Shown: positions 1 to 56,400 of the stretch, piece by piece
Layout of the letters: the number at the start of each line of letters is the position of its first letter
How positions within the stretch are numbered: position 1 is the first letter of the stretch
Assembly (NCBI GenBank): GCA_945861465.1
Contig: CAMAVB010000013.1
Location: 1 to 56,400 of the forward strand
DNA from: Candidatus Kuenenia stuttgartensis
GTDB taxonomy: Bacteria > Planctomycetota > Planctomycetia > Planctomycetales > Planctomycetaceae
DNA: 56,400 bases
Direction of reading: 5' to 3'
Notes under the pieces: model-generated
Database searches by the model: none
What the model was told of the DNA's origin: nothing
The model's input: only the letters and a program-made list of their open reading frames with translations
Made by a program: the position numbers and the translations under genes

Positions 1-1157
1 ATGGCGGCAGAGGCTGCCGTCAGCCGGATGAGATTATAAGCCAGAATCGTGGTGCGAAATTCGATGCGAACCATCTCCGGAGACTTGCAGCGAACGTGAC
101 CCAGATTCAATGAATCCTTGATACTCCGGATGTCTAACTCCGAACTCCAACGGTAACCATAGAGCTCGGCGATGTCTTCCTTCGTGTATGCATCAACGTC
201 CGTCAGTGTGGTGACCACCGTGATCGACTTTGTGCGTTTTCCTTTCTCGACGATCGCGTAGCGCAGTTCGCGAAGTTCGAGCGTCTCAGGAATCGTGGCG
301 TATGTCTTTTCGTCCATCCATGCTGGTCGATCGGGTCTGGTCCACACGATGAGATGATCGTACTTGCCAAGTCGACGGCCCTTCCGAAAATCCACATGAC
401 GAAGATGATGCAGGCGCGCACACACATCCACGCGCTGATTCTGCAACAGAGCGATCATCATGAACGAGCAGTAGTAACGATCAAACACGACGACATCCCC
501 GGCCATCAGAGACGCCATCATCTGCCGCAGCAGAGCGGATTCGCCCGTTTCCTTGCCTTTGTACGGACCGAGAACGACGTCCATCACCGTGGCGATCGCC
601 AGCGACATAATCGCGACGCTGCGAGCGATGGGCAGTCCGACGCCTTTCTTCTGAGTTCGCGGGTGAGGGAATTCGGCCTGATTCTTCTCCGTATCCGGCA
701 TGGTGAAAGTAAAGCCGTCGATAAGTTTCGCATGACGTCTTTTCCACAGCAATGCTTCGTCCACTTGTTGTTCGGCCTCGTTGGCGATCTCTGTGCTGAG
801 TTCGCGGAGCGCGGGTTCGGAGAGCTTGGCTTGAGCGCGACAATAGTCACCAGTGTCTGAAGTGGGGGCAGCACGTCCGACCTGCAGGCAGAAGCTGATG
901 ATGCCAGCGACAGCCGCCTGGCACGACGCTTCCTTGCGATCCCGAAGCACTTGTCCGAGAAACGCCCACAGGACGATTGCCGTGCTGAAAATCCCGTTCT
1001 CGCCGAACAGTCCGCCATGCTTTCGAAAGATGCGTTCGATCTTCTCAGCGGTCACCACCGTTGCGAAGGGCAACCCTGGCTGCAGCAGGAATTCATCCAC
1101 GATCTTTTGAAACTCCGGCTTCCCGGATTCGTCAGAATCTGATAATGGTTGGCGCAT
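1..1157 (-). CDS. IS4-type DDE transposase (partial, C-terminus beyond window)
   Basis: An uninterrupted reading frame of about 385 codons runs leftward from ATG at 1157 and leaves the window at base 1. The translation begins MRQPLSDSDESG. It contains the IS4 hallmarks: a first catalytic Asp in KLIDGFTF, a second in VVFDRYYCS, and the Y(2)R(3)E(6)K signature in YGYRWSSELDIRSIK, which supplies the catalytic Glu. It would catalyse cut-and-paste transposition of its own element. Overlapping frames in this interval are shadows, because only this frame carries the motifs. The gene is intact as far as visible. An 11-bp-stem hairpin lies just upstream of the start. The element's terminal repeats were not identified, so its right boundary (somewhere in 1158-1400) is unknown. 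Confidence 0.9.
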   Translation of the reverse strand, partial: MRQPLSDSDESGKPEFQKIVDEFLLQPGLPFATVVTAEKIERIFRKHGGLFGENGIFSTAIVLWAFLGQVLRDRKEASCQAAVAGIISFCLQVGRAAPTSDTGDYCRAQAKLSEPALRELSTEIANEAEQQVDEALLWKRRHAKLIDGFTFTMPDTEKNQAEFPHPRTQKKGVGLPIARSVAIMSLAIATVMDVVLGPYKGKETGESALLRQMMASLMAGDVVVFDRYYCSFMMIALLQNQRVDVCARLHHLRHVDFRKGRRLGKYDHLIVWTRPDRPAWMDEKTYATIPETLELRELRYAIVEKGKRTKSITVVTTLTDVDAYTKEDIAELYGYRWSSELDIRSIKDSLNLGHVRCKSPEMVRIEFRTTILAYNLIRLTAASAA

Positions 1158-1163
1158 GAAAAA

Positions 1164-1201
1164 CCCTCCCTGGTAATTCTCGGGCAGAGAACCAGGGAGG
1201 G
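1164..1201. repeat. Perfect hairpin upstream of the IS4-type transposase
   Basis: CCCTCCCTGGT (1164-1174) pairs perfectly with ACCAGGGAGGG (1191-1201) around a 16-nt loop. It sits 7 bp upstream of the transposase start and so would lie in the mRNA leader. Possible roles are a transposase-silencing leader structure or part of the element's end. No T-tract follows, so a terminator is less likely. Confidence 0.7.
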
Positions 1202-1387
1202 CTTCACAATCATCGCCAGGAGCGGGCTTTTCAGTCAATACCAACTCTGACGAACGGCAGTTTACAAAAATCTACCGTCCGCCAATAGGTCACGTTGCGC
1301 GCTTGCAACACGACGACAGTGCCATTCGTTCCTGACACCTTTTGCTCTCTCTGCTGGGGCTCAAATGAATGAGACGCAACAGTTCAC

Positions 1388-1415
1388 TTGTAGATCGTTC
1401 CATTTTCACGATAAT
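1388..1415 (+). promoter_or_regulatory. Possible sigma70-like promoter for the R-M operon
   Basis: TTGTAG (1388-1393) and GATAAT (1410-1415) are separated by 16 nt and lie 19 bp before the methyltransferase ATG at 1434. This is a pattern match only. Planctomycete promoters are often poorly conserved. The rest of 1202-1433 shows no gene. Confidence 0.3.
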
Positions 1416-1433
1416 TGAATCTCAGCGGATACG

Positions 1434-2711
1434 ATGCCGAATAGATCTCGATGCATGAATTGGATGAACCGAAAAATGGAGTCGCCTCTCAACAATTCCG
1501 CAGCCACTGTCGTGGACTTATTCTGCGGCGCTGGCGGACTCTCTTGCGGTTTTATGAATGCAGGTTTCGAAGTCGTCCAGGCGATTGACCATTGGGCACC
1601 CGCTGTTGAAACGTATCGGCGAAACAATGGAACTCATGGTTCCTTTGGTGAGATTGACGCGACAATGTCACTTCCCCGCTCGACAGTGATCGCTGGGGGC
1701 CCACCGTGCCAGGGATTCTCTTCGGCAGGGCATCGCAGAGACGACGACGACCGCAATTCGCTCGTGCTGGAATTCGCGAAGATTATCGCGGCGAATCGGC
1801 CTGATGCATTTGTCTTTGAAAACGTCGAAGGTTTCTTGACGGGAGCTGACGGAACGTTTGTTTTGGAATTACTCAACACCGTCATTGACGCCGGTTACTG
1901 GGTTCATATCAGGAAAGTGAACGCTGCCAATTTTGGCGTTCCGCAGCACCGAAAACGGGTGATTGCGATCGGAGGACGTGGCTGGGCTCCCGATTTCCCA
2001 AAAGCCACCCATCGAGCATTTGGCGCACCTGGGGCAGAACTCGCCAACGAACGTCATCTTCCGTATTGTCCATCGATTGGTGACGCATTGGCTGGACTGC
2101 CACCGGCCGCGATTCGAGACTGCAATGTTGCCGACACCTGCCACCAGTTCGTTCCACTTGACGGTGACGACGCTGCACGCGCCAAGATGCTCAAGCAAGG
2201 GCAGTGCATGCGAGATCTACCATCGGAATTATGGCACGAAAGTTACGAGCGGCGAGCAAACCGACGCGTTAAGGATGGGACGCCAACTGAACGTCGAGGT
2301 GGAGCTCCTGCCGGTCTCCGCAGGCTTCGCGCTGATGAACCTTCTAAGGCAATCACAGGCGGTGCACTTCGAGACTTTCTGCACCCAACTGACGACCGTA
2401 TGTTGACTGAGCGAGAATGCGCCGTACTACAAACGTTCGGTCCCGACTATCAATTCTCAGGGACGCAGGCTGAGCGCATCCAGCAGATTGGGAATGCTGT
2501 GCCGCCAAGAATGGCAGAAGCGATTGCTTCCTGTTTGATGAATGGCTTGGGTTCCTGCAGGCCAACAGATGATTGTGACGGTCGATTACTTAGCTTTATT
2601 CCGACTTTGTCAAATGGCATGAGTCCCATTCTTCAGCGAGTCGTCGATCGTGTCCAGCGCAGGTTCTCCCGTGAAACCACGGTTCTTGTGCAGAAGCAAC
2701 TATGGGATTAA
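1434..2711 (+). CDS. DNA (cytosine-5) methyltransferase of a type II R-M system
   Basis: This 425-aa protein transfers methyl from SAM to C5 of cytosine in a target site, protecting host DNA from the adjacent nuclease. Ordered C5-MTase motifs are visible: I DLFCGAGGLS (about residue 28), IV PPCQGFSSAG (about 89, catalytic Cys), VI ENVEGF (about 129), VIII QHRKRVIAIGG (about 170), IX RRLRADEPSKAITGG, and X IQQIGNAVPP (about 350). The target-recognition region lies between VIII and IX. About 40 residues follow motif X. ATG 1434 is the first in-frame start; ATGs at 1452 and 1458 are possible alternatives that leave motif I intact. The 3' end overlaps the endonuclease gene by 10 bp, so the two are translationally coupled. 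Specificity cannot be read from sequence. Confidence 0.95.
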   Translation: MPNRSRCMNWMNRKMESPLNNSAATVVDLFCGAGGLSCGFMNAGFEVVQAIDHWAPAVETYRRNNGTHGSFGEIDATMSLPRSTVIAGGPPCQGFSSAGHRRDDDDRNSLVLEFAKIIAANRPDAFVFENVEGFLTGADGTFVLELLNTVIDAGYWVHIRKVNAANFGVPQHRKRVIAIGGRGWAPDFPKATHRAFGAPGAELANERHLPYCPSIGDALAGLPPAAIRDCNVADTCHQFVPLDGDDAARAKMLKQGQCMRDLPSELWHESYERRANRRVKDGTPTERRGGAPAGLRRLRADEPSKAITGGALRDFLHPTDDRMLTERECAVLQTFGPDYQFSGTQAERIQQIGNAVPPRMAEAIASCLMNGLGSCRPTDDCDGRLLSFIPTLSNGMSPILQRVVDRVQRRFSRETTVLVQKQLWD

Positions 2712-3757
2712 CAAAAGCGCAAGCAACGATTTGGCAGAAGGTGAGGTCACTTGGCAATGGCGGACAGGCGGTAAGACTGTCCGATCCGGTGTGCTCCTAC
2801 CTCATTGCCGTGATCGCGCATGATTTAAAGTTGCAGGATTCGTTTCCGGAATTCGCTAAACCACCGTCGCCATTTTTCTCTAATCAGCCGCTTGTAGAGC
2901 TGAGTATCGATGGACCGGACGCGAAATGTCTGTTCGAGCGTCTCGTCGCTGTGGTTGACGACGCAGACACTTACTTTGCCTGCCTTGCTGCTCTTCACAA
3001 AGCTCGGCTGAAGTACGAACGCATTCTGAGTACGCAGCCTATGCCGACTCTGGAACAAGTCGGCCCTCGCGGGTTACTGCAATATGGAAAGCTGAAAGCC
3101 GGTGCTTTGGCAGGATTCTTGTTCTGGCGTAAGTGGTTCTTCGATATCGACAACCGAGCTGGCCAGGAAACGGGCTATCTTTTCGAGCCAATCATTGCGC
3201 ATGCGATTGGCGGAACTCCTGCACCAGCACGCAAGAGTCCCGTCAAACGGCGCAACGATGCAACGAAAGGCCGACAGGTAGACTGCCTCGTGGATGATTC
3301 GGCATACGAGTTCAAGATTCGCGTGACTATCGCTGCTTCTGGACAGGGGCGTTGGCAGGAAGAGCTGGATTTTCCGCTGGACTGCCGAGCGAGTGGATTC
3401 ACTCCAATCCTCGTATGCATGGATAGCACTGCGAATCCGAAGCTTGATGCTTTGATCAAAGCCTTCGAAGCCCACGGCGGAAAGGTATACATCGGAGACG
3501 CTGCCTGGAACCATCTTGATGACGTCGCGGGTAAGACGATGGCCGTGTTCCTCGACAAGTACGTCAAGGCTCCGATCAAAGATGTTCTGGCCCAAGCCGA
3601 TGACCAACTTCCCAACCTGATTGCGGAGAGCTCTGCCACTTATATCAATATCACAATCGGAAACGACACGTTGCGAATTGACCGGAAGGAAGGCATCGAC
3701 GACATCGAAGAGATTGATGACATGCCCGACGACGCGGCGGAAGAAATCGTGGACTGA
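2702..3757 (+). CDS. ApaLI-like type II restriction endonuclease
   Basis: This 351-aa protein immediately follows and overlaps the C5-methyltransferase, the usual place for the cognate endonuclease. The central region resembles the ApaLI-type endonuclease family, including the segment around FLFWRKWFFDIDNRAGQ and the GRQVDCLVDDSAYEFKIRV block. In that block an Asp followed by ExK (D-x9-EFK) fits a PD-(D/E)xK metal-dependent nuclease site at about residues 195-210. Family assignment is from memory of conserved blocks, without alignment. If it is right, the enzyme may recognise GTGCAC, but isoschizomer status is not shown. The acidic C-terminus (rich in D and E) is low complexity. Downstream lies a truncated ATPase gene on the opposite strand. 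Confidence 0.7.
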   Translation: MGLTKAQATIWQKVRSLGNGGQAVRLSDPVCSYLIAVIAHDLKLQDSFPEFAKPPSPFFSNQPLVELSIDGPDAKCLFERLVAVVDDADTYFACLAALHKARLKYERILSTQPMPTLEQVGPRGLLQYGKLKAGALAGFLFWRKWFFDIDNRAGQETGYLFEPIIAHAIGGTPAPARKSPVKRRNDATKGRQVDCLVDDSAYEFKIRVTIAASGQGRWQEELDFPLDCRASGFTPILVCMDSTANPKLDALIKAFEAHGGKVYIGDAAWNHLDDVAGKTMAVFLDKYVKAPIKDVLAQADDQLPNLIAESSATYINITIGNDTLRIDRKEGIDDIEEIDDMPDDAAEEIVD

Positions 3758-4215
3758 CATTTCGAGAATATGTATTCCAGATTACCGGCCACCATGCGTT
3801 GAAATTCATCGATCACCAGAAAGACTTGATGCTTGCGTTCCGTCTGCGTTGACGCCGCCAGCAGCATGTAGTTGATCAAGCGGTCGATCTCGGGGGCACC
3901 GCTCGGCGTGAGCGTGGCTGACAAATGGAAGTACAGCAGTTGCGGTTCGAGGAACGGCCTCGTCAGATCAATGGCCTGTTCGACGACCGCACGATCATGG
4001 CCAGTGGTGTCTGTGACATTCAGCGGAGCACAACTGGCGAGTCGCTTGATGACCTCCTGCACATGCACTCCGGCTTTGCGGATCTCCAGATGCAGGTCCT
4101 GCTTCTTAGCGGTCGTGATCACCGGATAATCGACATAAGAAGCGATTTGCGAGGATATCGAAATCACGGTATGCTTCATCCTGAACTCAGATTCCCGTGT
4201 CCAGAATGCAATCAA
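3758..4215 (-). pseudogene. VirD4/HerA-type conjugation ATPase fragment, truncated at both ends
   Basis: The space between the R-M pair and the helicase gene is filled on the minus strand by about 150 codons of an ATPase. The Walker B-like block VFLVIDEFQRMVAGNLE is preceded by LLYFHLSAT and a PEIDRLINYML segment. This is the usual layout of the C-terminal half of TraG/VirD4- or HerA-like DNA-pumping ATPases. There is no Walker A. The N-terminus is cut at the helicase start (about 4200). The similarity stops at about 3765, directly beside the endonuclease stop codon. The frame continues leftward into the endonuclease only by chance. I read it as a relic of a larger mobile-element gene broken by arrival of the flanking defence genes. 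An in-frame ATG at 4179 could start a short product, but function is unlikely. Confidence 0.6.
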
Positions 4216-7200
4216 CTATGTCAACATCGGTGAACGGCTCCGGCCTGCGTGACAATCATCAGCGAGGGTCGGTCGCGGAATTTTTGCAGGAGAAAATTGC
4301 TGACGGATCAATGCTATCGATCGTTTCCGCCTACTTCACGATTTACGCCTACGATGCCCTGAAATTATCGCTTGATAAGATGGCCCATCTCGATTTCTTG
4401 TTTGGTGAACCACGATTCATCAACCGGCTTGACCCTGACAAATCCGAATCGAAGTCGTTCTTGATTAACACGGATGGGCTCGCCCTGAAAAATCGACTGC
4501 AACAAAAACGCATCGCACGTGAATGCGCTCAGTGGATCGAACAAAGAGTTGATATCAAGACGATCAAACAAACCAACCTTCTGCATGGCAAAATGTACCA
4601 TGTAGCCAATGGTGGCGTTGAGGACGCAATCCTGGGTAGCTCGAACTTTACCGTCCGTGGATTAGGACTGAGCGAAGCCAGTAGCAACATCGAGCTGAAT
4701 CTGGTCGTCGATAGCAACCGTGATCGAAGGGAACTTAAGCAGTGGTTCCGCGAGATCTGGACCGACGAGACACTGGTTGAAGATGCCAAAACAGATGTGC
4801 TGCGTTACCTCCGCAAGCTCTACGCAAATCAGTCACCGCAGTTCGTCTACTACCTCACGCTGTTCCATCTCTTTCGCGATTATCTTGATGGGACCCACGA
4901 CCTTGATGAAAACCTTCGCCGAGTTGCCCTGCCGGATACTCAGATCTGGCGTGCTTTGTTCTCGTTCCAGAAAGACGGTGCCAAAGCAGCGATCAACAAG
5001 ATTCTCAAATACAACGGTTGTGTTTTGGCCGACAGCGTCGGTCTCGGAAAAACGTACACTGGCCTGGCAGTGATCAAGTACTTTGAGCTTCGAAATGAAC
5101 GTGTTTTGGTCCTTTGCCCCAAAAAACTCCGTCGCAACTGGACCGTTTATCGATCGAACAGCACTCTCAATCCATTTGTGGACGACCGTTTTCGTTTCGA
5201 CGTGCTGCATCATACCGACCTATCCAGATCCTCCGGCGAATCGAACGGCGTCGATCTCGACACTCTCAACTGGGGAGCCTACGACCTCGTTGTCATCGAC
5301 GAGTCGCACAATTTCCGTAACAATAAACTTGCCACGCAGCGGCCCGGCGACGTGGAGAAACGGCGCAGCCGCTACGAACGACTGATGGAAGATGTTATCT
5401 CATCGGGCGTCCGGACCAAAGTCCTGTTGCTTTCCGCCACGCCTGTCAACAATCAGCTTGCCGACCTGCGCAACCAGATTTCTTTCATTGCAGGTGGGGA
5501 TGTCGCACGTAACGACAATGCAGATGCTGCGTTCGCCGAAACTCTGGGGATTACGTCGGTCAAAGAAACCACTCGCAACGCCCAAACTCATTTCACTAAC
5601 TGGGCAAAGAAACCACCCGCCAACCGAAAGACACGCGAACTGATTGCCGCGATCGGCGGTGATTTCTTTAAGCTTCTTGATGGACTGAGCATCGCCCGCT
5701 CTCGTCGGCAAATCGCGTCTTACTACGCTGCCGAAATGAAAACACTGGGCGGATTCCCGCGACGGCCCGCACCGAAAGCAGTCCACGCGCCGATTGACCT
5801 ACTGGAGCGATACCTGTCGTTCGAGCAACTGGATACCGAGATCAGCGGACTTCGCCTCGCTCTTTATCATCCAACCAGTTTTCTTCGAGGCGATTTGCCT
5901 GAAACGACACAAGCGGCGTATCAGGATAAGATTTACGGTGGATTCACGCAGGAGGGTCGCGAAAAAATTCTGATCGCAATGATGAAAGTCAATTTTCTCA
6001 AACGACTCGAAAGTTCAGTAGACTCGTTCCGCCTGACACTCCAACGCACCATTGACAAGATCAACCGACTCGAAGAACGCATCGACGCTTTCGAAAACCA
6101 TGTGAACGAAAACCCTAATATCGATTACGAATCCCTCACTCCCGACCAATTCGAAGACCCCGACTTTGACAACGAAGAATTTACGATCGGTGGTCGACGC
6201 CGAATTCATCTGGCCCACCTGAAGCTGCCCGAATGGCTACAAGCCGTTCGTCACGATCGAGCTCAGTTGCAGTTTCTCCTGGAGAAAACCGAATCCGTCA
6301 CCCATAAACGCGATGGCAAGATGGCGGAACTGAAAAAACTCATCGAAGCCAAGGCAAAGCAACCGACCGTCAACCGCGATGGGAAGCCAAATCGCAAAGT
6401 CCTGATCTTTACGGCGTTTGCCGATACGGCCCGCTACCTGTATGAGCACATCGCTCCTTGGGCTGAAACACATCTCGAAGTTCACGCGGCACTCATTTGC
6501 GGAGACGGTGGCAACAAGACTTCGCTTGGACGGACCGACTACGACGAGATCCTCACCAACTTCTCACCGATCGCCAAACGCCGGGGCGATCAAATCGCAC
6601 GTTTTCCGAACCAGCGGGAAGAGATCGAATTGCTGATTGCAACTGATTGTATCAGCGAAGGTCAAAACCTGCAGGATTGTGATTTGTTGATTAATTACGA
6701 CATCCACTGGAACCCGGTCCGCATCATTCAAAGATTTGGCCGAATCGACCGCATCGGTTCTCGCAACGACTCGGTGCAACTCGTCAATTTCTGGCCGGTC
6801 GCCGATCTCGACCGATACCTGAAAGTCAAACATCGCGTCGAAGCCCGCATGGCGCTGGTAGATTTGGCCGCCACGCAAACTGACAACCTGCTCGACCCAA
6901 GCCAGCTGGAGGATTTGATCAAAGACGACCTTCTCTTTCGCGACCGCCAGCTTAAACGACTCAAAGACGAAATCCTTGACCTGGATGACCTGGACGATTC
7001 TGTTTCGCTCACAGATTTTTCGCTCGACGAATTCCGACTCGACCTGCTGCGTTTTCTCGAAGCCAACCGCTCCGCCCTCGAAGAAGCTGGTGAAGGCTTG
7101 TACGCCGTCGTGCCGCCAAAGTCGGAGGTTCCGGCCGCACAGCCCGGCGTGCTCTTCTGTTTGCGGCACTCGCCTTGCAACAACAACGGCAACAATCGCA

Positions 7201-7640
7201 CGGCCAACGGTCCGTCGGACAAATCACTCGATTCCGGCCACCTCAATCCGCTCGGGGCGTATTATCTGGTCTTCGTTCACGACGACGGTACTGTGCGTTA
7301 CAGCTTTGCCCGTCCCAAAGAATCCATGCTGTTATTCCGCGACCTCGCCGCCGGAGAACCGACAGCCTTTGAACGCCTCTGCGATGAATTCGACACTCGC
7401 ACTTCCGACGGTTCCGACATGAGCCATTACGACGGCCTATTGAAGAAAGCCCTGGCGTCGATTGAGAGTACATTTCAGAAGCGCGCCGCAGCCGGACTGC
7501 TGACCAGCCGCACCGCCGTGCTGCCAACACTTGGCGAAACGCCAAAATCCGATGGCAATGCGTTCGATCTGGTGACATGGTTGGTGATTCAGGATGACGC
7601 GACTGGTCGCCCATTTCCCATAACTGACGAAGCACGCTGA
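4197..7640 (+). CDS. PLD-type nuclease fused to SNF2/superfamily 2 helicase (defence module protein 1)
   Basis: This 1147-aa protein has an N-terminal phospholipase D-like domain with HGK at 130-132 and GSSN at 147-150, the HxK...GSxN half-site of PLD nucleases. A SNF2-like superfamily 2 helicase follows: Walker A DSVGLGKT at about 279-286, DESH box at 368-371, LLLSATPVNN, and motif VI GRIDRIGSRND at about 846-856. Acidic residues are clustered at about 900-950. The expected role is ATP-driven translocation along DNA with nicking or cutting by the PLD domain. The combination recalls DISARM proteins DrmD (helicase) and DrmC (PLD), here as one polypeptide. The start at 4197 overlaps the relic ATPase on the other strand; an ATG at 4218 (residue 8) is an alternative. 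The methylase begins 5 bp after the stop. Confidence 0.85.
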   Translation: MSRMQSTMSTSVNGSGLRDNHQRGSVAEFLQEKIADGSMLSIVSAYFTIYAYDALKLSLDKMAHLDFLFGEPRFINRLDPDKSESKSFLINTDGLALKNRLQQKRIARECAQWIEQRVDIKTIKQTNLLHGKMYHVANGGVEDAILGSSNFTVRGLGLSEASSNIELNLVVDSNRDRRELKQWFREIWTDETLVEDAKTDVLRYLRKLYANQSPQFVYYLTLFHLFRDYLDGTHDLDENLRRVALPDTQIWRALFSFQKDGAKAAINKILKYNGCVLADSVGLGKTYTGLAVIKYFELRNERVLVLCPKKLRRNWTVYRSNSTLNPFVDDRFRFDVLHHTDLSRSSGESNGVDLDTLNWGAYDLVVIDESHNFRNNKLATQRPGDVEKRRSRYERLMEDVISSGVRTKVLLLSATPVNNQLADLRNQISFIAGGDVARNDNADAAFAETLGITSVKETTRNAQTHFTNWAKKPPANRKTRELIAAIGGDFFKLLDGLSIARSRRQIASYYAAEMKTLGGFPRRPAPKAVHAPIDLLERYLSFEQLDTEISGLRLALYHPTSFLRGDLPETTQAAYQDKIYGGFTQEGREKILIAMMKVNFLKRLESSVDSFRLTLQRTIDKINRLEERIDAFENHVNENPNIDYESLTPDQFEDPDFDNEEFTIGGRRRIHLAHLKLPEWLQAVRHDRAQLQFLLEKTESVTHKRDGKMAELKKLIEAKAKQPTVNRDGKPNRKVLIFTAFADTARYLYEHIAPWAETHLEVHAALICGDGGNKTSLGRTDYDEILTNFSPIAKRRGDQIARFPNQREEIELLIATDCISEGQNLQDCDLLINYDIHWNPVRIIQRFGRIDRIGSRNDSVQLVNFWPVADLDRYLKVKHRVEARMALVDLAATQTDNLLDPSQLEDLIKDDLLFRDRQLKRLKDEILDLDDLDDSVSLTDFSLDEFRLDLLRFLEANRSALEEAGEGLYAVVPPKSEVPAAQPGVLFCLRHSPCNNNGNNRTANGPSDKSLDSGHLNPLGAYYLVFVHDDGTVRYSFARPKESMLLFRDLAAGEPTAFERLCDEFDTRTSDGSDMSHYDGLLKKALASIESTFQKRAAAGLLTSRTAVLPTLGETPKSDGNAFDLVTWLVIQDDATGRPFPITDEAR

Positions 7641-7645
7641 GATCC

Positions 7646-10600
7646 ATGCCTGATATCCGCGATAAAATAAAAACCGCGCTTGCTGCGTTTGCAAGCCAAC
7701 CCGTGCGTCTCGCAGCCATCGAATTGCTTCGCACAATCGGCTATGAGTCGGAACGGACCATCCAGTTAGGCGACTCAAGCCCGCAGGGGTTTCTTGACTT
7801 TGTGACAACTCATGCTGGTCAATCGACGTTCGACGAAGCCAAGGCACTTGCACCAGCATGGAAATCGGCGGACCTGCTGTTCCAACTCACTGACGAAGAG
7901 CTTTCCCGTGAGTCTCGCTTGTTTAAAGACACCAGCATCAACGCTGGCCTGTTGCGATCCTATCTGTTCTTCGCCATCGAACTGACTGGCACCAACTACC
8001 CGCGTGGCAAGCTGACCAGTATTGCCCGCCAACTCAACCGCGTCTTCCCGATGCCTGTCATGGTGCTGATCAAACATGTTGTGGACAAACGCGAAGTGCT
8101 GTCCATCGCTGTCATCAATCGCCGCCAGCACAAACGCGATCTGGCCAAAGACGTGCTCGGCAAGGTCACGATCATTCGAGATATCGCCCTCAATGAACCG
8201 CATCGCGGACACCTCGACATTCTTGCCTCCCTGGCACTGCCGAATCTCGCGCATCCGCAGCGGCTGCTAATCAACAATTTCGACGCCCTCCACACTGCGT
8301 GGGAGGAAATTTTTAACGTCGAATTGCTAAATAAGAAATTCTACCGTGACCTTGCCAACTGGTATTTCTGGGCATTACCGCAGGTCGAGTTTCCAGACGA
8401 CATTGAAAAGGTCGATGAAAAGCGTCGCGCAACCTCGCTGATCCGTCTGCTCACACGACTGATCTTCTGCTGGTTCCTCAAAGAGAAAGGACTAATCCCG
8501 GAAAAGCTGTTCAACGAAACCGATTTGAAGGAGATCCTGAAGCAACTCAAGCCCGATTCCTGCAGCTACCACCAAGGCATTTTGCAAAACCTGTTCTTCG
8601 GGACTTTGAATCAAAAGATGGGCAAGGACAACAAGGGCAATCCGCACCGGGCTTTCGCCAAAGACGAGGGCTTTCAAAAGAACAAAAGCACCTACGGGGT
8701 CGATAACCTGTTTCGCTATGAAGAGCACTTTCGCGATCCGGACACTGCGATCGATCACTTCGCTGAAATACCATTTCTCAACGGTGGCCTATTTGAGTGC
8801 CTCGACCGGACCGAACCAAAGTCCAACAAGAAGATCTATGTCGACGGGTTTTCCCGCAACGCAAAAAAACGTCCGCATGTCCCGAACCATTTGTTCTTTT
8901 CTGAAGAGCTATCGGGCATCGATCTCTCAGAATCGTACGGCGAGCGAACTCGTCGAAACGAATCAGTACGGGGGTTGTTGCGAATCCTCAGCGCTTACAA
9001 ATTCACGATCGTCGAAAACACTCCTATCGATCAGGAAATTGCACTCGATCCGGAACTGCTGGGTAAAGTCTTCGAGAATTTGCTGGCATCGTATAACGAA
9101 GAAACCAAAACGACTGCCCGCAAGCAGACTGGATCATTCTATACGCCCCGCCCAATCGTGGAATATATGGTCGATGCCTCACTCAACGCCCATCTGACGA
9201 CAGTGCTGACGGCGGCAGGCATGAAAGAAGACAGTGCCAGAGAGGACTTGGAAAATCTGTTCGCGTACACCGAAATTCCGCATCCGTTTACTGATCGCGA
9301 GGTCGATACACTGCTGGACGCGATTCACACCTGCAAGATTCTTGACCCTGCGTGCGGCAGCGGTGCGTTTCCGATGGGGATGATGCAAAAGCTGGTTTAC
9401 ATCATTCACAAACTGGATCCCGAGAATGCTAAATGGATGCAGTTGCAAATTGACAAGGCTGGTGAGATTCCCGATCCGTCCGCTCGTGATGCGGCCATCA
9501 AAGCGATTGAAAAAGATTTTGCTGACAATGAAGATGACTACGGTCGCAAACTGTATTTGATCGAGAACTGTCTATACGGCGTCGATATCCAGCCGATCGC
9601 CATCCAGATTTCCAAGCTCCGATTCTTCATCTCGCTGGTCTGCGACCAGAAAACGAACCGTCGCAAGCAGGACAACCACGGGATCCGCCCTCTGCCCAAC
9701 CTTGAGACACGGTTCGTTGCCGCTGACACGTTGATTTCTCTCAAGAAAGACCCCGAGCGATCTCTGTTCGAAAGTGCGAAAGTCCAGAAGTTGGAATCCG
9801 ATCTGCAACGTGTCCGCCACGACCATTTTGCGGCCACAACTCGACAAAAGAAACTTGCTCTTCAAACCCGTGATTGCGAAATCCGCGATTCGCTCGCCAC
9901 GGAACTTGAACAGGCGGCATTCTGGGACCAAACCGTTGCCAGAAAGCTGGCCGACTGGGATCCTTACGATCCGCAAGCGTCCGCCGACTATTTCGAACCG
10001 CTGTGGATGTTCGATCGTTCGTTGGGCGAAGGGTTCGACATCGTGATTGGGAACCCGCCGTACATCCAGATTCAAAAATTCCCTAAAACACAGAAAGACA
10101 AATGGGAAGCTCAGAAGTTCACGACCTACGCCGCCATGGCTGACATCTATTGTCTCTTTTATGAACGCGGTGCTCAGCTCCTTCGCTCCGGAGGTCACCT
10201 TTGTTTTATCACTTCGAATAAATGGATGCGGGCCGGTTACGGCGAGCAACTGCGAGATTTTCTTGCCAGCAAAGTGAACACGACATCCGTCCTCGACTTC
10301 GGCATGGCGCAGAATTTTGGAGCGGCAACCACCTACACTTGCGTCACGTCGTTCGTCAAACAACTGTCAGCCCGTCACACCCTCAGTTGTTACGTCGGTG
10401 ACACTGCCGCCGCGATGAGCGAGCCAGCGCAATACTTCGCCAGCCACGCCGTTCCGCTCACGACACTGGACCGCAACCCCTGGGTCGTTCTGCCACCCGA
10501 GCGCCACTCGATCAAAAAGCAAGTTGAACACGTCGGTGTACCGCTGGAAAGCTGGAAGATTCAAATCTATCGAGGCATCCTTACCGGTTTCAACGACGCT

Positions 10601-11506
10601 TTCTACTTAACACAGGAGCAGCGCGACGCATTCGTCACGGACGACTCGCGCTGCCAGGAGTTCATCGTGCCATTATTGCGCGGAAGGTCTGTGGAGCGCT
10701 ATGCGACGAAGTGGGATGGCACATGGATGATCAATTCACACAACGGCATCAAGGAAAGGTCAATTCCAGCCGTGAGCTTGAAAACTCAATGCCCTCCACT
10801 TTGGCACCACCTTGTCACGCATGAGCAACAATTGCGTAAGCGCCAAGACCAAGGGAATCACTGGTCGAATCTCCGCAACTGCGCGTACCTTGAAGAATTC
10901 TCAAAGCCGAAAATTATCTATCAGGAAATAGCGCAAAAGCTCCCGTTTTATTTCGATCAAGGTGAGCAATTCTTTGTTAATGACACCTGCTACATCATTA
11001 CGAGTCAAGAGGAGTCGCTTACTGCTCTGACAGCGATTCTCAACTCCACCGTATTCCGCTGTTGCTTCAAGGACAACTTTCCAGAAAATGCAGGTAACAC
11101 ATACCGCGCAAAGAAGGTGTTCATGGACAAAATTCCCATTAGGAAACCCACCGTCGCCGAGATCAGCCTGTTCGAGCGGTTAGTCCCCCTCATCCAATTT
11201 GCCAAAGCTGATGTTGAAGCGAGCACAGGCGCTGCCACCTTCTTTGAGGACGTCATCGACGCCTGCGTGATGGAGTGTTATTTTCGTGAACACATGGCCG
11301 AGCGAGATTTATTGTTCATCGATCAACTCGCACCGCTCGTCGCGGCGTACGACGCTGTAGCCAGCGATGCAAAACAACGGGACTTTCTCACGCACTTGCA
11401 CGGCACACTTAACGCCCCAAGCCATCCAATCCGCAATCAATTGATTCGCCTCACTGCCGACAGTCCTGCCTTGCTTGGCGTCATTAAGGCCGAGGGGAAA
11501 GTATGA
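7646..11506 (+). CDS. Giant Eco57I-like N6-adenine DNA methylase (defence module protein 2)
   Basis: This 1286-aa protein is expected to methylate adenine in host DNA, marking self. The gamma-class order is visible: SAM-binding motif I LDPACGSGAFPMG at about 565, YGVDIQPIA downstream, and catalytic motif IV IGNPPYIQIQKF at about 800. The N-terminal roughly 500 residues are family-specific (LGKVFENLLASYN and TGSFYTPRPIVEYM precede motif I). The C-terminal roughly 400 residues probably hold the target-recognition region (GRSVERYATKW, YQEIAQKLPF). I saw no nuclease motif in the N-terminus, unlike true type IIG enzymes, so cleavage probably comes from the PLD-helicase next door. It lies 5 bp after the helicase and overlaps the ATPase gene by 4 bp. 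Closest described relatives by layout are DISARM DrmMI and type ISP-like methylases; this is an inference. Confidence 0.85.
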   Translation: MPDIRDKIKTALAAFASQPVRLAAIELLRTIGYESERTIQLGDSSPQGFLDFVTTHAGQSTFDEAKALAPAWKSADLLFQLTDEELSRESRLFKDTSINAGLLRSYLFFAIELTGTNYPRGKLTSIARQLNRVFPMPVMVLIKHVVDKREVLSIAVINRRQHKRDLAKDVLGKVTIIRDIALNEPHRGHLDILASLALPNLAHPQRLLINNFDALHTAWEEIFNVELLNKKFYRDLANWYFWALPQVEFPDDIEKVDEKRRATSLIRLLTRLIFCWFLKEKGLIPEKLFNETDLKEILKQLKPDSCSYHQGILQNLFFGTLNQKMGKDNKGNPHRAFAKDEGFQKNKSTYGVDNLFRYEEHFRDPDTAIDHFAEIPFLNGGLFECLDRTEPKSNKKIYVDGFSRNAKKRPHVPNHLFFSEELSGIDLSESYGERTRRNESVRGLLRILSAYKFTIVENTPIDQEIALDPELLGKVFENLLASYNEETKTTARKQTGSFYTPRPIVEYMVDASLNAHLTTVLTAAGMKEDSAREDLENLFAYTEIPHPFTDREVDTLLDAIHTCKILDPACGSGAFPMGMMQKLVYIIHKLDPENAKWMQLQIDKAGEIPDPSARDAAIKAIEKDFADNEDDYGRKLYLIENCLYGVDIQPIAIQISKLRFFISLVCDQKTNRRKQDNHGIRPLPNLETRFVAADTLISLKKDPERSLFESAKVQKLESDLQRVRHDHFAATTRQKKLALQTRDCEIRDSLATELEQAAFWDQTVARKLADWDPYDPQASADYFEPLWMFDRSLGEGFDIVIGNPPYIQIQKFPKTQKDKWEAQKFTTYAAMADIYCLFYERGAQLLRSGGHLCFITSNKWMRAGYGEQLRDFLASKVNTTSVLDFGMAQNFGAATTYTCVTSFVKQLSARHTLSCYVGDTAAAMSEPAQYFASHAVPLTTLDRNPWVVLPPERHSIKKQVEHVGVPLESWKIQIYRGILTGFNDAFYLTQEQRDAFVTDDSRCQEFIVPLLRGRSVERYATKWDGTWMINSHNGIKERSIPAVSLKTQCPPLWHHLVTHEQQLRKRQDQGNHWSNLRNCAYLEEFSKPKIIYQEIAQKLPFYFDQGEQFFVNDTCYIITSQEESLTALTAILNSTVFRCCFKDNFPENAGNTYRAKKVFMDKIPIRKPTVAEISLFERLVPLIQFAKADVEASTGAATFFEDVIDACVMECYFREHMAERDLLFIDQLAPLVAAYDAVASDAKQRDFLTHLHGTLNAPSHPIRNQLIRLTADSPALLGVIKAEGKV

Positions 11507-13164
11507 AATCGCGGCTGCAACGCATCGAAATCCGAAACTTCAAAGCTTTCCGCGAATTCACGCTCGATCTCGAAGGCCGTCACCTTCTCATCTATGGTCC
11601 CAACGGCTCTGGAAAATCGTCGCTCTACTGGGCGCTCTACACTTTCCTGCAAAGCGCCCGCAAAACCACCGACGCGGTCGCCAAATACTTCGACCCTGCC
11701 GGACCCGAAAGACTCCTCAATATCCACGAGCAGAACGCACCGACACCAAGGCCTGGAAGGATTGCCGTGACGCTTAGGGACTTCGCAACGAAGACCGATA
11801 CACAATATGAAATCACCAAGGACACACATGGCACGTTAAGACAACCGGTCATTGAAAAAGGTGATCTTGCCAGCGACTTCGTTACCTACCGTTTTTTCTT
11901 CGGCTTCTCAGATTTCAAGAATTCCGCTGACTTCAATATTTGGCCGCTTTTTAAGCGTGAGATTTTACCCTTCTGCGTTGCCACTGGTGGACGTGCTGGG
12001 GACCTGGAAGATCGCTGGAACGCACTACAAACTACTCCTCCCAACCCTAACAGAAACAAAGGGCCCGCAGGCGCTAAAGCGTTCCGAGAGTTTGGTGACA
12101 AACTCAATGACTACTCTGAAGCGTTGAAGCCGGTCGTTGAGAGGATCAGTAACGCAGCTCAAGAATTCTACGATACGCACTTTGCTGCGAATGGTGAGGA
12201 CAAGATATCGCTGAAACTGGGTGTGACAGCGTCCGCTTATCACTCAAAGACATATAAGGTAACCATGCCGCCCGTATTGAAATTTGGAATACAGGTCAAT
12301 GGAACAGAAGTGAGGAAGCCTCAGAGCTTCTTGAACGAAGCGAAAATGACGCAGCTTGCGATTTCAATTCGTTTCGCTGCTTCACTTGTAAATCTCCATG
12401 ACTCTGACCTCAAGTTACTCGTGCTCGACGACCTGCTCGTCAGTCTCGACATGAGCAACCGGATGAAAGTCGTTGAAATCCTTTTGTCCGAAACCTTTGC
12501 CAACTATCAGAAGATCATCCTGACTCACGAACTCGGCTTTTTCCGCGAGTTCCGCCGCAAAGTCGGAGCTGGGCACGCTGACTGGTGCTTCTTCAGGCTG
12601 GAAGGCACTCCAAACGCAAACATTGTCTGCAAGAGCGAGAAAACGGAGACTCAAAAAGCTGAGGAATACCTGCGTGGTTACAATCTCGATGAAGCAGCGT
12701 TGTGTCTCCGCAAAGCAGTTGAAGATACGGCCAAACGCTTCATCAATCACCAGGAAGTCGTTCCGACCAAAGATTTCCTCGGATTAGCGGACGCACTTCG
12801 AGCTGCCCGGAATCGAATCCTTGGAGAGTTGCCGGTTGAACTTTATGAAAGAGTGTTGCGCAACACTCCGGACGCTCATCGTGCCTTATTGATTTCGTCA
12901 AGTGACGATGACCTGGACAACAATGGCACGCTCGATGCTGCCACCCGAGGTCGACTCAAAACCAATCGAAACCGTCTTCGCCAACTGGCAACCGTCGATC
13001 ATGTCGAACGACTGCGGCAGATCAAACTCATCGACGACATCCTTGCCTGTACGGAACGGGTCCTCAACCCCGCCGCACATGCCGGAAACCCACCGCTCTA
13101 TGAGAAGGAAGTGCAGGATGCGCTTGACTTGATCAGGCAGTTGGAATCATCGCTAACGGAATGA
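11503..13164 (+). CDS. RecF/SMC-like AAA ATPase with HEPN-like C-terminus (defence module protein 3)
   Basis: This 553-aa ABC-type ATPase has Walker A GPNGSGKSS at about residues 30-38 after IEIRNFKAFREF, the usual SMC/RecF opening. A signature-like segment SFLNEAKMTQLAISIRFA lies at about 275-292 and Walker B LKLLVLDDLLVSLD at about 303-316. A short region replaces the long coiled coil. The last roughly 160 residues carry AEEYLRGYNLDEAALCLRKAVEDTAK and later LNPAAHAGNPP. This pattern resembles the HEPN-like tails of defence ATPases such as RloC- or PrrC-type proteins. The canonical R-x4-6-H RNase motif is not clearly present (RFINH has x3), so nuclease activity is unproven. It overlaps the methylase by 4 bp (ATGA), implying translational coupling. 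A sensor or effector role is inferred. Confidence 0.8.
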   Translation: MKSRLQRIEIRNFKAFREFTLDLEGRHLLIYGPNGSGKSSLYWALYTFLQSARKTTDAVAKYFDPAGPERLLNIHEQNAPTPRPGRIAVTLRDFATKTDTQYEITKDTHGTLRQPVIEKGDLASDFVTYRFFFGFSDFKNSADFNIWPLFKREILPFCVATGGRAGDLEDRWNALQTTPPNPNRNKGPAGAKAFREFGDKLNDYSEALKPVVERISNAAQEFYDTHFAANGEDKISLKLGVTASAYHSKTYKVTMPPVLKFGIQVNGTEVRKPQSFLNEAKMTQLAISIRFAASLVNLHDSDLKLLVLDDLLVSLDMSNRMKVVEILLSETFANYQKIILTHELGFFREFRRKVGAGHADWCFFRLEGTPNANIVCKSEKTETQKAEEYLRGYNLDEAALCLRKAVEDTAKRFINHQEVVPTKDFLGLADALRAARNRILGELPVELYERVLRNTPDAHRALLISSSDDDLDNNGTLDAATRGRLKTNRNRLRQLATVDHVERLRQIKLIDDILACTERVLNPAAHAGNPPLYEKEVQDALDLIRQLESSLTE

Positions 13165-13235
13165 AGTCGCAACATGTTTCGGGTGAAACCTGGTGAGACG
13201 TCTACGTCCGGTGGTACACCTACGAACGGTCGCCG

Positions 13236-15703
13236 TTGAATGCAATTTGGGGAAGGTCGCGGCGGGGAAGGAAGGTCGCGGCGGGGATCGCGGCGGGGAC
13301 ACAGCTTGATGTTTCAGGAGGTGCGGGCATTGACTCACTGTTGCTTGGTGACCTGTCTTTGAACACGAGTAGCATCCTGGGGCCGGTCAACTTCGATACG
13401 GGGGCCGACGCCGGGCAGATACAGGTTTTGGACTCCTTCAGCGCAATCGGGAAAGTCGCTCATCTGGGCTTGAATTCGCATGGTACTTTTCCCGGTGACA
13501 CGCTGTTTGGTCCGGGCGGCTCGTTGGCATTTACGACTCTGGTCAACGCACCATTGGGTGTCAGTCTCAGCACGGTTGCAATGTCGATCCGTCTGGGCGG
13601 CGGCGCTGACACAATTTACGCACAGCCATTCGCCACAGGCACGGTCCAGGTGGTCGTCACCGATGACGGCCTTGGCATCAACATGATATCGCTGACGGGC
13701 TCGGACGCCGCACTGTTTGAACTGGACGGGGCCGCCTTATACCTGAAAGCAGGCACCGGACTCGACTTTGAGACGACATGTTGGTCAATCGCCTGCCGGG
13801 ATCGCAGGATGAAGCCGTGATCGATGTGGCATCAGCGATCACTGTGACGCATTCCACAGGGACGCACACCGTGCAAAGCCTGACGATTTACGAGCCCTTC
13901 ACACTCTACGGAGGCACGTTGATCGTGACCGACAACCTGATTCAACAGAATGGGACTACCTTCACAATCACTGGCGGCAGACTGCGTGGGGGTTCGCTCG
14001 TCACGTCCGGCGGAGCGGTGCTGAACGTGTTGGCTGGCACACTTGACGGCGTGACGCTCGGCACGACCGTGTCCGGAACGCGTTTGCCTGCCACTGTGCA
14101 GGGCACGAGCGGTGTGTTCTTCGTGACAGGCGGCCTCACATTGACGAACGGTTCGCTGCTTAATCTTGGCAACTTCATGAATCACGGGACGATCCGTGCA
14201 GATGCGGGTGGTGAGATTCTCGTGACAGGCAACCCTGGCACCACGTTCACCAATGCGGTTACTGGCGTACTGACGGCTGCGGGCGGAACGCTGATCGTGA
14301 ACACCACGACCAATTATGCTGCGGGAACACTGACCGGTGGCACATGGCAGGCAATTGGCAACAGCATCCTGCGAATCACGGGTGCCAGCATTGCGAACAA
14401 CGCCGCCACGATTTTGCTCGACGGTGCCGGGGCCCGTATCACTCGTGACAACCTGGGAACGAGCGCCCTGGCCTCTTTGACCACAAATGCGGCGACCGGG
14501 AGTCTGACATTACGAAACAATGCAAATCTTGCAACGACCGGAGCAATAATCAACCATGGTTCGCTCACGATTGGTCCCGCCAGCACGCTGACGATCAACG
14601 GCACATTCACACAGGACAGCGACGCCTCGCTGGCCGTGGAGATCGGCGGCGCTCCGGCCAGCGGTCTGTACGGAAAACTCATGTCCAGCAGTGCCGTCGC
14701 GCTCAATGGCACTCTCGACGTGCGGCTTACAAACGGCTACCACCCGGACCAGAGGTCAAGCTTTCCGATCCTGACCTTCTCAAGTCGAACCAGCGATTTC
14801 ACTATGATCAACGGACTATTCGTGGCTGGTACGGAGGTTTTTAAGGCGGTGTACGACGCGACGCACCTGACGTTGAGCTCCGAGACTAACAAGGCACCGA
14901 CCGAGGTGATTCTGGATCACTCTCTGGTAGCGGAGAACATGCCTTTTGGAACACTTGTCGGATCGCTCAGCACGATCGACCCGAACACACTCGATACGTT
15001 TACCTACGCATTGGTGCCCGGCACCGGAAATATCGACAACACGAGCTTCACAATCGTCGGAGCTACTCTGCAGACCAATTCCAGTTTCGATTTTGAAGTG
15101 AAAAGCAGCTATTCCGTCGGAATTCGCAGCACTGATCAGGACGGGCTATCAACGGAGAAGGCTTTCACAATCAGCGTGACCAACAAGACTGAGCTGGGCG
15201 GGATCGATGTCCAGAACGGCCAAACCCAACGCTCGTATCTGCGGACGCTGGATGCAATTTTTGATCAATCCGATGGATTAATGGACCTGATCAACAACAA
15301 CCGCCTGCAGCTCACTCGCTTTGATCTCAACGGACAGAATGGTTCGCGGATGACGATGCCGACTCGCACCGCCGTGGCGAACAGGATTGTGTTCAACTTT
15401 GGAATTCAGGGCATTGGCGGCAACCGGAATACGAATGCCGGGGACGGATATTACGAACTGGGCATCGACCTCGACGGGAATGGATCTTTCGAGTCGAAAA
15501 AGTACTTCCATCGCTTGCTGGGTGATGTCAATGGAGACGGCATCGTCAGCTCCACCGACAAAAGTCAGGTGCTTTCGGCCTCGGGCAGCGCATCGCCAGA
15601 ATCGGATGTGAACGGCGACGGGTTGGTCAACATCCTTGACACGTCGCTGCTGAGCCGTGCCGTGGGACGAAAACTGAAAAGTGGTTTGTTCCGTGATGAC
15701 TGA
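13236..15703 (+). pseudogene. Frameshifted surface protein: cadherin-like/beta-strand repeats with dockerin-like C-terminus
   Basis: Two adjoining frames read as one kind of protein. The first (13236-13820) has acidic beta-rich text ending in a cadherin-like SLTGSDAALFELDG...LDFET. The second (13778-15703) begins PGSQDEAVIDVASAITVTHS, contains many G/T-rich beta-strand repeats and a cadherin-like segment (VAENMPFGTLVGSLSTIDPN), and ends with two dockerin-like Ca-binding loops (GDVNGDGIVSSTD and SDVNGDGLVNILD). They switch frame near 13770. No signal peptide is present at the 5' end, which opens in a short GC-rich tandem repeat. I infer a 5'-truncated, internally rearranged remnant of a giant planctomycete cell-surface protein. 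The second frame, at 641 aa, could still be translated, but no export signal is visible. Confidence 0.65.
13252..13300 (+). repeat. Short GC-rich tandem repeat at the 5' edge of the surface-protein remnant
   Basis: The word GGTCGCGGCGGGGA occurs twice and a shortened TCGCGGCGGGGA follows, all within about 50 bp. This looks like slippage-type duplication at the breakpoint that removed the gene's 5' end. Confidence 0.6.
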
Positions 15704-15714
15704 ATCTGGATGGA

Positions 15715-15936
15715 GTGGCTGCTGGCAGTTACTCAATCGGAGTGCTGTCAGCCGCATTCCTGATCGATCAGCAATTGGCCGATCCTTTGGACCCTGGCTA
15801 CCCGCCCAATCTCGTGACATTCTTCAGTACCCCTGGCGAAATCACCGTGGCCAGCGCGACCGCCATTCCGGAACCGTCCAGCGCGGTACTTTTCGGACTT
15901 GCCATTGTGATTGGTCTGATTTGCAAACGAACATGA
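15715..15936 (+). pseudogene. C-terminal remnant of a PEP-CTERM sorted protein
   Basis: A 73-codon frame ends AIPEPSSAVLFGLAIVIG followed by LICKRT. This is a textbook PEP-CTERM signal: PEP motif, hydrophobic segment, basic tail, recognised by exosortase for envelope sorting. The upstream text (SYSIGVLSAAFLID) looks like the end of a beta-sandwich domain. The frame is closed by TGA at 15697-15699, only a few codons before the recognisable part, which abuts the stop of the preceding surface protein. The rest of the gene is missing. GTG 15715 is only a nominal start. No signal peptide is present, so this is a relic. Confidence 0.7.
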
Positions 15937-16007
15937 CCCAGCCCGATGAACACAGAACGAGGTGTACAACCTCATGTCAAAAACCATGGCCGGCCAGTTT
16001 ATGGTTT

Positions 16008-16086
16008 TGTAGGGTGTGACAAGCAATGCGCAGGCACACCATGTCTCTGATTCGGTGTGCCTGCGCGTCGCTTGTCACACCCTACA
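16008..16086. repeat. REP/MITE-like long hairpin, copy 1
   Basis: Outer arms TGTAGGGTGTGACAAGC (16008-16024) and GCTTGTCACACCCTACA (16070-16086) are perfect 17-bp complements. Inner arms GCGCAGGCACACC (16028-16040) and GGTGTGCCTGCGC (16054-16066) are perfect 13-bp complements around a 13-nt loop. The element belongs to the same family as the one at 30233-30365, with paired substitutions in both arms. It abuts the truncated end of the CpaF relic. No coding content. Likely a non-autonomous palindromic element mobilised in trans. Confidence 0.85.
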
Positions 16087-16198
16087 ATCTGTGCATGTTC
16101 AACAACTGGCCAACTGTGCGTCAACTGTCGGCATGCACTGGAACGACGAAGTTGTTCCTGTATGGTGCACAGCGGTTTGTGTTCAGCCACACACCAAA

Positions 16199-16620
16199 GC
16201 TTAAGGGACGGGCCATCCAATGCCAGTGGCGGAATGATGGCGTTCCGACGTGAGCCGTCCGGAAGTCTGGCGTCCACCATGGGCGATGCTTCATCGATAC
16301 GGCGACCAACGCGGGACATGATGCGGTCCAGAATCTGCAGCAAGTGATCGTTATCACGGAATGTCACGTCGGCCTTGATGATGCGTCCGTTCCTTTCAAG
16401 AAAGACATTTTTCGGTCCATTGATTATAACGTCCGCAATGCCCTCCTCCTTGAGCAGCATTTCCAGCGGACCGAAGCCAAATGCTTCGTCGAGGACTTCT
16501 TCAACCAGTCGTTCACGTTCTGAACGGTTGAGCAATGAGTTTTCTGTGTCTCAAAGATGTTCGACGACGACACGAATTTCGCGTCGCAGCGTATTCGTAG
16601 TGATAAAAGCCGAGTCTCCG
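16199..16620 (-). pseudogene. CpaF/TadA secretion ATPase fragment with premature stop
   Basis: Minus-strand text matches the N-terminal part of CpaF-type ATPases, which power Flp/Tad pilus or type II-like secretion. LLNRSERERLVEEVLDEAFG is followed by IADVIINGPKNVFLERNG, RDNDHLLQILDRIMSRVGRR, IDEASPMVDARLPDGS and IIPPLALDGPSL. Similarity ends at about 16203, before the Walker A region, near the REP-like hairpin. Upstream, the same frame reads TLRREIRVVVEHL, then TGA (16551-16553), then DTENSLLNRSERER. The stop probably replaces a Cys codon (EHLCDTE is my recollection of the family). Both lesions make this a dead fragment. A short product could still start at ATG 16535. Confidence 0.75.
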
Positions 16621-17155
16621 GCTTGAGTCCGCTATGGAAAATAGGTCGCAGATTGCACCCGTGCTGGAAGGATCACGTCGAAATGTTGCTGGAAATCCAC
16701 AGTTGCGGCCACTGGCGTCAGCAAAGGGGACCGTGTTTAACGATTGTGGCGTCAACGATGTGTCTCAATTCCAGGGCAATCCATGAATTCTCGGCGGGTT
16801 GGCGAAAGCCCGATGCCATCAGTGATGGAGCCAAAAACATTGATGGAACGTCAAATTTGCATCCGTAAACAACGTTCAGAGACTCCCGGAACCTCTGATT
16901 CCAACCCCTTTGGATGCTTGACAGTCAGTAAAAATCCGAGTATTTTCCTTGCGGGTCCTGAGAGTGCTGGTGGAAATCCGGGGGGAATATCCGCGGATGT
17001 GGCCAGATGTTTTCAGGAACTTTGCTGTTTGTTTGCTCCAGAACCGCGTTGAAGGAACCTGAAATGGACAAGATGTAGGTCTGACTCCATTTCCCCGATG
17101 TCTGGCGTGATTCACCCAATGGTGACTCACGTTTGGAAAGAGGGAAGTTCTCTGC
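16621..17155. other. Gene-free stretch upstream of nusA
   Basis: No convincing coding frame, RNA gene or repeat family was recognised in these roughly 535 bases. The open frames present lack family-like composition. The stretch probably holds eroded remains of the tad-type region on its left and the nusA upstream region on its right. Confidence 0.5.
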
Positions 17156-17182
17156 CAAAGTGACTCAAACTGAGTGACTTTG
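17156..17182. repeat. Perfect 12-bp inverted repeat upstream of nusA
   Basis: CAAAGTGACTCA (17156-17167) and TGAGTGACTTTG (17171-17182) flank AAC. With a 3-nt spacer it is either an operator for a dimeric regulator or a tight hairpin in the nusA leader. The word CTGAGTGACTTTG recurs at about 46359-46372, upstream of the Ser/Thr kinase gene, so it may also be part of a dispersed repeat. Confidence 0.6.
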
Positions 17183-17195
17183 TCGGGCGCGAAAA

Positions 17196-17222
17196 GTGGG
17201 ACATTGCTCCCGCTTTTTTTTT
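17196..17222 (+). terminator. Intrinsic terminator-like hairpin before nusA
   Basis: A GTGGGA/TCCCGC stem (one G-U pair) with a short loop is followed by nine T residues, 33 bp before the nusA ATG. It could end upstream transcription or act as an attenuator in the nusA leader, which would suit a factor that binds terminator hairpins. The stem is short, so confidence is moderate. Confidence 0.5.
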
Positions 17223-17254
17223 CACCATACACAGCGCTATCAGACATCTACGTC

Positions 17255-18721
17255 ATGAACGGAAACGAAATACTTAGAATTGTCGATGCGATCCACCGCG
17301 ACAAGGCCATCGATTCCGAGGTCGTGTTCGAAGGGATTGAGCAGGCGATTCTCTCTGCCGCCCGGAAACACTTTTCGGAAGAAGAGCAGCTGGAAGTTCG
17401 CATTGATCGCGAAACCGGCGAACCCGCGCTCATTTGCGACGGTGCTACGCTCGACCCCGAATTGCTGGGAGATCTGCTTGGCCGAATTTCGGCGCAGACT
17501 GCCAAGCAGGTGATGATTCAAAAAATTCGCGAAGCCGAACGCGACATGCTCTATGAGGAATACCTTGAGCTCCGAAGTCAGCAGGTGTCGGGGCAGGTGA
17601 CGCGTGTCGATCGAGGCACCGTGATCGTGAGTCTCGGAAAAATCGAAGCCATTTTGCCTCGCAGTGAGCAGATCCGCAAGGAAAACTATCGCACGGGTGA
17701 TCGTGTTCGTGCCATTGTGCTGGATGTTCGCAAGACAGGCTCGCGAGTCCGCGTGATTCTGTCTCGCACGCATCCGGATTTTGTGCGTCGATTGTTCGAA
17801 GTTGAAATTCCGGAAGTGAACGATCGGATTATCGAAGTACGTTCGATCGCTCGAGAAGCGGGCAATCGCTCCAAAGTGGCTGTATCCTGCAGCGATTCGT
17901 CAATCGATTGCGTCGGTGCCTGTGTCGGCGTGCGTGGTGCCAGAATTCGCGGCATTGTTGAAGAGTTGGCTGGCGAACGAATCGATATCGTGCGTTGGAA
18001 CGATTCACTTCAGATTCTCGTTCCCAATGCAATGCAGCCAGCGGAAGTTGAAGATGTAATTCTCTGTCAGATGCTTGGGAAAGTGATCGTGCTGGTGCGT
18101 GAGGATCAATTGTCGTTGGCGATCGGGAAATTTGGTCAAAACGTACGGTTGGCGTCAAAACTCGTTGGCTGGGACATCAATGTGATGACTCAGACGCAGC
18201 TCGACCAGCAGCTCGACAAGTCAATTGAAGCCTTCTGTGTCGCCCCGGGAGTCACGCCGGAACTGGCAGAAAATCTGGTCTCACAGGGGTTCTTTACGTT
18301 CGACGACCTGTCCGTAATCGAACCAGATCAACTTGCAGAAATGAGTGGTCTGCCCGCAGAGGACTGTGATCGAATTATCGAGCACGCAGACGTCGAAAGT
18401 GCGCGACTGGAAATCGAAGAGCGGATCGCCGCAGAACAGCGGAAGTACGCCGCCAGTCAGGCAGAAATCTCTCCCCCGAAACCAAAGAAACCTCTTCAAC
18501 AGACTGAAGAAGAGGTTGCGGCGGCAAATACCGAGGAGGGCGAGGAGGTACAGCCTGCGATCGCTGAATCAGGTGCCGACATATCAGGTGCCGACATATC
18601 AGATGGTAGCGACGTGGGGGTGGAAGAACGTATCGGCGAGGAGGATTCTCCTCCCGCTGAGGAGGAAACTGTGACTTCAGCCGCAGTTGATGATTCTTCG
18701 GCAGTGTCTGAGGAATTGTGA
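17255..18721 (+). CDS. nusA: Transcription termination/antitermination factor NusA
   Basis: This 488-aa protein binds RNA polymerase and nascent RNA and modulates pausing, termination and rRNA antitermination. I chose ATG 17255 ([18 protein letters not shown]) because NusA proteins start this way. Domains: N-terminal RNAP-binding (about 1-105); S1 (about 110-165, [19 protein letters not shown]); KH1 and KH2 (about 170-320, with [14 protein letters not shown] and [18 protein letters not shown]); a helix-hairpin-helix segment (about 345-375, [20 protein letters not shown]); and a long acidic tail with a small exact duplication (GADIS repeated). It heads the nusA-infB-rbfA cluster, a near-universal bacterial gene order. 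The terminator-like hairpin just upstream is compatible with autoregulation. Confidence 0.97.
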
Positions 18722-19044
18722 TGAATTTGGGGAGCAGTCATCGAGTGGGTGACTGAGTGTTTTGCTTTGATCCTCACATCGTGAGGTCGGGCGTCAGAAC
18801 TGAGGAGACACGGTCTTCAATAATCGAATCTGGTAGAATTTTGACGGTTCGTGTCCATGTTCTGGCTGTCACCGGCTGTGACCTGCTTTCGCCGGAAGCA
18901 GGTCTAAAGACGGCATCGTCTGCGGTGAGCATTTGATCCGAAGGGATTCTTCGGAATGCCCGGTCTGTTTTTGTGAGTTTCAGTGCTGGCACTGTCTGGG
19001 AAGTGTTTTCCCGGACAGACTCCGTCGGCCTAAGGGGTTAAGTT
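18722..19044 (+). promoter_or_regulatory. Structured nusA-infB spacer
   Basis: No gene is seen in these 323 bases, although nusA and infB are usually close. Two hairpins stand out: GACCTGCTT (18880-18888) pairing with AAGCAGGTC (18896-18904) around 7 nt; and TGTCTGGGAA pairing with TTCCCGGACA (about 18992-19016, one G-U pair) around GTGT, roughly 30 nt before the infB start. AGGGG at about 19032 is a plausible ribosome-binding site for the TTG start. A 5' leader or a separate infB promoter is inferred. Confidence 0.45.
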
Positions 19045-21849
19045 TTGAAGATACGTATCTTTGCTCTTGCACGAGACCTTGGTCTCGACAGTAAGGTGTT
19101 GATCGATCTCTGTGAGCAAGCTGGTGTGAAGCTGCGCAATGCGCTGGCGACAATCAGCGAAGAAGAACGAGACACGGTCGTTGCCTACATTCGCAGCAAG
19201 GGAACCACGCCCGGCAGTATCGCGCCGTCCGTGGAGATTACACCGGTTCGCGATATACCGCAGGTCGCCGGGAAAGTACGTCAGATTGTTGGCATTCCCT
19301 CGCGCGGGTCAGGCCGCAGTCAGGACGAGGTCGAAGATCTTGCGGACGACATTGAAACGATCGAAATCGCGCAGGGCAGTGATTCCGAAATTGAGCGACC
19401 GGCAGAAGCAATCATTGCGGAAGAATCGCCTGTTCCCGAATTCGAACCGCAGATTGACGAAGTCGGTCCGGTTGAATCCGTTGAAGTTGAATCCGTTGCG
19501 GTTGAATCCGTTGCGGTTGAATCCGTTGCGGTTGAAGCCGAGCAAGTTGCGGGGGTACTGCCCCCAACCCCAACCCCAGTTCCGGCTGCAAAGTCGCCGA
19601 AAGCCGATTCATCGCCTGCGGGCGCAATGCGGCGTCCGCAAATGGCGAAGCAGCGTGAAATGCGGCCCATTGGCTCAGTGAAGGACCGCGAGCAGCAAGC
19701 GGCTGGAACGGCAGGCAAACCTGCCGGACCAATTAAGGTAAACCGCGACAAAGAACGACAGCCTGGCAGGCCGATGATTGCTGCTGCGCCAACGTTGCCC
19801 ACTCCGAGCGCAAAGAAAGTCAAGCCGCGCGAAGAAAAGGTTCAGAAGCCCGACATGTCGCTGTCGGAAATTGTGGACCGACGCAGTCCGCTTGCTGATC
19901 AACTGAAAGCACTGCGCAAGGCCCGCGATGAGCACGAAGCGGGTGGCCCGGCCCCGGTGGAGCGAAAAACCCGAGGAACAGCAAACCGCGGATCGCTCCT
20001 CAAAGAACTCCGCGAAACTCGCGAAGCTGAACGTCAGGCGAAAAAACTGAAACGGCGGAAGCGTTCGGGCCCGATCGATCTCAGGACGACCGCTTCGATT
20101 TCGTTCCCAATCACGGTACGAGCGTTGTCGGAAGCAATTGGTCGACCAGCTAAGTCGATTATGAGCATCCTGTTCAAAGCAGGCCGAATGGTGACCATTA
20201 ATGACGAACTCGGCGAAGAAGAGGCAATGGAAGTCTCGATGGAGCTGGGTGTCGATCTGTCGTTCAAGCGTGGTCGCGACATCGAGGCAGAACTGCTGGC
20301 ATCGCTGGATCACGAAGATCCGCCTGAACTCATGCGTCAGCGTCCACCGATGATTACAATTCTGGGTCACGTTGACCACGGCAAAACCACAATGGTTGAC
20401 CGGATCCGCAGCGCGAATGTGGCGGCGGGCGAAGCTGGCGGCATCACGCAGCATATTGCCGCGTATCAGGTGAACTACGAAGGTCATGAGCTGACGTTCG
20501 TGGATACTCCGGGCCACGCCGCATTCGGAGAAATGCGTTCTCGCGGAGCAGACGCGACCGACATCGTCGTGTTGGTAATTGCTGCTGATGACGGCGTAAT
20601 GCCTCAGACCGTCGAATGCATCAGTCATGCGAAAAATGCCGGCGTGCCGATCGTCGTCGCGCTGAATAAGATCGATCTGCCGGGCATAGATGAACAACGG
20701 ATCCTGCAGCAGTTGGCTCAGCACGAGCTTTTGCCTGCGGAATGGGGTGGTGAAGTCGAAGTTGTACGAACGTCCGGAACGACGGGGAAAGGCATCGACA
20801 AGCTGCTTGAAACCCTGTTACTGACTGCCGAACTGCAGGAATTTAAAGCGAATCCTGATCGCGAGGGACTGGGCGTCTGTCTGGAAGCCTTCCGCGACGA
20901 AGGTCGTGGAGCGATCGCATGGTTGATCGTCCAGAAAGGAACTCTGCGGATCGGTGACAACGTCCTCTGCGGTGCGACCTACGGGCGAATCCGGGCAATG
21001 TACAATGACCGGGACGAGGCGATCACAGAAGCTGGTCCTTCGACGCCGGTCAAGGTTTCAGGCCTTTCAGACGTGCCGGGGGCAGGCGACCATTTCTTCG
21101 TGATGAAAGACATCGAAGAAGCGCGCGAAACTGCGGAAAGTCGGTTGCACGAAGGTCGCACGGAAGCACTCTCTTCACGTGTTACGGCACGCACACTGGA
21201 AGACATTCTCAGCGTTCCGCGCGAAGGATTCGGCGTACAGGAACTGCCGTTGATTCTGAAAGCAGATTCACCAGGTTCGATCGAAGCACTTCGGGGTGAA
21301 GTCTGTAAATTTGAACATCCCGAAGTCAAAGTGCAGATTATTCACTCAGGCGTTGGTGGCGTGAATGAAAGCGACGTATCATTGGCAGCTGCCGCAGGTG
21401 CGATTATCATCGCATTCCACGTCATTGCTGAAGATCGAGCGCAATTGCAGGCGGATCGTCAGGGAGTGGAGATTCGGCGTTACAATATCATCTACGAAGT
21501 CACGGCGCATATTAAGCTGGCATTGCAGGGATTGCTGCGTCCGGAGCGTGTGGAAGTTTCCACCGGTCGCGCAATTGTGCTGCGGACATTCAGTATCAGT
21601 CGCTTCGGTACGATTGCGGGTTGTCGCGTGCTGAACGGTACGATTTCGCGAGATAGTCGAGTGCATTTGATCCGAGATCAGAAAGTGATGAACGACTATC
21701 GTATCGGATCACTCAAACGTGAAAAAGACGATGCAAAGGAGGTCCGCGACGGGATGGAATGTGGTATTCGGCTGGACGGGTTCAACGATATTAAGGAAGG
21801 AGACTTGTTCGAGGCATTTCGAATTGACGAGATCGCGCGCACGTTGTAA
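19045..21849 (+). CDS. infB: Translation initiation factor IF-2
   Basis: This 934-aa GTPase brings initiator tRNA to the 30S subunit and promotes subunit joining. It starts at TTG 19045 ([17 protein letters not shown]), a typical IF2_N opening that fixes the start, preceded by an AGGGG ribosome-binding site. Layout: IF2_N (1-55); a long charged linker to about 340 including four nearly identical VESVAVE units at about residues 145-165; a second IF2_N-like segment (about 345-400); the G domain with G1 GHVDHGKT (about 440), DTPGHAAF and NKID; then domains II, III and C ([27 protein letters not shown]). The length is usual for a planctomycete or gammaproteobacterial IF-2 with a long linker. It lies between nusA and rbfA. 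Confidence 0.98.
19478..19540 (+). repeat. In-frame tandem repeat in the infB linker
   Basis: A roughly 15-bp unit (GTTGAATCCGTTGCG) is repeated about four times and encodes VESVA units in the disordered IF-2 linker. Such slippage-prone, length-variable linkers are tolerated in IF-2. It may be useful as a strain marker. Confidence 0.8.
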
Positions 21850-21975
21850 TCCCCAGAGGTTTGGGTGCTGCCGACGATGCGTTTTGTGACTGAAACGCTG
21901 AGTTGATCAGGGAACCTGAACCTGCCAACGTAGTTTCGTGTCTGTTTCGACTCACCTCTCAGGAACTTAAACTCA

Positions 21976-22404
21976 ATGTCAACACGTCGAACGGCACGAG
22001 TCGCCTCAATGATCCGCGAAGTTGTCAGCACAGCAATTCTTTTTGAGCTTCGCGATCCTCGCATCAGGAATGTCACAGTCCTTGGAGCGGATGTCAGTCC
22101 TGATCTTAGATACGCCGCTGTGCGGATCTCGGTCATGGGCGATGAAAAAACCGCAGCACTGACGATGCATGGTTTGACTTCAGCCAAGGGATATTTGCAG
22201 TCGAAAGTCGCGGAATATATTAAAAGTCGATATACTCCCGAACTGCGTTTTGTCCTGGATGACACAGTTTTGAAGTCGGTTCAGACATCGGCAATCCTGC
22301 GTGATGTCCTGCCTGCTGAAGATTCGGATGACGACGAAATCCTGGACGAAATGAAACACGCGGAGGAACGATCTGAGGACGATCCGGATGATCTGGATTT
22401 GTAA
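21976..22404 (+). CDS. rbfA: Ribosome-binding factor A
   Basis: This 142-aa protein is a 30S maturation factor that binds near helix 1 of 16S rRNA and helps late assembly and cold adaptation. Features: MSTRRTARVASMIREVVSTAI start, then ELRDPRIRNVTVLGADVS and DLRYAAVRISVMG, the KH-like fold core of RbfA, and the usual ELRFVLDD near the end. A short acidic tail follows residue 115. It sits 127 bp after infB and 90 bp before the next gene, in the conserved nusA-infB-rbfA order, and is probably cotranscribed. Confidence 0.95.
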   Translation: MSTRRTARVASMIREVVSTAILFELRDPRIRNVTVLGADVSPDLRYAAVRISVMGDEKTAALTMHGLTSAKGYLQSKVAEYIKSRYTPELRFVLDDTVLKSVQTSAILRDVLPAEDSDDDEILDEMKHAEERSEDDPDDLDL

Positions 22405-22493
22405 CTCGCCGGGCGTCTTGGCAGTGAAAGAATCAGGGGCCGTGTCCAGATTATTTTTCTGGACTTGTCGATTAAGTTCAGCAGGGAATCACA

Positions 22494-23567
22494 ATGGGAA
22501 CGACCAAGGCCACCAAAGCGGCAGATAAGTCGCAGGTCTGTCGCAAGTTTGTAACGGCGCTTCACAGGCTGTATGGTAAGTCCGTACCAAAGATCGAATT
22601 GCCGGTCATTGAAACGCTGCTCTTTGCTGCCTGCCTGGAGGATAATCCGTGGGCTCCCGCCGAAGCTGGCCTGAAGCAGATGATCGCAGCATTCTTTGAC
22701 CTGAACGAAATTCGTGTCAGTTCGGTGAGCGAGCTTGAACTGGTGCTCGCACCGCTCAACAAGGCGGACTGGAAAGGGCTGCGGATCCGGTCCATTCTGC
22801 GGTCCATTTTCGAATCGACGTATTCGTACGACTTTGAAAAGCTTCGGCGACAGACACTGGAGCAGGCTGTCAAGACGCTGAAAAAAATGCCGGATGTCAC
22901 GCCGTTTATTCGGGATTTTGTGCTGCACGAAATTCTGGGAAGCCACATTGTGTGTCTGGATGGGTCCATGCTGACTGCCGCAAAATGGTTAGGCCTGGTT
23001 CCCGAGTCGGCTGACCTGCATGAAGGATCGGAATACCTGAAGGGTGGCCTGAAGAAATCTGAGGTCTCCGAATTCTGTTATCTGCTGAGATGTCTTTCGA
23101 CTGATCCCAAATTTGTCCCTCGATTTATCGACCACGCTGATACGGAACAAGGCATGGCTGATGTTATGAATCGTTTTGCAGAACTCCAGTTGCCGCCGAA
23201 GAAGAAACCCAGCAAACCGCCTGCTGCGAAACAGGTTTCCGCGCCGGAAAAAATCGATGCAGGCAACAAGAAGGTGCCCGGGATTATGTCCAAATCGGCA
23301 GCACCGGTGAAATCTGCGACGCAAGGCAAAGCCGTGATGCGACCCGAAAAGTCGCCACCAGCGACAAGGCATGCCGAGTCTGCTTCCAATAAAGTTGCGA
23401 AGCCGGTCACAAAGTCAAAATCCACGACAGCATCGAAATCAAGCCCTAAGGCTCTGCCGAAAAGCAATCCGGCCAATTCCGCAGCAAAGAAGACCGGTAT
23501 TCCGACAAACGGCAAACCCGCTTCACCGAGTAAAAAGCCCACTGCGAAACCGATCAAGAAGAAATAG
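22494..23567 (+). CDS. HhH-GPD/endonuclease III-like protein with basic repeat tail
   Basis: This 357-aa protein has residues 1-215 resembling the endonuclease III/HhH-GPD fold. A helix-hairpin-helix-like LKKMPDVTPFIRDFVLHEIL is followed by HIVCLDGSMLTAAKWLGLV, the place of the conserved Asp and next helices. The catalytic Lys of EndoIII (in LPGVGRKTA) is Phe here, and no C-terminal 4Fe-4S cysteine set is visible. A functional bifunctional glycosylase is therefore unlikely; a monofunctional or non-catalytic DNA/RNA-binding role is possible. Residues 230-357 are a Lys/Pro/Ala/Ser-rich, presumably disordered, nucleic-acid-binding tail. It lies between rbfA and a TPR gene on the same strand. Function is not known to me. 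Confidence 0.6.
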   Translation: MGTTKATKAADKSQVCRKFVTALHRLYGKSVPKIELPVIETLLFAACLEDNPWAPAEAGLKQMIAAFFDLNEIRVSSVSELELVLAPLNKADWKGLRIRSILRSIFESTYSYDFEKLRRQTLEQAVKTLKKMPDVTPFIRDFVLHEILGSHIVCLDGSMLTAAKWLGLVPESADLHEGSEYLKGGLKKSEVSEFCYLLRCLSTDPKFVPRFIDHADTEQGMADVMNRFAELQLPPKKKPSKPPAAKQVSAPEKIDAGNKKVPGIMSKSAAPVKSATQGKAVMRPEKSPPATRHAESASNKVAKPVTKSKSTTASKSSPKALPKSNPANSAAKKTGIPTNGKPASPSKKPTAKPIKKK

Positions 23568-23784
23568 GCTCCGCCTGTGACCTACTAATTCTTGGAATGG
23601 GGCTCAATGCAGTCGCAGCTGAACCGAACTCGACAGAACGCCTGCGCGGATCAATAATGCTCGCCTGAGCGGATTGGTTATGGCCACTGGTGACAATCAT
23701 TGCCGGTGCTCTGCGAAACACCGGCGGCTGGTGCCGTGACGCTCAGTTTTGACTTCCTGCCTACTGCTTTCGGTGAGACTGAAA

Positions 23785-26166
23785 ATGAAGCGATTAATTC
23801 CAGGATCATGGTGGCGTGAAGTCACGCAGGTTACTTTCTTCGTACTCGTTGCATGGTGTCTTCCTGCCAACCTCATTACGAATGTTGCACAGGCAGAACC
23901 TGACGAACCAACAGCCGAGGACAAGACATCACCGGACTCCGATGAGGCACTTGATGAATTGAAACCGAAGGCTGAAGACAATCAGTTGCGGGACGAAAGT
24001 GCCGCGATCGATCCCGCCAACAAGGATGCATTGGCCTGGTACATGGCCGGTCAGAAGGCAATGAATCGAGGCGATCTTCAGCCTGCCGCAGACGCATTCG
24101 AAAAAGCGGCGGAAGCATCACCGAAATCAGCGGTGCCCCTGCGAGCACTGTCCATGGTACTGCTGCGACTGGGGCGCACAGAAGAGGGAATTAAGACTGC
24201 GGAAAAGGCGATCGAGCTGGATGCGAATGACGTCGAGATGCGACTGCAGATGGCTGTCTTTTATGCCAGCACGCAACGTATTGAAAAAGCCGTGACATTG
24301 CTCAACGAAGCATTGGAGTCCAAAACACTCAAACAAAATTCACCTGAGTTTGTGCATGTGCATCAGGCTCGCGCGGCTATTTTTCTGGCGATGCGTAATC
24401 TGAAGGAGGCGGCCGACAGTTATGAAGTTTTGCTGGATGCTCTCGAGCGACCCGAAGATTTTGAACTGACCGACCGCGAACATAAGGCGATGGTGAAGAA
24501 TCGTCCTACAAGTTATGAAACGGTCGGTCGTGTGATGATGGAAGTCGGACGCCATGAAAAAGCCATTCAGGCATTTGAAGCGCTGGGCCGTATGGAAAAG
24601 GATCAGCCCGGCGAACACAACCTGTTGCTGGCACGCGCGTACTTTTTGAAGGATAAGCTGGAAGACAGCGAGAAAAATCTGAATCTGTACTTCGATAGTG
24701 GTCGTCGCAGCAAGGAATCGCTCCAGATTCTGCTTGATCTTTACAGTGCCGCAGGGCGATCGGACACTCTGACGGAACGCTTGACGGAGCTCAGCGCGAA
24801 TACGCCGGATGCGACTGTCGTCAGGATGTTTCTGGGTCAGGTGCTGCTGGATCAGGGCCAAGCCGCCGAAGCGAGTGCCGTCTATCAGGCAATCCTTGAT
24901 TCAACCGGCGATGCGGACGCATATCTCGGATTGCTTCGAGTGGCGATCACTAAACAGGACGCAAATGCACTCATCGCGACAGTGAACCGCGCAGCTCGGT
25001 CGCGAATTCGTGTTGAGGAGCTGGTTCCATTGGTCGTCAGTATTGCGGCCAGCGATGAATTTGCGAAGAGTTCCGTCAGCACGTGTCAGAGCATGTATGA
25101 CGAAAAGCCTGCTGACCTGCATCCGATGGTCCCGTACTTTTGCGCATTGATTGCTGAGGCGATCAAGCAGCCAAAGGAAGAGTCGGCGTTACTTGAGGCT
25201 GCATTGGCCTTGAATCCGGATCGAGTCCTGCTCGAGAAGGTGCTTGAAAACTATGGGCTGAGTCAACTGACTCTTAATGAATACGCCAATGCGGCAAAGA
25301 TCTTTGAACAGCTGCTGGCGGTTCCCGGGTTAGAACCCGGTGTCCGAATTAACACGCTGTTTCGAATTTCTGGCGCGTATGCGTCGATCGAAGATATCAG
25401 TGCGGCACGCCAGGCTCTCCAGGAAGCGCTCCGGATCGTTCCCAATGAACCTCAACTGCTCGCCCGACTGGCCATGGTTGAAGCTATTGATGGCAAGCTG
25501 GAAGTGGCCGAGAAGCTGCTGGAGAAATCTTTGGAGGGACTTGCAGAAGACTCGGAATTTCTCATTGAAACCCGCATCCGGCTCGCAGGCATTTATGCCC
25601 GCCAGGACAAGTGGGAAGGCGCGATCAATCAGTATCTGTTGGCGACGGAAAACCCAGCCACGAATGCGGAGACTCTGCGACTCGTTCGTATGGGGCTCTC
25701 CAACGCCTACGTCCAGAGCGGGGATATTGAAAAGGGTGAGAAAGTCCTGGAAGTAATCTATGCGGATGATCCGACAGATCCCGGCGTCAACAATGACCTT
25801 GGATATCTGTACGCAGATCAGGGTAAGGATCTTGAGAAGGCAGAGCAGATGATTCGCATCGCCATCGCAGATCAACCGGACAATCCGGCCTATCTGGACA
25901 GCCTTGGATGGGTTCTGTTTAAGCTGGGAAGAAATGAAGAGGCACTTGAGCCGTTGAAAAAAGCGAATAGCAATCCGGACTATCGTGATGCCACACTCCT
26001 CGACCATCAGGGCGACGTACATCATGCTCTGCAACAGATGACAGAAGCCCATGATCTGTGGTCGCAGTCGCTGAAGGTCGAACAGGAATCTGCTCAACCC
26101 GACGACAAGGTGATCGCACGACTGAAATCAAAACTCGGAGAAGCAGCACCGGCCGACGACAAATGA
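23785..26166 (+). CDS. Exported TPR-repeat protein
   Basis: This 793-aa protein starts at ATG 23785 (MKRLIPGSWWREVTQVTF) rather than the upstream TTG at 23749. That start gives a proper signal peptide: basic head, hydrophobic VTFFVLVAWCLPA, cleavage near AQAEP. The mature protein is almost entirely tetratricopeptide repeats (for example AADAFEKAAEASPKSAVPL, AEQMIRIAIADQPDNPAYLD, LGWVLFKLGRNEEALEPLKK), with roughly 15 or more units by eye. It is probably a periplasmic scaffold. The acidic spacer after the signal sequence is low complexity. It is followed 46 bp later by ruvB. No enzymatic domain was seen. Confidence 0.85.
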   Translation: MKRLIPGSWWREVTQVTFFVLVAWCLPANLITNVAQAEPDEPTAEDKTSPDSDEALDELKPKAEDNQLRDESAAIDPANKDALAWYMAGQKAMNRGDLQPAADAFEKAAEASPKSAVPLRALSMVLLRLGRTEEGIKTAEKAIELDANDVEMRLQMAVFYASTQRIEKAVTLLNEALESKTLKQNSPEFVHVHQARAAIFLAMRNLKEAADSYEVLLDALERPEDFELTDREHKAMVKNRPTSYETVGRVMMEVGRHEKAIQAFEALGRMEKDQPGEHNLLLARAYFLKDKLEDSEKNLNLYFDSGRRSKESLQILLDLYSAAGRSDTLTERLTELSANTPDATVVRMFLGQVLLDQGQAAEASAVYQAILDSTGDADAYLGLLRVAITKQDANALIATVNRAARSRIRVEELVPLVVSIAASDEFAKSSVSTCQSMYDEKPADLHPMVPYFCALIAEAIKQPKEESALLEAALALNPDRVLLEKVLENYGLSQLTLNEYANAAKIFEQLLAVPGLEPGVRINTLFRISGAYASIEDISAARQALQEALRIVPNEPQLLARLAMVEAIDGKLEVAEKLLEKSLEGLAEDSEFLIETRIRLAGIYARQDKWEGAINQYLLATENPATNAETLRLVRMGLSNAYVQSGDIEKGEKVLEVIYADDPTDPGVNNDLGYLYADQGKDLEKAEQMIRIAIADQPDNPAYLDSLGWVLFKLGRNEEALEPLKKANSNPDYRDATLLDHQGDVHHALQQMTEAHDLWSQSLKVEQESAQPDDKVIARLKSKLGEAAPADDK

Positions 26167-26212
26167 ATTGCATGATTTCAGTTTTGGATGAAGAGCAGGA
26201 AAATCTGAGCTT

Positions 26213-27358
26213 ATGGCCCGGAAGACGACGATTCGAAACGACGATGAAGTACCGGACGAACGGTCGGATTCCGGTATGGACGGCGGCGGCTCAGGGGGCG
26301 ACAAAACTCGCGCCGGCGGCAGTGATGAGGACGATCCGGAGCAACAGCGATATGACGATGAACTGCGTCCATCCCGACTGGAAGACGTCGTCGGTCAGAA
26401 AGCTGTCGTCGAACGTCTCCGAATTCTGCTCGAAGCAACAAGAAGGCGGAAGGAGCCGCTCGGACATTTGCTGCTGGACGGCCCCCCCGGACTGGGCAAG
26501 ACGACGCTCGCCACAGTTGTTCCGCGTGAACTGGGAACAGAATTACAGATCACCGCCGGCCCTTCACTGAGCGCGCCCAAGGATTTGCTGCCGTATCTGA
26601 CCAACGCAGGGTACGGCAGCGTCCTGTTCATTGACGAGATTCATCGCATGCCACCGGCTGTTGAGGAGTTTATCTATCCGGCGATGGAAGATTTTCGAGT
26701 CGATATTACCCTCGGCGATGGACTCAACGCCCGCACGATCAATATGAAACTGCAGCCGTTCACACTCATCGGTGCGACAACTCGCAGCGGCATGTTGACA
26801 GCACCGCTGCGTGATCGCTTCGTCAATCGTGAGCATTTGGACTTTTACACCGACGAAGAACTCGCGACGATTGTCACACGAAATGCGCGCAAGCTGCGAA
26901 CGGAAATCTCTCCGGAAGCGGCTCAGGAAATTGCCATCCGATCCCGTGGCACGCCGCGTAAAGCAAACAACTGGCTTCGCTGGACTCGTGACTTTGCTGA
27001 CGTGCGGGCGAACGGTAAGATTACGCTGGAAGTCGCTCGCGCAGCACTCAGAATGAAGGGTGTTGACGATGCCGGACTGGAAGAACAGGACCGCAAGTAC
27101 CTGCAAACGATCATCCGGGTCTTTGGCGGAGGTCCGGCTGGCGTTCAGGCTCTGGGACACACCATGAACATCCCGGCGGATACACTGGAAGATGAAGTGG
27201 AGCCGTTTCTGCTGCGTGAAGGATTTATTCAGCGCACGCCTCGCGGTCGAATGATCACGGCAAAAGCCATGGCTCATCTGGGTGTTTCGCAGAAGCAAAA
27301 TCCAAAGCAGCCCAGATCCGGCTCGGACAACGCTGAGCAGCGGGAACTCTTCGATTAA
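26213..27358 (+). CDS. ruvB: Holliday junction branch-migration ATPase RuvB
   Basis: This 381-aa protein is a hexameric AAA+ motor that, with RuvA, drives branch migration of Holliday junctions during recombinational repair. Motifs: [19 protein letters not shown], Walker [10 protein letters not shown] (about 90), Walker [10 protein letters not shown], sensor [10 protein letters not shown], arginine-finger region APLRDRF, and a winged-helix C-terminus ([15 protein letters not shown]). The N-terminal roughly 40 residues are an extra charged segment compared with the usual 335-350 aa. The fumarase gene starts only 18 bp downstream. No ruvA or ruvC is in view. Confidence 0.97.
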
Positions 27359-27375
27359 AATTCCTCTTTTGCATT

Positions 27376-29019
27376 GTGAACCCTGACGTGCCAACCGCTC
27401 CTTTTGTTTACGAACCACTCTTTGATACGGGCACCGACGACACTCAATACCGGTTGCTCACGAAAGATCATATCACGGTTCGCCAGTTTGAGGGCCAGGA
27501 TGTACTGTGCATCGATCCGCAGGCGCTCACGCTTTTGTGCTCTCAGGCGTTCCACGATATCAACTTCTTTCTGCGACCCGCGCACCTGAAGCAGGTCGCA
27601 GCCATTCTGGACGACCCGGAGGCATCGGACAACGACCGCATCGTCGCCTTAACGATGCTCAGGAATGCTGACGTCTCCAGCGCTGGCGTCCTGCCATTTT
27701 GCCAGGATACCGGCACCGCGATTGTGCAGGGGAAAAAAGGGCACGCTGTCTGGTCGAGCGGTGACGAAGAGGCGTTGGCAAAGGGGGTCTACAACGCTTA
27801 CACGGAGAACAATCTGCGGTATTCACAAAACGCCCCACTGACAATGTGGGACGAAAAGAACACCAATACAAACCTGCCCGCCCAATTGGACCTTATGTCC
27901 TGCGACGGCCACGAATACAAATTTCTGTTCATTGCCAAAGGCGGCGGTTCAGCGAATAAATCGTTCTTCTATCAGGAAACCCGCGCCGTCCTCAATCCGA
28001 AGTCGCTGGTGGAGTATCTCACATCGAAAATGCTGACTCTGGGCACGGCCGCGTGTCCGCCTTATCACCTGGTGTTTGTGATCGGCGGCACATCCGCCGA
28101 ATCCACGATGAAGACCGTCAAGCAGGCTTCAACTAAATACCTCGACAATCTCCCGACGACCGGTAACGCTCTGGGCCGCGCGTTTCGCGATGTCGAGATG
28201 GAAGAGAAGATGCTGCAGGAAGCTCGCACCTGTGGTATCGGAGCCCAGTTCGGAGGCAAGTATTTCGCCTTGGACGTGCGCGTGGTCCGGTTGCCTCGAC
28301 ATGGCGCATCATTGCCCATCGGCATCGGAGTCTCCTGCAGCGCGGATCGTCAGGCCAAAGGAAAGATCACGCCAGACGGTGTTTTTATCGAACAACTGGA
28401 AACCGAGCCGCTGAAGTACATTCCTGAGCACCTTCGCCATCGCAAGGACGAAAGCGCAGTGCGCATTGATCTCAATCGGCCGATGTCGGAGATTCTGGCG
28501 GACCTCAATCAGTATCCGGTGACGACGCGACTGCTGCTGAGCGGTCCGATCGTGGTGGCGCGGGATATCGCGCACGCGAAGCTGAAAGAGCGTCTGGATG
28601 CCGGTCAACCGTTGCCGGAGTATTTCAAGAAGTATCCGGTTTACTATGCCGGACCAGCGAAAAAACCGGAAGGCTATGCGAGCGGTTCATTCGGCCCGAC
28701 CACAGCCGGGCGGATGGATTCCTATGTCGATCTTTTTCAATCCGCTGGCGGCAGCATGGTGATGATTGCCAAAGGGAATCGCGGCAAACAGGTGACCGAA
28801 GCATGCCACAAGCACGGGGGATTTTACCTTGGCAGTATCGGCGGACCAGCAGCCATTCTGGCGAAAGAAAATATTCGCAGCGTCGAAGTCATAGAATTCG
28901 CTGAACTCGGCATGGAAGCGATCTGGAAAATCGATGTGATAGATTTCCCGGCGTTCATTCTGGTTGACAACAAGGGCCACGACTTCTTCGAGAACATTGG
29001 CTCCGGATGTTCGCATTGA
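27376..29019 (+). CDS. Class I (Fe-S) fumarate hydratase
   Basis: This 547-aa protein catalyses reversible hydration of fumarate to malate in the TCA cycle. Class I features: [16 protein letters not shown] near residue 110, [35 protein letters not shown], and in the beta domain [40 protein letters not shown] and [14 protein letters not shown]. Conserved cysteines for a 4Fe-4S cluster are present. It begins at GTG 27376 ([10 protein letters not shown]). The fused alpha and beta domains are in the usual order and length. It follows ruvB by 18 bp, but any functional link is not evident. Confidence 0.95.
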
Positions 29020-29091
29020 CCTTGCCGCAGGCTTCCCGCGCGACCCAAATCATTGGGTATGATTTGATGTATAAACAATGAGTAACAAGTC

Positions 29092-29457
29092 ATGAACAGC
29101 AAAAAAAATCACGATGAACGAATCGCACAAATGACGTTCGCTTTGGTCTATCCACTCTACCTTGCAAAGGTAGAGAAGAAAGGCCGAACGAGAGAAGAAT
29201 TGCATCAAGTGATCGAGTGGCTGACCGGTTATAATGAAAAGACGCTGCAAAAACATATTAAAGACAAAGTGACATTTGAGCAGTTCTTTCAGCACGCCAC
29301 ATTAAACCCCAATGCCCCCCTCATCAAGGGTGTCATCTGCGGCTATCGGGTGGAGGAGATTGAGAATCCGCTAACGCAGCAAGTTAGGTATCTGGACAAG
29401 TTAGTGGATGAACTAGCGAAAGGGCGAAAAATGGAGAAGATATTGCGTGTTGAGTGA
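29092..29457 (+). CDS. DUF2200 family protein
   Basis: This 121-aa protein ([20 protein letters not shown]) contains [16 protein letters not shown] and the block [20 protein letters not shown] typical of the small DUF2200 family. Members occur sporadically in bacteria and are of unknown function. No signal peptide or membrane segment is present. The start ATG 29092 is preceded by AT-rich DNA with a possible promoter. The gene converges with hpt, whose 3' end is 34 bp away. Confidence 0.8.
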
Positions 29458-29490
29458 TGTGTGATGACAGGGGGTTACGCAACGCAGTGG

Positions 29491-30042
29491 TCACGACGCC
29501 GGAGTGCCGTGCCCGCTGGCAGCGATCAGATCATCCTGATCCGGAATACCAATGTATGGCAGATGGCGGAATTCGTCGTTGTAGTCCAGACCATAGCCGA
29601 CCACGAACTCATCCGGGATTTTGAAGCCGTAGAAATCGGGAATCAGCTCGACGGTCGTGCGATCACTCTTCCAGAGTAACACGGCAGACTTTACGGACTT
29701 CGGCTCAAATGCCTTCACCGCGTCGAACATCCCCACCAACGTGTGGCCGGTGTCGAAAATGTCATCGAGAATGACGACGTCGCGGCCCTTCAGGTCGGGG
29801 ACCAGACTGCTGTTCACAGACAAAGTTCCGGGGGACGTGCGTGTGCCTCCGTAACTGGAAGCGGAAATCAGCGCCACGCGCAACGGGACGGCAGTCGCTC
29901 GGATCAGATCCGCGAGCAGTACCACGCTGCCGGTGAGGACGCCCAGGATTGTCAAGGGCCGTCCGGCATATTCGCGGCTGAGCTGCGTGCCAAGTTCCCG
30001 GACACGATCGCGGATCTGAGCTTCACTGATGAGGACTCGCAT
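29491..30042 (-). CDS. hpt: Hypoxanthine phosphoribosyltransferase
   Basis: This 183-aa protein converts hypoxanthine or guanine plus PRPP to IMP or GMP in purine salvage. Motifs: LTILGVLTGSVVLLADLIRA, the PRPP loop VVILDDIFDTGHTL (about 92-105, adjacent Asp pair and DTG), and C-terminal FVVGYGLDYNDEFRHLPYIG. Length and ends are standard. The gene stands alone on the minus strand. The purC gene of the de novo pathway is 13 kb away. Confidence 0.96.
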   Translation of the reverse strand: MRVLISEAQIRDRVRELGTQLSREYAGRPLTILGVLTGSVVLLADLIRATAVPLRVALISASSYGGTRTSPGTLSVNSSLVPDLKGRDVVILDDIFDTGHTLVGMFDAVKAFEPKSVKSAVLLWKSDRTTVELIPDFYGFKIPDEFVVGYGLDYNDEFRHLPYIGIPDQDDLIAASGHGTPAS

Positions 30043-30232
30043 GGCTGATTTGTTGATTTGCTCGAGAAAGAAGTAGTGATTTGTTACCGGGAGCGGGAGC
30101 GTGATGACGAATCGTAGTGTCGGACGTGCAGTGGTTTAAAGTCGAAGGAGTATAGGTTGATCGCGTTGTGCGTGAGGAATCTCATTGGGCGGGGCGACGT
30201 AACGGCCGTTATTTTGTGAAGCAGCGTGATTC

Positions 30233-30365
30233 GTAGGGTGGGACCAGCGACAGCGCAGGCCCACCATTTGAATGAAAATTGGTGGGACCAGCGACAGCGC
30301 AGGCCCACTATTTGAATGAAAACTGGTGGGCCTGCGCGGCTTGCCAGCCGCTGGTCCCACCCTAC
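30233..30365. repeat. REP/MITE-like long palindrome, copy 2, with internal 44-bp duplication
   Basis: Outer arms GTAGGGTGGGACCAGCG (30233-30249) and CGCTGGTCCCACCCTAC (30349-30365) are perfect 17-bp complements. Inside, a 44-bp unit starting GGTGGGACCAGCG is duplicated almost exactly (30237-30280 and 30281-30324), then the complementary half GGTGGGCCTGCGC follows. So the left half of the palindrome is doubled. It is the same family as 16008-16086. It occupies much of the 461-bp space between hpt and the trhO fusion; the rest of that space shows nothing recognisable. Confidence 0.85.
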
Positions 30366-30503
30366 ATTTGCTATCGTCCCACAACCTGGTCAGCCGTGGG
30401 AACGGCGTTGAAAGTCTGTCGCCAGGACGAAACGGACGTTACAATTCCGCAGGGTTTTTACCCACTTTCCTGCCGCCAGACAAACGTTTTCGGCCTCGCC
30501 ACC

Positions 30504-32378
30504 ATGCCTTCCATTATTCCGGACACCGAGCATTCAGCTGCGTCGCAGGTGATTGTCAACATCTCCTGTTACAAGTTTGTGGAACTGGATCAACTGCCAG
30601 AACGTAAGACCGCCATTCGTCGTCGCGCGGTGGAACTGAATCTCAAAGGAACGGTGCTGCTCAGTCAGGAGGGCATCAACCTGTTCGTCGCGGGGCCTCA
30701 ACAGTCGATTCGTGACTTTGTTGAATTCCTGCGCGAAGATTCTGCGTTCTGTGATCTGCAGCCGAAGGAAAGCGTCAACGAGTATCAGCCGTTTAGCCGG
30801 ATGCTGGTCAAAATCAAGCAGGAGATCATCGCGTTCGGGATCGACGGCGTTGCTCCGATGGTTCGCACGTCACCCAAGTTGTCGGCCGTCGAACTTCGCC
30901 AGTGGCTGGACGAAGGTCGCAAAGTTCATCTGCTCGACACGCGCAACGACTACGAGTATGACCTTGGCACGTTCGACAATGCAATCAAACTGGGCCTGGA
31001 CCATTTTCGTGAGTTCCCGGAAGCGGTCTCACGCCTGCCGGAAAGACTCAAGGATGAGCCGATTGTGATGTTCTGCACGGGCGGGATCCGCTGTGAGAAG
31101 GCAGGTCCGTTCATGGAGATGGCTGGCTTCCGCAACGTCTATCAACTGGATGGCGGGATTCTGAAATACTTTGAAGAAGTCGGCGGCGACCATTACCGCG
31201 GAGAATGTTTCGTTTTTGATCAGCGTGTCGCCGTTGATCCTGCGTTGAAAGAAACACCGACAACACAGTGTTACGTTTGCCAGGCTGTCGTGACATTCGA
31301 ACAGCAACAGTCGCCGCAGTACCTCGCGGGAAAATCCTGCCCCGGCTGCTTTCGCGACGGCGCACAACAGATGGCCGACATCATCGCGTTGCGTCAGCAG
31401 CAGATGCAGACCATCACGATGCCATTGCCGGGCAGCATCCCATGGCTGAATCGCCGTCCGCTCAATGTGCCGCAGCGATGCGCGGGAATGACGTTGCTGG
31501 ACTTTGTGAGTGACCTGCATCCGCAGATTGCCCGATCCGAATGGCAGCATCGCATTGAATCGGGTGCCATCGAACCGGCAGAATCATCTCGGCGGCGAAG
31601 ACGTCCAAAGCACGTCCCGGAATTGGTTCCGTTGTCTCCGGCGCGCGTCGTACGCGAGGGTGAGCGTTTTGATCAATTGCAGCCGCACTCCGTTGAACCC
31701 GATGTGAATGCGGGTATTCGCATCCTGCATGAAGATGACGAGTTCGTAGTACTTTCGAAACCTGCTCCGCTGCCGATTCACGAATGCGGGCGATTTCATC
31801 GCAACACGCTGCGGTACATTCTGAACCTGGTGTATTTTCCTCAACGACCGCACATCGTCCATCGTCTGGATGCCAATACGTCGGGTGTCATGGTGTTGTG
31901 CAAACGCAAACGCATCGCTTCCATGGTCCAGAAACAGTTCGAAAACCGGACGGTGAAGAAGTCGTATCTGGCGAGAGTGTGCGCGTATCCGCAACGGGAT
32001 GCATTCTCGTGCGATGCAGCGTTAAGTCGTGAGCCGGAACATGGCGGCGTCAGAATCCCGGATCCGGATGGCGATCAGGCGCATACTGACTTCGACGTGA
32101 TTGAGCGATTCAGCGACGGAACAGCGTTGATCCGTTGTTTCCCAAAGACCGGTCGGACGAATCAGATTCGCGCACATTTGTGGTCACTGGATCTTCCGAT
32201 CTGTGGCGACCCCGCGTACCTGTCTGGCGGCAATCTCGGGACCAATCGGACTTTGCTGCCGTTGGAACCTGTGATGTGCCTGCACGCCGAATCGATTGCG
32301 TTTTCAGGGCCGGATCAGGAGATGCTGCAGTTTTCAGACGTGGCGCCGGCATGGGCAGAAGCGGTCTTGCATGGATAA
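30504..32378 (+). CDS. trhO: TrhO rhodanese (tRNA U34 hydroxylase)-RluA pseudouridine synthase fusion
   Basis: The start ATG 30504 (MPSIIPDTEH) gives 624 aa. Residues 1-300 match TrhO/YceA: an N-terminal acylphosphatase-like domain (VLLSQEGINLFVAG), then a rhodanese domain with LLDTRNDYEYDLG and active-site Cys in MFCTGGIRCEKA, followed by a C-x2-C...C-x2-C pair. TrhO makes 5-hydroxyuridine at tRNA position 34. Residues about 330-620 are an RluA-type synthase: ILHEDDEFVVLSKPAPLPIHE, catalytic Asp in HIVHRLDANTSGVMVL (about 452), KKSYLARV and KTGRTNQIRAHL. The linker is basic (SRRRRRPKH). Both halves retain key residues, so two RNA-modification activities in one chain are likely. Separate proteins are the rule in model bacteria. 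The frame stays open upstream into the REP palindrome, but that part is not protein-like. Confidence 0.9.
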   Translation: MPSIIPDTEHSAASQVIVNISCYKFVELDQLPERKTAIRRRAVELNLKGTVLLSQEGINLFVAGPQQSIRDFVEFLREDSAFCDLQPKESVNEYQPFSRMLVKIKQEIIAFGIDGVAPMVRTSPKLSAVELRQWLDEGRKVHLLDTRNDYEYDLGTFDNAIKLGLDHFREFPEAVSRLPERLKDEPIVMFCTGGIRCEKAGPFMEMAGFRNVYQLDGGILKYFEEVGGDHYRGECFVFDQRVAVDPALKETPTTQCYVCQAVVTFEQQQSPQYLAGKSCPGCFRDGAQQMADIIALRQQQMQTITMPLPGSIPWLNRRPLNVPQRCAGMTLLDFVSDLHPQIARSEWQHRIESGAIEPAESSRRRRRPKHVPELVPLSPARVVREGERFDQLQPHSVEPDVNAGIRILHEDDEFVVLSKPAPLPIHECGRFHRNTLRYILNLVYFPQRPHIVHRLDANTSGVMVLCKRKRIASMVQKQFENRTVKKSYLARVCAYPQRDAFSCDAALSREPEHGGVRIPDPDGDQAHTDFDVIERFSDGTALIRCFPKTGRTNQIRAHLWSLDLPICGDPAYLSGGNLGTNRTLLPLEPVMCLHAESIAFSGPDQEMLQFSDVAPAWAEAVLHG

Positions 32379-32561
32379 GATCTGGTTACCATGTGAGACC
32401 GCCCCCAGTTGGCATTGACCTGTTTAACCGCGTGCCCAACGGGCCGCGATTATTCTGTTGAAGATTTCGTATTTGAAATTTGAAATTTGAAATAAAACGC
32501 GCGGGGCGTTGCCCACGCGGGTAATCGAATGTGTCACGTTCAATCGCGCTGAGTGTTGCAA

Positions 32562-32598
32562 AAAAGCCCTTGGCAACGTGGTGTTTCCAAGGGCTTTT
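32562..32598. terminator. Bidirectional intrinsic terminator
   Basis: AAAAGCCCTTGG (32562-32573) and CCAAGGGCTTTT (32587-32598) form a perfect 12-bp stem around 13 nt, with T-runs on both strands. It lies between the convergent trhO fusion and the Fe-S carrier gene and can end transcription from both sides. The minus-strand T-run is the longer. Bases 32379-32561 otherwise hold a short TTTGAAAT tandem motif (about 32466-32490) and no gene. Confidence 0.85.
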
Positions 32599-32635
32599 GA
32601 GTCTTCGCAGCGATGCCATAAATCTGCTGAATGCA

Positions 32636-32968
32636 TTACGCAGAAAAACTGCTGCCGCATCCGCAGGACTTGACGGCGTTGGGATTCTTGAAAGTGAATC
32701 CACGTTTTTCGAGGCCCGTGTAGAAGTCAATCTCTGTGCCATCCAAAAAGAGATCGCTCTTTTTATCGACGACTACACCCACGCCATGATGTTCAACCAT
32801 GACGTCTGCTGATTCGTCGAACGAATTCGTGAAGTCGAACGAATATTGAAATCCGCTGCATCCGCCGCCAGCGACGCCAACGCGGACGAACTTCAGTTCC
32901 GGACGGTTTTGCTCAGACATGACACGTTTGATTTCGCTTGCTGCCGCTTGCGTCAGTGTTACCGACAT
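32636..32968 (-). CDS. A-type iron-sulfur cluster carrier (ErpA/IscA family)
   Basis: The start ATG 32968 ([17 protein letters not shown]) gives 110 aa, the usual family length; the frame extends further upstream but without similarity. It delivers Fe-S clusters to apoproteins. The three conserved cysteines are present: one in GGGCSGFQY and two in the terminal SCGCGSSF. ErpA versus IscA cannot be separated by eye; SSFS at the C-terminus is closer to ErpA-like proteins. It is transcribed divergently from the thioredoxin operon across 277 bp, which holds both promoters and no other recognised feature. Confidence 0.93.
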
Positions 32969-33245
32969 GTGATCGTTTCTCCCAAAAACTCGTTTAAAAG
33001 GATTGTCAGTAAAATATGTATGCTGTGGCTGGTTATCGCCGTCGGCGCAACACCACACACATCATTTAACGAAATTTAGACTTGCAGCGGGGGTTCTTAC
33101 AGGCGAAAAGTTGCGAAATTGCCAGATTCCCTCACTCCAGGACGCATTTCATCTGTCAAACTGCAAAATTACGCGAATCCTGTACGCACCGTGGAACACA
33201 ATGTTTCAATAGTTTCCGGGGAGAGTACAGACAAGGAATCCCAAA

Positions 33246-33713
33246 ATGAAGGTACAAGTGTGTTTCCGGCTGCTGAAGGGCTTGGCAATCTTTTTGTGCG
33301 CCGTGCCAGGCTGCAGCAATCTTCCGACCACAGGAACGTCAATCGTCGGAACTCCTGATGGTATCGCCGAAATCGTGGTCGTTACGGCCAGTGGTGCGAC
33401 TGAACTGAAAGAAATCGGCTTTCTTGAAGCGGTCGATCGCCAGGATCAGAAGCTGGTGCTTGTCGATTTCTGGGCACCGTGGTGCGGCCCTTGCCGACAG
33501 CTATCGCCAGCCCTGGAAGCGACCAAAAAGAAGTGGGGCGACAAGCTGGACGTCGTCAAAGTGAACGTCGATGACAATCAGGCCATCGCCGGACATCTCG
33601 GAGTCAACGGGATTCCCGATGTTCGCGTTTTCTGCAACGGGATACAGGTCGGAGACTTCGTCGGGGTCATGCCTGAAGATGAAATTGACGCCTTGTTGCG
33701 ATCTTTGCAATGA
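33246..33713 (+). CDS. Thioredoxin-fold lipoprotein
   Basis: This 155-aa protein has an N-terminal signal ending in a lipobox-like VPGC (Cys about 23), so it should be lipid-anchored outside the cytoplasm. The rest is a thioredoxin domain with the classical WCGPC active site in VDFWAPWCGPCRQLSPALE (about residues 78-95), NVDDNQAIAGHLGVNGIPDV with the cis-Pro, and GVMPEDEIDALL. It probably acts as an envelope thiol-disulfide reductase. The gene overlaps the SGNH hydrolase gene by 4 bp (ATGA), indicating coupled translation. Confidence 0.9.
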   Translation: MKVQVCFRLLKGLAIFLCAVPGCSNLPTTGTSIVGTPDGIAEIVVVTASGATELKEIGFLEAVDRQDQKLVLVDFWAPWCGPCRQLSPALEATKKKWGDKLDVVKVNVDDNQAIAGHLGVNGIPDVRVFCNGIQVGDFVGVMPEDEIDALLRSLQ

Positions 33714-35293
33714 CGCCTGACGTTCATGAAACAGGTGGTGCCGTTTCTCGCCGTCGTGTCTGGGTGCTCCGGCTGATCTCGATTGCGCTGGGACTCAGCA
33801 GCTTCGTATTGCTGGAACTGGTGTGCATCGCGGCAGGCTGGGGCGAATCGCAGTTCGGTGACGACCCGCTGATCGGTTTCGAATCCATCCGACCTTTGTT
33901 TGAAAAGACGTCTGACGGCCGCGACTTCCATACGTCCCCCGCGCGCAGAGGCTACTTTAAAGAAGTGTCGTTTGCGGTCAGGAAACCGGTAAATGAGTTT
34001 CGAATCTTTGTGTTCGGCGGATCGACGGTGCAGGGCAATCCGTTTTCGATCGAGACCAGTTTCCCGACATATCTGCAGATTGCTCTGGAGAAAGCGGACT
34101 CGTCGAGACCCTGGACAGTCGTCAACTGCGGCGGTGTGTCTTATGCCAGTTATCGACTGCTGCCCGTGATGCGGGAGTGCCTGAATTACCAACCGGATTT
34201 GTTCGTGTTTTGTGGTGGACACAATCAATTTCTGGAACACATCTCATTCGAAGAAGTCCGCGAATCCGCTGCCGTGACCGGACCGGCCCATTCGCTTCTC
34301 AGTCAGCTGAGGAGTTTCCGCATCCTGCAGCGTTCGCTGAAAAACACTGCCATCCCGCATCGAGTGAGCGGCACGGCGCTAGCCGCCGGCGGCAGTTCCG
34401 CAACGCTGCCGCTCGAAGTGACGACGTTGCTCGATCAGCACAACGGATTGGCAAAGTATTATCGCGACGATGCCCTCGCAAAACTCATCGCCCGATCGTT
34501 CGCCGCAGACTTGCGATCGATGTCCATCCTCAGTCGCGAAAATCATGTGCCGCTGCTGTTCATTTTACCGCCTTCCAACCTCAGCGACTGTCCGCCATTT
34601 AAGTCAGAATTTTCCGCTTCGACAACAGTCGCGGATCAAACTGAGATCAAATCTCTCCTGAAGAAATCACGGGAACTGGTGGCTCATGATCTTGATCGCG
34701 CGATTAAGCTGCTTGAAGAAGCAGCCCGCAGAGACCCGCGTTATGCGCTGACATGGTACGAACTTGGGCAACTGCAGCTAGCCGCTCTGGACTTCACGGC
34801 CGCAGACGTCTCCTTCAGACGTGCGAAAGACGAAGACGTGTGTCCCTTGCGTATGACAACGCCGCTGGAATCGGCCATGCGCCACATTGCGTCAGCGGAA
34901 ACCGTGCCGTTGATGGATGCCCAAGAATTGCTTTCGCGACACTGTCGGCACGGGATCGTGGGTGATGCGATGCTGGTGGATCACGTGCATCCGTCGTTTC
35001 GAGGCCACGAGAATATTGCGATCTCGATTGCCGAATGGATGCTGTCCGTCGGTATGGCATCGGAAACAAATACGAACTGGAAAGACGAAGCGGTGCAGGA
35101 ATGCCGCGACCGTCTGCTGGCACTCGACGATCTGTATTTCCTGCGTGGCCAGCGCGCCTTGCGCAGTCTGCGACTCTGGGCCGCTGGGCGTGCTGATGAA
35201 ACGCCGACAGGCCCGCCTGAACATTCTGATGAGAGACCGACGTCACGCGCAACAATGGTTCCATCTGAATCCATCGAAAACACTGCGAAGTAA
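33710..35293 (+). CDS. Membrane-anchored SGNH/GDSL hydrolase with TPR insert
   Basis: This 527-aa protein has an N-terminal membrane segment (RLISIALGLSSFVLLELVCIA, about 22-42). SGNH blocks: I FGGSTVQG (about 103, catalytic Ser), II NCGGVSYASYR, III FCGGHNQFLE, and V LVDHVHPSFRGHENIA (Asp and His) near the C-terminus. Between III and V is a TPR-like pair (DRAIKLLEEAARRDPRYALTW...ALDFTAADVSFRRA). It is probably an esterase or acyltransferase-like enzyme on the periplasmic side. SGNH-TPR proteins of this kind are common in planctomycetes, but substrates are unknown. It overlaps the thioredoxin lipoprotein gene and is followed 9 bp later by the macrodomain gene. Confidence 0.85.
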   Translation: MTPDVHETGGAVSRRRVWVLRLISIALGLSSFVLLELVCIAAGWGESQFGDDPLIGFESIRPLFEKTSDGRDFHTSPARRGYFKEVSFAVRKPVNEFRIFVFGGSTVQGNPFSIETSFPTYLQIALEKADSSRPWTVVNCGGVSYASYRLLPVMRECLNYQPDLFVFCGGHNQFLEHISFEEVRESAAVTGPAHSLLSQLRSFRILQRSLKNTAIPHRVSGTALAAGGSSATLPLEVTTLLDQHNGLAKYYRDDALAKLIARSFAADLRSMSILSRENHVPLLFILPPSNLSDCPPFKSEFSASTTVADQTEIKSLLKKSRELVAHDLDRAIKLLEEAARRDPRYALTWYELGQLQLAALDFTAADVSFRRAKDEDVCPLRMTTPLESAMRHIASAETVPLMDAQELLSRHCRHGIVGDAMLVDHVHPSFRGHENIAISIAEWMLSVGMASETNTNWKDEAVQECRDRLLALDDLYFLRGQRALRSLRLWAAGRADETPTGPPEHSDERPTSRATMVPSESIENTAK

Positions 35294-35302
35294 GGACTCT
35301 CA

Positions 35303-35845
35303 ATGATCGTCAAACTTGGTCCCTGTCGTTTGGAATTGATTCAGGGCGATATCACTCAGCAGCACGTCGATGCCATCGTCAATGCCGCCAATTCGGCTCT
35401 GGCCGGAGGTGGAGGTGTTGACGGGGCGATCCATGATTCCGGAGGACCTTCAATTATGAAGGAGACCCGCGAAAAATATCCGGAGGGTTGTGCCACCGGG
35501 AATGCGGTGGCGACGGCTGCCGGTGACTTGCCCGCGAAATTCGTGTTCCATGCGGTCGGACCGATCTGGAAGGGCGGACGGCAGGGCGAACCCGAACAAC
35601 TGGCGATGGCATGCCGCGCCTGTCTGCAACTGGCGGTGAAGCACAACTGTGCCAGCGTGGCATTTCCCGCCCTGAGCGCAGGAGCTTACGGCTATCCCAT
35701 TGATCTGGCTGCAGCAAATCTGATCAAGACGACCATGGATTTTGTGCGTTGGCATCAGAAACCGGCGCTCGTCAGATTCGTGCTGTTCGATCAGGGAACA
35801 TTTGGCGCGTTCGCCCGCGCAGTGGAGGAAGTGGTGCCGCGATGA
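35303..35845 (+). CDS. Macrodomain protein (O-acetyl-ADP-ribose deacetylase-like)
   Basis: This 180-aa protein is a single macrodomain that binds or hydrolyses ADP-ribose derivatives. Motifs: LIQGDITQQHVDAIVNAANSA (about residues 12-32), GGGGVDGAIHDSGG, VFHAVGPIW, and the C-terminal AFPALSAGAYGYPIDLAAA. The catalytic-type Asn in NAANS and the GGGVDGAIH loop are intact, so activity is likely. It lies in an apparent operon between the SGNH hydrolase and the alpha/beta hydrolase and overlaps the latter by 4 bp. A role in ADP-ribosylation reversal is known for the family; why it sits here is unclear. Confidence 0.95.
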   Translation: MIVKLGPCRLELIQGDITQQHVDAIVNAANSALAGGGGVDGAIHDSGGPSIMKETREKYPEGCATGNAVATAAGDLPAKFVFHAVGPIWKGGRQGEPEQLAMACRACLQLAVKHNCASVAFPALSAGAYGYPIDLAAANLIKTTMDFVRWHQKPALVRFVLFDQGTFGAFARAVEEVVPR

Positions 35846-36720
35846 GCGAGCCACCGATTCGGAGTTACACGGCATCGGATGGCTACCAGATTCACTTTCG
35901 TCACTGGAAGTGTCAAACGCCCCGTGGCATCGTGATCGCGCTGCATGGTATTCAGAGTCATTCAGGATGGTACTCTGCGTCGTCTCGTGCGATGGCCGAT
36001 GCTGGTTTCGACGTCTACTTTCCTGACCGACGCGGTTCAGGTCTGAATGAATTTCAGCGTGGTCATGCGGCGCATGGAATGCGGCTGATGAATGACGTCC
36101 GGGCACTGGCGGCGTTGGCGCAGGACGAAGGCCGAAAGCCAGTGGACGATGGTGGCTTACTGCCGGTGATCATCATGGGCATCAGTTGGGGCGGGAAGAT
36201 CGCGGCTGCCGCTGCCGCGACGTTCCCCAACGAATTCGACGGACTGGCACTGTTGTACCCGGGTCTGCACCCGCGTCTGTGCCCGAACGCATGGCAGCGC
36301 TTTCGATTGAACTTTGCCCGCCGCTTTGAAATCACCAGAACCGACATCCCGATTCCGTTGCGCGCCCCGGAATTGTTCACAGATACCGTCGAGTGGCAGG
36401 AGTTCATTGCGAACGACCCGCTCGCCCTGCATGCCGTCACCAGCGGCCTGCTGAATGCAGGTCGAGATCTGGATGAGCGGATTGCCAAACGTGCGGCTGA
36501 CATTCGCTGTCCTGTGCTGTTGCTGCTCGCCGGTCGCGACAGGATTATCGACAACCAGGAGACGCGCGTCCTGATGACCCGATTCGGAACCAGTCACCTG
36601 ACCAGCATTTGCTATCCGGATGCCTGCCATACACTCGAATTCGAACCAGATCGAGCCACCATTTTTTCGGATCTGACGGAATGGCTTCGACAGCGAACGA
36701 CCAGAAGTGAAATTGAGTAG
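35842..36720 (+). CDS. Alpha/beta hydrolase (monoacylglycerol lipase-like)
   Basis: The start ATG 35842 overlaps the macrodomain stop (ATGA), giving 292 aa. Features: oxyanion region IALHGIQSHSGWY, DVYFPDRRGSGLN, nucleophile elbow MGISWGGK (GxSxG, about residue 113), acid LLLAGRDRIID, and His in YPDACHTLEFE. This pattern is that of lysophospholipase/monoacylglycerol lipase-type serine hydrolases. No signal peptide is present, so it is cytoplasmic. It is the last gene of the thioredoxin-SGNH-macrodomain-hydrolase operon, with a large palindrome 130 bp downstream. Confidence 0.9.
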   Translation: MSEPPIRSYTASDGYQIHFRHWKCQTPRGIVIALHGIQSHSGWYSASSRAMADAGFDVYFPDRRGSGLNEFQRGHAAHGMRLMNDVRALAALAQDEGRKPVDDGGLLPVIIMGISWGGKIAAAAAATFPNEFDGLALLYPGLHPRLCPNAWQRFRLNFARRFEITRTDIPIPLRAPELFTDTVEWQEFIANDPLALHAVTSGLLNAGRDLDERIAKRAADIRCPVLLLLAGRDRIIDNQETRVLMTRFGTSHLTSICYPDACHTLEFEPDRATIFSDLTEWLRQRTTRSEIE

Positions 36721-36853
36721 GTTCATTCTGCCGGAATAGAAATTCGCCGAACAGTTTTTCCTCGGGTGCGCCGTTGCCACGGCGGCCCCAGGCGTTGTTG
36801 TTAATCTTGACGCGGTCAGGAATGATGCCCTGCGTTATCAGCCGGAACGCGTT

Positions 36854-36953
36854 AGGACCGGCGCAGAAATAACTGTCGTTTTTGGACGTGGGGCACGTTT
36901 ATAACGTGCCCGGCACGATGGAATCGTGCCCCACTTATTTCTGTCTCGGTCCT
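36854..36953. repeat. Nested palindromic element
   Basis: AGGACCG (36854-36860)/CGGTCCT (36947-36953), CAGAAATAA (36864-36872)/TTATTTCTG (36935-36943), and GTGGGGCACG/CGTGCCCCAC (about 36888-36934) nest into one long hairpin. The apical part carries further short palindromes (ACGTTTATAACGT, CGATGGAATCG). It lies between the convergent hydrolase and phoD genes and could terminate both. It is a repeat family distinct from 16008/30233. Nothing else is recognised in 36721-36993. Confidence 0.75.
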
Positions 36954-36993
36954 TAGCGTCCGGTTAGGTCCGCTTTCGGACCTTCTGATTGCG

Positions 36994-38127
36994 TCACGGC
37001 TGCAGTTCGCTGAGCAGGTTTCGTTGCTGCAGGACGACCGCACCTTTTTCATCGCAGACCTGCAGACGGATGATAGGATCTGCAGCGGTCCAGTCGATCA
37101 GAATGTTGCCGTAATTGACATCGAAGAACGTCAATCCCGTGCGGTAGGGATTGATCTCATTCGCAAATCGGACACCCGCTTTCGTGAAGTTACCGCTGGG
37201 GGCATTCAGGCTGCTGCTTGTGGCTTCGTGCAATGGATAGCCGATGCCGAGCGGGTCACTTTTCGGCAGAGTTGCCAGTTCCGAAAGGTGTCGGTCGCCG
37301 CTGATCATCACAATGCCACCGGCATGAGAATCACGTAGCAGTCGAAACAGACGTTCTCTTTCTTTCGGAAAATTGCCCCACATCTCCCATCCGTGCAGAT
37401 TGGACAGCACCTGATAACTGGATCCGATCACGCGAACTTCCGCCGGGATTTGCAGTTGCTCGGCGAGCCACGCCCATTGAACACTGCCCAGGACAGTCGC
37501 GTCGTCGTCAGTGTTGGGCACGTACTTCCCGCGATAACCATCGCCTGGTTCTCGGGCGTCAAATCCCTTCTTTAACGGGCCTCGGAAATAGCGAGCATCC
37601 AGCAGAATGACCTGCACTCGTTTGCCGACGGGTCCGTAAGTCTTTGACCAGTAAACGCCCTCCTGCGTTCTTCTGGGATCATGCTTTTCGACGCCGAGGA
37701 AATCCAGAAACACCTGTTGTGATTCGCGCCGCATCGTGAACTCAGCACCGGCATCGTCCTTGCCGTAGTCATGATCATCCCATGTCGCGACCACAGGACA
37801 CGCTTGTCTGAGCTTCTTGAAACCAGGCTGCTCATTCAGCAATGAGTACTTGCCACGCAGGACGTCCATGTCCGGGCTGTCACCATAGATGTTGTCGCCG
37901 AGAAACACGAACAGCTCCGGCTGACCGGCCACGATTGCCTCCCAGATCGGCTGAGGCTGATCCTGCTTCGCACAGGACCCGAACGATATCCTCGACAGCG
38001 GCGCGTCATCTGCCGACTCAGCCTGACCAAACGCCGGTCCAATGAAGCAGCAGCCGACGATCACGACAGATCGACAAATTCCTTGAAGGTTCCATGATTT
38101 TCTGCACATTGCGATTCCCTGTTTCAA
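36994..38127 (-). CDS. PhoD-like alkaline phosphatase, exported
   Basis: This 377-aa protein has a signal peptide (SVVIVGCCFIGPAFGQAES, cleavage near FGQA). PhoD-family metallophosphoesterase motifs: ISFGSCAKQDQPQPIW (about 47), LFVFLGDNIYGDSPD, VVATWDDHDYGKDDAG, and IVMISGDRHLSELA. The family hydrolyses phosphodiesters or monoesters, often using Fe3+ and Ca2+. It probably scavenges phosphate in the periplasm. Its start codon overlaps by 4 bp the stop of the upstream 3.4-kb cytochrome/DUF1549/DUF1553 gene, so the two are cotranscribed. This variant is shorter than the twin-arginine type I PhoD. Confidence 0.92.
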   Translation of the reverse strand: MKQGIAMCRKSWNLQGICRSVVIVGCCFIGPAFGQAESADDAPLSRISFGSCAKQDQPQPIWEAIVAGQPELFVFLGDNIYGDSPDMDVLRGKYSLLNEQPGFKKLRQACPVVATWDDHDYGKDDAGAEFTMRRESQQVFLDFLGVEKHDPRRTQEGVYWSKTYGPVGKRVQVILLDARYFRGPLKKGFDAREPGDGYRGKYVPNTDDDATVLGSVQWAWLAEQLQIPAEVRVIGSSYQVLSNLHGWEMWGNFPKERERLFRLLRDSHAGGIVMISGDRHLSELATLPKSDPLGIGYPLHEATSSSLNAPSGNFTKAGVRFANEINPYRTGLTFFDVNYGNILIDWTAADPIIRLQVCDEKGAVVLQQRNLLSELQP

Positions 38128-41100
38128 TCCACGAATAGAAATTCATTCGAACACAGCAGCACTTGCGCCAGTTGTTGAAGTGGCGAGAGCTGGTCATTGG
38201 CGTCGCGGGGAAAGTCGATGTCGAACTTCCACGACCGAGGTGTTTCCGCCGCCGCTTCGCTGATGGTGCATGTCCAGAGATACTGATCGCTGTTGAGTGT
38301 ATCCCCGATATCGACCACAAAATCGATGGTGTCGCCGGGCAGCACTTGCAGCGATTCGACATTGAGCGGAAGTGCCTGCTGATGAACCTTTGCGGATTGC
38401 AGCGTGCCGGTCTTTGAACTCACGATGAACGCACGGATGCCGTCACCGGCTTCCGGCTCATGCTTGAGTTCGGACTGGATCGTGACGGTCATCGCAGCGG
38501 GAGCCGTCCAGCGGCGCACGGATGCGTGGGCTCGATCGTTGCCCGGATGACCGCCTGTCGCCGTCAATTGCACCCATCCCAGCACGGCGTCCGGCCAGGC
38601 TTCACCGCCTTGCCATGCGGTTCCCGTGAAGTGCGGCAGCGCGGCAAAGTCCGACACCCGCTGAGCTGCTTCATCATATGTGCCGAACCCGTATGACCAG
38701 TCGGCGGTCGTCACTGAAGCCGTTGGTTGTGCCGGAACATCGGCAGCCAGCAGCTCGTGCGCGGCAGTGAGCTGCGCCGGAGTCGGATCGCGCTGGAGGA
38801 CACGCCGATACAGCGTTCGAATCTGATCGTCGGCAACGAGTTCCATCGGCAGCGACGCAGCCAGAGCTCTCGCACGCTCCAGTGCCAACGGGTGATTCAT
38901 CAGAAACAGCGACTGCTGAGGAACCGTCGTCTCACTGCGTTTCGGAATCGGCAGATCGGGGTTTGCAAAATCGAACATTCGCAACGTGCCCGGCAGGTAC
39001 TGTCGATCGACCAACCCGTACAGCGTGCGCTGCATCGGGAACGGTTTTGAAAACAGGTTCGACGGCTTGCCGCCGCCCTTCTGGTCGAGTTGACCGGAGA
39101 CGACCAGCATCGAATCCCGCATTTCCTCAAACGACAACCGATGCACGTTCATGTGCCAGAGCCAGCGGTTTTCCGGATCGATCGCCCGAGCATGGTCAAA
39201 TTGTGCAGCGTCGGTGGGTCCGTCCGAGGACTGTCGATACACAGCGGACAGCACGATCATGCGATGCAAAGACTTCAGGCTCCAGCCACTGGCAATAAAT
39301 TCCGAAGTCAGCCAATCCAGCAGCGCCGGATGTGAAGGAGGTTCAGCGCGAATTCCGAAGTCGCCGGGTGTTGTGACCAGACCCGCTCCGAAATGATGCG
39401 CCCAGACGCGATTTACCATGACACGTGCGGTGAGCGGATTACTCGGATCGACGATCGCCTGCGCCATTTCCAGTCGCCCGCTGCCGTGTTCAAAGGGCTT
39501 TCGGTCAGGACCGGAAAGTAGCCCCAGGAATCGTCTGGGAACATCATCACCTTTGTTTGCTGAGTTGCCTCGTTTGAAAATTCGCGGTGATGAAGGAATT
39601 TCGCGATCTTCAATGATAGTCGCGAAGCGCGGTTCGGAAGCCGCATTGATGATCAGCCGATCCACTTCACCCTGCAGTTTCCACAATTCGGTGCAGGTTC
39701 CGGAATCGAAATCGTATTCCGTGTTGACGACCGGTTCGTCCGGCACTTCGCAGAGAGATCCCGGGCCGTACAGCAGCGATCGGAGTTGTTCGTCGGCAGG
39801 GTCAGTCATCGCATGATTCGCTGAGCCTTGTGCTGCAGCGGTCTTGAGATCGGCCTGCCATTTTGCATCAATATCCTGAAACATGGCTGTGTATCTCGCG
39901 ATCACGTCGGTGAATGACGTCGGAGCAGCAGCAAACGCGGCGGCCACGCGGGGATTGATTTTTTCGGCACTGAGTTCATGCAGTGCCTGAGTTACGTCTG
40001 CCGCCCGCTGAGAGAATTGATCGTCGGGGATTTCAGCGTAGCGATGCCATGCCACAAACACTGGATCACGGCGAAGGCCGGCGTCGCGCAAATAGTCGCG
40101 CCAGCGATGCACGAAAGAAGGCAACAGATCATCGAGCTGCAGAATCTGATCGAATCCCTCCTCCGGATACTTCTGCAATTCGCGTTGCGCCTGCAGATAG
40201 TCACCAATCCGCGATCGGACGCGAGCTGATGTCGAAACCCGGCGTTCCTGACGAAGTGTCGCAAGGGCATCCGTTCGCTTCTTCAATTCAGCGTCGAACA
40301 CGTCATCCTGCATCTTTGCATCCGGGAGCGGCACAGTCCTTTCGAGGCAACTGTCAAACACACCGTAGAGCGAATAATAGTCGGCGGTCGGAATCGGGTC
40401 ATACTTGTGATCATGACACCGGGCACAGCCCACGGTGAGGGCCATCGTTCCCCGGCAGACGACGTCAATGCGGTCGTCAATAATGTCACGTCGGACTCCC
40501 TGAAATCGGCGACCGAGCGTCAGAAATCCCATCGCCGCCAGGTCTTCATCCGTCCGATCCAACACCTGATCAGCGGCCAACTGCAGCAGCAGAAAGCGAT
40601 CGTATGGCATGTCGGCATTGAATGCATCAACGACCCAGTCTCGATACGACCACGCATGAATCCAGAATCGCTCTTCACGCGCGTACACGTAGCCCTTCGT
40701 GTCAGAATATCGTGCGATATCCAACCAGTGGCGTGCCCAGTGCTGACCATGCGTCGGTGAGCCAAGCAGGCGGTCCACCAGGTTTTCGTACGCCATCGGG
40801 TCGGAGTCGCTGATGAATTTTTCGACGTCCCCAGCAGTGGGTGGTAGTCCTGTCAGCGTATAGAACGCGCGGCGAATCAGCGTCCGCCGATCGGCTTCAG
40901 CGGAAACCGTGAGATCAACCTCATTCAGCTTCGCAAGCACAAAGGCATCGATCGGAGTCTTGATCCGAGCACTCTCTGCCGCAGTGAACGCCGGAACTTC
41001 CGGACGTGAGACTCGCTGAAATGCCCAATGAGTTTTTGCCAGATCCGCGCGAGCTGCCCTCAATGGAGCCACATTCTGTGGCCAGACGGCTCCGGATTCC

Positions 41101-41492
41101 ACCCACTGGATCAGGGCCTGTTTCTCGGCATTCGACAATTCATTCTTCGGAGGCATCTGCAGGTCGCCGTCGTAGCGAATCGCCTGAATCATGTGGCTGG
41201 ACGACACGTCACCGGGAATCATCGCCGTTCCGGAATCTCCGCCCGTCAGCATGGCGTCACGGGAATCCAGTCGCAACCCGCCTGACTGTTTCTCTTCACC
41301 GTGACAACCGATACACTTCTCGACCAGCACCGGCCGGATGTGCGTTTCAAAAAAGTTCGTATCATCCTGTCCTGCCACGGGCAATGGGTGCAGAGCTTTC
41401 AGCGCGGTCGCAAACACCAGCACGAGAAACTTCCGCCACTGAGTACAGAAGCGCGATGCCAGGAATTTCGAGAGCAGTCGAAACGAAACCAT
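38124..41492 (-). CDS. Planctomycete cytochrome c/DUF1549/DUF1553 (PSCyt1-PSD1) protein
   Basis: This 1122-aa protein has an N-terminal hydrophobic segment. A planctomycete-type cytochrome c domain follows with one heme site CIGCH (about residue 60) and LRMPP-like LQMPPKNELS. DUF1549 follows (TPIDAFVLAKLNEVDLTVS...WLDIARYSDTKGY), then a middle region, then DUF1553 (LEMAQAIVDPSNPLTARVMVNRVWAHHFG...LHRMIVLSAVYRQSS, QSLFLMNHP), and a C-terminal beta-rich domain. These modules are greatly expanded in planctomycetes and tied to extracytoplasmic degradation of complex substrates, but the reaction is not established. Partners are often DUF1501 proteins; here the partner is PhoD, overlapping by 4 bp. 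It is divergent from the EamA gene. Confidence 0.95.
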   Translation of the reverse strand: MVSFRLLSKFLASRFCTQWRKFLVLVFATALKALHPLPVAGQDDTNFFETHIRPVLVEKCIGCHGEEKQSGGLRLDSRDAMLTGGDSGTAMIPGDVSSSHMIQAIRYDGDLQMPPKNELSNAEKQALIQWVESGAVWPQNVAPLRAARADLAKTHWAFQRVSRPEVPAFTAAESARIKTPIDAFVLAKLNEVDLTVSAEADRRTLIRRAFYTLTGLPPTAGDVEKFISDSDPMAYENLVDRLLGSPTHGQHWARHWLDIARYSDTKGYVYAREERFWIHAWSYRDWVVDAFNADMPYDRFLLLQLAADQVLDRTDEDLAAMGFLTLGRRFQGVRRDIIDDRIDVVCRGTMALTVGCARCHDHKYDPIPTADYYSLYGVFDSCLERTVPLPDAKMQDDVFDAELKKRTDALATLRQERRVSTSARVRSRIGDYLQAQRELQKYPEEGFDQILQLDDLLPSFVHRWRDYLRDAGLRRDPVFVAWHRYAEIPDDQFSQRAADVTQALHELSAEKINPRVAAAFAAAPTSFTDVIARYTAMFQDIDAKWQADLKTAAAQGSANHAMTDPADEQLRSLLYGPGSLCEVPDEPVVNTEYDFDSGTCTELWKLQGEVDRLIINAASEPRFATIIEDREIPSSPRIFKRGNSANKGDDVPRRFLGLLSGPDRKPFEHGSGRLEMAQAIVDPSNPLTARVMVNRVWAHHFGAGLVTTPGDFGIRAEPPSHPALLDWLTSEFIASGWSLKSLHRMIVLSAVYRQSSDGPTDAAQFDHARAIDPENRWLWHMNVHRLSFEEMRDSMLVVSGQLDQKGGGKPSNLFSKPFPMQRTLYGLVDRQYLPGTLRMFDFANPDLPIPKRSETTVPQQSLFLMNHPLALERARALAASLPMELVADDQIRTLYRRVLQRDPTPAQLTAAHELLAADVPAQPTASVTTADWSYGFGTYDEAAQRVSDFAALPHFTGTAWQGGEAWPDAVLGWVQLTATGGHPGNDRAHASVRRWTAPAAMTVTIQSELKHEPEAGDGIRAFIVSSKTGTLQSAKVHQQALPLNVESLQVLPGDTIDFVVDIGDTLNSDQYLWTCTISEAAAETPRSWKFDIDFPRDANDQLSPLQQLAQVLLCSNEFLFVD

Positions 41493-41683
41493 ATCAATCA
41501 GCCTACAATGAGGCGGCAGGAAAACTCAGGAGGGAACTGAATTCTGGCGTTGAAGTCGATCTGGCTCAAGTGCCAGCCGGAGATTATGCAGTTTTCCCAT
41601 TGGAGGTCCCTCAGGAACTTAACGAAAGTCGAGCCACCCGCCTTGACATACATGCACTTCGCGGATTGCGTTCGAGAGACTTG

Positions 41684-42592
41684 ATGCGGCCATATTTGCT
41701 GATGTTGTGGGGTGCATTTGCGTTTGCAGTGATGGGTGCGTTCACGCATGCAGCGGCGGAGCATTATGACTGGCAGGTAATCGCCTTGGCGCGGTCGATA
41801 TTGGCGCTGATGATTGCGGGACTGCTGGCAGTCAGGGAAAAGACGTCCATGGTTTTTTTCCGTCCGCCGACGCTCTGGGTACGAAGTATCGCGGGCAGCC
41901 TGAGCGTGATGTGCAACTTCTATGCGCTGTCGCGACTTCCGATTGCAGATGCGCTGACTCTGACAAACATGTTTCCCGTCTGGATTGCCGTGCTGTCCTG
42001 GCCCGTGCTTGGCCGCTTCCCCGAGCGTGACGTCTGGTTCGGAGTGTTGTGCGGAGTCATGGGAGTCGCTGTGATGCAACAGCCGTATCTTGCGGAAGGT
42101 AACCTCGGAACACTGGCGGCCGTCACGGGATCAGTCACAAGTGCGGTGGCATTGATCGGCCTCCATCGCCTTCGGCACATCGCACCGAATGCCATCGTTG
42201 TACACTTTTCTGCAGTTTCTGTTCTGGTTGTGCTGACGACAATGCTGATCATTCCGTCAGAGCATGCTCTGGCGCGACAACTGACGGTCTCCTGGCCCGC
42301 CCCTGCCTACTTACTTGGAGTGGGAATCTCCGCGACGATTGGACAACTCCTGCTGACACGCGCGTTCGCCGCCGGAGCACCGGCTCGCATCTCGGTCATC
42401 GGACTGACTCAGGTGGGTTTCGCGATGGTCTTCGACGTCATTTTCTGGAACCGCTCGCTCCAGATCCAATCGATTCTCGGCATGCTGCTTGTGATCGGGC
42501 CGACAGTTTGGCTGATGCTTCGCGGCGACTCCCGCAATTCATACAATAGTCCGGCGCCGCCACCTTCACTTCGTGAGCCATCAAAACCGTAA
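41684..42592 (+). CDS. EamA/DMT-superfamily transporter
   Basis: The start ATG 41684 ([18 protein letters not shown]) gives 302 aa. The frame stays open far upstream but only as antisense of the cytochrome gene. About ten hydrophobic segments form two EamA halves, for example [19 protein letters not shown] with the usual RSILALMIA, then [19 protein letters not shown] and [20 protein letters not shown]. It is an inner-membrane drug/metabolite-type permease; substrate not predictable. Its end overlaps the end of purC by 12 bp on the opposite strand. Confidence 0.88.
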
Positions 42593-43459
42593 ACCGGTCA
42601 GGCGTTCATACGCTTCGATATAGCGCGACGACGTTCGTCGCACGACATCGTCAGGCAATACGGGAGGGGGACTGTTCTTGTCCCAACCGGATTGTTCCAG
42701 CCAGTCGCGGACAAACTGCTTATCGAACGACGCCTGGCTTCGACCGGCCTCGTACTGATCCGCTGGCCAGAAGCGCGAGCTGTCAGGAGTCAGCACTTCG
42801 TCAATCAGGATGATGTCGTCACCCTTGAGCCCGAATTCAAATTTCGTGTCGGCGACGATGATTCCTTTGGTATTCGCATGTATACATCCTTCTGAGTAGA
42901 CCTGCAAACTGATATCGCGAAGGCGATTGGCGAGTTCTGCACCAACAACCCCGCACATCTGTTCAAAACTGATGTTCTCATCATGGCCGGATTCGGCTTT
43001 GTTTGCCGGCGTGAAGATGGGTTCGGGCAAGCGGCTGCTTTCCTTTAAGCCGGTCGGCAACCTGATACCGCACACGGTCCCGGAATTGCGGTATTCTTTC
43101 CAGCCCGACCCGGCAAGATACCCACGAACCACGCATTCTACTGGAACGACATCGGTCTTCATGACGACCATGCTGCGACCGGCCAGCGACTGCACATTGG
43201 CTCCGACTGGCAGCGGAAGTGAAGTCACGTCTTCGGTCATCAGGTGATGACGCACCGAAAGACGGTTAAACCAAAACTGGCTGAGTCGTGTGAGGACTTC
43301 ACCTTTCCGCGGGATGCCGTTCGGGAGAATATAGTCAAAGGCACTGATTCGGTCCGAGGCGACGAAGAGCAGCCGGTCACCGAAATCGTAAACATCCCGC
43401 ACTTTTCCGTGGCGGACTGGAATTCCGGGCAACGAACTTTGCAGCATCACAGCCGACAT
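42581..43459 (-). CDS. purC: SAICAR synthase (phosphoribosylaminoimidazole-succinocarboxamide synthase)
   Basis: The start ATG 43459 ([20 protein letters not shown]) gives 292 aa, of the longer yeast/planctomycete-type PurC. It joins CAIR and aspartate using ATP in purine synthesis. Motifs: [65 protein letters not shown], and [15 protein letters not shown]. The upstream in-frame extension to 43540 has no similarity. It stands alone on the minus strand and its tail overlaps the EamA gene. Confidence 0.96.
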
Positions 43460-43666
43460 GTCACACCAACGGTTAAGAGAATTTACAAACTTTGTGCCCG
43501 GACCTGAGTCTACATTGGCCTGAGCGTTTGAACAATCCACCCGACACTGCTAAAACTGCCGTACTCACGAAAAAGGAAATGGCTTTGGAATTCGTCACAG
43601 ACGTGACGGCAACCACAGCTGCAACTGCGATCAACGCGCGGCGGACATGTACTACCGGGGAAATTC

Positions 43667-45100
43667 ATGGGGGTCATTCAGTTTCTCGTCGAACGGCCGG
43701 ACCTGCTGTCAGGTGCGTCAGAACTGTCGCTCGTCGATTTTCTGATGTATGACGGTCGTGTCATTCCTGCGCGGACACACCTGGTAAACGGAATGCTGTA
43801 TTGCGAACGCCAACGGTCAGAAAGCGGACAGATGCGATTGCTCTGGCCGCGTTTCGACGGTCGCCGTCAGGTTGTGCATACAACCAGTCTGCGCGAACAG
43901 TCGGCACCGTATTCGCTGGAACTGGAACTAGCGCGTGGTCAGTTGTCGCGACTGCGAAATCAATTCAGTTCGTGGTCAGGTGCGGGGTTGCAGGTTTCCC
44001 GTCAACTGACTACGCTGATTCACGACTCACATCGATCGTTTCGTTCCGCCGTGCTGCGTATAGAGTCTCCGGAGACAGCAATTGCGGCTGCGGTTCTGTC
44101 AATTGATAATTCGTCCCGCGCGTCGGATTTGCTCTGCGAGCGCTATGTGGAACAACGGATCGACTACCGTCGCAGTCGCGCCGCGAGGTTACCCGTGTTT
44201 CTGGGTTGCCGCCTGAAACAGATCCCGGCAGACTCGGACGCATTTTGTCGTGCTTTCAACGCCGTGCAATTGGACACACCGTGGAAGGACCTGGAACGGG
44301 ACGACGGTGAATATCAATGGGCACAGCTGGATGAACTTGTCGCATGGGCTCAGGCACAAAAGCTGTTCGTGCTCGGTGGACCGCTGTTGGATTTGTCTGA
44401 AGACAGCCTGCCTGAATGGTTGAAGGCCTGGACCGGCGACATGGTCAATCTGCAAAGCTTTACGGCGGACTTTGTGGAAACGGTCGTGGGCCGCTATGTC
44501 GGACGGGTACGCCACTGGGAAGTTGTGGCCGGTGCCAATCGTGGCGGTGTGGCTTCGCTGGATGAAGAGCAGCGCATGAATCTTGTCGCCCGCGCAATCG
44601 AAGCCGCGCGGCAGGTGGATGAACATACGCAAATCAGCCTGCGTGTGCTTCAGCCATGGGGTGAATATCTCAGCCAGACAAAAAATCGCCTGTCGCCGAT
44701 ACAGTTTGTGGACACGCTGCGACGCTGCGGTGTCCGCTTTGCGGAAGTCAATCTGGATCTGCGTGTCGGCGATGATCCGGCACCCACGCTGTGGCGGGAC
44801 TGCCTCAGTCTGTCCCATTTGATCGATCAGTGGTCGCTGCGGCAGGTTCCGATCAACATCATGCTCACCGTGCCGTCTGCACCGGCGGGAAAGGAACTGG
44901 AATTTGAGGCGATTCAGGTTCAATGGCTGGAAAAGGCTGTGCGAATGTGCCTGGCAAAAGAACGAGTGGTCGGAATTTACTATTCGAACTGGAACCAGCA
45001 GGCTCCTGGACTTCCGCACACCGCACTTGTAAATCCCGATGATTCGCCGCGTGCAACTCTGGATCTGTTGCAGTTGATGTCCAACAAATATTGGGGATGA
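43667..45100 (+). CDS. GH10-like TIM-barrel protein lacking the catalytic glutamate
   Basis: This 477-aa protein has residues about 190-470 following the GH10 (endo-beta-1,4-xylanase) pattern: [42 protein letters not shown] (strand where GH10 reads GHTLVWH), [23 protein letters not shown] (place of the WDVVNE acid/base), and [11 protein letters not shown] (place of the TELD nucleophile). The Glu in VVNE is absent and the second site has no clear Glu, so xylanase activity is doubtful. The first 190 residues are a beta-rich, family-specific domain. No signal peptide is present, so it is probably cytoplasmic. A GGGGA ribosome-binding site precedes ATG 43667. It is 10 bp from kdsA. Confidence 0.65.
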
Positions 45101-45110
45101 GGGAGCATCG

Positions 45111-45950
45111 GTGTCTGGAAATCTCGTCACAATTGGCGACTACAAAGTCGGTGATGGACAACCGTTGCTGTTCATTCTTGGCCCGTGCGTAATGGAATCG
45201 GAAGCTCTTGTGCTGCAGGTCGCGGATCGGCTGGTCGAGTTGCGTGATCGTTTGAAACTTCAGATTGCATTCAAGTCCAGTTTTGACAAAGCCAATCGCA
45301 CCAGCGTCGATAGTTATCGTGGACCGGGTCTGGAAGCAGGCCTGCGAATGCTGGATCTTGTCCGGCAGAAAACCGGTCTTCCGACGACGACCGACATTCA
45401 CGAAGCATCCCAGGCGACTCCGTGTGCTGAAGTCTGTTCCATACTTCAGATTCCGGCATTTTTAGCGCGACAGACAGACCTGATCGTGGCGGCGGCAGAT
45501 GCTGCAGTCGCGCAGAATATCTGTGTGAACGTCAAGAAGCCCCAGTTCGTCGCGCCGGAAGATACAATTCACGCAGTCCACAAGTGCCGCGCTCGGGGAT
45601 TAAAGAATGTCATGCTGTCCGAGCGCGGTTCGACGTTTGGATACGGTCGCCTGGTCAATGACTTTCGATGCGTACCAATCATGAAGTCGTTTGGCGTGCC
45701 AGTTGTCTACGATGCGACTCACAGCGTGCAGCTTCCAGGTGGCGCAACAACCGGGGGTCAGCGCGAAATGGTCCCGCCGCTGGCGCGAGCTGCCGTCGCT
45801 GTCGGTTGCGACGCCGTGTTTCTGGAAACTCATCCAGATCCCGACAAGGCAAAAAGCGACGGACCGAACATGGTGATCCTGGACCAGCTGGAAACTCTGT
45901 TGATGCAATTGACCAGACTGCGTGAGACAGTCTTGTCGTTTGATTGCTGA
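45111..45950 (+). CDS. kdsA: 3-deoxy-D-manno-octulosonate-8-phosphate synthase
   Basis: This 279-aa protein condenses arabinose-5-phosphate and PEP to KDO-8-phosphate for lipopolysaccharide inner core. It starts at GTG 45111 ([14 protein letters not shown]). Motifs: [86 protein letters not shown] and [16 protein letters not shown]. Cys in GPCVMESE (Asn in E. coli GMNVLES) marks the metal-dependent class, as in Aquifex. KDO synthesis implies a Gram-negative-type envelope with LPS. It is 10 bp after the GH10-like gene and probably cotranscribed. Confidence 0.96.
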
Positions 45951-46227
45951 CGAACAAAACGATACGTCAATGATCCAGAAACAGAAGAGGAACTGAATGC
46001 CGTCCGCCGATGTGTCAAACGCGGCCACCCCTTTGGCGCTGACCGTTGGATCGAAGAGACTGCCACACAACTGCACCTTGAGTCAACGCTGCGATCTCCT
46101 GAAAGGCCAAGGCATTCCCAATGAGTCGCGCGAAATCCCACGGAACCCCAATCCAAGCGGATTCCAGAAATTCGGGCTTGTCGAACTCAATAAACTGGAC
46201 CTGTCCCCGTTTTGGTCGGTTTTGTCA
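45950..46227 (+). mobile_element. Internally deleted REP-Y1 transposase element (MITE-like)
   Basis: GACGAACAAAACG directly after the kdsA stop matches the left end of the complete element at 52015. The sequence then jumps to ATACGTCAATGATCC, which equals base 52606 onward. From 45962 to about 46211 it follows 52606-52858 with scattered mismatches, including the last roughly 55 transposase codons and the right end ACTGGACCTGTCCCCG (46193-46208). The catalytic HUH and Tyr parts are gone. Such deletion derivatives can be mobilised in trans. It forms the left border of the GC-rich kinase segment. Confidence 0.8.
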
Positions 46228-46513
46228 TTCGCCCACCATGTGTCGGCCCACGCCGCAATTCGCCGCAGACTACAACCGCGTCAATCGCCGCGACCGGAAT
46301 CACAACCGCCAGGGAAATCGAGGTGACAAGCCCTTCGTCACTTTGTAGACTCAGTCGTCCCGCTGAGTGACTTTGATTGATTCCGCAGACTTGCACCCAA
46401 TCCACGCGGCGGAAAAGTTCAACGCACGATCTATGCGTCCGGCTAATCGCCAGCCGCATAGATCGCAATTCGTTTGGACCGCACTTGTGAAACCGACCGC
46501 CGGAAGGGTGGAT
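46228..46513 (+). other. Upstream region of the kinase operon
   Basis: No gene is recognised. It contains GACTCAG/CTGAGTGAC as a small imperfect inverted repeat near 46350-46369, sharing CTGAGTGACTTTG with the palindrome upstream of nusA. The promoter for the two kinase genes should be here but no confident -35/-10 pair was found. Confidence 0.4.
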
Positions 46514-48328
46514 ATGAGCGACTCAACATCGACTGGCCGTATGTGCGAGCGTGGAGATCGAACCAGTGCTCCAAACGTGCCGAACTACACCCTTTCGAAA
46601 AAGCTCGGCCAGGGCGGCATGGGCGAAGTCTTCCTGGCTCGCCACCACGGCACCGATGAACAGGTGGCCATCAAGTTCTTGTTGCTCCCCGAGAGGTCGA
46701 GTGAACCGGAACTCCGGCTGCGGTTCGACCGTGAGACGGGCCTGCTCGCCCAACTCAACCATCCAAACATTATTCGCGTACTCGATCATGGGGTCGCGGA
46801 CGGGCGGCCGTATCTGGTGATGGAATACATGTCCGGCGGCACTCTGCGCGGCTGGATGACGCTGGGCCAACCCTTGTCTGTGTCCAAGGTTCGGCACGTC
46901 GTTACCGGCGTGATCCAGGCACTCACGGCGTTGGAGGAGCGACAGATCGTCCATCGCGATCTGAAACCCGAAAACGTGCTGTTGGACGCCGACGGCCAGG
47001 TCAAGGTCACGGACTTTGGGATATCGGCGGCCGTGACCGAAGTCGGCCAGGTGACGAGTACGGCCCAGATGCTCGGAACGCTCGACTACATAGCGCCCGA
47101 ACAACGCACTCGGCTCGACGTGGATACCCGAGCCGACCAGTACTCGCTGGCCGTCATGGTCTACGAATTGCTGACGGGAAAACGGCCGGTCGGGAACTAC
47201 AAGCCGCCTTCGCTGCTCAACCGGCAACTTCATCCGGCCGTGGATACCACACTGTCGAGGGCACTGAACGAGGACCCCGACGACCGCTTTGGAAGCGTTT
47301 CGGCCTTCGCCGAATCATTCGACCTGGCGCTACAGCGCCGATCCCGACCCTGGCTTCGTCCCGCAGCCAGGGCGGCAGGCATCCTTCTGATCGCCAGCCT
47401 CAGTGTCGGAGCCTTGGTTGCCTGGAAGAAGGGGCAGGATGGGCCCGCTTCGACGACCGGTAACCCGTCCGATCCAGTTCCGCCATTGGACCCGATCGTT
47501 CTGCTGGCGGAGCGCGCCGTCAAAACCAATTACTTCATCGAGCGCGGTGACTCGCACCTGGCGGCTGGGCAAGACCGCGAAGCCGAGTCGTGCTACACGG
47601 AGGCGATCCGGCTCAGCCCGCGCGAGCCGCCGGCGTATCTGAAACGCGCGTATGTGTACAAGAAGAACGAGCTGTACCAGAAAGCCCTGGACGATTTGCA
47701 GGTGGCAGTCGATCTGGACGCGACTCGGGTTGACGCCTGGACCGGTCGGGGGTCGATCTATGTACAACTCGAGGATTACGCACGCGCCATTCCGGAGTTG
47801 AACAGGGCCCTTGCCCTGAACCCGCAGTCGGCGGAGACATTGGCGTGGCGCGGTCGGGCCCGTTACAAGCTCGGCCAGGAGGACCTCGCTCGTCAGGACC
47901 TGGACACGTCGGCGAAGCTCGACGGTAACCTCGGGATCGCGTACCAGTTTCGAGCGCTGATGCATCTGGCGGCCAGGAACAACGCGCAAGCTCGAAAGGA
48001 CCTGGAAGACGCGATCCGTTGCATGCCGGACAATCCGCACGCCCATGCGAAGCTGTCCGATCTCCTGGCCCAGTGCCCCGATGCGGAACTTCGGGATCGG
48101 CCGCGCGCGATCCTGCATGCCCGCAAAGCGTGCGAGCTGACCCAGTGGCAGGGCTGGGATAAACTCCGCTATTTGGCCAAAGCGTACGCCGCCGCCGGCG
48201 AGTTGCCCGCAGCCATCGAGTGGTGTGAGAAAGCGCTCGCGTTGACCCCGGAACTCAAGCGCAGTATGGTACAGACCCAACTGGCCGGTTACCGAAACCC
48301 CCACGCCGCCGAAAAGAGGTCACCATGA
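46514..48328 (+). CDS. Membrane Ser/Thr protein kinase with extracytoplasmic TPR domain
   Basis: The start ATG 46514 (MSDSTSTGRMCERGD) gives 604 aa. Residues about 25-275 are a Hanks-type kinase: glycine loop LGQGGMGEVFLA (about 30), VAIK lysine, catalytic IVHRDLKPENVLL (about 145-157), DFG in VTDFGISAAV, and GTLDYIAPEQ. A single membrane helix (ILLIASLSVGALVAWKK) is at about 290-306. The C-terminal roughly 280 residues are TPRs (AESCYTEAIRLSPREPPAYL, AIPELNRALALNPQSAET). All catalytic residues are present. It overlaps the hybrid histidine kinase by 4 bp (ATGA). Codon choice is GC-richer than in surrounding genes, suggesting transfer from a Gemmata-like lineage. Confidence 0.93.
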   Translation: MSDSTSTGRMCERGDRTSAPNVPNYTLSKKLGQGGMGEVFLARHHGTDEQVAIKFLLLPERSSEPELRLRFDRETGLLAQLNHPNIIRVLDHGVADGRPYLVMEYMSGGTLRGWMTLGQPLSVSKVRHVVTGVIQALTALEERQIVHRDLKPENVLLDADGQVKVTDFGISAAVTEVGQVTSTAQMLGTLDYIAPEQRTRLDVDTRADQYSLAVMVYELLTGKRPVGNYKPPSLLNRQLHPAVDTTLSRALNEDPDDRFGSVSAFAESFDLALQRRSRPWLRPAARAAGILLIASLSVGALVAWKKGQDGPASTTGNPSDPVPPLDPIVLLAERAVKTNYFIERGDSHLAAGQDREAESCYTEAIRLSPREPPAYLKRAYVYKKNELYQKALDDLQVAVDLDATRVDAWTGRGSIYVQLEDYARAIPELNRALALNPQSAETLAWRGRARYKLGQEDLARQDLDTSAKLDGNLGIAYQFRALMHLAARNNAQARKDLEDAIRCMPDNPHAHAKLSDLLAQCPDAELRDRPRAILHARKACELTQWQGWDKLRYLAKAYAAAGELPAAIEWCEKALALTPELKRSMVQTQLAGYRNPHAAEKRSP

Positions 48329-51300
48329 ACCCCGACCAGGAGCAACAAATCGGCCGAGCCATTTTCCGCGAAGCCAACGACGCCTTCCTCATCGTGCAAC
48401 CCGCCGATCTCCGGGTGGTGGAGGCCAACCCTGCGCTCCAACGGCTGACAGGGTTCCGTCGCAAGCAAGTCATCGGCATGGTGCTTGCCGATGTCCTCGA
48501 GGCGGAAATTCCCAGATGCCTGGAGGACGTCATTCGGGCCTGTCAGACGACCTCGTATCTCACGGCGAGTGACGGCTATTTCCTCAAGACCCAGAACGGC
48601 AGTTCCGTGCCGGTCCATGTGACCGCTGGCCGGATTCACCTCGAACCGGAACCACTGGCCCTTCTCGTCATCCGCGACATCTCCGAGCGCAAGCGAGCCC
48701 ATGAAAAGTTGCGAGAGAGTGAGCAACAGTTTCGGGAGTTGTTCGAGAACTCCCCGACCGCGATCTTTGTCAAGGACCTCAACGGCCGGGTACTCAACGC
48801 GAATTCTGCCGCCTGCCGCTTGCACAACATGGAACGCACAGAGTTGGTCGGCAAACAGATGCTGGACCTGATACCCCCCGACCGGCGCGGTGAGGCGGCG
48901 GCGGTATTCTCAAAACTGGCACTGGGAGAAGTGAGCGAATTCGAGGGCTTTATCTGGACGCAAGACCAGCGGACGATCCCCGTAGAACTCCGGGTTAGGC
49001 GCATCGACTACTCCGGCCAACCCGCCCTGTTGCTGCACGCGCGCGACATCACCGAGCGCAAACGGGACGAAGAGGCGATGCGCTCGAGCGAGCAGCGCTT
49101 CCGCAAGCTCGCCGAGGAGGTGCGGCTGATCGCCTGGGAGGCCGACGCGCGAACCTGGGCGTTCACCTATGTCAGCCCGTATGCGGTTGAGTTGCTCGGC
49201 TACCCGCAGGAGGCATGGTCGGGCGCAACGTTCTGGGCCGACCACATCCACGCCGACGACCGCGAAAGGTCGATTCGGTATTGCGCGGAGTGCAGCCGCA
49301 CACTCGACAACTACGAATTCGAGTACCGCATGGTCGCCGCCGACGGCCGGACGGTGTGGCTCCGGGACATCGTCAACGTAATGCGGGACGAAACCGGTCC
49401 CAAGACCCTGCGCGGTTTCCTGATCGACATTACCGACCGCAAGCGGGCTCAACGACGGGAACAGAGTCGTCGGGACATCCTTCAACAAATCGCCACCGGA
49501 CAGCCGCTCCCGACGATTCTGGAGTCGATTGTGGCGTTCGTGGAACAGGAGTCACCAGAGTCGCGTGGTTCGATTCTGCTGCTCGACAAGTCGCGCCGTC
49601 ATCTCCTTCACGGGGCCACACCGCGTTTGCCGGACTTCTACAACCAGGCGATCCACGGCCTGGAGATTGGCCCAACGGTTGGTTCCTGTGGCACGGCGGC
49701 CTTCACGAACCAGCGCGTCATCGTCGAGGACATCGAAACACATCCCTACTGGACCCCCTACTGCGACCTGGCCCGACGCGCCGGGCTGCGCTCGTGCTGG
49801 TCCGATCCGATCGTGTCCTCCTCCGGCGAAGTGGTGGGCACGTTCGCGGTCTACCACGCGAAGCCTCAGACGCCGACCGAGGACGAACTCGATGCCATTG
49901 CTCTTTCGACTCATTTGGCCGGCATCGCCATCGAGCGGATGAGAGCCGAGGAAGCGCTGCGCGACTCGCAGCACATGCTCCGGATGGTCCTGGACAACAT
50001 CCCGCAAGGGGTGTTCTGGAAGGACCGCCAGTCACGGTATCTGGGGTGCAATCGCGTGGTCGCTCGTGCCTTTGGACTCGAAGTCTCCGAGGAGATTATC
50101 GGCAAAGACGATCGCCACCTCCCGGGACTGACGCGCGAGCAGGCGGACTTCTTCGTCTCCAAGGACCGCCAGGTGATGAGTTCCGATGCGCCCGAGCTTG
50201 GCATCATTGAACCGGCGACGCTGGCCGACGGCACTTCCATCTGGATCGAGACGAACAAGATTCCCATGCACGATGCCGCGGGTCAAGTCGTCGGCATCCT
50301 GGGGACCTGGCAGGACATCACCGAGCGCAAGCAGGCTGAGAAGGCCCTGCAACTCGAACGGGCCAGGTATCACCACATCTTCGAGTACTCCCCCATTGCC
50401 ATCTGGGAAGAGGACTTCACCGACCTGGTGGCGTGGCTGGATCAGCTTCGCCAACGAGGGATCACCGACCTGCTCGCGTATTTGTCGGCCCATCCCGAGG
50501 AGGTTCAGCATGCCCTGAGCCTCGTCCGCGTCATCGATGTGAACCAGGCCGCGCTGATTCAGAATGCGGCGCAAACCAAGGAGCAATTGCTGCAGCATCT
50601 CCCCGCTCTGTTCACCGATGCGACGTTGACGACTTTCCTCGCCGAGTTGGAAGGGGTGTGGCAAGGGAAGACGAGCATCGAATTCGAGTCTTCCAGCCGG
50701 CGACTCGATGGCCGGCGACTCGACGTGATCGTCCACATCGACGTGGCTTGCGAAGAGGGCAGACCGGATTGGTCCCGGGCCATCGTCACCGCGACCGACA
50801 TCACCGAGCGCAAGCGCGCCGAGGAAGAGCGCCGCCAGCTCGAAGCCCAGATTCAGCACGCGCAAAAGCTGGAAAGCCTCGGCGTCCTGGCTGGCGGCAT
50901 CGCGCATGACTTCAACAATCTGCTGACCGGCATCGTGGGCTATGCCAGCCTGGCCTTAATGCAACTGCACGAGGAATCGCCGGCCTGCCCGATGCTGCGG
51001 GAGATCGAGATAGGGGGCTGGCGCGCCGCGGAGTTGACTCAGCAGATGCTGGCCTACTCGGGCCGCGGCAAGTTCGTCATCCAGGCTCTCCGCCTGGATG
51101 TGTTGGTCCAGGAGATGACCAAGTTCCTCCGCACCGTGGTCTCCAAAAAGGCCGCCCTCAGCCTGAACCTGGAGCCGGCCACCATCGAGGGGGACGCCAC
51201 GCAAATCCGCCAGGTCGTCATGAATCTTATTATCAATGCGTCCGATGCGTTGGAAGACCACGACGGTGTCATCTGCGTGCGCACGGGGATCCGGCAGGCG

Positions 51301-52008
51301 GATTCGACCTTCCTCCGTACGCCGTACCTCGCCGCGGAATTGCCCGCCGGCGCTTACGCCTACGTCGAGGTCGAGGACAGCGGTTGCGGCATGACCGAGG
51401 CAACGATGGCCAGCATCTTCGACCCCTTCTTCACCACCAAGTTCACCGGCCGCGGCCTGGGCCTGGCGGCCGTGCTCGGCATCGTCAAAGGCCACCGGGG
51501 CACCATCAAGGTGGACAGCACTCCGGGCCAGGGGACCGTGTTTCAGGTTCTGTTGCCGTGCTTCACGGGAGCGCCCACCGAGGGTGTCGTTGCCGGCCCC
51601 GGAGTTTCGATTTGGAGGGGTCAAGGTACGGTCCTGGTCGTGGACGACGAAGCAAGCATTCGCACCCTCAGCCGCGACGTCCTGGAAAGGGTCGGATTTC
51701 AAGTTCGCGAAGCAGGCGACGGGCGCGAGGGACTGGATCTCTTTGGCCGACACCGCCAGGAGATCGTTGCCGTACTCCTGGACCTGACCATGCCGCGTAT
51801 GGACGGGAAGGAGACCTTGGTCGAGATGCGCCGGCTCGACGCCGCTGTGCCGGTGGTGGTGATGAGCGGCTACAGCGAGTCGGAAACCTCGATGCGTTTC
51901 GCGGGAATGGGAGCCAATGGGTTTATCCAAAAGCCGTTTCACCCGCGCGATCTGGTCGCGCGGATTTGTCAATTGCTGCCATCGGCAGTGACCACGGATG
52001 GTCGATGA
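48325..52008 (+). CDS. Multi-PAS/GAF hybrid sensor histidine kinase
   Basis: This 1227-aa protein is soluble (no membrane segment seen). Domains: PAS1 (about 10-125), PAS2 (135-255), PAS3 (260-375), GAF (390-540), PAS4 (545-670), a PAS-like segment with a longer insert (680-835), and HisKA with phospho-acceptor His in LAGGIAHDFNNLLTGIVG (about 860). The HATPase has N box LIINASDAL, G1 VEVEDSGCGM and G2 GRGLGLAAVLGIVKGH. A receiver domain has VLVVDDEASIR and phospho-acceptor Asp in LLDLTMPRMDGKE (about 1151), with conserved Lys in IQKPF. The ITERKR joints between PAS units are typical. No DNA-binding output domain is present, so the phosphorelay partner lies elsewhere. It is translationally coupled to the Ser/Thr kinase. 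Confidence 0.95.
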   Translation: MNPDQEQQIGRAIFREANDAFLIVQPADLRVVEANPALQRLTGFRRKQVIGMVLADVLEAEIPRCLEDVIRACQTTSYLTASDGYFLKTQNGSSVPVHVTAGRIHLEPEPLALLVIRDISERKRAHEKLRESEQQFRELFENSPTAIFVKDLNGRVLNANSAACRLHNMERTELVGKQMLDLIPPDRRGEAAAVFSKLALGEVSEFEGFIWTQDQRTIPVELRVRRIDYSGQPALLLHARDITERKRDEEAMRSSEQRFRKLAEEVRLIAWEADARTWAFTYVSPYAVELLGYPQEAWSGATFWADHIHADDRERSIRYCAECSRTLDNYEFEYRMVAADGRTVWLRDIVNVMRDETGPKTLRGFLIDITDRKRAQRREQSRRDILQQIATGQPLPTILESIVAFVEQESPESRGSILLLDKSRRHLLHGATPRLPDFYNQAIHGLEIGPTVGSCGTAAFTNQRVIVEDIETHPYWTPYCDLARRAGLRSCWSDPIVSSSGEVVGTFAVYHAKPQTPTEDELDAIALSTHLAGIAIERMRAEEALRDSQHMLRMVLDNIPQGVFWKDRQSRYLGCNRVVARAFGLEVSEEIIGKDDRHLPGLTREQADFFVSKDRQVMSSDAPELGIIEPATLADGTSIWIETNKIPMHDAAGQVVGILGTWQDITERKQAEKALQLERARYHHIFEYSPIAIWEEDFTDLVAWLDQLRQRGITDLLAYLSAHPEEVQHALSLVRVIDVNQAALIQNAAQTKEQLLQHLPALFTDATLTTFLAELEGVWQGKTSIEFESSSRRLDGRRLDVIVHIDVACEEGRPDWSRAIVTATDITERKRAEEERRQLEAQIQHAQKLESLGVLAGGIAHDFNNLLTGIVGYASLALMQLHEESPACPMLREIEIGGWRAAELTQQMLAYSGRGKFVIQALRLDVLVQEMTKFLRTVVSKKAALSLNLEPATIEGDATQIRQVVMNLIINASDALEDHDGVICVRTGIRQADSTFLRTPYLAAELPAGAYAYVEVEDSGCGMTEATMASIFDPFFTTKFTGRGLGLAAVLGIVKGHRGTIKVDSTPGQGTVFQVLLPCFTGAPTEGVVAGPGVSIWRGQGTVLVVDDEASIRTLSRDVLERVGFQVREAGDGREGLDLFGRHRQEIVAVLLDLTMPRMDGKETLVEMRRLDAAVPVVVMSGYSESETSMRFAGMGANGFIQKPFHPRDLVARICQLLPSAVTTDGR

Positions 52009-52014
52009 TCACGG

Positions 52015-52879
52015 GCGAACAAAACGCGGCGAACAAAACGCGGACAGGTCCAGTATTGACGCTGGCGGGCGTGTGAAATAGAACTCTGTGCATTATGCCG
52101 AGAATCAGCCGAGTTGCTCCTGGCGGAATGGTGTTTCATGTGCTTAATCGCGGCGTGGGCCTACAGCGATTGTTTAGTCGCCCGTCGGACTACGAGGCGT
52201 TTGAGGACGTTGTAGAGGAGACACTCGAAAAGATTCCCATGCGGATCTGCAGCTATTGTCTGATGCCAAATCACTGGCACTTTGTCTTATGGCCAGAACA
52301 TGATGGGGATTTGGCTGCGTTCATGCAGAGATTGACCGTGACACACGTCACTCGATGGCAGAAGCACCGTAATCGTATTGGCGAGGGCCATGTTTACCAA
52401 GGCCGCTTCAAGTCGTTCCCGGTCGAGGAGGACGAGTACTTCTATCAACTGGTCCGGTACGTCGAACGAAATGCGCTACGTGCCAATCTCGTACAGCATG
52501 CGGAAGAATGGAAATGGTCCAGTTTATGGCACCGCGAACGTGGCACGCTGGAGCAACAGAAGAGTCTGGCGGCATGGCCATTGCCTTGTCCTCGCGGCTG
52601 GCTGAAATACGTCAATGATCCAGAAACAGCAGAGGAACTGAATGCCGTCCGCCGATGTGTCAAACGGGGCCAGCCCTTTGGCTCTGACCGTTGGATCGAA
52701 GAGACTGCCAAACAACTGCACCTGGAGTCAACGCTGCGAACTCCTGGAAGGCCAAGGCATTCCCAATGAGTCGCGTGAAATCCCACGGAACCCCAATCCG
52801 AGCGGATTCCAGAAATTCGGGCTTGTCGAACTCAACAAACTGGACCTGTCCCCGTTTTGTCCGTCCCCGTTTTGTCCGT
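52015..52879 (+). mobile_element. Complete REP-associated Y1 transposase element with mirrored ends
   Basis: The left end carries two tandem GCGAACAAAACGCG units (52015-52042) followed by GACAGGTCCAGT. The right end carries ACTGGACCTGTC followed by two CCCCGTTTTGTCCG units (to 52879). The two ends are reverse complements apart from scattered substitutions. Between them lies the transposase gene. This is the reference copy for the deleted element at 45950-46227 and for a solo left end at 54284-54304. Confidence 0.8.
52095..52769 (+). CDS. REP-associated tyrosine (Y1/HUH) transposase
   Basis: This 224-aa single-strand transposase/nickase belongs to the TnpA-REP (IS200-like) group. It has MPRISRVAPGGMVFHVLNRG at the start; the HUH metal site NHWHFVLWP (His-x-His at about 60-62) after YCLMPNHW; and the nucleophilic Tyr in GHVYQGRFKSFPV (about 97). 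It ends with YVERNALRANLV and a helical tail. All catalytic residues are present, so it could be active. Such proteins cut palindromic REP sequences and are thought to spread them. The mirrored ends at 52015 and 52879 are the likely cognate sites. Confidence 0.93.
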   Translation: MPRISRVAPGGMVFHVLNRGVGLQRLFSRPSDYEAFEDVVEETLEKIPMRICSYCLMPNHWHFVLWPEHDGDLAAFMQRLTVTHVTRWQKHRNRIGEGHVYQGRFKSFPVEEDEYFYQLVRYVERNALRANLVQHAEEWKWSSLWHRERGTLEQQKSLAAWPLPCPRGWLKYVNDPETAEELNAVRRCVKRGQPFGSDRWIEETAKQLHLESTLRTPGRPRHSQ

Positions 52880-52942
52880 GTCAGCAGAGCGGTAATGGTG
52901 TCTTTCATTATTGTGGGACTTTGTCCGTGGATTTGCTGCAGT

Positions 52943-54133
52943 TCACTCAGTCAAATGCCAGATCTGCACTTCACCGCGACTCTTGGCGGGGTCAGAGTTC
53001 CATGTTCCTGCACTAAGTACCGCCCGACTGCCGTCGGGGCTGAAATCGGCGGAGGTTATCGGTTGTCCAGCTTCGACGATAGCAATCTGGGAACCGAAGT
53101 TCGCAGACTTCGATTCGACGTCCCACAAGCGTACGGTTTTGTCATCGCTTCCGGTAAGAATACGCTTGCCGTCGGGTGAAAACGACGCAGCACGCAACCA
53201 GCCAGTGTGCCCTCGAAGCGTAACGAGTGTCTTCCCGTACGTCGCGGAGTTTGGGTCGGCATCGAACAGACGGGCAGTGTTGTCAGCGGTCCCTGCAAGC
53301 AGGCTGCGCCCGTCGGGAGAAAAGGAAGCTGCAAGCACGTAGCCGGTCTTTCCAACGCCAACGCCTGGAAATTCCTTCCCGAAAAATCCCGACTGCGATT
53401 CGGCATCCCACAGTCGTGCCGTGTTGTCATTACTTCCCGTGAGCACGCGCGTCCCGTCGGGAGAAAACACAGCGACAACCACCTGACTCGTGTGCCCTCG
53501 AAGTGTGCGGAGCAACTTGCCATAGCTTTGGGAAGTTGGATCGACGTCCCACAAGCATGCTGTGTTGTCTCGGCCGCCCGTGAGCACCCGTCGGCCGTCG
53601 GGAGAGAACGACGCACAATACACCCCGTCTGTGTGCCCTCCTAGGTTAAGGAGCGCCTTCCCGTACGTTGGGGAATTTGGATCAACGTCCCACAAACGCG
53701 CTGTATTGTCAAAGCTACCCGTTATTGCGTGTTTGCCGTCTGGCGAGAACGAGGCTGCCGACACTCCGCTGGTGTGTCCTTCGAGCGTGCGGAGCAACTT
53801 GCCGTACGTCGGAGAGTCTGGATCGACGTCCCACAGCCGCGCGGTGTGGTCCTGATTAGCTGTAATCACGCGCAGATTGTCGGGCGAAAACGAAACGGAA
53901 GAAGGATAGCTCACTTCCAATCGCATCGCACAGCGCTGGCGGAGAAGACTCGGAAGCGCCTCCGCTCGAAACTTGACCTGATCATCGACGGCTGAGGGTG
54001 ATGAAGTTGGCGAAGATTGCTGGGCACTAATGGATTGGGAGAAAATCGGAACAAGATGTAAGCTGAACAGCAGCGATACTACTATCCACATTGAAGTTCT
54101 TCGAGCAAGCTCTGCCAGAGGAGTATGGATCAA
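52943..54133 (-). CDS. Exported WD40-repeat protein
   Basis: This 396-aa protein has a hydrophobic signal segment after an alternative start at residue 15 (MWIVVSLLFSLHLVPIFS), which may be the true start (54091). At least six WD40 blades follow, each with the SFSPDG...TGS.DNTARLWD pattern and a planctomycete-type spacer DPxSPTYGK between blades. The fold should be a beta-propeller for protein binding, outside the cytoplasm. Blade-to-blade DNA similarity is high, suggesting recent internal duplication. It lies between the Y1 element and a solo REP-like end. Confidence 0.9.
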   Translation of the reverse strand: MIHTPLAELARRTSMWIVVSLLFSLHLVPIFSQSISAQQSSPTSSPSAVDDQVKFRAEALPSLLRQRCAMRLEVSYPSSVSFSPDNLRVITANQDHTARLWDVDPDSPTYGKLLRTLEGHTSGVSAASFSPDGKHAITGSFDNTARLWDVDPNSPTYGKALLNLGGHTDGVYCASFSPDGRRVLTGGRDNTACLWDVDPTSQSYGKLLRTLRGHTSQVVVAVFSPDGTRVLTGSNDNTARLWDAESQSGFFGKEFPGVGVGKTGYVLAASFSPDGRSLLAGTADNTARLFDADPNSATYGKTLVTLRGHTGWLRAASFSPDGKRILTGSDDKTVRLWDVESKSANFGSQIAIVEAGQPITSADFSPDGSRAVLSAGTWNSDPAKSRGEVQIWHLTE

Positions 54134-54283
54134 CGGAGATTTCCTTTTGGGGTATGACCTACTAGACCTTAAACAAGCGTATCCACTTTGGTTGGAACCA
54201 TAGTTTTAGCGGCGCAGCCGTCCACTGTTGGAACGGCGTGCCGGTTGAAGGTTCAGGATTCTCAGGCATGGTAGTTAGATTTC

Positions 54284-54304
54284 GGCGAACAAAACGGGGA
54301 CAGG
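54284..54304 (+). repeat. Solo REP-like half-site
   Basis: GGCGAACAAAACGGGGACAG matches the left-end unit of the Y1 element (GCGAACAAAACGCG...GACAG) in the same orientation. There is no matching right end nearby. It may be a footprint of an excised or deleted copy. Confidence 0.6.
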
Positions 54305-54336
54305 GTGTGCTGGGATAAACCAGTTTGGGATAAAGA

Positions 54337-54420
54337 ATGAAAGTATCTTATGAAGAAAATTTAGCCAATTGCTTCGGCCTTCAGCGGAGGGGCGATTTGC
54401 AAATCGAAATTGTCCTAATT
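54337..54420 (+). pseudogene. Fragment resembling the leader ORF of group II intron/reverse-transcriptase elements
   Basis: MKVSYEENLANCFGLQRRGD resembles the small frame commonly found ahead of group II intron reverse transcriptases (MKVxYxEGLAN type). The similarity ends after roughly 25 codons, and no reverse transcriptase or intron RNA domain V follows. The assignment rests on memory of the motif, so confidence is low. Confidence 0.3.
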
Positions 54421-54455
54421 GGACAGCGCCAGGTTCTTTGGGGAAATGTAGCGGA

Positions 54456-55933
54456 TTACCGGGAATTTGTGTGTTCGAGGGACTTGATTTTGTCAGGGTT
54501 GATACCGAGTCGGGCGAGTTTCACGCGGCGTTTTTTGCGGTGAGATTTGGCGGCGGAGGCGCTGCGGCGGGCGTAGTATGCCTGACGGTTGGCTTCGGCC
54601 TCGAAGGCCTGGTTTCAGGATCGCGGGGGAAGTGTGATGGACGCGACGACGACGCTGGCGGCGCGGCGGACTTGTTCGGTGGTGAGCAGTTCGCCGCTTT
54701 CGCCGTCTTCGCTCGGCGAAAGTTTCTGCCGCGTGATGGCGCAGAACAACTGGCTCAGGATCACCAGGAACAAGTGGCGATGGATGCCGTGCCAGCTGCG
54801 GCATTCGAAGTGATCCAGCCCGAGTTCTTCCTTCGCTTCGCGGAAGCCGTCTTCGATCGGTCAGCGACCGAAGGCGATGCGCAGAATCATTCGTAGTGTC
54901 CAGCCGTCGCGACCGGGGACGGGGTTCGATAGGAAGAATTTCACTTCGTCGGTGAGCACGTTGCGAGCGACGATCAGCGTGCATTGGTTGCTCACGACGG
55001 AATCGTCGTGAGTCTGTCTCCAGCAGGTGATCCAGCGGATCGCCCAGACTTCGCTGCCCTTGTGTGAGTCGCGAATGCAATAGCGCTGCGGTGCCTGTTC
55101 GTGGAACGCGGGCGAGTGTCGAGCGAGGTTGCGAACTTCGCTCGGTGGCTTCTGGCTGGCCTTCAGTCGCGGAAACTTTTTTTGTCGCTCAGGTTCGTTT
55201 TCACCCGGTTTTCTCAGCACTTTCGGCTTCCGCGTCCACACACGAACGTCGCCGGGAATCTCAATGACAAACGCCTGGTCACGATCGCCCAGCGCATTCA
55301 GGAACGCGGCGTTCTATCCATAGAATTCATCCGCCGTCCAGCCCATGACGCGGATGCCGTTGGCCAGCGCGCGATCGATCTGATCGATCGCGATCTGTGG
55401 CTTCGCGCGGAATTCGACTTCGTCGGCGATGAAATGTTTTTTCGGCGCGCTGAATCATTCGCCCATTCCTCGGGGAGATACAACTGCGTGTCGAGCAGCA
55501 CGCTGAAGCCCGGAGCCGAACACGACAACGCGACCGTGTTGACGCCGTTCTCGATCTTGCCGCGACTCCCGTTGTACTGCCGCTTGACGCCCGCCGTGTG
55601 AGGGCCACTCTTCACGGTCCCCGTCTCGTCGATGCAGCCAATGGCCTCAGGATGCGCGTGATCTTTGGCCACAATCTGCTGACACAGATCCCGGACCTTG
55701 TGATGATCCCAGGCAATCGAATCCAGCAACCGCTGCAACGTCCGAGGCGCGATGTTCTGATCCAGCGCCATGGCTTCGACGTTCTTCCGCTGAACCACCG
55801 ACATCAGGCCCAGCACGTACGTCAACAGCAAAGCCCGACCAGACGGTCTCGCAAAACAATCCCGAAACCGATATAAAAACCGACTCAGCTTCCCGTCGAG
55901 CCCCGCAATCTGCCGAACTGACATCACTGACAT
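54456..55933 (-). pseudogene. Decayed IS701-type transposase
   Basis: From ATG 55933 (MSVMSVRQIAGLDGKLSRFL) the reading runs through LLLTYVLGLMSVVQRKNVEA, IGCIDETGTVKSGPHTAGVK and NGVNTVALSCSAPGFSVLLD, the DDE-type IS701/DUF4338-like pattern. A one-base deletion in an A6 run (55437-55442) shifts frame after RRK. The continuation is then in the other frame: VEFRAKPQIAIDQ, MGWTADEFYG, stop TAG (55314-55316), VRVWTRKPKVL, FGR, stop TGA (54861-54863), PIEDGFREAKEEL, stop TGA (54615-54617), then the natural end KIKSLEHTNSR with TAA at 54456. At least four lesions make it dead. It abuts an IS66 fragment on its right. Confidence 0.8.
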
Positions 55934-55942
55934 GGGGCGACC

Positions 55943-56400
55943 TTCCGTGGCCTCTCCGTGAAACGATTTATCACGCGGAGTGGATGCATCGCAGTGCCAT
56001 GCTGTTCCTGCCGTTCGCGGCAATTATCGCCACCAGGATCCTGAAGCAGGATGTGCTTTGGACCGACGACACGCCGGTGATGTTCTTCGATCGCAACGGA
56101 AAACCGGTACAGACGAAGAAGGGCGAATCGACTCTTCGCCGCGGTCGCTTCTGGCCGTACATCGCGCGAGGAGATGCGCCCTACACGGTATTCGATTTCA
56201 CGATCAGCCGTGATCGCGACGCGCCCATGTCGATGCTGGCCGACTGGTCGGGGTTTCTGCACGCCGATGCCTACAACGGCTACGATCCCGTAATTCACGC
56301 GAACAACGGACTCATCATTGAAGTCGCGTGCTGGACGCACGCGCGCCGCTACTTCGAGCAGGCTCTGCCGAACGATCGCAAAGTGTGTGGTCTGGTGCTC
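55943..56400 (+). pseudogene. IS66 family transposase (TnpC) fragment, partial at window end
   Basis: The plus-strand frame reads PLRETIYHAEWMHRSAMLFL, then VLWTDDTPVMFFDRNGK (first catalytic Asp region), FLHADAYNGYDPVI and IIEVACWTHARRYFEQAL, the standard central part of IS66 TnpC. The N-terminal third (zinc-finger region) is missing because the IS701-type relic begins at the same place. The frame is still open at 56400, so the C-terminus continues outside. Whether the complete right part is intact cannot be seen. Confidence 0.8.

What the first reader, a model, noticed from the sequence alone, without database searches (positions are those of the whole stretch)
4197..13164. Compact three-gene candidate defence system: PLD-helicase, giant adenine methylase, SMC-like ATPase
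The sequence shows a tightly packed operon (5-bp gap, then 4-bp ATGA overlap) with three large proteins. Established knowledge: DISARM couples a SNF2 helicase (DrmD), an adenine methylase (DrmMI) and a PLD protein (DrmC) with DrmA/DrmB. Here helicase and PLD are one chain, DrmA/DrmB-like DUF1998 proteins are absent, and a RecF/SMC-like ATPase is added. Inference: the methylase marks self, the PLD-helicase attacks unmarked DNA, and the ATPase regulates or executes a second response. It may be a DISARM-like variant or an unnamed class.
Basis: partly seen in the sequence, partly recalled or inferred. Interest (0 to 1): 0.8.

Follow-up and report, generated by a model that had tools for sequence, protein, structure and literature searches.

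The report
Restriction system with likely suicide switch
Three linked bacterial genes look like a motor-driven DNA-cutting antivirus system whose methylase marks the cell's own DNA, joined to a third protein that probably stalls or kills the infected cell if the virus disables the first line of defence.

Summary
In detail: an HKD(PLD)-SNF2 helicase, an Eco57I-type N6 methylase and an ABC ATPase form one tight operon. DISARM and DUF499 (BREX-related/Hma) systems are not supported. The helicase-methylase pair is the fixed core: 58 of 61 sampled methylase loci with enough upstream sequence carry the helicase. The third slot is exchangeable; this ABC family occupies it in 29 of 58 loci with room. 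The HKD pair H-x-K is intact in 60 of 60 paired helicases and broken in 13 of 13 relatives that sit with type III Mod/Res genes, so HKD is probably the nuclease. The methylase N-terminus is DUF4391-like (profile E 3.6e-6). ABC directly follows only methylases with a C-terminal extension (27/39 versus 0/16). Its helical C-terminus carries R-x3-E...[AS]-H, the catalytic signature of the anticodon nucleases PrrC/RloC; PrrC is held silent by its R-M partner. Best reading: an ATP-dependent R-M system guarded by a PrrC-like, probably HEPN, RNase. The R-M part is likely; the RNase is plausible but unproven, since fold evidence for that domain is missing. New variant of a known theme.

The parts
4197..7640 (+). 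HKD(PLD)-SNF2 helicase, 1147 aa (start may be 4206 or 4218)
   Evidence: Pfam; PADLOC C3a139 HKD+Snf2 E 3.2e-123 over 37-1130
4485..4760 (+). HKD/PLD nuclease domain (residues 97-188); H130-x-K132, GSSN 147-150
5031..5054 (+). Walker A DSVGLGKT (279-286)
   Evidence: 279 and 281-286 invariant in 71 of 71 aligned helicases, S280 in 65
6384..6758 (+). Helicase C-terminal domain (730-854)
7641..7645 (+). 5-base gap between helicase and methylase
7646..11506 (+). Eco57I-type N6-adenine methylase, 1286 aa
7712..8314 (+). DUF4391-like N-terminal domain (residues 23-223)
9050..10318 (+). Methylase catalytic core (469-891), NPPY at 803-806 (10052-10063)
10670..11140 (+). TaqI_C target-recognition domain (1009-1165)
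11309..11503 (+). C-terminal extension (1222-1286) that goes with the downstream ABC gene
11503..11506 (+). ATGA stop/start overlap methylase/ATPase
11503..13164 (+). ABC ATPase with C-terminal helical domain, PrrC/RloC-like, 553 aa
11596..11619 (+). P-loop GPNGSGKS (32-39)
12646..13158 (+). C-terminal helical domain (382-552), probable HEPN-like RNase; R403 12709-12711, E407 12721-12723, N522, H526 13078-13080

Best explanation
A two-layer antiphage system. Layer 1 is ATP-dependent restriction-modification: the Eco57I-type methylase reads a site through its TaqI_C domain and methylates adenine on host DNA; the SNF2 motor, tethered to it through the methylase's DUF4391-like N-terminal domain, translocates on unmethylated DNA and cuts with its HKD nuclease. 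Layer 2 is the ABC protein, made next to the methylase by translational overlap and docked on the methylase's C-terminal extension. Its ABC head senses the state of the complex, DNA ends or nucleotides, and holds its C-terminal PrrC/RloC-like RNase silent; when phage blocks or breaks the R-M complex, the RNase is released and stops translation. Shown here: gene order, families, motif conservation, co-occurrence, and a broken HKD in the type III relatives. Inferred: enzyme activities, docking, sensing, RNA target, phage defence.
Against: No assay. C-terminal profile alignment to AAA_13/RloC-like proteins is not significant. In one search the HEPN-type hits are below Pfam cut-offs, 7 of 10 C-termini gave none under 0.01 (the window's own gave none at all; L134's best hit is TPR). 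E-to-H spacing is 56-133 instead of 36-52. The fold lists cover mainly the head. Pfam's own DUF4391 model does not detect the methylase N-terminus, and DUF4391's coiled tail against methylase 700-960 gave 0.0012 in the controls. The ABC-extension link is not significant once phylogeny is allowed for: 9 independent pairs, same direction 5.3 on average, opposite 0, median p 0.0625. Half of the sampled loci with room lack ABC (29 of 58 have it), so it is not needed for restriction. The loci are the best 80 by similarity to this methylase, not a random sample, and L045/L093 look like one contig counted twice. Foldseek also aligns PtuA over much of the length, TM about 0.35.
Confidence: 0.58

Rival explanations
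1. The ABC protein is not an RNase but a RecF/Rad50/PtuA-like DNA-end sensor or loader that controls the helicase; its C-terminal helices are a docking domain.
For: Head is RecF/Rad50-like; retron/Septu PtuA chains align over up to 621 columns, gaps included; PADLOC AbiLi spans the head, E 7.7e-11; in Prevotella locus L043 an HNH gene follows the ABC gene, as PtuB follows PtuA (recalled).
Against: The PrrC/RloC-type triad is kept in relatives down to 22% identity. The PtuA rows listed in PADLOC match only the P-loop region. The genes after ABC differ from locus to locus. PtuA TM-scores are low, rmsd about 10-17.
Confidence: 0.25
2. The methylase is itself a type IIG restriction enzyme, and helicase and ATPase are accessory.
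Against: No Pfam nuclease family in the N-terminus; the N-terminus matches DUF4391, a stand-alone gene in type III relatives; the conserved N-terminal residues are not an obvious PD-(D/E)XK set (my reading).
Confidence: 0.12
3. A Pgl-like or BREX-like system in which the methylase marks phage rather than host DNA.
For: PglX profiles match the methylase core, 97.7 bits against a cut-off of 500.
Against: No DUF499 match in the genome; no PglZ/BrxC-type family among the Pfam hits of the seven ORFs scanned (no dedicated search was run); PglX-level matches are shared by many N6 methylases (recalled).
Confidence: 0.05

Closest known systems
PADLOC candidate C3a139 'HKD+Snf2'; plasmid type III R-M loci with SNF2 helicase + DUF4391 + Mod + Res
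   Same: Same helicase family over full length; a DUF4391-like element between motor and methylase.
   Different: There DUF4391 (or a small gene in its place) is separate, the methylase is type III, a Res nuclease is present (fragmentary in L040) and the HKD pair is broken; here DUF4391-like is fused to an Eco57I methylase, no Res in the operon, HKD intact. What system PADLOC files C3a139 under I did not learn.
EcoprrI-PrrC and RloC
   Same: ABC head plus C-terminal R-x3-E...H motif; linked to an R-M system (PMC2610378 and PMC3710099, passages; RloC itself is rarely R-M linked).
   Different: R-M is an HKD-SNF2/Eco57I pair, not type Ic; the protein is only weakly AAA_13 (32.1 bits, cut-off 36); longer E-H spacing; its gene goes with an extension on the methylase.
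Type-2 BREX-related (BR) / Hma systems
   Same: HKD-Snf2 helicase, N6-MTase and an ATPase (PMC12839542, sections 28 and 30).
   Different: Their ATPase is DUF499 AAA+, plus DUF3780; here a RecF/Rad50-like ABC, no DUF499 in the genome.
PbeABCD / CxC-ABC systems
   Same: ABC ATPase plus HKD-SF2 helicase, sometimes a methylase (PMC10853773, passages).
   Different: CxC zinc-hook ABC with DndE and cytosine methylases; here no CxC/CxxC motif in the ATPase sequence and an adenine-type methylase.
Phospholipase D-like antiphage helicase (NCBIfam NF042964; PADLOC PLD_Helicase)
   Same: PLD and helicase in one chain.
   Different: Only partial matches: 114 bits against a cut-off of 1100, 70.8 bits.
DISARM
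   Same: SNF2 helicase, PLD and adenine methylase functions (recalled).
   Different: No MZB/DUF1998 match on this contig; helicase and PLD in one chain; ABC protein added.

Membership tests
DISARM | DrmB-type DUF1998/MZB protein in the locus | tested here: not met
   only genome match on contig C243, window is C13
DISARM | DrmD-class helicase over curated cut-off | tested here: not met
   143 bits against 610
BREX-related (BR)/Hma | DUF499 ATPase | tested here: not met
   0 matches in own genome
BREX-related Type 2 | N-terminal HKD fused to Swi2/Snf2 helicase | tested here: met
BREX-related Type 2 | DUF3780 gene | not tested
   no search with that family; none among the Pfam hits of the seven ORFs scanned
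PrrC/RloC anticodon nucleases | ABC head with C-terminal R-x3-E...H triad | tested here: met
   R 26/26, E 24/26 (D 2), H 26/26; R, E, H invariant in 7 AAA_13 proteins; spacing longer than published
PrrC/RloC anticodon nucleases | AAA_13 (PF13166) family over its cut-off | tested here: not met
   32.1 bits, cut-off 36
PrrC/RloC anticodon nucleases | HEPN fold of the C-terminal domain | tested here: inconclusive
   all-helical model, but fold lists cover residues 1-385; sub-threshold HEPN/DUF4145 hits in 3 of 10 C-termini
PrrC/RloC anticodon nucleases | tRNA anticodon cleavage | not testable with these tools
   needs assay
PrrC | linked to a restriction-modification operon | tested here: met
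   23 of 28 ABC genes directly after a methylase (or its tail, L115) have the helicase in the locus; 4 of the other 5 run into a contig start
Type IIG restriction enzyme | nuclease and methylase in one chain | tested here: inconclusive
MADS | MAD2/MAD3 over cut-off | tested here: not met
   22.4 of 720 and 25.1 of 420 bits
PbeABCD/CxC | CxC zinc-hook in the ABC protein | tested here: not met
   no CxC or CxxC in sequence (read by eye)
Type III-like HKD-Snf2/DUF4391 loci | separate DUF4391, Mod and Res genes | tested here: not met
   no DUF4391 over cut-off in genome; the next genes are the Eco57I methylase and the ABC gene

The most novel reading that the evidence does not exclude
A distinct class of ATP-dependent restriction systems in which a DUF4391 adaptor couples one SNF2 motor either to type III Mod/Res (motor nuclease dead) or, by fusion, to an Eco57I methylase (motor nuclease alive), and in which the methylase tail is a plug-in socket for exchangeable abortive effectors, most often a previously undescribed PrrC-like ABC-RNase that fires when restriction is disarmed.
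Probability: 0.4. Interest if true: 0.75.

Novelty: new variant of a known kind. Interest (0 to 1): 0.6.

Why it matters
PrrC guarding EcoprrI is the classic case of a second-line suicide RNase silenced by a restriction enzyme, but it is tied to a type I system. If the reading holds, the same logic exists around an unrelated R-M architecture in several phyla, with a candidate docking module and natural presence/absence pairs, so that how an R-M complex silences and releases such an effector becomes testable. It would also suggest that some proteins filed as 'type IIG' are methylase subunits of motor-driven systems, and give DUF4391 a role.

Tried and rejected
DISARM, BR/Hma, MADS, PbeABCD: see membership test. 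Type IIG alone: kept as rival. HEPN proof by profile alignment: failed (hhalign of the C-termini prob 1.1-3.1), though the unrestricted alignment puts R-x3-E and the SH motif roughly in register. DUF4391 C-terminal coil against methylase 700-960 gave 0.0012: taken as coiled-coil noise, not used. ATPase on plasmids: 1 of 72,556 records at E 1e-8 (Prevotella L043, which has the divergent trio). ATPase in the phylum sample: own genome plus two partial matches of 294. AAA_13 in the phylum sample at E 1e-30: 1 of 99. A literature search that was too loose gave nothing useful; DUF4391 occurs in 1 paper of the library (listing only); a Gao_RL search gave nothing relevant. The term C3a139 itself was not searched. 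Krishnan et al. 2020 on ABC ATPases, the likeliest earlier description of such a trio, is not held, so prior mention there is possible.
Full report
Observation. The three ORFs, the 5-base gap and the ATGA overlap are as described. Families: HKD/PLD + SNF2 + Helicase_C; Eco57I + TaqI_C; SMC_N/RecF-type ABC. PADLOC gives the helicase a full-length match to its candidate C3a139 'HKD+Snf2' (E 3.2e-123) and the methylase generic type IIG matches (E 3.1e-116); the ATPase's listed rows (25 of 88) are mostly P-loop-level, AbiLi spanning the head at 7.7e-11. No one system takes all three. The host is an 8.2 Mb genome; the closest methylase relative in the tree is from a Pirellulaceae MAG, 80% identity over 467 core columns.

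What recurs. 79 have a callable methylase ORF. Of 61 with at least 3.6 kb in front, 58 carry the helicase somewhere in the locus; of 58 with at least 1.7 kb behind, 29 carry the ABC relative (30 of all 79). ABC-bearing loci come from Planctomycetota, Verrucomicrobiota, Armatimonadota, Pseudomonadota, Thermodesulfobacteriota, Bacteroidota, Chlorobiota, Chloroflexota and Cyanobacteriota. Other genes take the third place or sit between helicase and methylase. Representatives tested with Pfam: DUF1016/YhcG nuclease (cluster in 13 of 86 loci, one contig counted twice), AlbA_2/Schlafen, Fic, RhuM, GmrSD-HNH, an ABC protein with a sub-threshold PHP domain, SIR2, and pAgo+SIR2. Only representatives were identified, so cluster counts assume that members share the family. 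In the phylum sample the helicase query matches 31 of 294 genomes at E 1e-30, the ATPase over its full length only the window's own genome: the trio is rare but widely scattered.

Reciprocal test. Starting from the ABC family, IMG/VR gave 39 loci; 33 match only a short stretch. Of the 6 with longer matches (L153-L158), 5 have a methylase match just upstream (ending 9-93 bases before ABC in L155-L157; in L153 and L154 the match stops near residue 900 and adjacency was not checked further) and 4 of those a helicase match (only 81 residues in L153); L158 has 24 bases of room. A divergent trio with an AlbA_2 gene inside lies in Prevotella (L043). Within these samples the ABC family is found beside this kind of R-M system.

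The helicase is probably the nuclease. 71 helicases (ORFs under 1000 aa left out) were aligned: SNF2 motifs are nearly invariant, and H130 and K132 are both kept in 61, of which 60 (window included; L045 and L093 look like one contig) lie in loci with this methylase and one (L118) has its methylase cut off. The ten exceptions are L059 (another helicase of the window's genome) and nine relatives in loci with DUF4391, a type III-like Mod and Res (Res fragmentary in L040, which also keeps an H but not the K). Four further plasmid relatives with Mod and Res (two annotated with DUF4391, two with an unnamed or otherwise named gene in its place) also lack the pair, making 13 of 13; a Planktothrix relative whose listed neighbours are not DUF4391, Mod and Res keeps it. 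The Walker A and DESH motifs stay intact in the type III relatives. Loss of HKD just where another nuclease is present argues that HKD does the cutting here.

ABC and the methylase tail. Among 55 intact methylases with room, ABC follows directly in 27 of 39 with the C-terminal extension and 0 of 16 without (one of the 27, L115_13891, is not a true orthologue but a protein that shares only the recognition domain and extension). In L115, L132 and L134 the main methylase lacks the extension and ABC follows such a separate protein, similar only from about 934-953 to 1266-1274. On a quick tree of the methylase core the ABC label changes at least 10 times on well supported branches (16 in the best tree), hardly clustered against shuffles (mean 19.1, as low in 52 of 500), so ABC comes and goes; in 9 independent pairs it follows the extension 5.3 times on average and never goes against it, but the median p is 0.0625. 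20 of 28 methylase-ABC junctions end in [AGT]TGA, the 4-base overlap form (in L091 the called start does not use it).

Known or new. HKD-Snf2 + N6-MTase + ATPase is a published theme (Type-2 BR, PMC12839542, sections 28 and 30 read), as is HKD-SF2 + ABC (CxC/Pbe, PMC10853773, passages) and ABC-HEPN + R-M (PrrC). In the listings of the searches and the passages read I saw no description of this combination, but I read only passages of most papers and the most likely source (Krishnan 2020) is not held. Hence: new variant of a known kind.

Noticed in passing
window 1434-2711 and 2702-3757 (+): A separate type II R-M pair: C5 methylase (E 1.2e-60) overlapping an ORF with a sub-threshold ApaLI-like endonuclease match (E 1.5e-4).
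   Followed up: no
window 3640-4215 (-): ORF of 191 aa antisense to the gap before the helicase with a weak AAA_22 match (0.0055); may be a remnant of another ATPase gene.
   Followed up: no
window 13778-15703 (+): Dockerin I plus weakly cadherin-like protein next to the operon, then NusA (17174-18721) and IF-2 (19045-21849): the defence genes lie beside a core operon.
   Followed up: no
L039-L042, L044, L192-L195: Plasmid loci: SNF2 helicase with broken HKD + DUF4391 or a small gene in its place + type III Mod + Res; the helicase query matches 116 plasmid records, of which 11 were fetched and 9 are of this kind (L043 came from the ATPase query).
   Followed up: partly
L115, L132, L134: Separate proteins that share only the recognition domain and tail with the methylase, placed directly before the ABC gene.
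   Followed up: partly
L094 1-5940: Helicase and methylase in one ORF.
   Followed up: partly
L137 3967-15745: Two tandem methylase-ABC pairs followed by one helicase.
   Followed up: no
L049, L110, L125: The dyad is followed by pAgo + SIR2 (L049), or by an OLD-TOPRIM/UvrD pair, Gabija-like, in L110; L125 has relatives of both by clustering.
   Followed up: no
L144: RloC-like AAA_13 protein (797 aa) about 2 kb from a 1300 aa ORF that covers a helicase homologue, same strand, in another genome of the phylum.
   Followed up: no
L153-L157: The system lies on contigs that IMG/VR lists as viral; mobile elements or host DNA, not resolved.
   Followed up: no
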